DNA of 64,000 bases from Owenia fusiformis (lineage: Eukaryota; Annelida; Polychaeta; Sabellida; Oweniidae), in NCBI GenBank assembly GCA_903813345.2, contig CAIIXF020000002.1, forward strand, positions 28,777,223 to 28,841,222, read 5' to 3'. Of the stretch, positions 1 through 64,000 are shown one piece after another (the stretch's first letter is position 1; the number at the start of each line of letters is the position of its first letter). Made by a program: the position numbers and the translations under genes. The notes beneath the pieces were generated by a model. The model saw nothing but the letters and a program-made list of their open reading frames with translations. It did not search any database and was not told the origin of the DNA.

Positions 1-24
1 TAAGAGGCCACAGATATGATAGCT

Positions 25-553
25 AAACTATTTTTATTTATTTTTATTTATTTATTTATTTTATTATCATATTCATTTAGTATTACATTAACAGTGTTGG
101 CACTTGATACCCATAAAAGGGCATATCAGTGCTAAAATCAAAAGTTGTACAATATAAAAATAAATTACAATTTATATGAATTGAATAAAGCAAGAAATAC
201 AATTATAGATATCATACCAGTTCATGTTATAAAATACGACAATATACAAAAATGCCTGCACATAAACAATTCAAAAGTGAAAAATACAAATATAATACAA
301 TTGTGGAAGAATAACAGTACATGCTCATGGCTCAGTAACAATTTATTAATGTTTTTTTGTAATTGTATTTAAAGGAGTAAAATGATGGTAAAGATTGAAG
401 GGATGTTGGTAGTTTGTTCCATATTATTGTTCCAGAGTATTGAATTGATTTTTTTGTTAAGTTTGATTTAAATTTGCATGGGATAATGTGATGGATTTGT
501 CTCGTGGTACGAGTGTGTCTGAAATTGAAATACTCCCCCAAACTACAAAACAA
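25..553 (-). mobile_element. 5'-truncated LINE, 3' end only
   Basis: Minus-strand codons from 553 to 332 read like the last ~70 residues of a non-LTR retrotransposon reverse transcriptase. They hold the typical tail pattern of a Tyr-Ser-Gly block followed by IWNKLPTSLQSLPSF and a basic FKYNYKK segment. Downstream on the same strand lies a hairpin (arms at 100-112 and 119-132, reading GCACT..GATA..CCC on the plus strand) and then an A-rich AAATA-type tail at about 25-62. Order and spacing fit ORF2 end, 3' UTR hairpin and tail. The 5' part is missing beyond 553, as expected from incomplete reverse transcription. The clade is not assigned. The match to the RT tail is from family knowledge, not a search. 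Confidence 0.6.
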
Positions 554-1289
554 ACTAAAATAAACAAAAGTTAGGACATGTATAAATGTTTCTATTTTTA
601 CATATTGTGTTTCAATATGGTCCTTTATTGTTTTTTTAGATTCAAAGTAGTTCCAAACTTTCTTTTATCAAATTCTATTGATTGAGTTTTTGGTACACCC
701 TGTACTTGTGAAAGATATAACATACTTTTTGCACTAAATGTCGTAGCATTTACTTAACTCATTTATATGACATTTATTGAGTCATTAAAATATATAAATG
801 ACAGAAGATCCGACAACTTGTATCCTCTACCCAGAGTCAGGATTTGGTAGACAGGTCTGAGGCCCTTAGGCAGAACAATCAATGTGAAGGCATTCAGAGC
901 AGTTTATAATCTTGATATATTACTTATCTTAAATCAAAAAAGGTATATATGGCAAAAACTTCAAGGATTCCTTACCCCAGCGAGAAAGAACCTTTAAAAA
1001 TGTGCATTCATGAAAAACAGCAGGCATATTTCTTCACATGAGGTGAATATGCCACCTATAAGCATTTTGAGTTAATTAAAAGGGCAGTGTAATCCACATG
1101 CACATGTAATTGTGGAACTAAAACATTTTTGAAAAAATTGCTATACCCAAACATGTTATTTTCTGGTACAAAATAAAGTGTATTTCCTTGCTTTTTTCAG
1201 AAAAATAGCATTACACAATATACAATAAATTTTCACCCTCTTACACATACAATATCCCTATACAACCCCCTCCCCCAAATTTGAGATGG
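554..1289. other. Non-coding, nothing recognised
   Basis: AT-rich sequence with no open frame of gene-like composition, no clear inverted repeat and no tandem array. It is upstream intergenic sequence of UTP18, or of an unseen gene to the left. Confidence 0.5.
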
Positions 1290-3200
1290 GGTTGATTTTT
1301 TCAATTTGGGAGTATAACAGGGCCGTCAGATGGGGGGGTGCGATGGGTGCAACCGCACCCCCCTTTGACACCCCCCTCAAAATTGTAAAATTTTTTGGGG
1401 GGGGGGAATTGGGCCACCCCTCACACCTCCCACAAAACAATGGAAAAGTTCTGAATTTATCTTATGTATAGTCCTAGACATTTTTAAAGTGCCCTGACAT
1501 CATCAAATAGCTCCTTGATATAGTCAATTATTCTTGGAGACTAAAACTTACTCGCCCTCTGGCATCCCCACCCCACCTCGCTCTATGGCACCCCCCCCCC
1601 CCCCTTTAAACCCCAAAAATTGAAAAAATTGTGATTTTTTCGTATTTTTTGTTGAGTCATATAATTTGAAAGTGCCTAGAAAGCACCAAATAGCATATTG
1701 AAATTGTAAAATTTTCTAGGAGAGATGGCCACCCCTCACACCCCCCACAAAACAATTGAAATAATTCTGAATTTAGTGTATTGTCTTTTTTTTAACATAT
1801 TATTTATTTCCTTCATAATCAAAAAAATACACAAAATATCTACTACCAATCGCCATAGGCATTCTAGGTAGTTTAAATTACAATAGAGGATTAATTACCT
1901 TAATCATAGATGGTTTATTGGTAATGTGAGAGGTTGGGAGGGAGGGTATTGTCACAAGATATATTGTCACAAGATACAAATGAGAATAACATTAATTTGA
2001 TGGAAACTTATAACAGGCCTGTAGTGTATTGTCTCAGACACTTTTAAAGTTCCCAGACATTAAGTCGCTCCTTGATATAGTCAATGTTTATGGGGGACTA
2101 ATACTTGCTCCCCCTCTGGCATCACCACCCCACCTCCCCCTCTGGCACCCCCCCCCCCCTGACACTCCTCCAAATATTGGAAAAAAATTGTGATTTTCTT
2201 CAATGTTTTGATTGATTCATACACTTTGAAAGTATCCAAAGAGCACCAAATAGTGTCTTAAAATTGTAAAATTTTCTAGGGGGAGTTGGCCACCACTCAT
2301 ACCCTAAACAAAACAATTGAAAAGTTCCGAATTTATTTTATATATTGTCTCAGACACTTTTAAAGTGCCCTGACATCATCAAATAGCTCCTTGATATAGT
2401 CAATGATTCTTGGAGACTAACACTTACCCACCCTCTGGCATCCCCACCCCACTTCACTCTCTGGCATACCCCCCCCCCTCTTTAAACCCCCCTAATTGAA
2501 AAAAAATTGTGATTTTTTCATATTTTTTGTTGAGTCATATACCTTGAAAGTGCCTAGAAAGCACCAAATAGCATAATAAAATTGTAAAATCTTCTAGGAG
2601 AGTTGGCCACCCCTCACATCCCCCAAAAAACAATTGAAAAAATTCTGAATTTCACTCATACATTTTTAAAGTGCCCAGACATCATCAAAAAGCACCTTGA
2701 TATGGTCAATGTTTCTGGGGGACAACCACTTGTTCCCCCTCTGGCACCCCACACTTCACCCTCTCATCCTCTTTGACACCCCCAAAAGAATTCCCTTTTT
2801 TATTGACTCATACACTTTGAAAGTGCCCAGAAAGCACAAAATAGTATCTCAAAAGTGTAAAATTTTCTACGGGGAGTGGGGCACTCCTCACACCCCATAC
2901 AAAACAATAGGACAGTTTGGACACTTAAACAGTCACCATGTGGCATAATGAAATCATAAAAATTTCTGGCACCCCACCCTAAAAAACTAAAGCATTCATT
3001 TACTCAAACACATTAAAAGTGCTTAGAATTAATAAGACAGCATCTTGAATTGGTAGAATTTTCCTGTGCTGCCCCCTCGCTCCCCTAAGAAGAAAATGAT
3101 TGAAAAATCTAAATTTCTTTGAATTGATTCTATTGATTAAAACACCTTAAAGTGTCCAGAAATCACTGAATGTGATCGTGAACTGGTGAAAAGTTTCGGG
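1290..3200. repeat. Degenerate ~305-bp tandem repeat
   Basis: A recurring module (TTTTAAAGTGCCC, then a GACATCATCAAATAG-like stretch, a C-rich CTCTGGCACCCC block, then AATTGTAAAATTTTCTAGG) restarts near 1474, 2034, 2348 and 2653, with weaker copies near 2995 and 3130. The spacing is 305-314 bp except between the first two copies, where about 230 bp of other sequence (about 1790-2030) is inserted. Each unit contains two related halves of roughly 150 bp, so the array looks like a dimeric satellite. Open frames in the C-rich blocks are by-products of base composition. Confidence 0.7.
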
Positions 3201-4290
3201 TAAACATTTATGCCCTTCTACCACACCTTCTCCCTATTCCAGTGTTTCTCCAAAATTGCTCATTCAATATTTAGTCTAAAAACAATAAAACACTACAAGA
3301 TAGGCTCAATATAGGGGGTAACCGACCCCCCCCCTCTGAACGCGATTTGATTTACGCGGCAAAAATAGAGAATTTCATATTGTCTTTAGTAGAAACCGCA
3401 CCCCCCTTGGAGAAAAGTGTCTTACGGGCCTGTATAACAGTATAATTTGTGAAGTGGAACATTTGTAGTATATATGTACAGTAGTAGTTCAATGGTTCGA
3501 TAGCCTATTTAATTTTCATCACATAACTGAATGGGATTGAGGAAACATTTTAGAAAACCAGACTAAATGCGAGTATAAATAATATTGATTTTCGTCATTA
3601 AAAATTCAAATTTCTCCAACGTGATATCATATTTCAAATCTACATGTAGAATTACTTCTAGAAATGTGGCTTTAAAAAGTTGTCAATTTTGAGAATATAA
3701 CTTTCCTTGAAAAGGTGACTTCTAGGTTGGGGAGATTCCCATAGACACCATGTTATAAAGTCACAAAAAGTGAAATATCTTTTCTTATATTTGACAAATA
3801 TTTTTTTCTTTCACTGGACACATGACTCAGTGCCTTGCTCAGTGTCAGACTTGAAATGTCCCCCCCTCCCCTCCTGCTAGCTTCTGGCTTCTTTTTTTCT
3901 GGGCCCAACTTAGGAGGGGGCGAGGGGGCCCTAGACTATATCCTATTTAGTCTGAATTATATTCAGACTATAAGGCACCTATGTTAGAGTTTGGTAATCC
4001 TAAATATTTGTTTACATAGGAAGTGCTATTCAAAATGGCCGATTGGGTAGAATTAATTTGCACATTTTTTACTTAAACTAGCTTTATTTCCACTTGACAA
4101 TATGCTGTGTTACTTTTTATTGCATTTAAGTGTACCTTACTACTTAATTAAAATTTTGTAATGTTTATTTTATTGAAGAAATGGTTCCTCTAATTGATAA
4201 TTTTGTGCAAAAAATTTCACTGCAATTTCCACAGGAAAGTAGTACATCATAACAGACTGACTTCTAGTCAGTCTGTTGGATACATACTAG
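3201..4290. other. Non-coding, C-rich strings in AT-rich DNA
   Basis: Contains short C-runs near 3325, 3400 and 3860 that resemble blocks of the neighbouring satellite, plus ordinary AT-rich sequence. No gene or clear element is seen. Confidence 0.4.
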
Positions 4291-4295
4291 AGGGG

Positions 4296-4445
4296 GCCCG
4301 GTGTAAAAGGGTAGGTGCCAGGTGGTCCTTTCATGGTGACCTAATTACAATTATTTTCCTTATTATTACACAGTCAGGGTCGGTAAGGGCCGTAAGGAAA
4401 GGGGACCATAATCCCCAGGGGACCATAATTTCTTTTACACCGGGC
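4296..4445. mobile_element. Short TIR element (~150 bp)
   Basis: The left end reads GCCCGGTGTAAAAG and the right end is its reverse complement CTTTTACACCGGGC. The interior has no coding capacity, so it is a non-autonomous MITE-like element. No target duplication could be recognised with confidence, so the superfamily is open. Confidence 0.55.
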
Positions 4446-4672
4446 TGCCACCCCGCCGGATCCGCCACTGGGATCCACCAGTGAAAACCCTCAGGCCTAC
4501 ATCTTACATTACTTTTTGAATCGAAAAAATAAATATGAGATCATACTTACACGAATCAAGTAAGTATACTATACTCCCCAAGATATACTCCAACACTGCA
4601 TGCAGTTACGACAAAAATTTAAATTTCTGGAGGGATGTACCTTACGACAAAGTTGCGAACGCTCTAGCGCTC

Positions 4673-4899
4673 TCGCATGCGATAAATTTTGTACATACTT
4701 CTCGTACATGTCGTATTTGTGATTGGGAATTTACCAATCGAGAAAAATCATTGTTTATAAATCTCTCTTGGAGCCTCCTTATTAGCTTATTATTAGTAAT
4801 TGACAGCCAATCATGTATAAAGTAAGTTTTGAAAGATCTCCTTTTGCAAATTGAGTGGCGTTCGCAGATTTGCTGTAATTTTATTTCCGGTACATGTGA
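4673..4899 (+). promoter_or_regulatory. Putative UTP18 promoter and 5' UTR motifs
   Basis: TCGCATGCGA at 4673-4682 resembles the NRF1 palindrome, and an ETS-like TTCCGG core lies near 4886. Both are common in TATA-less promoters of housekeeping genes. An ATG followed at once by TGA lies at 4894-4899, just before the UTP18 start codon at 4905, making a start-stop upstream ORF. The motifs are visible; their use is inferred from position only. Confidence 0.3.
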
Positions 4900-4904
4900 A
4901 AAAA

Positions 4905-7900
4905 ATGCTTCGGAAAAAACTAAAAAGAAACGTCGATTCTACTGGTTTGAGAGACAGTAAATTAAAACAAAATAATGTCCAGATACTGGGAGACAACACA
5001 GCGAAAGACGCAGCAGTGTCGGCTCTTGAAAAAGAAGTTTTAGGTGGAGAGAACGAAATCTTAGAAAATCTCGATAAATTTTCGTCACTCTCTTCAGCAC
5101 AGCAATCAAAGATACAGGTATGTCATTATTAACATCTTATTGCTTTTGTTCAGAGTTTGTCATGATTTTAATGCAATAGCAGATAAAAACTTTTACTGTT
5201 ATCTCAGTTTTTTTGATCTGCCAATCAGGTGAATTTCTGAGATAGAATAGACTATCGATGATTTGGGTATGCTTTAGATTATCTAAAATATGGATGTAGT
5301 CCATATTATTAGATCCTGGCTGAAGCAAGATTGAAGACTTTAGATCCCAGCTAAGTGTCAGAATGTTTAGTGCTGATTCAAAATAATAAGCAGTGTTCTC
5401 CTACCAAAATGTATTTGCCTACATACCCGTGATTATCGTATCCTACCAACCACTTTAGATTGTGGTCGTACGCCCGTATTATTAGTAAGCCTGTCTTTCT
5501 TCAATGTCGGAGACTGAACTACGCATTGCACTATTAAACGACCTACCTCGATACATTCCAGAGATCGCCAATTGTATGGGTTTATCGGCAGAACGATGAG
5601 ATTTTAGTTTTTACATCGGAAATATATCAGCAATTTTCAAAATGTCGGAAGGGGAATTTCCCAGGGATTTCCCTTATGACTGGGGTATGCCGGGAACTGA
5701 ATGGAGGAATTTGACGGTTGAAATAAGTTAAATATTACACGCAAATATTGCTATCAAAAACGAAAATATCTTCGTTCTGCCGATAAACCCATACAATTGG
5801 CGATCTAACAACATAAAAAGAATTCTAAAATACTCTGGAATGTATCGAGGTAGGTCATTTAATAGTGCAATGCATAGTTCATTCTAAGACATTGTAGAAA
5901 GACAGGCTTACTTATAATACGGGCGTACGACCACAATCTAAAGGGGTTGTGGGATGCGATAAACCCGTGAGACTCTTATCTGATAGATACAATGCACAAA
6001 TAAAACAAAAGTTTTGCTATTATAAGTAAAAAGTGCTCTTAAATTTCGAAGTGATTTTACCTGTTAATACTGTCATTGGTTTGAAAATTTTCTGGGGGCA
6101 TGCCCCCAATTAACGCTTTACGCACAACCCATACAAAAGTCGCCCCCTCCCTTGGCAAATCCTTCTGACGCCCCTGTTATAGCTTTCATTTATATTACAT
6201 ACGTATCAGGATATGAGATGGGAAATATGGAAGAATCAAAGGTGATATGCCCCACAGCCCATTCTGTATATTCACTGTACATTTGAATTTATGAAATAAA
6301 ACTATTGATTAAAAACACTTGTGTTTTCAGAAGCTTGATGATGATGAACTTGTTCCTGTTTGGGAAGATGAAGATGACCAGGAAGAAGAAAGGTAAACCA
6401 TGGTTGTAGAAGAAAATTATGATACTTTGCTAGATATTCATTTAACAAGTCACCATCTAGTTATCGCCCCAGAATTTTTATGGTGCTGAATTCATACTTT
6501 ACATGTTTTGGTATCTCCCTTTTAGCAGAGTGTATGTAGATTTCAGCAGGATGTAGTACCTAGTTGCTCTTATTCATTTATATGCATATGTAGCCTCATC
6601 TTATCTTGTTAATCTTATTCATATAATTGTTAAAACAGTGGTATGATTAAATTGTGGTTCAGATACCCTCTTTGTTTATCACAGGGATTCCAGGAAAACC
6701 ACTTAGTTCTTTACAAGTGGTAATTTTCCATAATCATTTAATTTGCCTATTGCCTAATTTTTTGCCAGGTTCGGAAAATTAAATGTCAGAAATATCATCT
6801 TCATAATATTATCCAATAGGAAGTGTTTTGTCATTAGGAAAATTAAAATTAGGAAAATGATGAAATTTGAGCATTCAACAAATTCGAACCACTTAGACTA
6901 AATACCTCTTATACAGTATATGCACACATCTTAGAAGGTATCTTTGTAATCATTTAAAAGATCTATACATTACATCTGACTGACTTTGAGGTGGCCATTT
7001 TGTTTTTGGTAGCCATTATAGAAGTGTTGATAGATTTTGTCCAGAAGACCTGAGTAGGTCCCATAATACTATCATATTCTTTCGTATTGGGGATTCCCCT
7101 TAGCTTACCCATATGGTCGTACAAGCCTTTAATGGATCTATAACATGATATTTTAAATGGCGGCCAATGGTCAGTTGGATTCAAATATGGTCCTATAAGC
7201 CTTATATGGATCTAGCACATAGGTACCACATGACTGAATACGAAGGCTGAACTTTTGGAGATCTCCCCCTGGATTTTGTCATTACCATTTCAGGAAAATC
7301 TCTTGTAAGATTCTTTCTAATTTGTACACATGTTCGCACAGTGTACTGTCTATAGTTCAGAGAATTTCAAATCACGAAAAATTTCTTATTTGTTATAAAA
7401 GTTTCATAACAAATATGATAACTAGGATATTTAAGAGAGGGGACCAAAAAGCCTATTATTTCGCAATAATATAATATTTCACAAATCATTGTAAATACCA
7501 TTATGTGGCACCTAATACTCCCTCTTGGGGGTCATAGCCACTACAACCTGTAAATATGTATGTTACATTGATTTTAATAAAAAAAAAATTAAAAAATAAG
7601 ACCACTCAAAATCATGAATCAAATAAAACTAACAAAACTTTTCTTACATGGAATAGGTACTTTGTTTCATTACTATTATAATTTAAGACATTGCAAGACT
7701 GCTCCCTTTACAACAGTAAATAAAACACCTTTGGTACCTCAAAAGGTCTAAAATATCCGTCGCCGACTAATGACTAATACATAATGATATAAACACCACA
7801 CCGTGTTTACGTTTTCTCACAAAATCAAGTTATTCCCCTTGTTTGCCTGGAGGATATTTACAGGATGTTTGAGCCTTTTGAATATCATAGATTCCTCGCT

Positions 7901-10900
7901 CAGTCATCTTTTTCCTGAAATATGTATCAGCAGCTTCATGTCCCAGTTTTGATAACATACAGTAATGTTTTATTTTTAAATCTGAGCTTTCCGAGTGGCA
8001 TTCTTTCTGCTTTAGTGATTTAGCTATATTGAGTTCTTGGATTTTTAAAGCCATATTATGACGACCAAACTCATCAATCTTTCTCCACAGAGTTTTGTTG
8101 AAATGATTGTATATCATTGAGTCTGCTAAGTTCCATTGGATGAGGTTCTCGTATTCATTAGGAGTTAAAGTCGGCTTGAATTTCTGAACATTCCTAACGT
8201 TAGCATTTCTGAGAATGACTACATCTTCAATTGTTAAATCAGAGCATTCGGTCAGCAAAATCAGACTTTCCTCCAAATACTCAACCACTATCACTAAGTC
8301 AAACTCCTTTTCAATTTCATTGATTTTTTCTTGTATTGCTATGATGTTATATTGTTCCTCCTGTTTGATTCCAAAACATTGTGCAATTACGTTACTAGAA
8401 GGTATGTGGTTCTTAAGTCCAAGGTGTGGCATAGTTTTAACATTATTTAAAAAATATTTGAATTTATTAGGCCCTTTAAGATATCTTTCATATGTGTTCT
8501 TCATGTAGTAAAAATTATAACATGAATAGAAATGCGAAACTGGTTCTCGTATTGATGTGACGAATACACTCCCTGGGGCCATAACTTGTTTGATTTTTGA
8601 ACTGTATTTTATGTGTTCATTTAGATGTTCCAAATATGTGTTTTTACTCAGAGGGATTAGATGTTCTGGTTTGAATGGTTCGGGCCATCCTACCAAGTGT
8701 CTTTCAACACCAGAATTACTACATGGCCTTCCAACAATTTGGTCATATTTATCAGCATATTGATTAAACATAACTTGAAGTGTGGTACTCCCTGCCTTGT
8801 ATACTTTCAAATGAAATATGCCTCTAGGTTTTGTCTCTCGTGCTATATTGCTCTCCAGCCTTTGTTGTGGAGTACTCCCTTGTTCTTTAAAATCCAATGT
8901 GTTCTTAAAGTGTTCTTCAGGACTATTTAATCTTTCGTCATGAATCTGTTTTGACATTGTCTTTTCAAGAGCTCGAAGGTCTAAATTCCCCATGGAGTTG
9001 CTAATACAGGTAAGGATGAATAAAACCAGAACTGTCAAAATGACACTTTTGACTATCACAGCCTTAACTCTCATTCTTGCTCTGCAGATAGAAAGAAAAA
9101 GTATGTTATGTCAGTTATATTTGCAGGCCCGTAGCCAGGATTTGCCAAGGGGGGTTCACTTTTCGGAAAATTCCAGGGGGGCTCACTTTCGATAATTTTG
9201 GTCCAAAGATGGCCAAAATCACATAAAAAGTGCTCAGAATGGTGAAAAACTGCATGATTTTGAAAGAATTTCTGGCCAGGGGGGGGGGGGGGGTTCCATC
9301 GAACCCCCCCCCCTGGCTACGGGCCTGATTTGTGTAGCCTTGACATATTGTATTCTGCTTTGGATTTACCACATTCCTGCCAACTCACTATATAATCTAG
9401 CATAATAATTTTAAATTGCAAACTTCTAAAATCAATTGTAAAAAGATACCTTTTTATGACTGAAATCTACCATAGTATCTAGGAACCTTATGAACTTATA
9501 TAATTTTAAAATGAATATTGACTAATCTGTGATATTGAATATTTGAGTTACACTTTTTTATCACACCACTGGTGGGATCTAGTTGTGATTTATCTGTTTT
9601 TAATTTTAAGGCTTACTTACCTTCTTTAATCACCAAAATTCTTCACCAAATCTTCTCCTTCAATTTAGTACTCTGAGAGGGCAGCAGAGGTATTAAACTA
9701 CGATATTACAATATACAAAATCAACCAATAGAGCAATAAGGCAGAATACTGTTTGATTAACATCTGTTTTTATCTGTTTGATACTGTTAAATAATTGCAT
9801 CTACATTGCAACTACATGCTATTCAACTAAAACTAGACTAAGGAAATCACTGAGCTGAGACGTTTTGCTGTTATGATTTAGGCCATAACAATAACATCAT
9901 TCGGTCAATCTTTTCATGTACTGTGGATACCCATTTAGTGCTTATTCGCTAGAAAATATTGCAACTAGCGGTGAAGTAATATTAGTACTATATAATCTGT
10001 TTTATGAAGTTTCTAGCGATCATGTTGTCATTTGGTGTTAGTTTGAGATAGTTATCATGCAATAAAGCTATTAAAGCAACATGGTCCAGGATAGCCTATT
10101 GATATTATGAATGATAATGGTCATTTGAAAGATTTGGTAAACAGATAAGATCGATAGCTGAGTCAAAAGTCGACCCTCACTGGACCCTCACTCGGTAGAT
10201 GGTGGCTATCGGTCTTCTCAGCAGTAGGCAATAAAATCTATTCAAATGCTAATTGGGTAATCATTATTAGTATGACTTCATAACAAGGGGTTGTATGACT
10301 TCATAACAAGGGGTTGTATGACTTCATAACAAGGGGTTGTATGACTTCATAACAAGGGGTTGTATGACTTCATAACAAGGGGTTGTAGCTAGACTAAAAC
10401 CCATTCCATTTGTCAGTTTGTTTACAATTGAATAAAACTGATCATTTTATGAAAAATTGTGACCCTATCCTACAGAAATGAAGATTATGTTTATAGCAAT
10501 TTTGGAGAGCTATACTATATATCACACACTCAAGGGAATTGATTGTACTTTCTCAGCAAATACATACCTGTGGGTAGAAGTATGAAAAAGCCTTAGAGTC
10601 CCAACCTGACCTCCTTTGTTAACATTTTCAGAGACATGAAAAAATAAGAAATGTGTCATAACTTTTTCAATCTCCAATTATTGAAACTGATTTCACCTGT
10701 GGGCAACGGGTATTTTAGTCCTACATGGACTGATACATATTGAAAAGATTATTAAGTTACTGGTACAGACAATATTAAGATTTTTTTTCAAATTGAATGT
10801 TTTTTATTTTGCAGTGTAAGAGTGGACAAACAATATAGATTCAAACAGATTCGACGAGGGGATGAGACAAAAATCTCACAAAAAGTTTATACAAATCGGC

Positions 10901-13900
10901 TTAAGAAGCAGTAAGTATAGTATGGGTAGATAGTAAATATGACTTTTATATCCCATTGAATAACATTTTGAAAGGATGCAAATATGTATAAGTTCATTAG
11001 ATTAGGAAATTCTTATCCCATGATACTACTACTTCCGGTGACGGTGAATAACACTAATTTTTCAAAAAAGGTTCCAAGTTGTTTTTCAGCAATACAGTGC
11101 ATAAATTACCATTATGATCACATTGTTTTTTCCAGGTTTGAAAGGGTTACAGGGACACCATCATGGGCAGTGTTAAAATCACACAAAGAAGCCAGAAAAT
11201 CTGCAGATTCTTCTGGTATGACTCGCATGTCCATATGTCATATAAAAAAGGGAGTAAACAAGGAGTTATATCTGGATGCCCCAAGAGTCAACCCTGTTTT
11301 CATTCAAAAACTGCTTATACAAATTTTAAAGTTTTCTTAAAACTTTTTTAACTCGCTCATTCGCTCATTCCACTTGGTTGTACTGAATTTAGCATTTGAA
11401 AATACAAAAAAAGGTCCAGTCTAAAATGACAATTTTCACGAAAGTAATTATGATAAATGATCGTTAGATCAGCTTCTATGTCTTAGTTATCCCATAGAAT
11501 GAAGTTCGAGGGGGATATAGGAAAGTTGTCAGTTTGTCAGGGCAATAACTCAAATACCGATTGACGGATTTGATTCAAGTTTTATAGACTTATGCCTTAT
11601 GGGTGTAGGACCTCTGCTCGAGAAGGAATTTCAAATATGGCCGTTTAATTTAAAATGGCGGCCATTTTTGTGAAAAATATAATCTTTGATAACTCAAATA
11701 CTAGTTGACCGAATTGGTTCAAATTTTATATGCTGTTGCCCAGGGACAAAGGAGCCTTGCTCAAGAAGAAATTTTCAAGATGGTCACTGAATTTCAAAAT
11801 GGCCACCATTTATTGTAAAAACCTGTAATCTTTGATAACTCAAATACCACAGTGAATGGATTTGGTTCAAATTTTACATGCTGATGACTCGGGACTTGGG
11901 AGCTTCGCTCGAGAAGGGATTTTCAAAATGGCCATTAAATTTTATATACTGATGCCTAGAGATAAAGGAGCTCTACGCGAGAAGAAATTTTCAAGATGGC
12001 CACCCTTTATCAAAATCTGCTATTTTTCATTAAAAAATGTAATTTTTGATAACTCAAGTACCAATTGATGGGTTTGGATCAAATTTGATATACTGATGCC
12101 TAGGGACATAGGAGCTCTGCTCAAGAAAAAATTTTAAAGGTGGCAGCTGAATTTCAAAATGGCCACCATGTTTCATAAAAAACATAATGATAAATCAAAT
12201 ACCAGTGGATGGATTTGGTTCAAATTTTATATGGCCGCTATTTCTCAAAAAAAGTTTTGTTCGGTGGAATTTGCTGTTTTTCTAGTTAGCTTAGTTATGT
12301 TATGGACAATGGCATGACATAGCTGTAAAGTAGTATCAACCCTTTCAATGTCAGTTTTGAGCTGTTGGGTACTTGGGTTGTACCAAATTCTAAAGATATT
12401 CAACCATTTTTGTCAACATGAGTCAATGAGGAACAAAATGGGATTGTTACTAATATGTCATTGTAATGACATCATAGAGTCAATAAGAGAATTATATATG
12501 TGGAACCCTTTATTTCAAAATACATCAAATGTATTCTCACCAGTGAGTGCACAGTGCTGTTTCCAAATTGAAGTTTTCAAAGGGTAAGATATTGCCAGAA
12601 TCCAACAACGCACATACAAAAAATCTAGAAAAAAATATTGCCAATAACCTTTTTAGTTCTTCACTAAGGTTTACATATTCTGCAGCTCCTGTATTTCTTT
12701 CTCTGCGTTAAATATAATATCAATCAATATCTTGTGTAAATAATCAGAACTAAATATTTTAACTCCATGCTTTCTTGAGACCATATTCAACATAAAAGTC
12801 GCATGTGGGCTCATTGGAACCATGCGCTCATTAGAGAATATGGTAGTTTGATATACCATTTTCTGTATTTTCAGATGACAGTGATGATGAACTGTCAAAA
12901 TCTACTGGGTCCTATCTCACTGGATCCCAGTCCCTTCCTAAAGGTGTTTTACAGTTTAAAAAATGTCCCGATGCGAATAAAGAACAGTTCTCTTCTGTAA
13001 GTACATCTACGTCCCGTGATGTTCGCCTATAATATATATATCCACCATTTTGAACAAGTGATCTTAGTAGAAGTTTGAACCACCATATCTAAAATTCATT
13101 AAGGATGCAGTACCGGGTCGGTTTTCACGTCTGTTTGCGCAGGTTTGACTTCCGGTTTGAGAAAGCTAGCTCCCAAGAACGTCATTTTCGCATTTAGTCT
13201 TATTCAAAAATTATAGTTTATTTCGATAATGGTGTTTCCAGAAAAGAATTAATTGCAAACATTTTATCAAGCATATTTTATCCCTTTCACTTTTATGGGA
13301 AAACTTGTTCTTGAGTCGCTATTAGTGGATACAAAAACCAGGGTTAGAAAGGTGACAGCTCTATTGAAAACTCAAAAAAGTAAAAAGATTCATTTTGGGT
13401 GGGTAAAATAATTTTTTTATTTTGTAATTACCAGACGGTCAATCCTCTTCATATTGCACTTGGATGATGATAACATCATAGTGATACATTGTAAAAAATA
13501 TGAGCAAAATCTAATGTCTGGAACTTTTTCTACGCTGACCTGGTACTGCATCCTTAAGTATTGATTTGGAATCTCTAAGTTGCTTATTGGTTCACTGTAG
13601 GGATTTTGAATATCCATTCCCAATAATAGTCATCGGTAGAAAGTATTGAATGTAACTAAGCTTTCTGTCTTTAAAGTTGTATAAAACTGAGAAAAACATA
13701 CTTCATATCTCTGTTATTTGTCATATAGAAGAACCCATATGTTTTACTAATTTCATATACACGTCTCTCCTGAAGCTTATATAGTAAAATTTCTTATTTG
13801 CAGCTCAAAATCAGGCATATGATAAACTAATGAAATTATATGTCGCTGTTAAAATTAACACATACACCAAATTAGCAAAATTAAAAGATAAGATTTAAGA

Positions 13901-16900
13901 TCAAAAAAGCATTTGATTTTAATGTTGTAGGGTAAACTAAAATCAACAGAATTTCATCCGACAGCCCAGGTTTTGCTCACAGCAGGAATGGACCAGTCAC
14001 TCCATCTATTCCAGGTAAGTGAACTAAGAATAACAACAACAAATATCATGCCTCATATTTGGTCATTTTTCAAGTCTTCAATGTGGAATGAAGAGGATTT
14101 AGCAAGAAATAATGTGAATTGGCACTGTAATAATAATTAACAGTAACACTCTCAATTGTATTGAAATGAATTAAGGAAGAACTTTATTCAGCAGATTTTT
14201 ACAAAAATCAGCTAGGAGCTTACACGATATTCTTAGCACTCTAGCATTATAGCAGAAAAGAAATGTATAAAACATTGAAATTGTCATTTTATTCAATTTC
14301 TATTCAGAGCATCCTCAAATTCATATCATAGCCAGGGGTTTCACTAGAATTTCTCATAAAAAGGCAAAATAAATGGAAATCACAAATTTTATTTTGAAAA
14401 TTCCCTAAATAAGAGGCGATTTTGTGAAAACAACGTGAAAACCGCCTGTTACCTGCTGCTAATAAAACTCCTGATAGCAGATAACCACCAATTGTACCAT
14501 AAGTCCCTTTATATGACCCCATTTCCCCAAATCATAATCTTTTCATGCTTCATGCCCATATACGCTTCATTCAACAGGAAACCCTGAGTGAATTTTTCTT
14601 TCATATTCTATTTTCAGGTTGATGGACAGCACAATCCGAAGATCCAGAGCATGTTCATTGAGAATTTCCCCATTCATACAGCACACTTTACCACAGATGG
14701 ACATGAAGTTATTATGGGTTCAAAACACAAATCTTTCTACTACTTTGATATGATAGCTGGAAAAATTATTAATGTACCAAAAATCAAAGGTATGTTCATA
14801 AATTTGTCTGTTTTTATGTCACCACCACAAGTTGTGACATATTGTAAATGGTTTCCAACTTTGGTGTTCAGCGTTCTGCGGTACATGTTTGGCATTTGTC
14901 ATCTGTAACAAATAGCAAGTGGTGATATTTTGCATGTTAATGCCTTGTTGCTTTGGCTATAATCAATATTTACCCCATACCTTATTCCCTTGTCTTATCG
15001 TATTATATGGGTGATACTTATCCATGATATATTTGTGATTTGAGCGAATTCAATTTGACCAATTTTGCAATTTGATCAAATTATATAAATAAAAGCAATA
15101 ATTATTTCTTTCTCGATGAAAGCCCACATTGGTTAACATATAAAAAGATTTCAAAGGAAACTGAATGTTACAATACAGTAAAACCTGTCTTATTGGAACC
15201 TCTAAAAAGTGTTCCACTTGGGAGGTTTTGCACATAACAGGTTTCACTGTATACAGTTCAATTTTCCTGTTTAGTCTGTAGTGTAAAATATATTTGAAAT
15301 TTATAGGTTTAGAAGAAAGGAATATGAAAAAGTTTTCTGTGTCCCCAGATGGCAAACACTTGGCCTTTCTAGGAACATATGGCAGTATACATCTTATATC
15401 TGCAACGGTGAGTATATTACTTTTTAAGAGATTAACTTTTAATCCTTAAAAAGAGCTTCATCTACAAGCCATCAGCCATTAGCCATCAGTTCAAACTGTG
15501 TAGAAATGTTGTGAACAGCCCAAACTGCATGATAATGCACTCAACAGCCCAAACTATATAGAAATGTTGTGAACAGCTCAAACTGTGTGATCAACAGTCC
15601 AAACTCTGTAGAAATGTAGTCAACAGTCCAAACTGTGTGATCAACAGTCCAAACACTGTAGAAATGTTGTGAACAGCCCAAACTGCATGATAATGCACTC
15701 AACAGCCCAAACTATATAGAAATGTTGTGAACAGCTCAAACTGTGTGATCAACAGTCCAAACTCTGTAGAAATGTAGTCAACAGTCCAAACTGTGTGATC
15801 AACAGTCCAAACTCTGTAGAAATGTTGTGAACAGCTCAAACTGTGTGATCAACAGTCCAAACTCTGTAGAAATGTAGTCAACAGCCCAAACTGTGTGATC
15901 AACAGTCCAAACTCTGTAGAAATGTAGTCAACAGCCCAAATTGTGTGGAAATGTAGTCAATTGATCGAAATGTAGTCAACAGCTCAAATTGTGTGGAAAT
16001 GTAGTCAATTGATCGAAATGTAGTCAACAGCCCAAATTGTGTGGAAATGTAGTCAATTGATCGAAATGTAGTCAACAGCCCAAATTGTGTGGAAATGTAG
16101 TCAATTGATCGAAATGTAGTCAACAGCCCAAATTGTGTGGAAATGTAGTCAATTGATCGAAATGTAGTCAATAGCCCAAATTGTGTGGAGATGTAGTCAA
16201 TTGTGAATGTAGCAATGTTGCATCTTACATTCACTCACTAAAATGCATAAATGTCTTTCAGTCCAAAGAATGGGTGGCCTCTCTGAAAATCAATGGTAGT
16301 GTAGATGCTGTGTGTTTCTCCCCAGATGGCTCAAGATTATACGCAACTGGAGGTAACAATTATGAATTTTTAATAATTTTTCTATTTTCTTTAAAATATG
16401 ATCAAATCACATTGACCTTTTTTTGAGTAAGTATTTATATTTAATATCCATGGCACAGAAAATACAATATTTCACTCATGTTTTATATCTTGGAATCACA
16501 GGGAGTGAATAAGGAGTCCACAAGTGTAAAATACATAGCATGTTTAGGCAGTCAATGCAGTGATCTCCCCAGCATTCAAGCAAGTGGGCGCAGCACCCAC
16601 CGGAGATTTTGAAAATAGGCTTGCACCCACCTAAAAATCCATTTGCACCCACTTGAAATGAGAAAAACCACCAAAAATTGGCATATTTTGACCAATTTTG
16701 GTCTGAATTGTGAAAATTAGAATTTTGCACCCACCTGATATCATTGCAATGGCTAAGTTAATGCCACATGCCAAACCATTTTCAGTGTATTATTTACATA
16801 TGAATGCTCTTTTCCCTGAAATTTCTGGAACTACAGTTTACCAAGCATAAGCTTATATCAGGGTGTGGACTGAGGAACTTCCTTTTTACAAAATGTTTAG

Positions 16901-19900
16901 GCGAGCATAAACTAGAGGCGAATAACTAGAGGCGAGGAATAACTATAAACTAGATTTGTGAATAAACTAGATTTGTGAATGAACTAGAGGTATTAATAAA
17001 TAGAGGGACCTTTTTTATTTCAGATGATGGAGACGTGTATGTATATAACATGGCAACAAGAGACTGTGTTCACAGGTTCAAGGATGATGGCTGTATACAA
17101 GGCACAAGTTTAGCTGTATCTAAAAATAATCAATATCTAGCTTGCGGGTAAGTCGAACCTGTCAAGTAAAAAATTAAAATCAGGATGTTTTTTCCAGATA
17201 TGGCTTCCAAATTTCAAAACGGCCATCATTTTTCGTAAAAACTTAATCTTTGATAACTCAAATACCAGTTGATGGATTTGGTTCAAATTTTATATGCTGA
17301 TGCCTAGAGATAAAGGAGCTCCGTTTGAGAAGAAATTTTCAAGATTGCGGCTATTTATCAAAATGGCCGCCATTTGTCTTTTTGATAACCCAAATACCAG
17401 TTGACAGATTTGGTTTTTATGTCACCACCAAAAGTGGTGACATATTGTTATGGTCTCCGTTTTTTTGCGACGGCGGTTGGTGGTTGGCGTCCGGCGTCTG
17501 GCGTCCGGCGTCTGGTGTCCGGCGTCTGGCGTCCGGCGTCTGTAACAATTTCTTACAACTTCCTATAACTTAACAAATACTGTTTAGACTGACTTCAATT
17601 TTTTTCTAAATCATCTACATGTTCTCAGAAGTTCAAGTCTGACTTTAGATTTGACATTTGACCTTCAATGACCTTCTCAAGGTCAAAAAAAGGTCTTTTT
17701 TCAACTTGCTTCACATTGACTAAATTTTTTTTCAAAATCATCTACATGTTCTCAGAAATTCAAATCTGACTTTAGATTTGACTTTAGATTTGACATTTGA
17801 CCTTCAAATCTGACTTTAGATTTGACATTTGACCTTCAATGACCTTCTCAAGGTCAAAAAAGGTCAAAAAGGTCTGTTTTCAACTTGCTTCAAATTGACT
17901 AAATTTTTTTTTCAAAATCATCTACGTGTTCTCAGAAATTCAAATCTGACTTAAGATTTGACATTTGACCTTCAATGACCTTCTCAAGGTCAAAAAAGGT
18001 CAAAAAGGTCTGCTTTCAACTTGCTTCAAATTGACTAAAAAAAAATTTCAAAATCATCTACGTGTTCTCAGAAATTCAAATCTGACTTTAGATTTGTCTT
18101 AAGATTTAACATTTGACCTTCAATGACCTTCTCAAAGTCAAAAAAGGTCAAAAAGGTATTTTTTCATCTTGCTTCAAATTGACTAAATTTTTTTTTCAAA
18201 ATCATCTACATGTTCTCAGATATTCAAATATGACTTTAGATTTGACTTTAGATTTGACATTTGACCTTCAATGACCTTCTCAAGGTCAAAAAAGGTCAAA
18301 AGGTCTTTTTTCAACTTGCTTCAAATTGACTAATTTTTTTTTCAAAATCATCTACATGTTCTCAGAAATTCAAATCTGACTTTAGATTTGACATTTGACT
18401 TTTAATGACCTTCTCAAGGTCAAAAAAGGTCTGTTTTCAACTTGCTTCAAATTGACCAAATTTTTTTTTCAAAATCATCTACATCTTTTCAGAAGTTCAA
18501 ATTTGACTTTACAAGTTCTCAGAAGTTCAAATCTGACTTTAGATTTGACCTTCAATGACCTTCTCAAGGTCAAAAAGGTCTTTTTTCAACTTGCTTCAAA
18601 TTGACTAATTTTTTTTCAAAATCATCTACATGTTCAAATATGACTCTAGATTTGACTTTAGATTTGACCTTCAAATCTGACTTTAGATTTGACATTTGAC
18701 CTTCAATGACCTTCTCAAGGTCAAAAAAGGTCAAAAATGTCTGTTTTTAACTTGCTTCAAATTGACTAATTTTTTTTTTCAAAATCATCTACATGTTCTC
18801 AGAAATTCAAATCTGACTTAAGATTTGACATTTGACCTTCAATGACCTTCTCAAGGTCAAAAAAGGTCAAAAAGGTCTGTTTTCAACTTGCTTCAAATTG
18901 ACTAAAAAAAAATTCAAAATCATCTAAGTGTTCTCAGAAATTCAAATCTGACTTTAGATTTGACTTAAGATTTAACATTTGACCTTCAATGACCTTCTCA
19001 AAGTCAAAAAAGGTCAAAAAGGTATTTTTTCATCTTGCTTCAAATTGACTAAATTTTTTTTTCAAAATCATCTACATGTTCTCAGATATTCAAATTTGAC
19101 TTTAGATTTGACATTTGACCTTCAATGACCTTCTCAAGGTCAAAAAAGGTCAAAAGGGTCTTTTTTCAACTTGCTTCAAATTGACTAATTTTTTTTCAAA
19201 ATCATCTATATGTTCTCAGAAATTCAAATCTGACTTTAGATTTGACATTTGACCTTTAATGACCTTCTCAAGGTCAAAAAAGGTCTGTTTTCAACTTGCT
19301 TCAAATTGACCAAATTTTTTTTTCAAAATCATCTACATCTTTTCAGAAGTTCAAAGGACGATTCTCGGTTTGGAGAACGAAGTTCATCAATCTAAATTAG
19401 CATTATCCCTGCTTCGGACAAATTTGATTTTTTTTACATAATATAGATTGGAATGTCTTCTTTTGAATAGTCATAATTTAATTTGGGTAATATTTCTAGA
19501 TTTTTCCCCAAGAAATATTAGCGCAGTACACTGATGAACTTCTTTCCCCAAATCGAGACTTGTATTTTATTAAATCGGTCTAATTGAGCGTTATCCCTGC
19601 TTCAGACCAATTTGCTATTTTTACATCTTGTAAATTTAAATGTCCTCTTTTGAATATTCATAGTTTAATTTGGGTAATATTTCTATATTTTTCATGAAAA
19701 AATTATTAGCCCAGGAGACTGTTCTCCAAACCGAGAATCGTCCTTTGACTTTACAAATTCTCAGAAGTTCAAATCTGACTTTAGATTTGACCTTAGACCT
19801 TCAATGACCTTCAATGACCTTCTCAAGGTCAAAAAGGTCTTTTTTCAACTTGCTTCAAATTGACTAATTTTTTTTCAAAATCATCTACATGTTCTCAGAA

Positions 19901-22440
19901 GTTCAAATCTGACTTTAGATTTGACATTTGACCTTCAATGACCTTCTCAATGTCAAAAAAAGTCAAAGAGGTATTTTTTCAACTTGCTTCAAATTGACGA
20001 ATTTTTTTTTCAAAATCATCTACATGTTCTTAGAAGTTCAAATCAAACCTTCTTAAGGTCAAAAGATATTTTCCAACTTGCTTTAAATTGACCAAATTGT
20101 TTTAGGTGGTGACATTTTGTCATGTTAATGCCTTGTTGTATGCTGATGCCAAGGGACAAAGGAGCACTGCTTTACCCTACTATCACACCAAACTAGTTTT
20201 CACTACGTTCTCGAAAACGGGCTTCAAATGTGTACGAACGGACTGGACGTACCTAGAACCGTTTGGGGTCTATTTACAAACTTCATCGAACGGGTAGGTC
20301 CCCTAGAACTTAAAACATGCTCAAAATGTTCTCGTGGTCGATACGTTCTACAATTAGAACGAGTGACAACGTACTAACGACGAGCTGGACGTACTACGAA
20401 CGGAACCGTCGTACTTCAATCCTACTAGGGACGTTTTAACAACGAGTTGAACTGTCTGAGGACGTATTGAGAACGAGGTAGAACTAATTGCAAACAGGTT
20501 TAAACTGATTAAGAACGTATTTAAGACTGCTTATGAACGAGTTGGCAAAAATATAGCTATCACACCAAACAAGTTGTCACTGCGTTCTTCAAAACTGGTT
20601 TTAAACTGTGTGCGGACGGAATGAACGTAGCTGCAACTTTCTAAGGTCTATAAACGAACTTCATGAACGTTCTCAGACGGGAAGGTGATTTAAGAATTTT
20701 GAATCGATTCAAAATTCGATGGCGACCATACCATTCTGTAATCAGGTCATGATGACCTTCTAGACTAAGGGACGCATTATACGACGTTGCACACCGCCCT
20801 GGTGCGACCTGAACGAATTGGGAATGAGATGGACGTATTGAAGACTGTTTATGAACGAAGTAGCTAATTATTTTAGACATATTTCCCGACCACAGCCAGA
20901 TTGAGCCCGTTTTACGACTTTTTCGTAGAACTGGCAAGAATGGGTAAGAACTAGTTTGGTGTGATAGGGGGGTTAGAAGAAATATCCAAGGTGACACCTG
21001 AATTTTAAAATGGCTGCCATTTTTGGTAAAAAACATAATCTTTGATAACTCATATACCAGTTGATGGAATGCTGATACCTCAGTAGAAGGGAGCTGAAAT
21101 TTTCAAGATGGCCACTATTTATTAAAACATTTTTTGTTAGATGGGATATGCTACTCCTTTGAGTCGCTGTTTTCTAGTTACAATAGAGATTGTATCCCCT
21201 TTCGTAATAAAAACATTTAACAAGACAAATAATGATTTTATATTTCCAGGTCTTATAGTGGAATAGTGAACATATACGACACAAACACCTGTTGTACATC
21301 AGCCTACCCTACACCTATTAAAGCAGTCACTAATCTGACCACACCCTGTACAGACCTTGTCTTCAATGCAACTACTGAAATACTAGCCATGGCCTCAGAT
21401 TATACAGAGAAAGCTGTTAAATTGGTAAGCTCCTATGATTCCCACATGTATTCTCTGTTAACCCTTTCCTGCCCAGAATTTTCTTAGGCATGAGAAATAT
21501 TTCACATGTTACAATAAGTACTTTTATCATCAATAATGTATTATGACTCAGAATTATTGCAATAAATTGAAATACATGTATGTTCAATTCTTATGAATTA
21601 AAAACCCAAATTACAGCAAAAATAGAGATATTACAGCTGAGGCTATCAAATAAACACAAAAATTATGTAATCATTCCACTCTGCGAGATTGGACAGGAAA
21701 GGGTTAAATGGACTGTTCATATACAAAATAACCCGTAATATCAGATTGAATTCTAGCAAATAGTATATATATGAGAAAATCATCAAAATGAGTCTTATGA
21801 TGTAAGTTAGAATGCTAATGTAAAGTCTTATGAATTTATTGGTCCATTGTGTAAAGTATTTAGCCATTGTTGTTAATGCCATCAATAAATCATTTATCTA
21901 TTTTGTCAATGAATGGGGTTAAAAGATTGATATGACTCACAAAACTTTATGGTTTTGTCGTTTTTAGAACGTTACCATTTCACCTCTTTCTAACTTGCCT
22001 TTTAAAAACCATTGGCTTTCACCAGTAGGTGTCTATTTTTTGTCTTTATAACTAAGTTCAATTTATTTTCCATTTCAGTTACATTTTCCATCACTGACCG
22101 TGTTTTCTAACTTCCCTGAAAGAGGTGATGACTTGAGGATCCCCATGTGTATGGACTTCTCAAAGAATAGTGGTTACCTTGTAGTAGGGGGGCATAAAGG
22201 AAGAGCAAGTTTATACAGGTATGTAGTGGGGAGGCTTTATGGAAGAGTGAGAGTAAAAGGGACTGTAAAAGAAATATCCATTTATACAGTTGTATTGTAG
22301 GGTGATACATTACGAGCCAGTTCATATAGGACATGTTTGACACTTGTGTCAGCTCATGACCACCATTTCTTTTCCATCAAAATGATTTTAACAAAATGAT
22401 GTACGTTTTTTCCAGGATGAATCACTTTGGTAACTTCTAA
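4905..22440 (+). CDS. UTP18: UTP18, SSU processome WD-repeat protein (13 exons)
   Basis: UTP18 is a nucleolar subunit of the UTP-B part of the small-subunit processome, needed for early 18S rRNA processing. Exons: 4905-5117, 6331-6392, 10815-10910, 11136-11215, 12875-12996, 13931-14014, 14618-14789, 15307-15407, 16262-16352, 17024-17147, 21250-21424, 22079-22218, 22416-22440. All introns are GT..AG and phases match, giving 1485 nt (494 aa plus stop; human is about 556 aa). The N-terminus is basic then acidic (exon 2 PVWEDEDD). Exons 5-12 encode the WD beta-propeller, with repeat signatures such as SVSPDGKHLAFLG, FSPDGSRLYATG and FNATTEILAMAS, and the family-typical GIVNIYD and VFSNFPERGDDLRIP. 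The start at 4905 is the first in-frame ATG and is followed by a lysine-rich run. The last exon adds only eight codons. AATAAA lies at 22638-22643. Assignment rests on recognised family motifs; exon borders are by eye. Confidence 0.92.
5400..5980. mobile_element. Fold-back element in UTP18 intron 1
   Basis: Two long inverted arms face each other. The left arm (about 5455-5600) contains GTCGTACGCCCGTATTAT and GATACATTCCAGAG; the right arm (about 5765-5942) carries their complements ATAATACGGGCGTACGAC and CTGGAATGTATC. Weaker complementarity continues outward to about 5415 and 5975. The arms are roughly 170 bp and the centre is non-coding, so this is a non-autonomous inverted-repeat element. 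Confidence 0.7.
7830..9074 (-). CDS. Galactose-3-O-sulfotransferase-like (Gal3ST family), nested in UTP18 intron 2
   Basis: A single uninterrupted frame of 414 aa encodes a type II Golgi membrane protein. It has a short cytoplasmic tail and a signal anchor at residues 5-28. KVYKAGSTT at about 90-98 is the 5'-phosphosulfate (PAPS) loop. FVTSIREPVSHFYS at about 171-184 is the 3'-phosphate motif with the conserved Arg-x-Pro and Ser. Length and order fit the Gal3ST/galactosylceramide sulfotransferase family, which moves sulfate from PAPS to galactose residues on glycans or glycolipids. The acceptor cannot be told from sequence. Just upstream of the ATG is a good acceptor (polypyrimidine then CTGCAG at about 9085), and a donor AAGAAG|GTAAGTAAG lies near 9620, so a 5' UTR exon beyond 9620 is likely. 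The gene is antisense to its host. Confidence 0.85.
   Translation of the reverse strand: MRVKAVIVKSVILTVLVLFILTCISNSMGNLDLRALEKTMSKQIHDERLNSPEEHFKNTLDFKEQGSTPQQRLESNIARETKPRGIFHLKVYKAGSTTLQVMFNQYADKYDQIVGRPCSNSGVERHLVGWPEPFKPEHLIPLSKNTYLEHLNEHIKYSSKIKQVMAPGSVFVTSIREPVSHFYSCYNFYYMKNTYERYLKGPNKFKYFLNNVKTMPHLGLKNHIPSSNVIAQCFGIKQEEQYNIIAIQEKINEIEKEFDLVIVVEYLEESLILLTECSDLTIEDVVILRNANVRNVQKFKPTLTPNEYENLIQWNLADSMIYNHFNKTLWRKIDEFGRHNMALKIQELNIAKSLKQKECHSESSDLKIKHYCMLSKLGHEAADTYFRKKMTERGIYDIQKAQTSCKYPPGKQGE
9124..9327. mobile_element. CAGGCCCG-family TIR element, 204 bp
   Basis: Starts CAGGCCCGTAGCCAGG and ends CCTGGCTACGGGCCTG, with G-rich and C-rich stretches inside. It is flanked by the direct repeat ATTTG (9119-9123 and 9328-9332), a 5-bp target duplication. 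It lies in the presumed 5' UTR intron of the nested sulfotransferase. It is non-coding and so non-autonomous. Confidence 0.8.
10271..10386. repeat. 23-bp minisatellite, five copies
   Basis: Five near-identical head-to-tail copies of a 23-bp unit beginning TATGACTTCATAACAAGGGG lie in UTP18 intron 2. The array is not next to an exon and has no coding meaning. Confidence 0.9.
11540..12300. repeat. Dispersed repeat with internal ~150-bp repeats (AAAATGGCCGCCAT family)
   Basis: Modules of the form TTTGATAACTCAAATACC, then GATTTGGTTCAAATTTTATA, then GATGCCTAGGGACAAAGGAG, then an AAATGGCC block recur about every 150 bp. The right end reads GGAATTTGCTGTTTTTCTAG. Related copies are at 17180-17420, 20135-21185 (interrupted by another element) and 51705-51880. 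The family is not identified and no ORF is conserved. Confidence 0.7.
13103..13553. mobile_element. TTAA-flanked TIR element, 451 bp
   Basis: The left end GGATGCAGTACC and right end GGTACTGCATCC are inverted copies. TTAA flanks both sides (13099-13102 and 13554-13557). A TTAA target site is typical of piggyBac and Kolobok elements. No transposase is present, so it is a non-autonomous copy in UTP18 intron 5. A weaker relative starts near 24800 (TTAAAGATGCAGTACTGG). Confidence 0.65.
14815..14950. repeat. ATGTCACCAC...AATGCCTTGTT family repeat
   Basis: Begins TTTTTATGTCACCACCACAA and ends TGCATGTTAATGCCTTGTTG. The same ends recur at 17415/20140 and at 60995/63470, with end fragments at 39040-39112, 41320-41440 and 45085-45180. 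The first bases form a short hairpin (GTCACCAC against GTTGTGAC). It directly follows UTP18 exon 7. The class is unknown. Confidence 0.6.
15176..15252. mobile_element. CAGTAAAACC-family TIR element
   Basis: The ends read CAGTAAAACCTGT and ACAGGTTTCACTG with TA on both sides. Other copies in this window are near 36914-37088, 37866-38053, 38980-39233 and 49428-49696. TA flanks and a CAG-type end fit the Tc1/mariner/pogo group. None encodes a transposase. Confidence 0.65.
15440..16205. repeat. Minisatellite before UTP18 exon 9
   Basis: The left part is built from CAACAGTCCAAACTCTGTAG-like units with AAATGTAGT spacers. The right part (about 15950-16200) is a regular 48-bp unit that alternates AAATGTAGTCAATTGATCG with AAATGTAGTCAACAGCCC. 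The frames open through it are periodic artefacts. The unit core CAGTCCAAA also occurs across the real intron-exon border at 16259-16267, so the array may derive from that junction. Confidence 0.85.
16556..16737. mobile_element. CAGTG-TCTCCCCAG family element, 3'-truncated copy
   Basis: Starts CAGTGATCTCCCCAGCATT and runs through repeated GCACCCACCT stretches, but lacks the CTGGGGAGAACACTG end seen in the complete copy at 33344-33542. Degenerate relatives lie at about 24948-25060, 34785-34960 and 47290-47430. Confidence 0.65.
17415..20140. repeat. Expanded ATGTCACCAC-family repeat holding a ~2.5-kb tandem array
   Basis: The outer ends are those of the family at 14815 (TTTTATGTCACCACC at left, GTTAATGCCTTGTT at right). 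Inside, after a GGCGTCCGGCGTCTGG microrepeat at about 17485-17540, is an array with modules such as TTGACCTTCAATGACCTTC, TCAACTTGCTTCAAATTGAC and AAATCATCTACATGTTCTC. The period is about 120-180 bp and a longer higher-order duplication is visible (about 17700-18500 against 18700-19350). It fills most of UTP18 intron 10 and is broken by the insertion at 19356-19743. Confidence 0.8.
19356..19743. mobile_element. Inverted-repeat insertion without target duplication
   Basis: The ends are GGACGATTCTCGGTTTGGAG and its reverse complement CTCCAAACCGAGAATCGTCC. The interior is two diverged direct copies of about 190 bp sharing TTATCCCTGCTTC and TTTAATTTGGGTAATATTTC. A related uninterrupted unit of the surrounding array at about 18490-18515 reads AGAAGTTCAAATTTGACTTT. 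The element sits exactly between AGAAGTTCAAA and TTTGACTTT, so no bases were duplicated on insertion. Confidence 0.75.
20175..20972. mobile_element. TIR element with TTA flanks (Harbinger-like?), 798 bp
   Basis: The terminal inverted repeats share CTATCACACCAAACTAGTT (left near 20180, inverted near 20951-20967). TTA lies on each side (20172-20174 and 20973-20975), the 3-bp target type of PIF/Harbinger. A second inner copy of the end (CTATCACACCAAACAAGTT, near 20556) suggests a composite. It interrupts a copy of the AAAATGGCCGCCAT repeat. No transposase is seen. The superfamily is inferred from the 3-bp flank only. Confidence 0.55.
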
Positions 22441-24060
22441 GGTGCTGACAATTACAACAAATGCACGGCTGGTATATGGACTAGTTGGGGGGGGGACAAT
22501 GGCTCCGTCGGATTGGGTACAGCTCATACATTTTAGTGACTATTTGACCAATCAGGGATTACTCATAGATATTCACTTAAACGTGTTTTCAAAATTAATT
22601 GGATATAGATTGTAGAATTACCAAAATTGGTATATGCAATAAAAGCAGAAATAAAAAAAAATTGATTTTATGTTTTTATGAGGTGAACATAAAGATGAAC
22701 TCAAATTAAACTGAGAGGAGTGCTAGCATACAAATATTTCATACTATTGACATGAATCATTGCTGAATCATTGAAAGTCAAACAGGTATTCACCGAAAAT
22801 AGTTTGAAATATTTGTTTAATTATTCTATGCTATTGAATGATTTGAAGTGCCATACAGGATATATTCTGCTCGAGAAATTCTGTATTGGAACGAGATGAA
22901 TTCGAGTGCTCAACTGAACTGACCAATCAGAGGGCTTCATTTTACAGATCATACAATAAACTGTTATATTCCCCATTCTCATATTGGGAAATTACTTTTG
23001 TCTTAGCTTTTTTTGAATTATTATTTGATAGATTTTAGATTTACACTGGATGAAAAATGCTACAGCTAATGAATACATTTTCTTATTTTTATGTCTTACA
23101 TCTTTATGATTTACTCTTCACATTCACAATTTTAACATCTTTCTTGACGAGTTTCCAGTTCATTTTTATGTCTGGGCATTTTAAGTGTGGATCCTCTAAA
23201 ATGTTCGACGCCAAAGTTGTATGAAAATATTATTTAGAATATAAAGATACAGTGAACCATAAATTCAGGCTCCCTTTACAAAACTTACCTAATGCCAGTA
23301 GTAGGTATGGTAGTTGCCGGCTCCACCATCAAGTGGCTAACATGGGTCAGATAACATTGCAAAGGCCCGTAGCCAGGATTTGCCAAGGGGGGTTCGCTTT
23401 TTAAAAAGTTCCAGGGGGTTCACTTTGATGGCCCAAAATCACATGAAAAATGCTGAAAATCATGAAAAACTGCATGATTTTGAATATTTTTCGCAATGGG
23501 CCCAGGCCTGTTGCAAGGGGTGTTCAAGTGAACCCCCCTGGCCAAATATTCTTTCAAAACCATGCAGTTTTTCATCATTCTGGGCACTTTTCAAGGAATT
23601 TTTTAAAAAGTGACCCCCCATGGCAAATCCTGATGTCTCCTGACAATGACATGTCTATGGATGTCATTTTCCATCATTGGTTTAGGTCATATTTCAAGGT
23701 CAAGTTCACTCAAAAGGTCAATTTGGAAAGGAAAATGTACAATATATTGAGACTCCTAGACTTATATATTGAACTGCATTCATACAAGAGAAAGACAGTG
23801 GATAACATGTTGGCAACATAAAAATAAATAAAATATGGTTACCTTTTTTATTTCCATTTATTAACAAAAGAAGCACAGATCTCTGTGACTAGAAAGATTA
23901 CAGAAAATATAAATATTTCTATTGAATCTCGGAGATAATAGAACTCCATCAACTTAACCCCCTGCATCCAATGAATAATGTTTATTTCCCAGTTCATTTA
24001 ATCTCTTATCACTCACATTTAACCTCTTATACCTCACATTTAACCTCTTATCCCTCACAT
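22441..24060. other. UTP18-ALG11 convergent intergenic region
   Basis: The UTP18 poly(A) signal AATAAA is at 22638-22643. On the other strand TTTATT at 23981-23986 is a candidate ALG11 poly(A) signal about 75 bp past its stop codon. Between them, 23364 to about 23640 is a diverged copy of the CAGGCCCG-family element (starts GGCCCGTAGCCAGGATTTGC). Nothing else is recognised. Confidence 0.6.
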
Positions 24061-27000
24061 TTAACCTCTAAACAGAACTTCAGTTGAGTTCAAAAATCCA
24101 ACTTCAAATTCCTCTTCTGAAAATCTAGTGACGGATTCCCGTGCATTAATGCTGTATTCCAAACGCTCTTGCTCAGTCAGTTTAAATATGGCGGCCATCT
24201 TTTCGGCATAAGTCTCTTCTGAGTCAGCGAGGAATCCTGTTGGTTTTTCATTATATTCTATGACAATGTCTAGTTTTGGACCCCCGGAGTTGTGGGCTAA
24301 AATGACTGTTCCGGCCGCCATCAACTCAACCACTCCTGAAAAACAATTACATACATATACAAGTGATGGGCTAGGTTAGAATTAGCTTCATAATGTGGCT
24401 ATAGTGTCTCAATGCAATCATTTGATTGATCATAATTTATTTAATAAAATGAAGGTGAAATATCTAGCAATCTGATATGCCGATGTCAAGCAAATATCCT
24501 GTTTTTACATACTCTGTAATACAATCATCATATGTTCAATATCATTGAATAAAAAAAAACATTGATCTGTCAAAGGTCTCTTCTAAAATATTGTGCAAGA
24601 GAATTGGAATGACAAATTTGAAGACATCATAGATCATAATTCATAGATATTTTCCAACTTTACAAGGGGCCTTTAAAAGGAGACATCCTCACAATTAAAT
24701 CATTGGAAATAAAGTGAGAAATAGATATGCCGATATGGATGCACTATAAGACATAAAGACAAGGCTGATTCGATTTTATTTTGAAATGCTTTAAACACTT
24801 AAAGATGCAGTACTGGTCTTGTACTAAGACATCATTCCCGTCACTGCAATGAGAAAGAGAATTACGTAAGACATTAAAAGAACCTGATGAGTGACTTCCC
24901 TTGCATTGAAGTAAACAATCAATGTACTCATTTAATATTTTCAAAAATAGATTTGCACCCTCCTGAAAACTCATTTACATCCACTTGAAAATAAAAGACC
25001 GTGAAAAACTGGAATGTTTTTGTCAGACCTGTGAAAATGACAAAATCCTGGGGAGAACACTGACTTTACTTCCGTATTGTACACTAAATCCTGGGAAGAA
25101 CACTGACTTTACTTCTGTATTTCACACTAAATCCTGGGGAGAACACTGACTTTACTTTTGTATTGCACACTAAATCCTGGGGAGAACACTGACTACTTCT
25201 GTATTTCACACTAAATCCTGGGGGGAATATGGACTTTACTTTTGTATTGCACACTAAATCCTGGGGAGGACACTGACCTCTGTATTTCACACTAAATCCT
25301 GGGGAGAACACTGACTTTATTACTGTATTGCACACTAAATCCTGGGGAGAACACTGACTTTACTTCTGTATTGCACACTAAATCCTGAGGAGAACACTGA
25401 CTTTAATTCTGTATTGCACACTAAATCCTGGGGAGAACACTGACTTTAATTCTGTATTGCACACTAAATCCTGGGGAGAACACTGACTTTAATTCTGTAT
25501 TGCACACTAAATCCTGGGGAGAACACTGACTTTAATTCTGTATTGCCCACTCACCTATTCCAAAATGTTCATTCCACATTGTATGTAATCCCGCTGTTGC
25601 CTCAGCCATGTGTTGTTTCAGATCACTAAATGCTACATTAAGTTTAAACTGTACATTGTTCTGTACTTTCAGAACATTACAGAGATCTTTGAGATTATCG
25701 ACCCTCTGGGCATCCTCGGCATTTCTACAACTCCCAACCAATATAAGTTGATATTTTTCCTTTTCCGTATCATTTCCGTCAACTGAGTCTAAAAATTTGG
25801 CAAAAGCTTTGACTTGTAACGGATGATCCTTTTCAGGTCTGAATTGAGCGATTGATACTATACTAAGGGGTCCTTTTGTATTTCGCTCCAAGGGAAGCTC
25901 GAGGAATGCTTTGGTATCACATGGTGGGTATACGACATGAGTGGTTTCGCACGATGTCCATAAATCAACGATATGTCCAAATGTCCATGTAGAGTTGACC
26001 ATTATGACATCACAGCGCTTGCCTGCCATACCATATAGATATGCAAATAGTTTATAATAAAGAAGCTTTCCATAGCTCAGAACGGGGCTTCTTGAAATGA
26101 ACCCAGCATTGTTGTAGGTAGCCGTACGCTCTTGGACTCTCGTTAGCATATCCGTGCTGATAGTAGGGTAATGTACGTAAGCTCCAACCTTGCACCCACC
26201 CATGAACTTAAATAATGGAATTGTGAATGCGTAACCCATTGTATCAATATACACATCTGGAATGTAATTCAACATGGCCTCCCATGCTAAGATAACGGAA
26301 CCAACACTCTGCCCTAATAATGTAAAATATGGGTACATGTCCGCTTCAACTAAATGGCGTTTTTTCAGGAAGACAAATTCAACATCTTTCGGAACTTTAA
26401 TATTAAACCTTTGTTGCGCTTTGAGTAGAATTTCAGAGCCTGTGGTATTTGCATCTCCCGTGTAGACAATGCAGCGTACAAATGGATACCTGGAAATAGA
26501 AATAAAAGAGACATTGAATTACAGGCTATCAAGAGCCATTTTTGCATAAATTATGCCATAAATGTGATTTGGAACCATCAGACAATTAATGTTTCCTGCA
26601 ACCCCCATCTATTCTTATTTTCACAAAGAATGGGGAAATGTCATTTGAACATTCAATCAAAAGATTTTAATTTTGAACAATGTATTCGCCCACATGTAAA
26701 TATTTATGTCATTTCAAAATTACAACCTTGAAAATTACAAAAGATTCGTCATGCAGATCAACCTTAATTGTTGAATTTTTGGTCCCAGTTGAATGTTAGG
26801 TAAAACTCAAAGCATCAAAAAAACTTAAATAAATTATGAAATAAATTCGAGGACTCACCTATTTTGCAAAGCCCTAATAGCGCACCATAAGACCCTCTCT
26901 CCCCCGCCCCCCGCATTACAGTACGGATGGAACAAGCCCACAGTTACGACCTTTTGCCTTTCACCCTCTGTAAGATGGAGCAGTTTGGATTTGTTGCGTT

Positions 27001-27085
27001 TTCTCAACCAGTACTTCAGGAGAAAATATATGATGACAGGTACTGGTATGAACAACACACACACTGGAACCACGTAACTCATCAT
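24061..27085 (-). CDS. ALG11: ALG11, GDP-Man:Man3GlcNAc2-PP-dolichol alpha-1,2-mannosyltransferase (3 coding exons)
   Basis: ALG11 adds the fourth and fifth mannoses to the dolichol-linked N-glycan precursor on the cytosolic face of the ER. Coding exons in transcript order: 27085-26859, 26489-25555, 24335-24061; phases match and give 1437 nt (478 aa plus stop; human 492 aa). The start is the first of two adjacent ATGs. A hydrophobic membrane anchor follows (about residues 4-24), then a basic stretch, then [20 protein letters not shown], the family's glycine-rich donor-side loop. The GT-B C-terminal half has [14 protein letters not shown] and, across the exon 2/3 border, [14 protein letters not shown], the retaining-GT4 E-x7-E region, then [12 protein letters not shown] good acceptor (TATTTTCAG) just before the start codon at about 27099 shows a 5' UTR intron. 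Intron 2 carries a 43-bp minisatellite that begins at the exon 2 donor. Confidence 0.93.
25084..25553. repeat. 43-bp minisatellite abutting the ALG11 exon 2 donor
   Basis: About eleven copies of a 43-bp unit (AAATCCTGGGGAGAACACTG, then ACTTTAATTCTGTATTGCAC on the plus strand) fill ALG11 intron 2 up to the splice donor at 25554. Half of each unit is the CTGGGGAGAACACTG end of the CAGTG-family element, whose remains lie next to the array at about 24948-25060. The other half matches the donor flank: GTGAGTGGGCAATACAG at the real donor against TTTAGTGTGCAATACAG in the units. Confidence 0.85.
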
Positions 27086-27099
27086 GACTGAGAGGATCC

Positions 27100-28390
27100 T
27101 GAAAATACAAAAAAATAGAACAAAATACATGATAATGGTAATGGACGATATTTATTGAAACAGCCACTGAAAATGTATTGTGTATTGCTAATGAAACCCC
27201 TGCACATGTATAACACAAGCTCATGGGCCAAGGTACAACTACAATGTTCATGTACGGTGTCTTATGGTCTCTCTATAATAAATGCAGAAATGAATCAGAG
27301 CCTGTCGACTGATTTGACAAACTTTGATTTTGGATGTAATAATACATTTTCTTGGGCTTACGAACAAGCAAAACTGTTACAAGGTCACTCATCCAGCAAA
27401 TGACAGATCTGTAGTTTAAAAAATTAATCAATAATTAAATCAAAGCTGCACTATGAAAAACTGTCAATTTAGTAAATTATGAGTTTTAATGTAAATTATA
27501 TGTAAATTATTGATAGCAGCATAGGCCAAGGGAAAAGTGATAGTAAGCTTTATACACCTTTACTATTACTTTTCCCTTGCCCTATGGATAGCAGGGTATC
27601 TTACAACCCTTGGGCATGTCTGTTTGGAAAGCTGCAGTGTATCGAGCCAGAGGGTTTGTGTAAAAACCGGCCTCAAAACGCCCAACTGACATCCCAATCA
27701 ACGTACCAGTGACACAACCAATCAAGCAAACAACCAAACAAGCAACAAAATTTATGTCAACCGGCAAAACGACAAACAAAATTAATATAATGTCAATCAG
27801 TGAGGCAATAAATCAAGCAACTAACGTTGTATTGTACATTGTACACTAATTAACAGATAAAAACGGCAAATAACGTTTCAATTTATGCGTACGTAAATCT
27901 TCCAGATTTGTTTAATATCTAGTAGAAATTGCCATCATAGAAAACAATCATCGATATCCTGTCAATCACTCAGACAATAAATCAAGCAACTAACGTCATT
28001 GTATGTGTAAACTGTGTAAATAACTACATAGGACTTCCAAAATTCAGTCTCTTACAGGTTCTTGGTAAAATGATAACGTAAAAATATTGAAGGGTAGATC
28101 TAGTCTACAAATGTGCAACTTTGAAATAAAATTAACGTAAATTTCGTAACAAATGCGTGATATATACACATATTTTGTACCAAATGCGTGACATAAACTG
28201 CAATCGCGTGCAAAGACCGGACGGAATGCATTCGCTTTTTTCGCCGTTCGGTTTTTTACTGTATCGGCATTTCACAAAAAACGATATTTAAAAATATCAG
28301 CAAGATGCGTGATATTTGATCATCCACGCTAAATTGATGCGTGATTTCTATTTTTCCAGCAAATGCGTGACAATAACGCCTAATGCGTGA
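27100..28390. other. Upstream region of ALG11
   Basis: Contains a small perfect-looking fold-back at about 27520-27588 (GGCCAAGGGAAAAGTGATAG against CTATTACTTTTCCCTTGCCC). A GCGTGA word is repeated six times at about 28150-28390 (mostly ATGCGTGA). No coding frame is convincing. ALG11 5' UTR exon(s) should lie in or beyond this stretch, but no donor could be fixed. Confidence 0.4.
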
Positions 28391-28396
28391 GGGTTG

Positions 28397-28465
28397 ACAG
28401 GGCAGCATACAGGACCCTACATTCACAAGTCAGACCCTCTACCTCTGAGCCATAACGGCTACCAA
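28397..28465 (-). repeat. tRNA-derived SINE head (degenerate)
   Basis: On the minus strand the segment reads TATGGCTCAGAGGTAGAGGG, a good RNA polymerase III A box, followed by TCTGACTTGTGAATGTAGGG. It matches the better kept copy at 59152-59230, while the B box here is decayed. It is a SINE relic, not a working tRNA gene. Confidence 0.45.
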
Positions 28466-28989
28466 TACAGCTGAGACTGTGGAAACGGGTCGGGTATTGC
28501 GTTCCCCTCCCCAAATCACCAGAAGATTGGATGTACTAACAGTGTATCTTTGCCCCCCTCCCATCTAGTCTAATCCCGGAAGTGCTAGATCTAGTCTGTA
28601 GATAGATTATCCTCCACAGGTTTTCAGTTTCATTTTTTACCTATACATGTTGATATGAGACATAACTTGGCTTACATGGACTTCAGATAAGCTGAGCTAC
28701 TTTGCCTTTATGTCATGTACAAAGTATTATATGCGCGCTAATCTGTGAAACATGATAAATACCTGAAATAATCCTTCAACATTTCAATCAAGCAACACAG
28801 TCCCATTTTTGCCAACGAAATGTGACCCGAAAGAACTGTAATTATGAGTTACGACCCGAAAGGTAAAGATATGAACACAACACAATTTAAATTACACTGA
28901 GATTTCTCTGAAACTGGCAGATATTATTGAAAATTAAACATACATACATTTTCATTGACAGTCTATCAACCTAGTATTCTCAAGGTCAA

Positions 28990-29159
28990 GGTCATATCAC
29001 TTCCGTAATCGAATGATTGATTTAGCTTTGCGTTCACAATGGGCGAGTGACGTAAGAAGGAAATGGTGGATACATTTCAGAACAAGGAAATTTGAAATAA
29101 TATTTTTACAATCTACTCCTGAATGTTAGTATTTTAACCATCAGACAAGCTACTACAAA
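28990..29159 (+). promoter_or_regulatory. Candidate ATP7 promoter and 5' UTR exon
   Basis: CACTTCCG (ETS-like, 28998-29005) and TGACGTAA (CRE/ATF-like, 29048-29055) lie about 50 bp apart. They are followed by a strong donor, CTACAAA|GTAAGTATT, at 29160. ATP7 exon 1 is preceded by a real acceptor at 34290 (AATTTTTCCAG), so an upstream non-coding exon must exist, and this is the best candidate seen. Divergent use for ALG11 is possible. Evidence is motif-level only. Confidence 0.3.
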
Positions 29160-29169
29160 GTAAGTATTT

Positions 29170-30232
29170 TTCTCTTTTCATAGTGAGTTAGTATGGCAAG
29201 TAGACACATTCTCCATCCAGTGGTAAATTTAGGTGAATATGAAATTTCTTCACTTTTTTTAATTTTTCAACTTTCCTGCATACAGACCTTGAGATTTAGT
29301 TTAGCCTAGACCTTGGCTAAGTCAAATTTCAGACAGTTGTAAAAATGATTTGATTGTTGAATGAGCTGACAGCCCTTAGTATTTTGTCGGTTATGGTCTA
29401 ATGCCGTAGATTACGGCATGGCCTTTCAAGAGAAGCCCATGATTACGGGTACAAAAAACTGAATAATTGACGGACACAAAACTGAGTTCACAGGTATATC
29501 TAACAGAAAATGAAATGAAGGCTCTCAATCTAAGATGACGGGTACCAGCAGAGACTGAAATGAGGAGGATCAAATACTAATATGACTTACTCGAGGCTAG
29601 AAGACCTAGAGCATGTGGGCCACCATGCACTATTGAAAACGATCATACAGAGTAAAAATTATTTATGTGTTATTTTAAAAATCATATGTTCAACGTCAAC
29701 GACAAAAACTGGACGAACATTTAGTTAATGTCTGACATTATAGCTGGCTGTAAATTCAAAGTAGCGATCTAAAAGACTTGAACTAATACACTGATCACTT
29801 CCTGTGTGTTTTGAAAGTTTTTGTGAGGTAATAAGACCAAAACTCGCAATTCAAATTGTGAAGTGAAAAAATGGTGGCTGATTGATTTCAAATTTTATGA
29901 TCACGACATGCCTCGTTATGAGGCAGAACAAAACACACATGGATTTATGCATGCCGTAAGGCTGCAATATAATAGAAACCTTAGACTAAGGTAAGATATG
30001 ACTATACGATTTTTCTAAATCTTGCCGGTAGGGGCTTCAATAGAGGTGATAAAACGATTAAGAAAATCTTTTTCTGGCTTTAGTTTAGAGATGATTGTAT
30101 TGTTTGAAACCTTCTCTGATGATTTGCTAAATGGAATTTTGTGTTTCATTGTTTTTAATCACGTTTGAATAAACAATGATTTTAGTCTCAGGGGTCGTAA
30201 ATTCACCCCAACACAGACGATGTAATTGCTTG
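29170..30232. other. Non-coding, nothing recognised
   Basis: AT-rich sequence, probably part of a 5' UTR intron of ATP7. No element ends or coding frames can be supported. Confidence 0.4.
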
Positions 30233-30237
30233 TTTAA

Positions 30238-31645
30238 GCTACGTTCACACCAACGGCGAATGCCACGCTTTAAATCGGCGAGCAAAGCGCCGTCATTTTT
30301 GTCATTTTCTTCATACCAACGGCGCTTTGATGGCGCTTTAAAGCGGCTTGTAAAGCGGCACCAAAGCGTAACAAAGCTTGATTAAAGCGTCGGGGTCGTA
30401 ATAGGTCGTAGAAAAGCTCAGAGTAAAGCGGGATATTCGGCAAGAGCGCCAAAAAAATTTTAACTTTTTAAAAATTTTGGGCGCTCTGTTACGAATCGAT
30501 TAAGCGCCGAGAGCGTATCAAAGCTTAACAAAGCTCAGAAAAGCTTGATCCAAAACGAAGGAAAGCTTACCACAGCTCTAAAAGGTTCCCCACGCTTTGA
30601 TCCCGCTTTGATCAGGCTTTGTTACGCTTGAAATCACGCTTTGATAAGCTTTGATAAGCATTATTACGCTTTGATGCGATTATGACGCTTTAAATCAGGC
30701 TCTGATACGATTGCAAAACTCTGTTGTGCATTGTTACGCTCTGTTAAGCTCTGTCACGCATTGGAAAATGTCGAGATCGCCGATTCCATGCCGCTTTTGA
30801 TCCAATGACTATATAAAGATGCAGTAGATCCATAAAACCATTGCATCTTTGACTCGAGAACACGATGGCAGAACAACGAGATCCAGAAATTCCAGATGGA
30901 CCAGAGCATGACCTATCTGAAGAAGACATGACGTTTGTCGCACGGCGTGATATAGCGTGTGGAAACTTGTCAAGCGTACAGCAAAGCGTTTCAATCCTTG
31001 ATTAAAGCGTCTCAATTCATTGGAAAGCTTGAGAGTCCTTCATGAAAGTGTAGCAAAGAGTGTCAGATATTGATGATAGCGTCTGACCTCGTGTCAGATC
31101 TTCATGCCAGATCGTAGCAAATCTTGAGACATCTTAACGAAGCGTGTCAAGTGGTAATAGACCGTGAACAGACTGGGGTCCCCGCTTTGAACCAAGCTCT
31201 GTTAAGCTTTCCTACGCTTTGAGTCAAGCTTTGTTGAGCTTTGTTACGGTTTGTTAAGCTTTGATACGCTCTCGGCGCTTCAATCAATTCGTAACAGAGC
31301 GCCCAAAATTTTTAAACAGTTTAACATTTTTTGGCGCTCTTGCCGACTATCCCGCTTTACTCACAGCTTTTCTACGACCTATTACTACCCCGACGCTTTA
31401 ATCAAGCTTTGTTACGCGTTGGTGCCGCTTTACAAGCCGATTTAAAGCGCCATCAAAGCGCCGTTGGTGCGAACGTAGCTTGAACAGTTTACATTTTTAG
31501 TGCTCTTGCCGAATATCCCGCTTAATTCCGAGCTGTTCTACTACCTATTACGACCCCGACGCTTTAATCAAACTTTGTTACGCTTTGGTGCCGCTTTACA
31601 AGCCGCTTTGAAGCGCCATCAAAGCGCCATTGGTGTGAACGTAGC
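30238..31645. mobile_element. 1.4-kb TIR element with AAAGCGCC-rich arms and a central promoter-like segment
   Basis: The ends are GCTACGTTCACACC and GGTGTGAACGTAGC, flanked by the 5-bp direct repeat TTTAA (30233-30237 and 31646-31650). The arms are several hundred bp long, full of AAGCTTTG/CAAAGCTT and AAAGCGCC words, and include matching GGCGCTCT blocks. The right end is partly duplicated (ends near 31485 and 31645). The centre (about 30770-31000) differs in composition and holds CCAAT, TATATAAAG and a short ORF. No transposase is present. Confidence 0.75.
30865..31005 (+). CDS. Small ORF (46 codons) inside the 1.4-kb TIR element
   Basis: ATG at 30865 opens a short acidic peptide starting MAEQRDPEIPDGPEHD and continuing SEEDMTFVARRD. 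Its last ~15 codons run into arm-like repeat sequence. CCAAT (30802-30806) and TATATAAAG (30810-30818) lie at promoter-like distance upstream. The product is not recognised. It may be the captured promoter and first exon of a host gene, or chance. Translation is not shown. Confidence 0.25.
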   Translation: MAEQRDPEIPDGPEHDLSEEDMTFVARRDIACGNLSSVQQSVSILD

Positions 31646-31650
31646 TTTAA

Positions 31651-33343
31651 CTGTAACTTTGATGTTGATTCCCAATTGAATGATTCGGAAAGTAGTTCAC
31701 CCATAAAGACAAGGTTGATATATATGGAATCTAAACATAGCAATATATTGACATCTTTTAGATGACTCCCTGGAAGTCCCTATGAGCATTCTGGTCTTAT
31801 TTTATGTCTTGTCAATTGTTAGATCCATAAGACATACATGCAGGCCTACGAGTGCATTATACATCTAGACTGAGATTGAATCTTAGAATTTTAAAAATTG
31901 AACCCTTCAAAGACTAGATCATGTCCCACGTATGTGGGTACATAGGTACGAGGTTCTAGGTTTTTTATACAAAGCTTTTGAAATTTGTATGAAGATACAT
32001 TCAAAGTCGGCTGATGAACCTTTAAAACTAGCCATGCTTAGACTGGGGATTGAAAGTGGATCACAATCTTTTTCAGCTAATCTTTATAGTCAATATCCAA
32101 AATGGCTACCCTAATCATGTGCTATATTTTGTGTTCAACTTCACTTATACAGTGCTTCCGCAGGCCTGGCCCACACTAATTTATCACTAAACTGTGACCC
32201 CTGTCATAATGTTTAAATAAGAGTGGGTGAGGCCTGTGGAAGCAATGAACCGTTCGAATATACTGTATAAGCCACCTTGATACAACAAGGAAGTGAAAAA
32301 TACACTAAAACTTGCCTCTCTTGAGAAAGCAATCGGGGGTTGTTCCGAGGTACCTAGTGATATTTTTAGCTATAATGAGTCAGGGAGAATATACAATAAT
32401 GAACTAATGGGGATGTTGAGTAGAAATACTTACGATAAAAGGTGTTATTACTGATGTGTTATACTGAGATGACGGCTGACGGGTGACCCACATGCATATT
32501 ACTGATCATAGATCTTGAGCTGACTTGACAGGCAGCTTCAGTATTTTATGGAAAGGTATTCAGTTCACACCGGAATAGCCTGACTACGGTAAAGTCAGAT
32601 ACCGTTGTCACAAATGGCGTAGTCAGGCTATTCCGGGGTGCAGTTGACATATAGTCACTCCCAAGTTAGATATTGACTAACCAAACTGACAACAAAAATC
32701 TGACAGAAGTCGAAACCATTTTCGAGGTACAAAGGTAACCCAATGTAGTGATCTCCAGCAAAGTTCATTTGCCTTGTGGGCCCTCATTTATATATCTTAG
32801 AATTTTGGGGCCTCTGATGGTAGTCACAAGTCACAACCCTGATACTCTGACTCACGTTGTTGAAGTGGCAGTAAAACTGGCCACATAAAAGTAAATATTT
32901 CAGTCTCAAGTAGACATAGACACATTTGTTTTATGTTTTGACATATAATAGCATTCAATATTTGTTTTAAAACAAACTATTGATGATTTGGGGAATACAT
33001 GAGCTCATGTTAACACTCCATTCACTGACGGATCTGGAGGGAGGGGGGGGGCAGGAGTCCGGGCCTTGATTTCATGATCCGCCCCTGGCATTTAACAAAA
33101 GAGTATTCACAAACATATCAACAGTCACTTTCTTTTATGCTATATTTACTGTATACATATATAAATAAAACTGAGGATAGACTTTGTACATACATAGCAT
33201 TTAATGCTGAGTCATATTTAAACTATAAATCTAAGCTTTATCATGTGGATAATATATATCTATGTTGTCAACAATTATACATTTATCACTTACTTATTTC
33301 TGGCCAAAATTGGAAAATAACTAGTATGCACTTTTATACTAGT
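31651..33343. other. Non-coding with a small fold-back
   Basis: A short inverted repeat at about 32570-32635 pairs CGGAATAGCCTGACTAC with GTAGTCAGGCTATTCCG. The rest shows no gene or clear element. Confidence 0.45.
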
Positions 33344-33542
33344 CAGTGATCTCCCCAGCATTTAAGCAAGTGGGCGCAGCACCCACCAGAGATTTTGAAA
33401 ATAGACTTGCACCTTGCATCTATTTGGACCCACTTAAAATGAGAAAAATCATGAAAAATTGTGAATTTTTACCAATTTTGGTCTGGATTATGAAAATGAG
33501 ATTTTTGCACCCACCTGAGAAAGAATCCTGGGGAGAACACTG
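33344..33542. mobile_element. CAGTG-TCTCCCCAG family TIR element, complete copy (199 bp)
   Basis: Starts CAGTGATCTCCCCAGCATT and ends ATCCTGGGGAGAACACTG. It is flanked by CTAGT on both sides (33339-33343 and 33543-33547), a 5-bp target duplication. The middle holds GCACCCACC repeats. It is non-coding, and it is the intact version of the copies listed at 16556. Confidence 0.75.
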
Positions 33543-34321
33543 CTAGTTATATAATAATTAGAGAATATGATAACAAATGATTTTGATATCAAAGACTTTT
33601 CTGATACTCATACATCTTTCTGTTTCATGAGAAAGATGCTCTAATTACGAGACATCATTCTCCTTGATTTAATAACAAAAATAGTTTTGCAAGCTGGTGA
33701 CCTGTTGGACCTTTTTAAATAGATTTCACATCCTAGAAGCATATCAATTCAGAAAAAATTATGGAAAATCTTAAAGATTATACCTGTGTCTCTATTCATC
33801 GAGCAATTTATTTGTTAATTTTTCTTATGAAAAACTAAATTTGTAGATTTGTTGATCTGATGAAATCTGATACATATCTAATATAGGCATATATTATAGG
33901 TAGTCTAGTGTAAAATTATACATATATATATATTATTTATTCTTTTTATGTATTACACTTTTTTGTACCTGACCCTCACGGGTGTGAATGTACTCAATAA
34001 CGATTCTATAATTTTTTTTTTTGAGTCACAATTATCTCAAACAGACACCATTGGGTACCACAGTGCATCATAAGGATTTTAGCCATGTTGGTCAACGCTG
34101 GACTTCTGACCAGTTGGAATGTAATTTTCCTGTACACCCTGAAAAATGAAGCTAAAGAGAAACTGTTTAGGACCTCTGGATCAGTGCTAATTACACACCC
34201 TGTATATGTATTCCTTATATATTTATTTCTGAATTTATATTCCAGTGTATTTATATATTATTTTTTATTGACTTCTGTTAATTTTTCCAGATATCTGACT
34301 CAAAACAGATAAGAGACTAAG

Positions 34322-37300
34322 ATGGCTGAAGTTGCAGTTATCTCAGTGGAGGGAATGATGTGCCACAATTGTGTTGATAAGATAGAGGCACATCTTATGG
34401 CCATTGAGGGTGTAAAGGCTGCCAAGGTTAGTGGTTTATTTGAACAGGCCCGTAGCCAGGATTTGCCAAGGGGGGGTTCATTTTTCAAAAATTTCCAGGG
34501 GGGTTCACATTTGACAATTTTGGCCCAAATATGGCTAAAATCACTTGAGAAGTGCTCAAAATGGTGAAAAACTGCATGATTTTGAAAGAATTTTTGGCCA
34601 GGGGGGGTTCGCCCGAACCCTGCGAACCCCCCCTGGCTACGGGCCTGTTGAAGCAATACAATACTAAATGAAACAATACTAAATGTAAATAGACATATAG
34701 ATAGAGGCGCATCGTATGGGCATTGAGGGTGTAGTCTAGTGATTACTAAATGTATGAATGATCTCTCAGTATTAATGTAAATCAGCGATCTGTGCCCACT
34801 TGAGATCAGAAAGAAAGGCTTTCACCCACCTGAAAATTCATTTGCATCTTTATGTTCTTTGAATTGAGAAAAATCATAAAATGTGGCATATTTTCTCCAA
34901 ATTTGGCTTGAATTGTAAAAATAAGCATTATACAGTCACTCAAGTGAAAGATCCTCGGAAATATACTGTGTATGCATATATCTTTGTAGATTTTTTCCCA
35001 ACTGGTTCAACAATGTTTCATTTTCACTGATTTTAACTGAGAAATGCCTAAAACTGATCAAAATCTCTAATTTGTTATAACCCAGGAGGATTCAAAGCAT
35101 TTCAAATTTTCAATTTGTTGCAGTACTTGGAAGCTCAATTAATTAGTACTAATTAATTAATTATTAATTAATAGCATCTATCCTTTCATTATGTTTAGAC
35201 ATACATTAGCTGAGAAGCACTGAATCCAGTATGTAATTAAATTCTTAAAGCGCTTAATTATGTCAAAGTCGGTAATTTATTGACGAGTATAATCAGATCT
35301 CATTCAAACAGATACATAATAGTATCGATTGGATTTTTGTTTTCATTGATACAATGTAAATATAAAATTGGCATATTTTATGATATGCATTTACACTTTT
35401 ACAAAGGTATTTTGTAATATATTTTTCCATTCATAAATTTAGTTGATCAATATTTAATAATTCATGTTTAAACATTTGTTTATTTTTGCATTGAGCATCA
35501 CTTCAAATGCATGAACTCTTCAATATCATTTTTTTGTGGGACCCCCCTCAAAGCTTGTTCACTTCGCTTCCTCATGGCATATACTCACATAATACCCATG
35601 CTATGCCACTGATATACATAAATGTAGTCCAGTGCATTTGTGTATCAAAAAAATAAAATATTTTACAGTCTTAAGACTAAAGGATTTTCTCAAAAGTTTT
35701 ACTCATAACCTAATTGAGATTTTGACACCATTCTGCTCTTGCATCTTAAAGACTTAAGAATTTCAAGTTCAATGGATGGACTGGCCTGTTCGACCAACTC
35801 ATCAGTACAAGATGACAACAATATAAGCACTTTTCATTACATGCAATAAAAATCTTAAAAATTTATATCTTCTAGGGGAGGACATTTTAAATTATCCATG
35901 TCTCATCATCATGGTAAACCATGACATCTCATTTCTTCTCAGCCCTGAAACAGAAAGATGCTAACAGAATGATGTCTCATATTTAGTTAACTCGTTTTGC
36001 ATTCATTCTCCAGTCATCCAGAACTATCTATTTAGCCTTTTATTAACATCAATACATGTGTATTTAAATAAACACATGATTTATATTTTTAATATGAAAT
36101 AACAGGAGGATAATTGCATCTTGATCTACCAAGTTCATTGCAACCTGTATTCACCCTTTAATGTTATGAAATTGGGATCATATTTCAAAACGAATTGTTA
36201 TGTGTAATTGAATGAGTGAGTAAAGCAAGGTATAAAACGAGAAATATTATACATGTAATACAATCTATATAATGTTAGAATGCTACAAAATTCTATGCAT
36301 GGTTTTTAGATAAGAAATAAAGAAATATTACAAGCCCCAGAGGAGTTCCGAGAGATATCCACACCCCTGTGTCTTTATCCCAAAATGCAAATGGCAGATA
36401 AGAGGGGCTCTGGCATATCAGAATGGAGGAGTTCTTTATGCTGGGAGATTTATAATCCTGTTTGAGGTGCAAACTGAAACGTGAGGTAACTCACATTATC
36501 CTGATGTTAATTGATATCCAATTTAGAATGATGGACTCCTTTCCTTCCATGATAAATACACACATTACCATGGTTATCCTTGATAGAAATATCTAGACTT
36601 CCTGGCTTCAACGTCCTTTAAAGGGAGAAGCTTGCAATGCATTTCTCAATTCTAATGTCAAAGACAAATTTGGAATAATTTGGCAGAATTTATTTTTGAT
36701 TTGACTGGATGCCTTTGAGCATGACTAGTTAAGTATGGATTTAATGGAAGTTTATGAGGAGATCTCTGCTGGAATGTCTCCTAAGGAGATTCCTTGATAT
36801 GGAGAATAAGAATGACTGTAGATATACAAAATAATGTATTTTCATAACAATGATACACCTTGAATTTGCCAGATGATTTAAGAATGATTTTTTCATTTAG
36901 ATGTACACTATGTACAGTAAAACCTGTCTAATCCAAATGCCTCTCGGACCAGGCAAAAGTGTTCGGATTAGTATGTTCACATAAACATGTATGGCTAAGT
37001 CAATGGCAAATTTGAGATTTGAGATCAAGTGTTCACATTGAGATGTGTTGGGATGAGACAGGTGTTCATATACAGGTTTCACTGTATTTAGTTAAACACT
37101 TTATATTAGTAAATGATAATTAATAGACAATATAAAGGAAAACCATGTCTTTTATTAGTCTCAATATGGTTTGGATTAAACAAGTTTTTCTGTATATGTA
37201 TATTGTACACTTTTCTTCATGATCATTGAATATTACATATATGCAAAGCAATGTTTACCCTGAAAGCTTGCATCTCTATGTTACTCCTGAAATGAGGTTA

Positions 37301-40300
37301 TTAGTACATGTTTTATCACCACCTATTGAAAACTAAGTACAATTTCATTATTTGCCCTGGACCAGGGTGGATAATGACTACTATAGCCTGGCACTATGGA
37401 TCCACCTATTTCTCAAATCAATATAGTAGGTGGTAAGGTAGTAAGTTGTAAGGTAGTGATAATACGTGGTCTTATTTCGAGAAAATTAGCCTTATTAGAA
37501 AAAAACATTCAATTAAGTAAACATATTATGAGTGTTTTATATAATCACGGAGTAATAACTGATATCATGAACAAATTACATGAGAATGACTCGTGACATT
37601 GCAGCTGGCTCAGTAACATTCAAACCTCAGAAAATAGTTCCATGTGGTGTTTAAAATTGATAATTAAGAGTGGAAAAGAATGAAATGAGCAAATATAAAT
37701 ATTGTGATTTGTACGCAATACTCAGAATTGTGGGAAAATGCTAGAAAATTAGACACTTTATTCAAATTCGGAGAGAAAATAAGAAAAAGGTATGAGCAGA
37801 CGGACATTATCCTTGTAGGCAGTTATTTAGATAGAACCTTTTACACATCAATAAATGACCACATACAGTAGAACTTGTACATCCGAACACCTACCTAATT
37901 TGAACATCCTTCAATGTGAACACATTTTCTCAGTCCCAATTTTTAATCTCCCATTGACTTTAATATCCAGAAACCTTAAAATGTGAACACCTGCTAATCT
38001 GAACACTTTTGGTCACTTCTGGTAGCATTCAGATTAAACAGGTTTTACTGTATATGGTCACAACATATTTAGTTCATAACGGATGATGATAAGTAATTTA
38101 GAAATTGAAGGAATAATAGATATTAATACACACAAATATTTATGTATAGGATGCTTATCTCAAAACAGCAAAAACAATGCTTCGGATCCTGGAATCAGTC
38201 CTCAATCTTAGTAAATTAATACAAAGGGCAACTTAAGGCTTGGCTCGGACGTGCATTTCTGCATGTATGGATTTGATACTAAAGAAATATTAACTGGATA
38301 ATAGCTGATCGATTATGACTTCAAATATATAAACAAACTTATATATTGTGTTAATTGATTCGGAGAATTATATCAAGAAAGTTTATTCCATATTGCGATG
38401 TAAGGCGATGTTAATGTTTTGTGATTAGTAAAAATTCATGTTCTATTCGAACTTAATTTCATGAAACATAGGAGGAAACAAGTTTTTGTACAAAAAACAC
38501 TGAATTGATGAAAATCATATAAACAATATGAAAGAAAGGAAAATCTGCCATCTTAAGGAAAGAAACCATACAGCATTTTGGTTGGTGAAATTAAATGTAA
38601 AATAACCTGGATTAATTGACTTAATAACCAATAACCACAAGATCAATACAGATAACCCAGGACAAACCATTATATGAACAATCATACTTAATTGAACTTA
38701 ATGGGAATATGAATGTACTATAGATCGTGTCAGAGTCAATAATGTAAATATACAAGTACAAAAGAATTGTAAATAATTTATCGGCACATTCACACATGAT
38801 CAACAAGTAGGTCAATATCGTAAAAAAATGATATTAGGAACGAAGGAGTGATATTGTTATTACAAGAAAAAAGTTGTATTAAAAGTATAGGAAAAATATC
38901 AGCTCAAGCTCAAAATGAATAAAAGTAATGTATCATGAAATAAAGGAGATATTACATCATATTATTCAATGCATGAAGTACAGTAAAACCTGTATAACTG
39001 AACACTGCTATAATCGGAACACCTCTCAATATGAACACCTTTTCCAGTCATTGTGGTTGGCATCTGTAACAAATGGCAGGTGCTGACATTATGCATTAAA
39101 TGCCTTGTTTAATAGCTGGCATAAACTTCCGTGTTAAAAAATCTTAAAATGTGAACACCCTATCGAGCATTAGCAGAACACTTTTGGTCGGTTTCTGTGG
39201 TGTTCAGATCAGACGGGTTTTACTGTACATGTATGTAATATAATGGTGTAATGTTGTGACTACATGAACTGGAAATGTGAGAATGGTACAGTTGTACTCT
39301 TATTGATCATCAAAGACTTGAGTTAGGACTAAGAGGAACATTACGCTTTAGATACAGTTGTACTTCTTATTAATCATCAAAGACTTGAGTTAGGACTAAG
39401 AGGAACATTGCACTTTAGATACAGTTGTACTTCTTATTAATCATCAAAGACTTGAGTTAGGACTAAGAGGAACATTACGCTTTAGATACAGTGGTATTTC
39501 TTATTAATCATCAAAGACTTGAGTTAGGACTAAGATGAACATTACGCTTTAGATACAGTGGTACTTCTTATTAATCATCAAAGACTTGAGTTAGGACTAA
39601 GAGGAACATTACGCTTTAGAGTGCTACTTCTTATTAATCATCAAAGACTTGAGTTAGGACTAAGATGAACATTACGCTTTAGATACAGTGGTACTTCTTA
39701 TTAATCATCAAAGACTTGAGTTAGGACTAAGATGAACATTACGCTTTAGAATTGAGATCAATTGACATATCAAGGAGATGTTTGTATTATTTGCTATCTG
39801 CTGTCAGTGTTAATAATGCCAGTTCAGTTGAAAAAATATCAATTTCTATGGAAACAATAAAATTATTTCATCCTGCTTTGTGAGATAAGAGAATATTTGC
39901 TGTTTGAACACCGGATATTAGAGAAGATCAAGTTAATATGAAAATGAAAAAGTACCAAGTATAGTTTTAGAAGGAGATGGAAAATTACAGGAAACCCCTG
40001 GCAGTGTTAGTTGAAAAATATGACTATTGAATAAAAAATGAGAAATAATTGTGTCTGAGGAGAAATGGTGAAAGTACATGTTAAGAGTAAATATGAGGAT
40101 GTTGACTATCAAACAGTGCCTTTGGTAAGTAAGTTGCATTCATATCAGAAATATATGCCAAATATGCCTATTAGTGCTTTTAATGCCAGTATTCTCCCAA
40201 AGGTTTTCAAAATTCTCATGGATGGTGAAAAGTGAAAAGCAAAATTAACTTTATTATGGATAAACCCCTCCTCCCCATAAAAAGGAAGAAAAATATCTTG

Positions 40301-43300
40301 CATTTCACTTGAATTTTAAAGAAATTAATATATTCTTCATTAATTAAATCATCATTTACCACCTTCCTTCTGATAAAACTGATCTTCATTTCTTAAATAT
40401 TTACATTCTTTTTAATGGAATCATCATTACCCCCCCCCCCCCCCTCTTATGAAACTAATTGACTGTTCACATCTATTGACATTTGACCACCATCCCTTTA
40501 CTCTTTCTTAGATTGTCACAATGAAGTCCAAAACATTTTCTGTGATAAAATGTTCACCACATGTATTTTACATGTACTTTCAGGTATCACTACAAAACCA
40601 TGATGCAGTTGTACAGTATGATTCCACAAAGACTAACACAGCCTCTCTCGTTGCAGGCATTAATACACTTACTAGCCTGGATGGCCAAGGTAAGGCCAAG
40701 CAAAAATAGTTCTGTTCTTTCTTTATTTTATTTGGGGAATTTACTTGGACATAACTTATACATGTTAAATAAAACATATACATTTGATGGCTTCACTGAA
40801 TCAAGTATAATAGAATTATAAGTCATGTAAGATTACCTGTAAGATTACCTCTGGATATCTGCAGGAAGAAGTGTTCATACTCTTACAAGAGTTAATCTTA
40901 TTGAAGTCAAGTTATTTCAACAGGTATATGGAAGTTGAAGGTAAATAAAATAAAATAAATTTCAGGGGCAAAGCCCCAGCAGGATCTAAAAATAGCCTGC
41001 CTGGACCCCCCCCCCCCCCCCCCCCCGGCTACGGGTCTGGAGGTAAACAATGCAAGTCGACAATGTTTTGAATTTGAAGCAGCCAATTGCAGAACTTTTG
41101 TAATATGTAATATAAATAATGCACAATTGAACTTATTCTTCTTATTCTAGCATTTCTGGCCTCAGAGATAAGTCAACATTACTCGGATACCATAATTGGT
41201 ATAGATGGCATGACATGTATGTCCTGTGTGCGTAACATTGAAGGAAATATCAGCACAAAGCCTGGAATAAAGCTGATTAAGGTGAATGATTTACTTTTAA
41301 TAAGGCAGATATTTTGACACATGTTTATAGTCTCCACCTTTTTTGTGGCATGGAGGTCAGGGGTTGGTGTTTGGTGGTTGATGTTTGTTGTCTAACAAAT
41401 GACAGGGGTTGACATTTTGCATGTTATACCTTGTTTTCATTGTAATACTGCAGTATCTGTTGTCTTTATCTGTTTGTAAATGTAACCTATGACCTGCAGC
41501 AATAAACATGCCAATCTAAGTTGAATGCACACCAGCATACTATTAGAAACAAGTATAAAACAAGAAGATGTTTTTTTATTTAAAAAATCTACAGCTACGA
41601 TAATTCTTGAAGCCTTATAATGAACGCATACATGATATCAAATTTTTATTTTAATGTATAATTTTGTTATAAACCAACAATAGGTATCATTGGATGAAAA
41701 GCTTGCTAGGGTCAAATATGACTCGCAGCTGATGGAGCCAGAGACAATACGTGAGATGATAGATGACATGGGATTTGAGGCTGTGATTGGTCCACTGATT
41801 AAGCCTGTAGTGCCACCTATTATTGATGTCCCGAATGTACCACAGACAACAAGGGTCTTAGTTGAAGGTAGGAAAGGGATTTTATTTTTGGATTAGAAGT
41901 GTGTGAAGATATATGAAGACATCTACTGGGAACTTGACTGGCATTTCTTGCATTTATCTTGTCATCTACTGCTACATCATAATTGCCCTTCATACGTTTT
42001 TGCATTTTTGTACTGTTTGCATAATATTACTGTGAATAGCAATGGCGAAAAATGCAGACTACATAATCTGATTTGGACAAGGTAAGGGGCATTATGGCAC
42101 TCAGGACAGATATGTATTATATTAACCTTGGAATAATCTCAATATCCTGAAACTTTTATAGGATAATCTAGATATATTTTGTCCGTCACTTTTACAGGTA
42201 TGACTTGCCAATCCTGCGTGAAAAATATTGAGATGAACATATCTGAACGTCCTGGAATTAACGCAATTAAGGTCTACTTGGAAGCCAAAGAAGCCATTGT
42301 GACCTTTGACCCGACGTTAACCGACCCAGAAAAGATCCGAGAGCAGATTGATGACATGGGTTTTGAGGCTAAATTACCAACTGTGTCGCATAAAGCTGTT
42401 TTGGACGAGTTTGATGTGCTAGCACAAAGGAATGTAGGTGGCGTCACTGAGGAGACATGTACTGTTAGCATAGAGGGAATGACGTGCCAGTCATGCGTAA
42501 AAACTATTGAAATGAATATCGGAGAGAAACCAGGTATGTTTTGTGTTTTGAAAAAATTCTGTCACATGAGCTCGTTACAAGTCAACTTGTATAATATCGT
42601 TTGATGATAAATTAACAACATTCAGTTTTTCTTTCGCTATGTCACTTGATTTTCAGCTGGTAATCATGACAATTTTTATTTCAATTCAAGCTCAATTTTG
42701 TGTTCATTTCCGTTGCTCAATCTTGTCATGAATATATATGTAATTTATTGTTTCCAAAATCGTATGATCGTTACAGAGAGACCAAAGAGGAGAGTCACAT
42801 GTATGTTTGTGAGAACCTCTTTAACTGGGTAACTGCTGGAATCCCTCATTTAGTTTACTTATTTAAGCACACAGTAGACTATGTAAGACAGTCATCAGGG
42901 TATATTCACTTACATACATTCCTTTCTTTGGTCTTAATTCCTTGATCATTAAGTTGAAGTTTGAAGAATATTTAAGATAATTGAAATTAAAGAGTTATCA
43001 TTCTGACTTACCATTTATGTTATCTTTTTGATATATTTTCAAAGGTATACTTAGTATTAAGGTGTCTCTGGAAGAAGAAAGGGGTGTGGTCCGCTACAAG
43101 ACATCTGATTGGTCAGCAAACAAGGTCGCAGAGGCGATAGATGATATGGGATTTGATGCTCGTGTTATCGATGGGAGAGAATCAAATATACCATGTAATT
43201 TAAATTTATTTATTCCAAAATGTATTTTATTTTTTGGGATCCAAATAGTTCAAATTATTATTATTTATTTAGCCATATGTTGGATGAAACTTTCCATCTT

Positions 43301-46300
43301 TCAGTCATTTTAACAATGAAAACAAAAGATTTTAGTCATAAGCTTAGTTATATTAAACCATTTCTCTAATACGCTTCAGCAACGAAGACTGTGACCATTT
43401 CCATAAAAGGGATGACGTGTCATTCCTGCGTGAAGACAATTGAATCCAACATGGCCGACAAGCCTGGTGTTACCTCGATAAGGGTGAATCTTGCGAGTGA
43501 AATAGGTGTCATAGTGTATAATGACAAGAAAACAACTCTTAGCGAACTGAGGGAGATGGTTGATGACATGGGATTTGATGCCAAATTACCTCCAGGTAAC
43601 ATTTTCGAATCTCAAGAATCCGTATCTGTATTTCTCTTCATTTACCCCAACATGATCTCAATACATAATGATATGTAAATTCACTCGTCAATGACCCTAT
43701 GGAATTGGGCAAGTATTCCTCAGTTTCTTTATTTGTCCATCAACATTGCTGTTGGAAATTGAAATTGCTATTTGAGTTAGGTTATATAATGCTAGTTTAT
43801 TTTAAGTCGATATATGGCCTAATTTTTACCCAACAATTTTGATTAAAGCTCGAAAAGAAACATTTGTTTTAATTCTCCTTCAATAAATACACACATTGCT
43901 TTTAAGCACTTAATTAACCAATAAACCTATGGATATGCATCTTTATAAGATGCTTCAAATGGATATGGAAACATGTTGATTGCATTTTTTTAAATTTTAT
44001 ATTTCAGGAGAAGAGAATATGAATTCAGCTGCCATCATTCCATCCATTGAAATAAGTGGCTTGAATGGGTCATCACATCCAGATAGTCTCAAAGCAAGTG
44101 GTTCATCCAAGCTAGATAGTCTCAAACCCTCTGGGAGCAAAGTATCACTGCAAAAACTGGACAAATCTAGTCCAAATGGTAAGTTGATCTTCGACAATGT
44201 GATGTATTTCAAGTTCCACCAAATTGAATGTTAGTTTCATCAAGTATTTCCAGACTCCACCAGAGTAAGGTTTTAATTTCAAAGAGTATTTTCAGGTTTA
44301 AACAGAATACAATTTTAATTTCATGGAGTATTTTCAGGTTCAAACAGAATATAGTTTTAATTTCATGGAGTATTTTCAGGTTTAAACAGAATACAATTTT
44401 TTATTTTCAGGTTCAGTGAGAGTAAAGTTCACAAAGAAAGCAGGGATTGATTCAGAGGAAGATGACGAACTTGAGAAATGCCATTTGAAGGTCACTGGAA
44501 TGACATGTGCATCTTGTGTGCAGACCATTGAGAAAAGTCTCGTGAAAATTGAAGGTATGGGTATGATCTGTATTTCATAACTCACAATTATATCCCATAA
44601 TTTACAATCTTTTCATTATATCCCATAATTTACAATTTTATCCCATAATCCACAATGATGTCCTGTAATTTATTTACAATTATATCCTATAATTTTACAA
44701 TTGTTTTCCATAAATAGCAATTATATCCCATTAATTACAATTTTTACCATTATTTACAATTTATCCCATAATTTCAGGTGTACACAATGTCCTAGTTGCA
44801 CTGATGGCCCAGAAAGCTGAAGTTCGCTATGACCCTGCTTATATTCTACCATCACGTATTGCTAACAAAGTAATTGAACTTGGGTTCAATGCAACAGTTC
44901 TGGACACTGAAACAGTTGGACAAGGCACAGTGGAGCTACATGTATGTATACATTGTTTTTTTGTTTTTGTTTTTTATTTTTTATTTATTTCATGTTAATA
45001 TAACAATGGAATGTACAAAGCATGTGCACTCGACACCCTTAGTAATTTGAAAATAAAAGAGAAGTCTTTTGAATCTGGATTTTATGTCTACCCCCCCCCC
45101 CCAGGGGTGACATATTGGCGTTTGTAAAAATGGTAACAAATGGCAGGTGGTGGCATTTTGCATGTTAATGCCTTGTTAAAAGTTCTTATCTTTGTAAGGC
45201 ATGCAGTTTTGTGACTCAATTCAAATGTTGTTCTGTCTATATATAAAACTCATTAAGTCATAAGTTTAAAAGTGTTTAGATTAAAATTAAGTTCCCAATA
45301 GTCCAAGATTTGAAAATGTAACATTCATTTATTTTTTGAGAAACAGGTCCCAAGGTCAATTACAGAGCGTGTGACGAAATGAAGGAACTGTACATAAAAC
45401 AAAGGTGCTACTCTTAAAAGCGTATGGCTAAATGAAAGTAAAAGGATAAAGATATCCAATAGATGACATGATTTATTGTAATACGTATAAAACTGTTATG
45501 ATCTGTTGCATTCTTTGTCTGTCATTTTAGAAACATTTTCTAATCTTTTGTCTGAAATTGTCCGTTCTCAATTGTGAATCATATGCAAATAAACCATTGA
45601 ATAGTTTGATTTTTGATGGTTTGATGGGAACTTTTGAAGATGCTATAAGTTTTGAGAGAACCATGTCATTTAAATCATCAGTCTGATCAGCTGCTTGGTT
45701 TTGTATGTCATCTGTCTGTGGTCCTTTAGCCTTCTGTGGTCCCTCTGCAGTTTGCGACCCCTTTCCTCCTTTATTTGAAGAATTTTCTTTGTTTTTGAGA
45801 GTTGCAACAAATGGCCTTAAAATCCAGTTCTTAGCATGGGAGTTCTTTGTATAGCCTTGAATCCTGGTATTATATAATGGAAATAGTTTGCTGTGTTGCG
45901 CCGTGTTTCCATGTTGTTCTGTGTTTCTGTGTTGCACTGCATTCCCTTCATTGTCAATCAGTTCAAAGAGATGGTCCTCATCCTGAAAGATGCCATCTAT
46001 AGGCCATTGTCTGATATTTGCCTTGACGCCAACATAAAGAATTTTCTTATACTCATTTATGGCATTGAGTAAAATCACCAACCGATTCTTATAATTTCCA
46101 CCAGCCTCATTCAATTCAACATTACACCATTTCGCTATTAATCCTCGCTCTTTCTGGGTCAAACCAAAGTCATAAATGACAATATTTTGACTGGGAAGAT
46201 TATAATGTATAGATCCAACAAGGTTGCGGAGATACTTAAAATCAGCGCTGTTTGAGGTTGTAACGAACGTGAATTCTTCTGGGATTGAATCAAAATTCAG

Positions 46301-49300
46301 TATGTGTTTATTGTTTTGAATTTGCTCCATTTCAGTGTCTCGATCGTATTTCCCTAATGTTTTATTCAAATTATTTTTTCGATCACCAGGATCTTCTCTC
46401 TCTTTAATCCAATCCAATTGTCTCTCCAATTTCCTGTGATGTTTCACATTGCGTTTTCTCATGTGTGAATCCAAGATATTGTTCGTTCCTTGGATAGATT
46501 TTGTGTACAATTGATAGAAAGTGAAAACTGTATGCCCCAGCACATAGCACGTAAAAAATGTGAGGGGAAAACGAAGGCACAAAGATAGTCTATACCAGCG
46601 CATCTTCTGAAGTTGATCAAAATCGTCAAAACACTAATCAGATCTTGCTTGCATTCAAGTAAACTGTACTGATATTACTGGTACAGAAATGTGTTTCGTG
46701 GCAAATGAATTTGTAAAAAGTAGCAAGTTTTTTATGAGTTTGTTATGTACTTAGCTTTAAAATATCATCATTAGCAGTGCTTTAATGATATAGTATTGAC
46801 TTGAGGATTAGGGATCGAACAGGGATGTATTAAACCAAACACACTTTTGATATGTTGAACATATTTAGAAATTGAAAATATTTTAAATGACACATCAAAA
46901 ACAAATTAAGCTGTTTTTATTTTGGAGACGAATTGACCATTGGCGCAAAATGACCTGCAAGTACATGTACATAGCAAATGGTGTTCAGAGGGTTTATCGT
47001 TTAATGTTGTTTACGTGTTATTTGTATGCAATGTATAATACAGTATTCACAATAAATCCACTGATACTCATATGGTAGTATTTTGATACTTTATTGACAA
47101 AAGAATGAAAGTGTTTATCTGTTAATCATTTGTAAACATAATTACTTAAATGACTGTTTACTTTTTTTCCTGAGGCATCTTTTTTATATAGGGATGTTAA
47201 ATTGGGTCTTAAAATACATTTATGATCGATCATTCAAGAGAGTGAAAAATATCAAAGAAACAGACAGTCTGTTGTGGTCTCTCCTGCTTTGAAGTGAATG
47301 GATGCTGCACCCATAGATTTTGAAAATAGTTTTTTAACCCTCCCATTTGCACCCACTTGAAATGGGATGCACCCAGTTAAGAATTTGAAAATAGTTTTTC
47401 AACCTCCAATTGGCATTCACTTGTAAGGCAGACATGGAGTCCCTTTGTTTAGATCTTGACCTGCTGATTTTTCATTCAGAACTGAAAATTAACAAAATTG
47501 AAATGAGTCATGAAAAAATATCATTACCGGCTCACGATTCAATTTTAATCAGTAGTTTCAGTATTCTGTAATAGGAAGAGAATCTGAACACCCTGTAATA
47601 CCATGAGAATCTGAACATCCTGCAATAGCAAGAAAATGTGAATGCCATTTAATAACAAGAGAATCTGAACACCTTGAAAAAGTGACTGAATCTGAACGCT
47701 CTGTAATAGCAAGATAATCTGAATACCATGTAAGAGCAACATAATTTGAACACCCTATAACAGCAACTGAAAATATATGATAAAATAGTTTTCCTCAATT
47801 TTATATTGGTCTGTATAATTTATATTTATAGGCTTAATCTGTTATAGCCTAAACTTACTTTATGTAAGGCAGTTGTTATATTATACAGAACGTATCTTTT
47901 AACCTCTTGGTTACTTAGAGTGACGAGATTATCTGTCACAAAACTTTTCACTAAAATTGCTCTAATTTGAACACTTTTCATCCAATTTACACAAAAATGT
48001 GTGGAGACGATCTTTGCCAACTAATTTCACTAAATTGAGCATCACCTGTTGTATATATATGTGATAAAATGTCAAAAGCTGGCAAAAAATGAACAATTCT
48101 CTGGTTTCACACCGATTTTAGAGTCTAGGATTCAAGAGGTTAAAATGATCCATGATCTTAATCTTTTATCTACTCTAATGTACGTTCTACATTGTATTTT
48201 CAGATTGAGGGGATGACATGTGCCTCATGTGTCTACCTTATCGAACAAGGTGTGATGAAGAAGCCAGGTATTTGCTTTTACATGTAATTTATTTCAATAA
48301 TTGATTTGATTAAAATATACTTATATGTGAATAATGCTAAAGATATACATGTGTACACACATTACTGAGCTCTAACCATCAGTATACTGGTAAACTATGA
48401 AATTTGGACGATGGAAAAAATAGTTCGATATGATATGAATTAATATATGAAATGATATCCCATTGCTTTTCCACATTTGGGGTTAATATTTAAGAAATAA
48501 AGGATTCTGGGCCTACCAATATGGGTATTCACTAAATGGTTCAAATTTCGGAAAGGAAAGATAATGAGAAATTGTGAAATGCTGGACTGTAATTATGAAC
48601 GTTATGTCTTAATATAACATATCTTGAAATTTATAATTTCCAGGTATAGTGTCTGCAGTGGTTGCCTTGGCAACAAGCAAGGGAAGATTTGAGTTTGAGA
48701 CTGACCAGACTGGGCCCAGGGATATAATAGATGCAATAAAGGTGGGTTTCTTTTGTCTTTAACCCACTATTGGACTAAATCATGGTTTGCCCATGTGGTA
48801 AAAAGTATTTTTCTGGTTCAGTACCGGCTTGCATCTTGGTCGAAGCTAATATCTGGAACACATTAATGTACAAGGGGGTACTGCTTGAGGGAGTCCTGTG
48901 TTGTTAAACGCCCTGGGTTATGTATCTGGGATATATATAGAATTATCCCATAGTTGAGGTCAAATCTCTAGAATAACACGTATATATATTTATGATATTT
49001 TGCAAATGCGTGGAATAAAGCGATATCTGTGGAATAGGGAGAATATTCCACAGATATCACTTTTTTCCACGGATTTGGAAACTCCCGCCAATGTGATGTG
49101 CATTGTTACATGGTTACACGTTATATGCTTACATGGTGATTTCACGACGTCACAAATATGGAAATGATTTATGTTTTTGCTATGGTTCAAATGACAAAAT
49201 AAAACTCAATGTTGTTGTGAAATGCTTTGTAAGGTGAACTGTGGGATGATTTGATGTCAACTATGGGATAAATAGAACATCCTATGATTTTTTCATGATA

Positions 49301-52300
49301 TTATTTTAATTCACTCGTTGATATCAATATCTGCACTCATTCGCTACGCTCACTCGTCCAGATATTGATATCAACTCGTGGATAAAAATGATATCTCTCA
49401 AAATCATAGGATATCCTATACATACATATCCAGTAAAACCTGTTTATCAGAACACCTGTGTAATATGAACACATCTCAATATGAACACTTTCAATTCTGT
49501 ACTCACCAATTTACTCACTTTCATTGTTAAAAAAACCTTGAAATATGATCACCATATTCCTAAGCAGGTGTCCAGAATCCTTATCTCCTTCCTATATTAT
49601 ATTCTGGATTTTGGAGCCCTGCTCTCCGAGGATGATGTGTGAGCACCTGGTTTTAGTCAGTCCCAGTTGCATTCAGATTAGACAAGTTTTACTGTAGATA
49701 TATACCGTACATATATTCTCAATTTCTTTCAATTTATTCCTTAATAATATATAATAAAATACAGTACATATAAAAGGTTTAACAGGTGACATCATTTCTG
49801 ATGTTTATACCCGTACATGTTGATATTACGAATATTAAGAGCAAGGTAAGGTCAAGGAATTATCAAACATATCAAGATTAAGTTTTGTCTAAGAGAAGAT
49901 CGAAGAGGAAGTGTTGGTGGGGGAGGTGCATCACAGATGTAATTCAATATGCCTTGTAAATAAGTTAGGAAATATATCATGGATGTTGTTTTCATTATTT
50001 TGCCACTTAAAGAAAAATTCAGCCACATTGACTTTCTGGACAGAGCTATTTAATAAAATGTTGACCATTTGTTTTTCCAGAGTCTTGGTTATGAAGCATC
50101 TCTGATCACGGATGACCAGAAAGGAGTTGACCAAATGGAACACAAGACTATGATAGCAAGGTTAGTGTTCTACAGGGTGTCCACTGTGCAGTGAATCGAA
50201 GTATGGAAAAACTTATTCAGTGGATATAAAGAAAATAGTAAAATATAGCTACAATTGGTTGTACCGTAGTTCTAATTCTAACCAGAAAATCCACCACTCT
50301 TTAAAAAGGACCCTGATTGCGTTTAGATTGGTCATTTGAACACCCAATCTTTTAGATCGACCCTGTTTGTGTTCATATTGGCCATTTGAGCCGCAGGGAC
50401 TCAACTTTCTATCTTAATTGGTAGAAATGACGCAAGAATTTGGCCATGAAATATCAATCTCCAATCAATTCAGTAAATTCATTTCTATTTATAGATGGCG
50501 CAGGTCATTCTTCATCTCGCTAATATTTGGATTGCCATGCATCATTATTATGATGTACTTCATGTTCTCCATGCTGGCTAATAAGTCACCACATGTTGCT
50601 CCTAGCAATACAACAGGTATGTGCCAATCAGTACAACAGGTATGTGCCAATCAGTACAACAGGTATATGCCAATCAGTACAACAGGTATGTGCCAATCAG
50701 TACAACAGGTATGTGCCAATCAGTACAACAGGTATGTGCCAATCAGTACAACAGGTATGTGCCAATCAGTACAACAGGTATGTGCCAATCAGTACAACAG
50801 GTATGTGCCAATTAGTACAACAGGTATGTGCCAATCAGTACAACAGGTATGTGCCAATCAGTACAACAGGTATGTGCCAATCAGTACAACAGGTATGTGT
50901 CAATTAGTACAACAGGTATGTGCCAATCAGTACAACAGGTATGTGCCAATCAGTACAACAGGTATGTGCCAATCAGTACAACAGGTATGTGCCAATCAGT
51001 ACAACAGGTATGTGCCAATCAGTACAACAGGTATGTGCCAATCAGTACAACAGGTATGTGCCAATCAGTATAACAGGTATGTGCCAATCAGTACAACAGG
51101 TATGTGCCAATCAGTACAACAGGTATGTGCCAATCAGTATAACAGGTATGTGCCAATCAGTACAACAGGTATGTGCCAATCAGTACAACAGGTATGTGCC
51201 AATCATGAGTGTTGCTAGACACCAGAATGTTACAGAAATGTATATTTTTATTACTTTTATTAGTATATTCCAAATATAATTCATGTTATTGTAGATTCTA
51301 AATAGAACTCATGTTGTAAATTCAAAATAGAATTCATGTTATTGTTGATTCCAAATAGAATTCATGTTACTGTAGATTCCAAATAGAATTCATGTTATTG
51401 TAGATTCTAAATAGAACTCATGTTGTAAATTCAAAATAGAATTCTTGTTATTGTAGATTCAAATATAAGTACACCTGCACCCACCAGCAAACCCCGCTAT
51501 AACAGTGGACACTACATGGTCTGCCCAGGACTTTCACTAGAGACTTTACTACTTTGGATCCTTTCTACCCCTGTACAGGTATGTACATTAAGTCCTCTTC
51601 TTAACACAAGGCAGTAATCCGCCCTGCATTGAAGCATCTTATTTCACATGGTTTCAATCTCTAGGATATGATTCTATTGCTTAAGTAAACAAAACAAAAT
51701 GCTTATGATACTCTTCGAGCAAAGGTAATAGTGCTTTTTGGGCACTTTTGATTGGTTCTACAGAATCACTTTTGGTAGAAGGTGGCCATTTTTGCTATAT
51801 ACTTTGTAAAAATGCCAGCCATGGCTGTTCGATGGGATTTGCTACGCTTTGGCGTTGCTGTTGTCTAGTTTACATAGCTCAGATACCTTTTAATCTTAAT
51901 ATCATTGTTTAAGATAGTAGGGAGATTGGTTCCTGATTGTTTAAATGTAGCTCAGTCCTCGTATATACTACATAATATTTTTTTTAATTTTGTTACATAA
52001 TATAGGCTACATGCTATGAGCTTGAAAGTTTGATTGCAATGAGGTTACCCTAGGTTTCAGCCTTGAAAGAATTCGCGCTGTATCAACCATAACTGAATAA
52101 TACTCATCATAATAATAATAGTCATCGTCATAAAAATAATCTCTCAAGTCCTCCATATTCTCCGTAGATAAGATCGCTGTCCTCTGACTTGATGTAAGCT
52201 TTCTGTCTGCATGCTGGAGGATAAGTTGCCTCGTGCATTCTTGCTCACATTCTCTAAACAACAGCTTCAGATATTCACGATTGAACTTAGGAGGATGTAC

Positions 52301-55300
52301 ACATTGCGGTATTAGAAGTTCTGTTATGATATACACAGCAAGTAGGAATGTTCCTGTTTCGATGTTCAAATCATCACCAGATTTATAGATAAACATATCA
52401 GGGCAGTCCTTATCAAAGAGATCCTCAAGCCATTTGGCACTTATGTGAACCTCTGTTGTATTCTCTACTGATTTTAGCCCCAGCTTACATACAGGGTGTC
52501 CCGAAAGTATGGGGCCCCCCCTAGGCAGAAATATTCCAGTCTCCTCATAGTATGTGTCATATATCATTTTATATTTTATATCTTTTCGGGTCGGATGGAT
52601 ATTGAGTTGGAAAAAGAGAATGGTGAGGGTAGAAACTCTAAGGAAACTCTTCTAAAGTCCCTTAACAGGTTTTAAGAGGGTTATAAAATTCCACACCCAT
52701 ATTTTAAGGGCTTTTAAGGTCATATCTGAAAATAATTGCTGCTGTTAACATGGCCAAGGGGGGACACATTGACTAGTAATGTGGCGTAAAATTGAACTTT
52801 ATTTTGACAAAACACTAACTTTTAAAATGACTGTAACTTTTTCCCATTTGAGAGTTAAACCATGATACTTGGCAAATCAATGTAACTTTGGATAAGCTTT
52901 AAAATGATATATGACACATACTATGAAGACGCTGGAATATGTCTGCTTAGGGGGGGCCCCATACTTTCGGGACACCCTGTAGATTGTGTGTGATGTCATA
53001 ATAACATCTCCAAGGAGATGGATCGTCAACACTGCTCTCACATTTCTCCATGTGGGATCTTACTAACGTGTAAAGTGCATGTGAATGAAAGTCTGTCTTA
53101 TCAAGTGTTTTCTCATACTGTGATAGAAAATATTTTAGTGCTCTCAGTACAATCCTGTGATGATCATCTATTCTGGATGCTCGAAAATGTGGTTTCTCAT
53201 AGAATGATTTCACCCATCCATACTTAATACTAGGTAACCCTATATAGAATTTGTCCTCTGTATGCGGCAACTTGGTTATATTGAGTATTTTCATACAGAA
53301 TGCCAGGTCTATGTCTGTTACACACAATGTATTTGACATGCTTCCATTAAGGAGTACATTATCAACTGCTAAAACTGGATGTAGTTTGTTGAATTTATCA
53401 ATAATTGGTTGTATAATGTAAGTCCTGATGTATTCCACATGGCTGTCTATGTCTTCTTGGCCGTGCTTCAGTTTGGCCAAGTTGTGTATTTCAGTTACAT
53501 ATTGAGATAGTTGTTGTTCTTCAGTTTCAGTGAGAGTGTTCTTGATTAAAGGAATCAGCACAGGAGGAGGCCATCTTTGATAAACTTTGAGTATTTCTGA
53601 TTCCAAACTATCACTTCTTTTACTACTAGCTTCCATGGTTGTTGTTCTTCAGTTGCAGTGATTTGGGTGATTCTGTTTCTTATATCTAGGCATCTTACCT
53701 TAGTTATTCCCACTATGACTGGAAGTCTCAAGATACAGAAATGTCTCAAATCATTAAAATCGTAAAAGAGGTATTAAATTCCATTGTCAAAGCCTATTCT
53801 CCTTTGTTTAGTAATTCAGATACTTCCCTCAGGGTACTAGTTCCATGTTTGCATCCAGTTCATGTTTAAAGAGAGGGTATGCCATGATCCAACACTCTTA
53901 TTCAATGTAATTTTGTCTATTGCTTTATAAAATATGCCGGGTTTATATTTGTACATGTACTCCCTTGAATAGATTGATACTCAGCTGTTTAGAGTTAACA
54001 TCCTTTAGTTTATGGAAACATTTTAGTACATATCCTATAATTTGATAGAAATTTTTCATCCGTGTTCTTTATCTGCTGCTTTTTATGTTTTGTTTTTTTT
54101 TACCAGCAAAAGGAAATCAAACATGGCTGATTTCTTCCAACCATTTATTGGGAGTGGCAGCTATTCAAAATTGCCAATGCTTGTATTGATCATATTGTTT
54201 TCTACTAGTAAAATGGGTAATACCCTTTCTGTTGAAAAGTGATTCATCATAGTATTGATCCAACTCATGAAAGTCAATGAACAAACACATTTAAGCGTGT
54301 ACTATTAGATGTATAAAGTAAAATATTGGAAATATGTATTAAACATTCTCAGTTGCTATGAAGCATTAAGTATATTCTTTGCTATCACCAGAGACATATA
54401 ATAAAATACAGTACAATACAGTAAATGACTAATATGTTACAATACAGTAAATTAGTAATATGTTACAATACAGTAAATTAGTAATACGTTACAATATAGT
54501 TAATGACTTATAGGTTACAATACAGTAAATGACTAATATGTTACAATACAGTAAATTACTAATATGTTACAATATAGTAAATTACTAATATGTTACAATA
54601 CAGTAAATTACTAATATGTTACAATACAGTTAATTACTAGAAATAGTTGTGTAATAATGTGAGTAGATACACATACGTGTTATATAAATATAATGCTGCC
54701 TAAATGTTGATTGATGGTTGAATTTTTATATTTATTAAATATTTATGGATGATATCTTGGCACAACCTGTAATACATGTTTACCAACCTCCTTGATCCTC
54801 TAACATTATAACATAAAAGGGCATACAAATAGAAAAGTATTCCTACTTTTTTTACATATAGACTTTCCATGATTAACATTTATAAAGGAAACTTAGTAGG
54901 AAGTAGAGAGACTTTGCAATGAACTTAAAGCGTGTCTATAATTAATGCTTGATGAAAAGAACATTAGCATTTCTATACATATAAGTACATGTATGGATTT
55001 TTGCAAAATGCCAAATTTCAATTCACATAGTAATATGCATAAACATAAGTTGTGCTTTCACGTATGAGCGAAATCTCTCTACTTATAAGTAATTTTGACT
55101 GATAAGTGATAAAAAGACTTTGATTTGTGGTTTAAACATCAATGACATTGATCAAAGGCATCTATTTGTTTAAATTCTCCCAAATAATAAATATGGTTAC
55201 CATATTTATAGAAAAAGAGAAAAAAATCTTAATAGTTTTCTCCAAATACAGTATACACTTTGGGGATTTTTAGAAAATAGATATGAGATATGACAAGGAA

Positions 55301-58300
55301 TGATATGAGCCCATAATATTCTAAAATTGAAGCATTTTTTGCTAGATTTGATTCTGTCTTTGAAACACATTTATCAACATTTCATTTTTCGATTTCCAGT
55401 TTGTTGGAGGCAGATATTTCTACATCCAGGCATGGAAAGCACTGAAGCATCGCAACACAAATATGGATGTCCTTATCGTCTTGGCAACCAATATTGCATA
55501 CTTCTACTCTGTTACTGTTGTGATTGTTGCCATGGTGATGAAGGAAGCGGGCAGCCCGAAGACATTTTTTGATACACCACCGATGTTACTAGTGTTTATA
55601 ACACTTGGACGTTGGTTGGAGCATGTTGCTAAGGTAATATATCTTTTTATATTCATTAACAAATAAAAAACACTCATGAAGTTTCATTTGGTCAAGAGTA
55701 TATTTTACAGGTTGAACTCTGTAATGTTGAAATAGCTTCCTCCATTTCGAAGGAACTTTTTTTATGATTTTTCTTGAAGAAAAATTCTTCAATACATGGA
55801 AAATTTATCGAGAATTTGTAATATAAAACGATGCAATAGAGGCTTGACTTGTATGTGGTTTCTTTACTAGGGTAAAACTTCTGAGGCTCTATCCAAGCTG
55901 CTGTCCCTGCAGGCAGTTGAGGCTAACCTTGTTGAACTAGATAAAGATGGCAATATAGTGAATGAGACTCAGATCAGTATAGACCTAGTCCAAAGAGGGG
56001 ACATCCTCAAAGTTGTCCCTGGGGAGAAGATACCTGTGGATGCCAAGGTGAGGTTTTGTTTGGGTAATTTTAATGAGGAAGCTTCAGTTTTTAAGGTTTC
56101 AATTTTAAAAGCTGAATGAATATAACAGGCATGTGGAATTAAGATACGGTATCAGCAATCATTAAGTCAGTTGATGCAATCTTGTAGTTTTGATTAATTA
56201 TGGAACAAGGTGCAATTTAAACAGAAGCAAACTAATTTAGGATTGCATTGTGTATCTGGTCTATGCTACTAGGGACTGTACATTTGTATGGTCCACTGTT
56301 GTGATATTGTTTGTTAATGTCATTTCTGTATTTTTAAAGAAAGGTTCAGAGTACAAAAAAACTCAGTGTAGAAAACTCAATTTGAGAAGTAAATGAAAAG
56401 AATGTATATTTTACTTTGGTTGTTCTCAATCTAGGTGATCCATGGTGCATCCACGTGTGACGAGTCACTCATAACTGGTGAGGCTATGCCAGTGCAGAAA
56501 GAGGTCGGCAATGATGTCATAGGGGGCTCCATCAATCAGAATGGAGCCTTACTTCTTGAGGCAACACATGTTGGCGCAGATGGAGCACTTGCACAGATTG
56601 TGAAACTCGTTGAAGAGGCTCAGACATCAAAGGTAAGAATGTGTTATTACTCAAACATGACGCTATTGTTTAAAGCGGAAGACCTCAAATGCATTTAAGA
56701 TTAACCAAACTACTGTTTGGCTCGAACTTTGTTTCATTCATTCTATTAAATTTTCAAGAGGTGGTTCAATGATTGACTTGTTTCATTTTATCAGAGAAGA
56801 CGAATTGAATCAACATATTAGCACAAACACGCCATCTATCAACCCATTACACCCAGGGCGGGCTATCAATCCTTATTACCCAGAAATGAATGTACTTTAT
56901 ATAGACAACAAACACCCATCTGTGGAGAGAAAAGTTAGAAAGTCTTAGCAAAACAATCTCCTTTGTTTACATTATGATCCTTAGTAATGTAAACAAACCA
57001 AGTGATAAGGATTGATAATCCACCCTGGGTGATTACCTTTGTAGAAACTGTCATTTTTGCATATTAAAGAATTGTATGAAAAAGTAATCTGTTCTCATTA
57101 TTTTAGGACCCTATACAAACGTTACCTTTTTGCATATTAAAGAATTGTATGAAAAAGTAATCTGTTCTCATTATTTTAGGACCCTATACAAACGTTACCT
57201 TTTTGCATATTAAAGAATTGTATGAAAAAGTAATCTGTTCTCATTATTTTAGGACCCTATACAAACGTTACCTTTTTGCATATTAAAGAATTGTATGAAA
57301 AAGTAATCTTTCCTCATTATTTTAGGACCCTATACAAACGTTACCTTTTTGCATATTAAAGAATTGTATGAAAAAGTAATCTTTCCTCATTATTTTAGGC
57401 CCCTATACAAGCGTTAGCTGATAAAATTGCGGGGTATTTTGTACCAATGGTCTGCATTGTCTCATCACTTACACTTATCGTCTGGATTGTGATTGGCTAT
57501 ACCAATATCTACAACATCGATCCAGAATTTGACGTAAGTTATAAATTATTTAACACCCACTGATTAGCTGGTAATATTGTCATTTGTTTAGAAATGTGAA
57601 TACAATTGAGGTCTAAATAGTTCTTTGATTAACTCTTTCTATTGGAGTGATCAGGGACATTGCCCGGATTTTCTTGAGGCAGTGGTCAGTAATCTAAATG
57701 AGATTCTTACAATGTTTAATAATAATTAATAACGTCATGTATGATGTCCTATAATTTCCAATTAGTTCTTCAAGTGACGCAAAATGCATAGCTGGTTATT
57801 CTGAGTTGTATCAATCCAAGAGACAATGGATCCTATAAATTACACTATTAATTGCATTTTGACGCAATCTAATAATATAACTCCTTTGTATAAAGCTATT
57901 TGATACATGAGGTAAAGTTGGAACTACTAAAATTTTGAAGCAGTAAAGATATTTGGTGATTTCGAGATATAGTTCCATCAGGCAAAACAGTGAAGACGGA
58001 AAACAGAAAAGTTTGTACAAAATAAATAGCTGAATAGCTGAGTATTTTAACATTTATTAACAGAGGACACATATTAAGTTAAAAACCAAGCTGCTTTAAG
58101 TTTGTGACATCAACGTGCACTGAGACCATAAAATCATGAAGATGTCACCTAATCTGACAGATAATGAAAATGGTACTCAAAATTCTATTTGGATATCAGC
58201 ATCAGGGCATACCATGAGAGATTCGTATATTTTCTGGGTAGTATACATTTTACTCATTCTTACGATATTGTTCGGACATGGCTTAGTTATTGCCGCTATT

Positions 58301-61300
58301 TGTAAATTTGAAAGATTGCGAACGAAAACTAATATCTTATTGGTCAACTTATCAGTGGTGGATTTTCTTTGTGGCATATTCTATTCCGTGTTTCGCAGCG
58401 CATTTTTCCTTTTGGAAAACAGTTATTTACCCGATTTGATTATTGAATACCTTTGTTTAGCTGGATGGACATTTAGCACGTTTATATGTGCCCTATCTCT
58501 CTATATTTTAACTGTTGCCACCATAGAACGATACATAAAGATTTCATATCCTTACCATTATGAAAGCTTGGTTACTAAAAAGATTATTATCTTAAGTATA
58601 GCAATAGGATGGACACATTCCTTGACTCTTTCATTACCTATATTCTGGTTTAATACATACATTGATGTAAACACTTGCCATAAACCAGTTTATGTTAATA
58701 TTCATAGCATTGTCATTCTGGTACTCGCAACCATGTGTTTGGTAATTATCAACGTCCTGTATGTGAGACTTTTTATATTGGCTTTACAACATAGCCGGAA
58801 AATCAAAGCCACAGATGTGCAACCAGCCGATGCTGATAAAAAACCGATCATGAATCGTTCGACAAAGACAGTCGCTAGCGTGATCTGTAGTCTATACATT
58901 TGTTGGACTCCGTTCATTCTGACTACAGTTCTCCACAAAACTGTCGGCTCAGTTACTACTCCTTCATGGCTGCATATCATGGACACAATCAGTCACATCA
59001 TATTGCTGCTGAGCTTTGCATTAAACCCATTTATATACGCTTGGAGAGATAGGGAATTTAATGAAGCATTCAGAAAGATGCTTTGTAGGAAGAGAATGCA
59101 GTGAGCAGTGATCATTCCCTTTATACTGTAATGACACTCGATAGCAAGTCGATACTACCCTTATGGCCGAATCAGTAGAGCGTCAGACTTGTGAGCAGAG
59201 GGTCCTTGGTTCGATTCCCGTACAGGGCATTGAATTTAGCACACACCTTTCATGTGTAGTATCTGGTTTGTTGCACTACAGCTCCCCAGAAGACTGTGCC
59301 CTCAGGTCGTTACAATACTAGTACTATATTATCAGGGGGTAACTGGTCAACTCGTACCCAAGACAAGTCGTAACCAAGACAACTCGTACCCAAAACAAAG
59401 TGTACCCAAGTATATATTTTGTTTGGAATCAAGTGTTGGACTGGGAATGGGTATAGACTATAGATATACATATATAATAATGTTCAGAGTGTGCAGTGTA
59501 TATGAAGTATATGAGAGAATTTCTCATTATTCATGGAGGAGAGCTAGAACAAGGAGTGAAATAGAACTTGGTGAATATTGGAAACATTATTGTGTTATAT
59601 TGAATCAGTTTCGTATTATTTGATTCATGAATTTTGGGATTACCATTTTTAGGATACTAACAAGTTGTCAGTGGACTTAAAAACTTTTTTTGCACTTTTT
59701 TTACTTATTTATTTCAATTGAATACATATACAATATACAATAATGCATTAACTCTTAAATCGCCAAAATGGCATTATATAAGACTAAAGGGGCAGGTGGA
59801 AGTAGAGGTGGCAGAGCAAGCAGGGTTTTGGACTAGGGCAACGTTAATGTATTATATGTCTCTATCATATTGTATTTGTGCTGTATTGATTGCACCAATT
59901 GTGTACTACTGTATCCAAAGAAGTTTCCAATTTAATAAATCAAAAATAAAAATCTTTTTATTTTAATTAATTTGAGCCATGTGCCAATATGCGTAATCAA
60001 ATGTGTGATTCTGAAAGTATAACATTGTTATCATACTTTGAAAAAGTCCTGTATTGTCGGTGTCTTGTGCTGTTTGATGCTTATAGTACCCTCTTTCAAT
60101 GGTTTCTGGCATAGAGCAGGAGAAACTTTTTATATGGTTAAAATGAGAAAAACGAGATCCTTTTTTTAAATGAGGAAAACAATTTTGAAAAACTGAGGAG
60201 ATGGGCTACTAATCCATTATCTGTCGGTATAATCCAAATCATATTATTGTTACACGTTATATCATTTTTTGTGCTTGAGTTGAAGATAACATATTATTTT
60301 AATATACTGTAGATTGGGTTAATTTGGCGCCCGCTTTAATTTGGCGAATTTGGCGAAATTGAAAAATTCGCCAATATAAATCTTCGCCAAAATTAAGAAT
60401 GGATCCCCGGGAATTATCTAGTGTATTTTGTCCAGTGTATTTATGGCACTTCAGGTTTAGATTTTTCCAAAAATATGAAAAATGTCTCTCATAAATTGGC
60501 TCAGAACTGGTCAGTCACTCATTAATACTCAGGGAAAAACTAGAAAGGAAAAGCGCGGTATGGTAGCAGCATCGATCGAGGTGCAAAATGTAAAGGGTGA
60601 TCTCACAAAAATGTACAAACGTATCACCAGTGGTCCTCAAAAGAAAAAATTAACATAGCCAAACGTGCCCATTTACATGGTATTTCGCAAACAGCGCGTA
60701 AGTTTAACATTTTTTTGCATATCTGCCAAATTAAATAGCCGCCAATATGCCAAAAATGGCAAAATCGCCAAATTAACCCAATCTACAGTAAGTAAAACAA
60801 AGAATATGTGATCAAGCAATACTCCCAGTCAGATAATACTGCCAAAATTGTTTTCAATATAGTACATGGTCCTTTTACATACATGTAATTAAGAGCAGAC
60901 TAAGTTTTAGGTTTTAGGCATGCTGGGTATATATTTTGGTGGCTATTTGAGTTTTTGAATAAAAATATGTGATATTGATAACTGTGCTCTCTTGTGTTTT
61001 ATGTCACCATCAAGAAGTTGTGACATATTTCATGTCACAGATTTCAACTTCAAAAACCAACAGTAGGGTGGTCCAAAATATGGCGAAAAACCAACTTTCT
61101 TTCGGATCATCTTCCTCATTTGACTTACTGTTGTCCATGACCTAAAACACCTGCACACCACATTTTGAGACCCAAATCCCATGGGAAATTTACCCACGCT
61201 TCGACTGAAAAATTCGGTTATTTCATGATTTTTTGCTATTTTCGATAAATTGCCATCTCCTTTTTCCTGGTATAAAATGTTTCTATTTTTCATAATAAAC

Positions 61301-63938
61301 ATTTTTGTAGGACTCTTTATTACTTAATAATACTAGGAGCCCAAACACCAAATTTTGAGACCCAAATCCCATGTGAAATTTACCCATGCTTTGACTGAAA
61401 AATTGTGATTTTCACAGTTTTGTCCGATTTTCAATAGATTACTGTCTCCATTTTCCTGGTATAATATGTTTCTATTTTTTCATGATAAATATTTTTGGAT
61501 GACTCTTTATTACTTCATAATACTAGGAACCCATACACCAAATTTTGAGACCCAAATCCCATGGGAAATTTACCCATGGTTTGACTGAAAAATTGTGATT
61601 TTCACATTTTTTCCGATTTTCAATAAATTGCTGTCTCCATTTTCCTGGTACGATATGTTTTTATAATAAACATTTTTGAGGACTCTTTATTACTTCATAA
61701 TACTAAAAACCCATACACCAAATATCCACCAAATTTTGAGACCCAAATCCAATGAGAACGTTACCCATGCTTTGACTGAAAACTGGTGCTTATGATAGCT
61801 TATGATGTCTGTTTTAGGGGCATAATATGTTAATAAACATTATGGTAATTCCTTCTTAATCCAAAGAAACACCTAAATATCAAGACTTTAAGTCTTATTG
61901 AAAGGCGACAAATTCAGTAGTTTGGGGAAAATTTAGGATCTTTATTTTACTTGTACATTTATATACTGTGGTTAATATTAAGAAGTGATGACTCGACAGC
62001 AACTCAAATGCCTTGAAGATTTGGTTTGTTGGTTTCAGTAGGGATACATCACAGGACTTTGTTTGGATTTGTGTGAGATGTCATATTCTTTCTCACATCT
62101 TTGCAGGGTAAGGTCAAATATCAAATCTGATTTTCTTTGGAGAAATGATTTTTTGATTGATCAATGTATCAATGGCATGGTCTCTGTTGTAACCAGTAAG
62201 CCTGTACCAAATCTTCAAGGGATTCGAGCTTCCATTGAGCTTTGTCATTTCTCTGAAAATGTTCATGCCCTGAAAGTACACAATGTAGAATATTGGAAGA
62301 GCAATGAGAAACACTTAAGGTAATTCTGTATGTTCAGAAATTTTAAGTGGAGTCCAATGTTATTTCTGGAACTCATTCCATACTTGGTCAGCTCTTTCAA
62401 TTTTACACTGAGTTCAAATATGTATTTAGATTATTAGTTGATGGTTAGTAATTTTCTATAATGTACTATGTGCTATGTTTATACACTGTTTGTGCATCTG
62501 AATGGAATGAGTTATGTGTTCCTGAAAAAACACGGGGCTCCAATTAGGAAGCCATTAAAACTGAAAATAAGGAATTACCTTAAAGTACTATATAACCATC
62601 TTTCACGATGTAACGTATGTAAGGCCAAACAGGATAATTAAGACAACGTGTAATACAATTTATTACAAATTGCACATCACACAACAATGATATGGTGCTC
62701 TAAACGACAAAAATCAAAAGTATATGATCAAAGCAAACGTGAATTTCCCATGGGGTTCAGGTCTAAACATTTGGTACATATTAAATGTATGGGTTCCTAG
62801 TATTAAGAATGTATTAATGTCCTCCTAAAATGTTTAAAAACTAAATATAAGATTAATGTTGATCTATTGAAAATAGGAGAAAATTCGCAGAAAATCACAA
62901 ATTTTGGGTTGAAGCATGAATTAATTTCTCATGGGGCCAGGGTCTCAAAATTTGTTGCATATTTGGGGTATGGGTTCCACGTATTATGAAGTAATAAAGA
63001 GTCCTCCCAAAATGTTTATTATAAAAAATAGAAACATATAATACCAGGAAAATAGAGATGTATTGTATTGTATATGAAATAACCCAATTTTTCAGTCGAA
63101 GCGTGGGTTTTCCCATGGGATTTGGGTCTCAAAATTTGATGTATGGGTTCTTAAGTATTATGAAGTAATAAAGAGTCATCCAAAAATATTTATTATGAAA
63201 AGACATCTACCATTTTATACCAGGAAAATGGAGATGGCAATTTATCGAAAATAGCAAAAAATCATGAAATTACCGAATTTTCAGTCGAAGCGTGGGTAAA
63301 TTTCCCATGTGATTTGGGTCTTAAAATTTGGTGTGCAGGTGTTTTAGGTCATGGACAACAGTAAGTGAAATGAGGAAGATGATCTGAAACAAAGTTGGTT
63401 TTTCGCCATATTTTGGACCACCCTAACCAACAGGTGGTAAGAGGTTGTCGTAAGAATGCCTTGTTTATTATATAAAACCTCAGTTATCTGGCCCATATCC
63501 AGGGGGAGCGGGGGAGCAGTCACTCCCCCCCCCCCCGGCCAGAAATGTTATCAAAATCATGCAGTTTTTCACCATTCTGAGCACTTTTTGCTTGATTTTT
63601 TAGCCAAATCTGTCATAAAGGTTCCCCCCTTCGGCAAAAGGTCCCCTTTAGTAAAACCACTCCCATCTTGGTAAAAGCTGGCCATGGGCCTGGTTCGAAG
63701 ATCTATTGCAAACATCTATGTACGTATACTGCTTTTATCATTTCAGCCTGAAATTGGTCCATCTAAAGATGAGGTGATATTTGAGCATGCATTCAAGTTT
63801 GCAATAACTGTACTCTGCATCGCCTGTCCCTGTGCCCTGGGGCTAGCTACCCCCACTGCCGTCATGGTAGGCACAGGGGTAGGGGCCACTAATGGGATAT
63901 TGATCAAGGGAGGAGAGCCCCTGGAAACAGCACATAAG
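34322..63938 (+). CDS. ATP7: ATP7-type copper-transporting P1B-ATPase (20 exons, 3' end outside window)
   Basis: ATP7 pumps Cu(I) from cytosol into the trans-Golgi lumen, or out of the cell, at the cost of ATP. Exons: 34322-34426, 40584-40689, 41151-41281, 41684-41867, 42198-42533, 43045-43194, 43380-43595, 44008-44178, 44411-44554, 44778-44941, 48204-48267, 48644-48741, 50081-50160, 50495-50616, 51457-51578, 55400-55633, 55871-56047, 56435-56632, 57399-57533, 63747-63938. All phases match (3129 nt, 1043 codons). Seven N-terminal heavy-metal domains with GMxCxxC are followed by the membrane region, the actuator domain (TGEAMP in exon 18) and the copper-site helix [14 protein letters not shown] in exon 20. 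The phosphorylation DKTGT, ATP-binding domain and C-terminus lie beyond the right edge. The start codon follows an acceptor at 34290, so a 5' UTR exon exists upstream. It is the single invertebrate-type ATP7 rather than clearly ATP7A or ATP7B. Confidence 0.95.
34445..34647. mobile_element. CAGGCCCG-family TIR element, 203 bp
   Basis: The ends CAGGCCCGTAGCCAGG and CCTGGCTACGGGCCTG are flanked by TTGAA (34440-34444 and 34648-34652), a 5-bp target duplication like that of the copy at 9124. It sits only 18 bp after the ATP7 exon 1 donor. Confidence 0.8.
34653..40583. other. ATP7 intron 1, AT-rich with dispersed elements
   Basis: Holds a degenerate CAGTG-family copy (about 34785-34960), three CAGTAAAACC-family elements (36914-37088, 37866-38053, 38980-39233), a 67-bp tandem array and a C-run at 40431-40444. 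About 34970-36900 and 39780-40430 show no recognisable feature. Confidence 0.55.
39289..39750. repeat. 67-bp minisatellite, about seven copies
   Basis: The unit contains TTCTTATTAATCATCAAAG, CTTGAGTTAGGACTAAGAGG and AACATTACGCTTTAGAT; copies differ by a few bases and one lacks a few. It lies mid-intron in ATP7 intron 1, away from exons. Confidence 0.9.
44228..44410 (+). repeat. 42-bp acceptor-containing repeat before ATP7 exon 9
   Basis: About four copies of a 42-bp unit, TTTCATGGAGTATTTTCAGG then TTTAAACAGAATACAATTTT, lead straight into the real acceptor TTATTTTCAG|GTTCAG at 44410. Each unit ends its T-rich part with TTTTCAGGTT, the same string as the true splice site. The unit length keeps frame, so a periodic frame is open through it. 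Confidence 0.85.
44585..44777 (+). repeat. Short tandem repeat ending at the ATP7 exon 10 acceptor
   Basis: Irregular units of 17-25 bp built on ACAATTATATCCCATAATTT fill the whole of intron 9 and end in CCCATAATTTCAG, the real acceptor at 44777. The acceptor's upstream sequence is thus one member of the array. Confidence 0.75.
45527..46603 (-). CDS. Type II membrane protein, DUF1647-like (glycosyltransferase-like?), nested in ATP7 intron 10
   Basis: One uninterrupted frame of 358 aa. Residues about 9-30 are a hydrophobic signal anchor, followed by a charged, Lys/Arg-rich stem. From about 111 comes [20 protein letters not shown], then [15 protein letters not shown], then KWCNVELN, then [14 protein letters not shown]. 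The 'T(S/A)..H/DF..L..L..S' start and the IVIYDFGL motif resemble the DUF1647 group of invertebrate secretory-pathway proteins, thought to be glycosyltransferase-like. The C-terminal third has low-complexity stretches ([15 protein letters not shown] and a [16 protein letters not shown] repeat) that are not family-typical. No substrate can be inferred. It is antisense to ATP7 and intronless. Confidence 0.6.
   Translation of the reverse strand: MRWYRLSLCLRFPLTFFTCYVLGHTVFTFYQLYTKSIQGTNNILDSHMRKRNVKHHRKLERQLDWIKEREDPGDRKNNLNKTLGKYDRDTEMEQIQNNKHILNFDSIPEEFTFVTTSNSADFKYLRNLVGSIHYNLPSQNIVIYDFGLTQKERGLIAKWCNVELNEAGGNYKNRLVILLNAINEYKKILYVGVKANIRQWPIDGIFQDEDHLFELIDNEGNAVQHRNTEQHGNTAQHSKLFPLYNTRIQGYTKNSHAKNWILRPFVATLKNKENSSNKGGKGSQTAEGPQKAKGPQTDDIQNQAADQTDDLNDMVLSKLIASSKVPIKPSKIKLFNGLFAYDSQLRTDNFRQKIRKCF
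46604..47544. other. Non-coding intron sequence
   Basis: Contains a degenerate CAGTG-family relic at about 47290-47430 (GCACCCACTTGAAATG-type words). The rest is AT-rich with no supported feature; it includes the upstream region of the nested minus-strand gene. Confidence 0.4.
47560..47765. repeat. ~30-bp minisatellite
   Basis: Six to seven diverged units of about 30 bp with the pattern AATCTGAACACCCTGTAATA then GCAAGAG. It lies mid-intron in ATP7 intron 10 and encodes nothing. Confidence 0.7.
48940..49290. mobile_element. Fold-back element around 49.05 kb
   Basis: The central palindrome pairs GCGATATCTGTGGAATA with TATTCCACAGATATCAC. The outer arms hold ATTATCCCATAGTTGAGGTC at left and GATGTCAACTATGGGATAA at right. 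It is non-coding. Confidence 0.6.
49277..49418. mobile_element. Palindromic element of ~140 bp
   Basis: Almost the whole segment is self-complementary: ATCCTATGATTTTTTCATGA at left pairs with CTCAAAATCATAGGATATCC at right, and TTGATATCAATATCTG with AGATATTGATATCAA. The apex is CACTCATTCGCTACGCTCAC. Confidence 0.7.
50606..51205 (+). repeat. 23-bp array of 26 splice-donor copies at the ATP7 exon 14 border
   Basis: Exon 14 ends ..AATACAACAG|GTATGTGCC at 50616/50617. From there the 23-bp unit ACAGGTATGTGCCAATCAGT plus ACA repeats without drift: the GT falls at 50617 and then every 23 bp to 51192, 26 in all. Nearly every unit is identical, and variants include GTATATG and AATTAGT. Each unit therefore holds a full ACAG|GTATGT donor. 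Two frames are open over most or all of the array and the third is broken by the AATTAG variants. Confidence 0.95.
51285..51456 (+). repeat. Tandem acceptor-like units before ATP7 exon 15
   Basis: Five to six units of about 35-40 bp with the pattern AGAATTCATGTTATTGTAG then ATTCCAAAT precede the true acceptor TTGTTATTGTAG|ATTCAAATA at 51456. At least three upstream units carry the same TGTAG|ATTC string. Some units have decayed to TGTAAATTC or TGTTGATTC. Confidence 0.85.
52007..53636 (-). pseudogene. Mab-21/cGAS-like nucleotidyltransferase-fold gene split by a transposon
   Basis: Two minus-strand frames, 53636 to about 52982 (219 codons) and about 52491 to 52007 (160 codons), flank the element at 52494-52979. 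Leaving out the element and one TA puts them in one frame of about 379 aa, the usual size of the Mab-21 family. Residues 98-110 have Gly-Ser then Asp-x-Asp ([13 protein letters not shown]), a nucleotidyltransferase signature, though the Gly-Ser to Asp spacing is shorter than in cGAS. The helical part ([30 protein letters not shown]) has the Mab-21 C-lobe pattern. The family call is tentative. The gene is intronless, antisense in ATP7 intron 15, and interrupted in this haplotype. A truncated first product or splicing of the element cannot be excluded. Confidence 0.5.
52494..52979. mobile_element. TA-flanked TIR element (mariner-like MITE), 486 bp
   Basis: The inverted ends CAGGGTGTCCCGAAAGTATG extend to about 85 bp on each side with few mismatches, and TA flanks both ends (52492-52493 and 52980-52981). 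The interior is non-coding. End sequence and TA target fit Tc1/mariner-type MITEs. The high similarity of the arms suggests a fairly recent insertion. Confidence 0.8.
54405..54640. repeat. 26-bp minisatellite, about nine copies
   Basis: The unit TTACAATACAGTAAATTACT plus AATATG is repeated with small changes in ATP7 intron 15, away from exons. Confidence 0.85.
54645..55399. other. Non-coding intron sequence
   Basis: AT-rich end of ATP7 intron 15 leading to the acceptor GATTTCCAG at 55399. No element or gene is seen. Confidence 0.4.
56850..57031. mobile_element. TIR element with ATTA flanks, 182 bp
   Basis: The left end CACCCAGGGCGGGCTATCAA and right end TTGATAATCCACCCTGGGTG are inverted copies, and ATCCTTAT/ATAAGGAT also pair. 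ATTA lies on both sides (56846-56849 and 57032-57035). It is in ATP7 intron 18. Confidence 0.65.
57054..57398 (+). repeat. 73-bp repeat that copies the ATP7 exon 19 acceptor
   Basis: Units in exact 73-bp register contain CATTATTTTAG|GACCCTATAC then AAACGTTACC. Acceptor AGs end at 57106, 57179, 57252 and 57325, and the real one at 57398 is followed by GCCCCTATACAAGCGTTAGC. The decoy units thus include the start of exon 19 (Asp-Pro-Ile-Gln-Thr-Leu against the real Ala-Pro-Ile-Gln-Ala-Leu). They reach a stop after 17 codons. Confidence 0.95.
58136..59104 (+). CDS. Class A (rhodopsin-type) GPCR, MECA/adenosine-receptor-like, nested in ATP7 intron 19
   Basis: An intronless 322-aa plasma-membrane receptor with seven hydrophobic segments. 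N-glycosylation sites NLT and NGT lie at residues 6 and 12. Landmarks: Asp76 in NLSVVDF (2.50), Cys107 at the top of helix 3, Glu-Arg-Tyr 131-133, Trp in IAIGWTHS (4.50), CWTP in helix 6 and NPFIY in helix 7. The helix-8 run [15 protein letters not shown] ends in a Cys that may be palmitoylated. The helix-8 and NPFIYAW pattern resembles adenosine/melanocortin-type receptors. Odd points: helix 1 has Gly-His-Gly where Gly-Asn is nearly invariant, and helix 5 lacks the usual proline. The ligand is unknown. It is on the same strand as ATP7; expression must come from its own promoter. Confidence 0.85.
   Translation: MKMSPNLTDNENGTQNSIWISASGHTMRDSYIFWVVYILLILTILFGHGLVIAAICKFERLRTKTNILLVNLSVVDFLCGIFYSVFRSAFFLLENSYLPDLIIEYLCLAGWTFSTFICALSLYILTVATIERYIKISYPYHYESLVTKKIIILSIAIGWTHSLTLSLPIFWFNTYIDVNTCHKPVYVNIHSIVILVLATMCLVIINVLYVRLFILALQHSRKIKATDVQPADADKKPIMNRSTKTVASVICSLYICWTPFILTTVLHKTVGSVTTPSWLHIMDTISHIILLLSFALNPFIYAWRDREFNEAFRKMLCRKRMQ
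59152..59230 (+). repeat. tRNA-derived SINE head
   Basis: TGGCCGAATCAGTAGAGCG resembles an A box and GGTTCGATTCC is a perfect B box, about 35 bp apart. CCCT near the start pairs with AGGG near the end (ACAGGGCA), as in a worn acceptor stem. The anticodon and T stems have mismatches, so it is not a functional tRNA. A related copy is on the minus strand at 28397-28465. Confidence 0.55.
59320..59415. repeat. Short CAACTCGTACCCAAGA repeat
   Basis: Four imperfect copies of a ~20-bp unit (CAACTCGTACCCAAGACAAG and relatives). No further context is recognised. Confidence 0.55.
59420..60306. other. Non-coding intron sequence
   Basis: AT-rich part of ATP7 intron 19. Open frames here have no domain-like pattern and are not proposed as genes. 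Confidence 0.4.
60307..60788. mobile_element. TA-flanked TIR element, 482 bp
   Basis: The ends CTGTAGATTGGGTTAATTTG and CAAATTAACCCAATCTACAG are exact inverse copies, with TA at 60305-60306 and 60789-60790. GGCGAA/TTCGCC words fill the arms. It is non-coding and fits the Tc1/mariner group by its flanks. Confidence 0.75.
61064..63424. mobile_element. MULE-like element, 2.36 kb, long repeat-built TIRs
   Basis: The ends AGGGTGGTCCAAAATATGGC and GCCATATTTTGGACCACCCT are inverted. The direct repeat AACCAACAG flanks it (61055-61063 and 63425-63433), a 9-bp target duplication. The arms are several hundred bp, made of ~220-bp subunits with AAATCCCATGGGAAATTTAC and TTCCTGGTATAAAATGTTTC. The unique centre (about 61860-62620) has no transposase. 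Long TIRs with a 9-bp duplication are typical of Mutator-like elements. It is inserted in an ATGTCACCAC-family repeat (60995-63470) in ATP7 intron 19. Confidence 0.75.
62107..62319 (+). other. Exon-like segment inside the MULE-like element
   Basis: An open segment of 71 codons lies between an acceptor-like TTTCTCACATCTTTGCAG and a donor-like ACTTAAG|GTAATT. The composition is protein-like ([20 protein letters not shown], then [19 protein letters not shown]). The product is not recognised. It may be a captured host exon, or chance. Confidence 0.25.
63485..63690. mobile_element. Diverged CAGGCCCG-family copy
   Basis: CTGGCCCATATCCAGGGGGA at left and GCTGGCCATGGGCCTGG at right resemble the ends of the elements at 9124 and 34445. 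The inner ATCATGCAGTTTTTCACC word is shared with them. It lies about 60 bp before ATP7 exon 20. Confidence 0.55.
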
Positions 63939-64000
63939 GTATGCTCCCATCATATTTCATATGTTTAGTATGCATGTTTCGATGTAAGGATCCGTCATCC

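Follow-up and report, generated by a model that had tools for sequence, protein, structure and literature searches.

The window analysed here, a 64,000-nucleotide stretch of the genome of the annelid Owenia fusiformis, contains coding exons 1–20 of the 29 that make up ATP7, the gene for a copper-transporting P-type ATPase, which continues past the end of the window. A gene model with 19 exons, consistent in splice phase and encoding 1008 residues, was built before any reference was consulted, with characteristic ATP7 motifs as a guide; it turned out to be a 100 % match to, and an exact substring of, the annotated Owenia protein P0001 (1534 residues), and the gene is identified by this exact containment. 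A domain search found HMA and E1-E2_ATPase domains in the product, the best solved relatives of which are copper-transporting ATPases; the Owenia ATP7 cluster consists of one sequence, and a second Owenia ATP7 is absent among the 120 matches listed. At each of 33 introns, namely the 19 of ATP7 that lie wholly inside the window, 11 of UTP18 and 3 of ALG11, a single GT-AG pair recreates the annotated protein, and nine further ATP7 introns were solved in the sequence downstream of the window (L004). Because the first exon of P0001 lies at 34322, the exon that bears the array discussed below counts as number 14 among the coding exons, as the first-pass annotation had numbered it. The pipeline behind the Owenia gene models is described as using RNA-seq, Portcullis junctions, Augustus and PASA (PMC9977687), and since RNA-seq junctions were merged with predictions in this annotation, read support for the intron 14 junction is likely.

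The features to which the text refers are the following (a slash marks an exon–intron border; L004 positions are in the downstream sequence).

34322..63938, + strand: ATP7 copper-transporting P-type ATPase gene, coding exons 1–20 of 29, from the protein match; continues past the window
50495..50616, + strand: ATP7 exon 14, ending CAACAG/GTATGT, from the gene model and annotated protein
50609..51205, + strand: donor-spanning array, 26 copies of 23 bp, from Tandem Repeats Finder and a consensus search
50617..51456, + strand: intron 14 as annotated, 840 bp, from the annotated protein
51257..51465, + strand: acceptor-spanning array with a 28/53-bp period, from the repeat finder and border alignment
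51457..51578, + strand: ATP7 exon 15, from the gene model and annotated protein
57054..57416, + strand: acceptor-spanning array of intron 18, five copies of 73 bp, from the repeat finder and border alignment
57399..57533, + strand: ATP7 exon 19, its first 18 bases inside the intron 18 array, from the annotated protein
44227..44406, + strand: degenerate 42-bp array of intron 8, from the repeat finder; its unit resembles the exon 9 acceptor at 44411
44576..44774, + strand: array abutting exon 10 (44778) and ending 4 bp before it, without spanning by alignment
25043..25551, − strand: ALG11 43-bp array of 12 copies, starting after the first 3 intron bases (donor 25554)
L004:2580, downstream of the window: 29-bp array of 4 copies, spanning the ATP7 intron 24 donor

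ALG11 (24064–28809, − strand) and ATP7 (34322 onward, + strand) have a head-to-head arrangement. In Patella (SNE40_016680/016681) and in Sinanodonta (ACJMK2_031766/031767), the consecutive numbering of the locus tags suggests that the two genes are neighbours there too, and ALG11 and ATP7 are perhaps an old conserved pair. Several introns of the window contain nested reading frames: a 326-residue frame with a rhodopsin-type receptor domain (7tm_1) lies in ATP7 intron 19 (58124–59101, + strand), and a 426-residue frame with a galactose-3-O-sulfotransferase domain lies on the opposite strand of UTP18 intron 2 (7833–9110, − strand). Three other long frames, all on the − strand, are located inside ATP7 intron 15 (52010–52651 and 52950–53648) and intron 10 (45530–46633); none of the three produced a Pfam match at an E value of 0.001.

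The donor-spanning array of intron 14

Exon 14 presumably encodes the first membrane helix of the transporter and the start of the following loop, judging from the usual ATP7 topology. Tandem Repeats Finder reports a period of 23, 26.0 copies, 97 % matches and zero indels for the array at its 3′ border. The first unit consists of 8 exon bases and 15 intron bases, so the array does span the exon 14/intron 14 border as had been noted, with its start at 50609 and not at 50606. The consensus TACAACAGGTATGTGCCAATCAG is identical in 20 of the 26 units, and the search with this unit at up to 3 mismatches gave 26 matches in the window and 0 in 100 shuffles. The claim of a strict register stands in full, as GT is present in all 26 units, from the first at 50617 to the last at 51192, at a constant spacing of 23 bp. 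The first-pass annotation had further assigned a complete ACAG/GTATGT donor to every copy; the units do carry the AACAG/GTATGT border, and the GTATGT hexamer is intact in 25 of the 26, unit 3 reading GTATAT. Units 21 and 24 have TAACAG instead of CAACAG, and substitutions are common to units 9 and 13 and to units 21 and 24. The 26-copy donor array is thus confirmed. When the 498-Mb assembly was searched with the array, one full-length place was found in addition to one 62-bp match at 82 % identity, in a search that possibly skipped common words. The donor at 50617 is strong: among 33 donors, scored with a matrix derived from these same donors, it shares second place with three others.

The ATP7 frame runs open through every unit, another frame is interrupted once (by a stop in unit 13) and the remaining one three times (by stops in units 9, 21 and 24), in agreement with the earlier description of two frames open over most or all of its length. 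Selection for an open frame across the array was considered and rejected, because the probability that four stop-making substitutions all miss one frame is (2/3)^4, or about 0.2.

Arrays at other splice borders

Intron 14 has a second array at its opposite end, absent from the first-pass annotation. The unit of this array (51257–51465) carries the acceptor TTATTGTAG/ATTC, and four decoy positions upstream of the acceptor at 51456 match the border at 18–19 of 25 bases; AG is present in three of them, the fourth reading TTG for TAG. Together, the donor and acceptor arrays make up 94 % of intron 14. At the acceptor of intron 18, the decoys match the true copy at 35–37 of 41 bases, AG is retained in all four, and four differences from the true copy are common to all of them. 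The unit of the intron 8 array resembles both the intronic and the exonic flank of the acceptor at 44411 (23 of 32 bases in one copy), at a best score of 16 of 22 in the stricter border-copy test described below, which is under its threshold. Two further candidates, the ALG11 array at 25043–25551 and the intron 9 array at 44576–44774, were rejected as border-spanning because the alignments show that they only abut the border. The border-spanning sites are accordingly the donors at 50617 and L004:2580 and the acceptors at 51457 and 57399, with the acceptor at 44411 in degenerate form only; these positions are established by direct alignment or repeat finding.

Large arrays also occur away from borders, at 17803–19355 in a UTP18 intron (134–283 bp periods) and at 61155–61723 in ATP7 intron 19 (190 bp period), and a nested array at 15487–16203 fills most of the UTP18 intron 15408–16261, ending 58 bases short. 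Similar translated stretches, such as ARSQ or QNHAVFHH, recur at 9001–9192, 23341–23818 and about 63500 on the + strand and at 34303–34821 on the − strand; they probably represent a dispersed repeat family.

The association between arrays and borders was assessed for arrays with a period of at least 20 and at least 3 copies in the three genes of the window, ATP7, UTP18 and ALG11, against random placements that allow an array to overlap an exon by up to 25 bp. Six of the 13 arrays lie within 5 bp of a splice border, a tolerance picked after gaps of 3–4 bp had been seen; the null mean is 0.55, and none of 20,000 placements reached this number. With the downstream part of ATP7 added, 7 of 15 arrays touch a border (0/20,000); without the donor array the count is 5 of 12 (0/20,000), and without both the donor array and its intron 14 partner it is 4 of 11 (9/20,000). 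At a tolerance of 0 bp, three of the 13 arrays remain at a border (194/20,000), as do 4 of 15 with the downstream part (43/20,000) and 3 of 14 when the donor array is then left out (323/20,000). Wider sets of arrays gave 6 of 17 (0/20,000) and 6 of 25 (16/20,000) at 5 bp; at 0 bp, 3 of 17 arrays lie at a border in the wider set (57/2,000), and the result for the widest set, 3 of 25 (132/2,000), is not significant. When all arrays were shifted jointly without the exon rule, there was no excess (6 against 4.3, reached in 10,968 of 52,012 shifts); we regard this version as uninformative because long arrays then cover whole exons. Counting the arrays that have an end no more than 20 bp from a border gave, under the joint shift, 6 of 13 against 1.3 expected (38/52,012).

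A test independent of the array finder asked for a second copy of each border in its own intron, with at least 17 of 22 bases matching. Such copies were found for 3 of the 66 borders, 31 copies in total: 25 for the donor at 50617, two for the acceptor at 51456 and four for the acceptor at 57398. As a chance control, 6 of the 66 borders have one or two matches in all other introns combined (about 45 kb). In 18 arbitrarily placed 10-kb stretches, array units showed no excess of resemblance to donors, the only borders scored there, with one of 13 arrays at p < 0.05, so the border excess is shown for the genes examined and not for the genome at large. Arrays with a period of at least 20 and at least 3 copies are denser in the three genes of the window, with 13 in about 52 kb against 13 in the 180 kb of these stretches (L007–L024), counted with slightly different merging.

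Splice-site use and the origin of the arrays

The annotated protein joins the first donor, 50617, to the last acceptor, 51456; that the annotated junctions use the outermost sites is a plain observation. Among the 26 donors, 9 keep an open frame with the true acceptor and the remaining 17 lead to an early stop that truncates the protein. The open-frame donors (1, 4, 7 and so on) add 0, 23, 46 or more residues, in line with the earlier statement that three units preserve the frame and add 23 residues, and the loop so lengthened is presumably, by the usual topology, the one that follows the first membrane helix. None of the 104 combinations of the 26 donors with the four decoy positions upstream of the acceptor (AG is missing from one of them) stays open, and all four decoy acceptors of intron 18 lead into a stop, so that the coding cost of most alternatives is equally a matter of observation. 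Because the donors of the array are almost identical, position must decide which of them is used.

We consider the arrays to be minisatellites that arose by tandem duplication across the border, grew into the intron and are removed by splicing between the outermost sites, with a probability of roughly 0.8. A short tandem duplication across the exon 14/intron 14 border would create two donors, of which the one on the exon side would go on serving; duplication of blocks of three or four units, together with homogenisation, would then extend the array into the intron, and the variants that units 9 and 13 and units 21 and 24 share are as block duplication would produce. If the spliceosome joins the first donor, 50617, to the last acceptor, 51456, the intervening copies would leave with the intron and the protein would be unchanged. 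At acceptors the mirror-image logic would apply, with the last site used, and the same process may have operated at the acceptors of introns 14 and 18, at the intron 24 donor and, in degenerate form, at the intron 8 acceptor. On the basis of the annotation, splicing probably takes the outermost sites in nearly all transcripts; rare isoforms could escape an annotation built from short reads. The arrays themselves are presumably neutral and of changeable length. As to why borders should be preferred, mutational bias and some selective use are both candidate causes.

The human gene IFI6 (6-16) reportedly harbours a minisatellite with multiple splice donors, said to have been described by Turri in 1995. 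Two of its downstream repeat units are stated to act as mRNA donors, so that three mRNAs are made from repeat donors (PMC4526556), and by this precedent minor use of the extra donors in Owenia ATP7 is possible. The first-pass annotation suggested that the array could be a working ladder of alternative donors yielding ATP7 isoforms whose loop is longer by multiples of 23 residues. The 26 near-identical donors of a strong type, the frame kept by nine of them and the open ATP7 frame throughout the array all fit this proposal, and an insertion might be tolerated since, in those listed proteins that exceed 1300 residues (114 of 120, many of them near-duplicates and Owenia included), the length of the loop ranges from 7 to 65 residues. 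However, the Owenia loop, at 37 residues, is ordinary, a stop-free frame is expected by chance about once in five cases, 17 of the 26 donors truncate the protein, and the one annotated Owenia protein among the matches listed uses the first donor only, which is where the likeness to IFI6, a minisatellite that offers several donors, ends. We therefore consider a working ladder unlikely. Internal tandem repeats with units of about 30 bp on average are also described in human segmental duplications, some of them at exon–intron boundaries, where they are reported to alter splicing and make new introns (PMC2812944), whereas the annotated structure in Owenia keeps the outermost sites.

A different explanation for the apparent silence of the spare donors would be that RNA folding hides them, the self-complementary GGUAUGUGCC copies pairing with one another while the first donor is taken up by U1 during transcription. 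GGUAUGUGCC is present at each border, all 10 of its positions can pair if G-U is allowed, the predicted fold of two neighbouring copies has an energy of −12.3 kcal/mol, and three 201-base stretches of the locus fall below dinucleotide shuffles (z −2.5 to −3.4). The stability that is notable by this comparison becomes ordinary when arrays built from shuffled units serve as the appropriate control: 13–16 % of 500 such arrays fold equally well or better. In the equilibrium prediction, moreover, the first donor is no more accessible than the others (unpaired fraction 0.19 against 0.22–0.25). We rejected folding on these grounds and consider it very unlikely.

It had also been suggested that the array buffers donor mutations, that is, that the copies are retained by selection as spares rescuing mutations of the first donor. 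The copies are indeed intact (GTATGT in 25 of 26), but intact copies are expected anyway from recent growth and homogenisation, and use of either of the two donors that follow would cause a frameshift and a truncated protein. Moreover, acceptor arrays have grown likewise with truncating decoys, all four of those in intron 18 leading into a stop, so rescue cannot explain the pattern and splice-site buffering is no general explanation; the suggestion is unsupported and appears extremely improbable.

Tandem duplication of an AGGT-containing segment is a model of intron gain (Rogers), and a case with a 24-bp unit is described in fission yeast (PMC4974935). The array resembles such duplications in that a short unit bearing AG/GT is repeated in tandem in ATP7. 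Creation of intron 14 in this way would require one segment at both ends, as in the fission yeast case with its one exonic unit; instead, a 23-bp unit is found at the donor and a 28/53-bp unit at the acceptor, which makes this origin scarcely credible. Finally, although tandem arrays are error-prone in genome assembly, an artefact or a mobile repeat has a very low probability, given PacBio reads with an N50 of 25.75–30.75 kb that far exceed 598 bp (PMC9977687, for what we take to be the same assembly), the confinement of the unit at up to 3 mismatches to this array within the window and its single full-length place in the genome search.

Relationship to amphioxus mirages

The closest counterparts of the border-spanning minisatellites of ATP7 are the ‘mirage’ minisatellites of amphioxus, which are described in Adh3, globin and troponin C genes, with similar repeats in PGBD5 (PMC3087553, PMC3902484). 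In these accounts, mirages are tandem copies of exon/intron borders, donors as well as acceptors, with AG/GT in many copies; the units range from 10–72 bp (Adh3) to 150–160 bp (globins), lengths differ between haplotypes or cells, and regular splicing is suggested to be left undisturbed (PMC3087553, PMC3902484). The Owenia repeat units likewise span exon–intron borders at donors and acceptors alike, their lengths of 23, 28/53, 29, 42 and 73 bp lie within the range of about 10–160 bp given for amphioxus (PMC3087553), and splice signals are present in many copies (GT in 26 of 26 donor units, AG in 4 of 4 decoys in intron 18 and in 3 of 4 in intron 14). In an amphioxus globin gene, copies at the ends of the cluster are reported to be excluded from homogenisation (PMC3087553), and the boundary copy of intron 18 similarly stands outside the homogenised set; in the 23-bp array, the units are too alike for such an exclusion to show. 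The Owenia arrays differ from mirages in their annelid host, in their occurrence at both ends of one intron, in reaching up to 26 copies and in the presence of four clear borders and one degenerate border within one gene. They show the anatomical features of mirages, and are best read as mirages of the amphioxus type.

Among annelids, earthworm metallothionein genes provide an example of intronic minisatellites, located in intron 1 (PMC12783039); the description of these repeats, so far as it goes, gives them without the spanning of splice sites that distinguishes the Owenia arrays. A limited search of the open-access literature, covering titles and the beginnings of abstracts, named no splice-border minisatellites in Owenia or another annelid among the results listed, and within the literature searched, the border arrays reported here are of a known kind in a new phylum.

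Mirages have been described as possibly general in cephalochordates (PMC3087553), and the finding of several in one annelid gene suggests either that they are more widespread or that they arose more than once. If the bias toward borders were genome-wide, it would imply an undiscovered cause, mutational or selective, and introns and exons would continually be provided with raw material for change. With its 26 near-identical donors and its row of decoy acceptors, intron 14 is a natural test of position-based donor choice, and this near-equal stack, together with the repeats at several other ATP7 borders, makes the gene a good natural test of splice-site choice. It is a tentative and rather doubtful extension of these observations that, in some animals only distantly related to amphioxus, a common mutational process gives rise to minisatellites at donors and acceptors alike, so that introns come to be flanked by stacks of decoy sites, the decoys being ignored and the outermost sites taken; if this were true, these introns would allow the choice between identical splice sites by position alone to be studied in nature.
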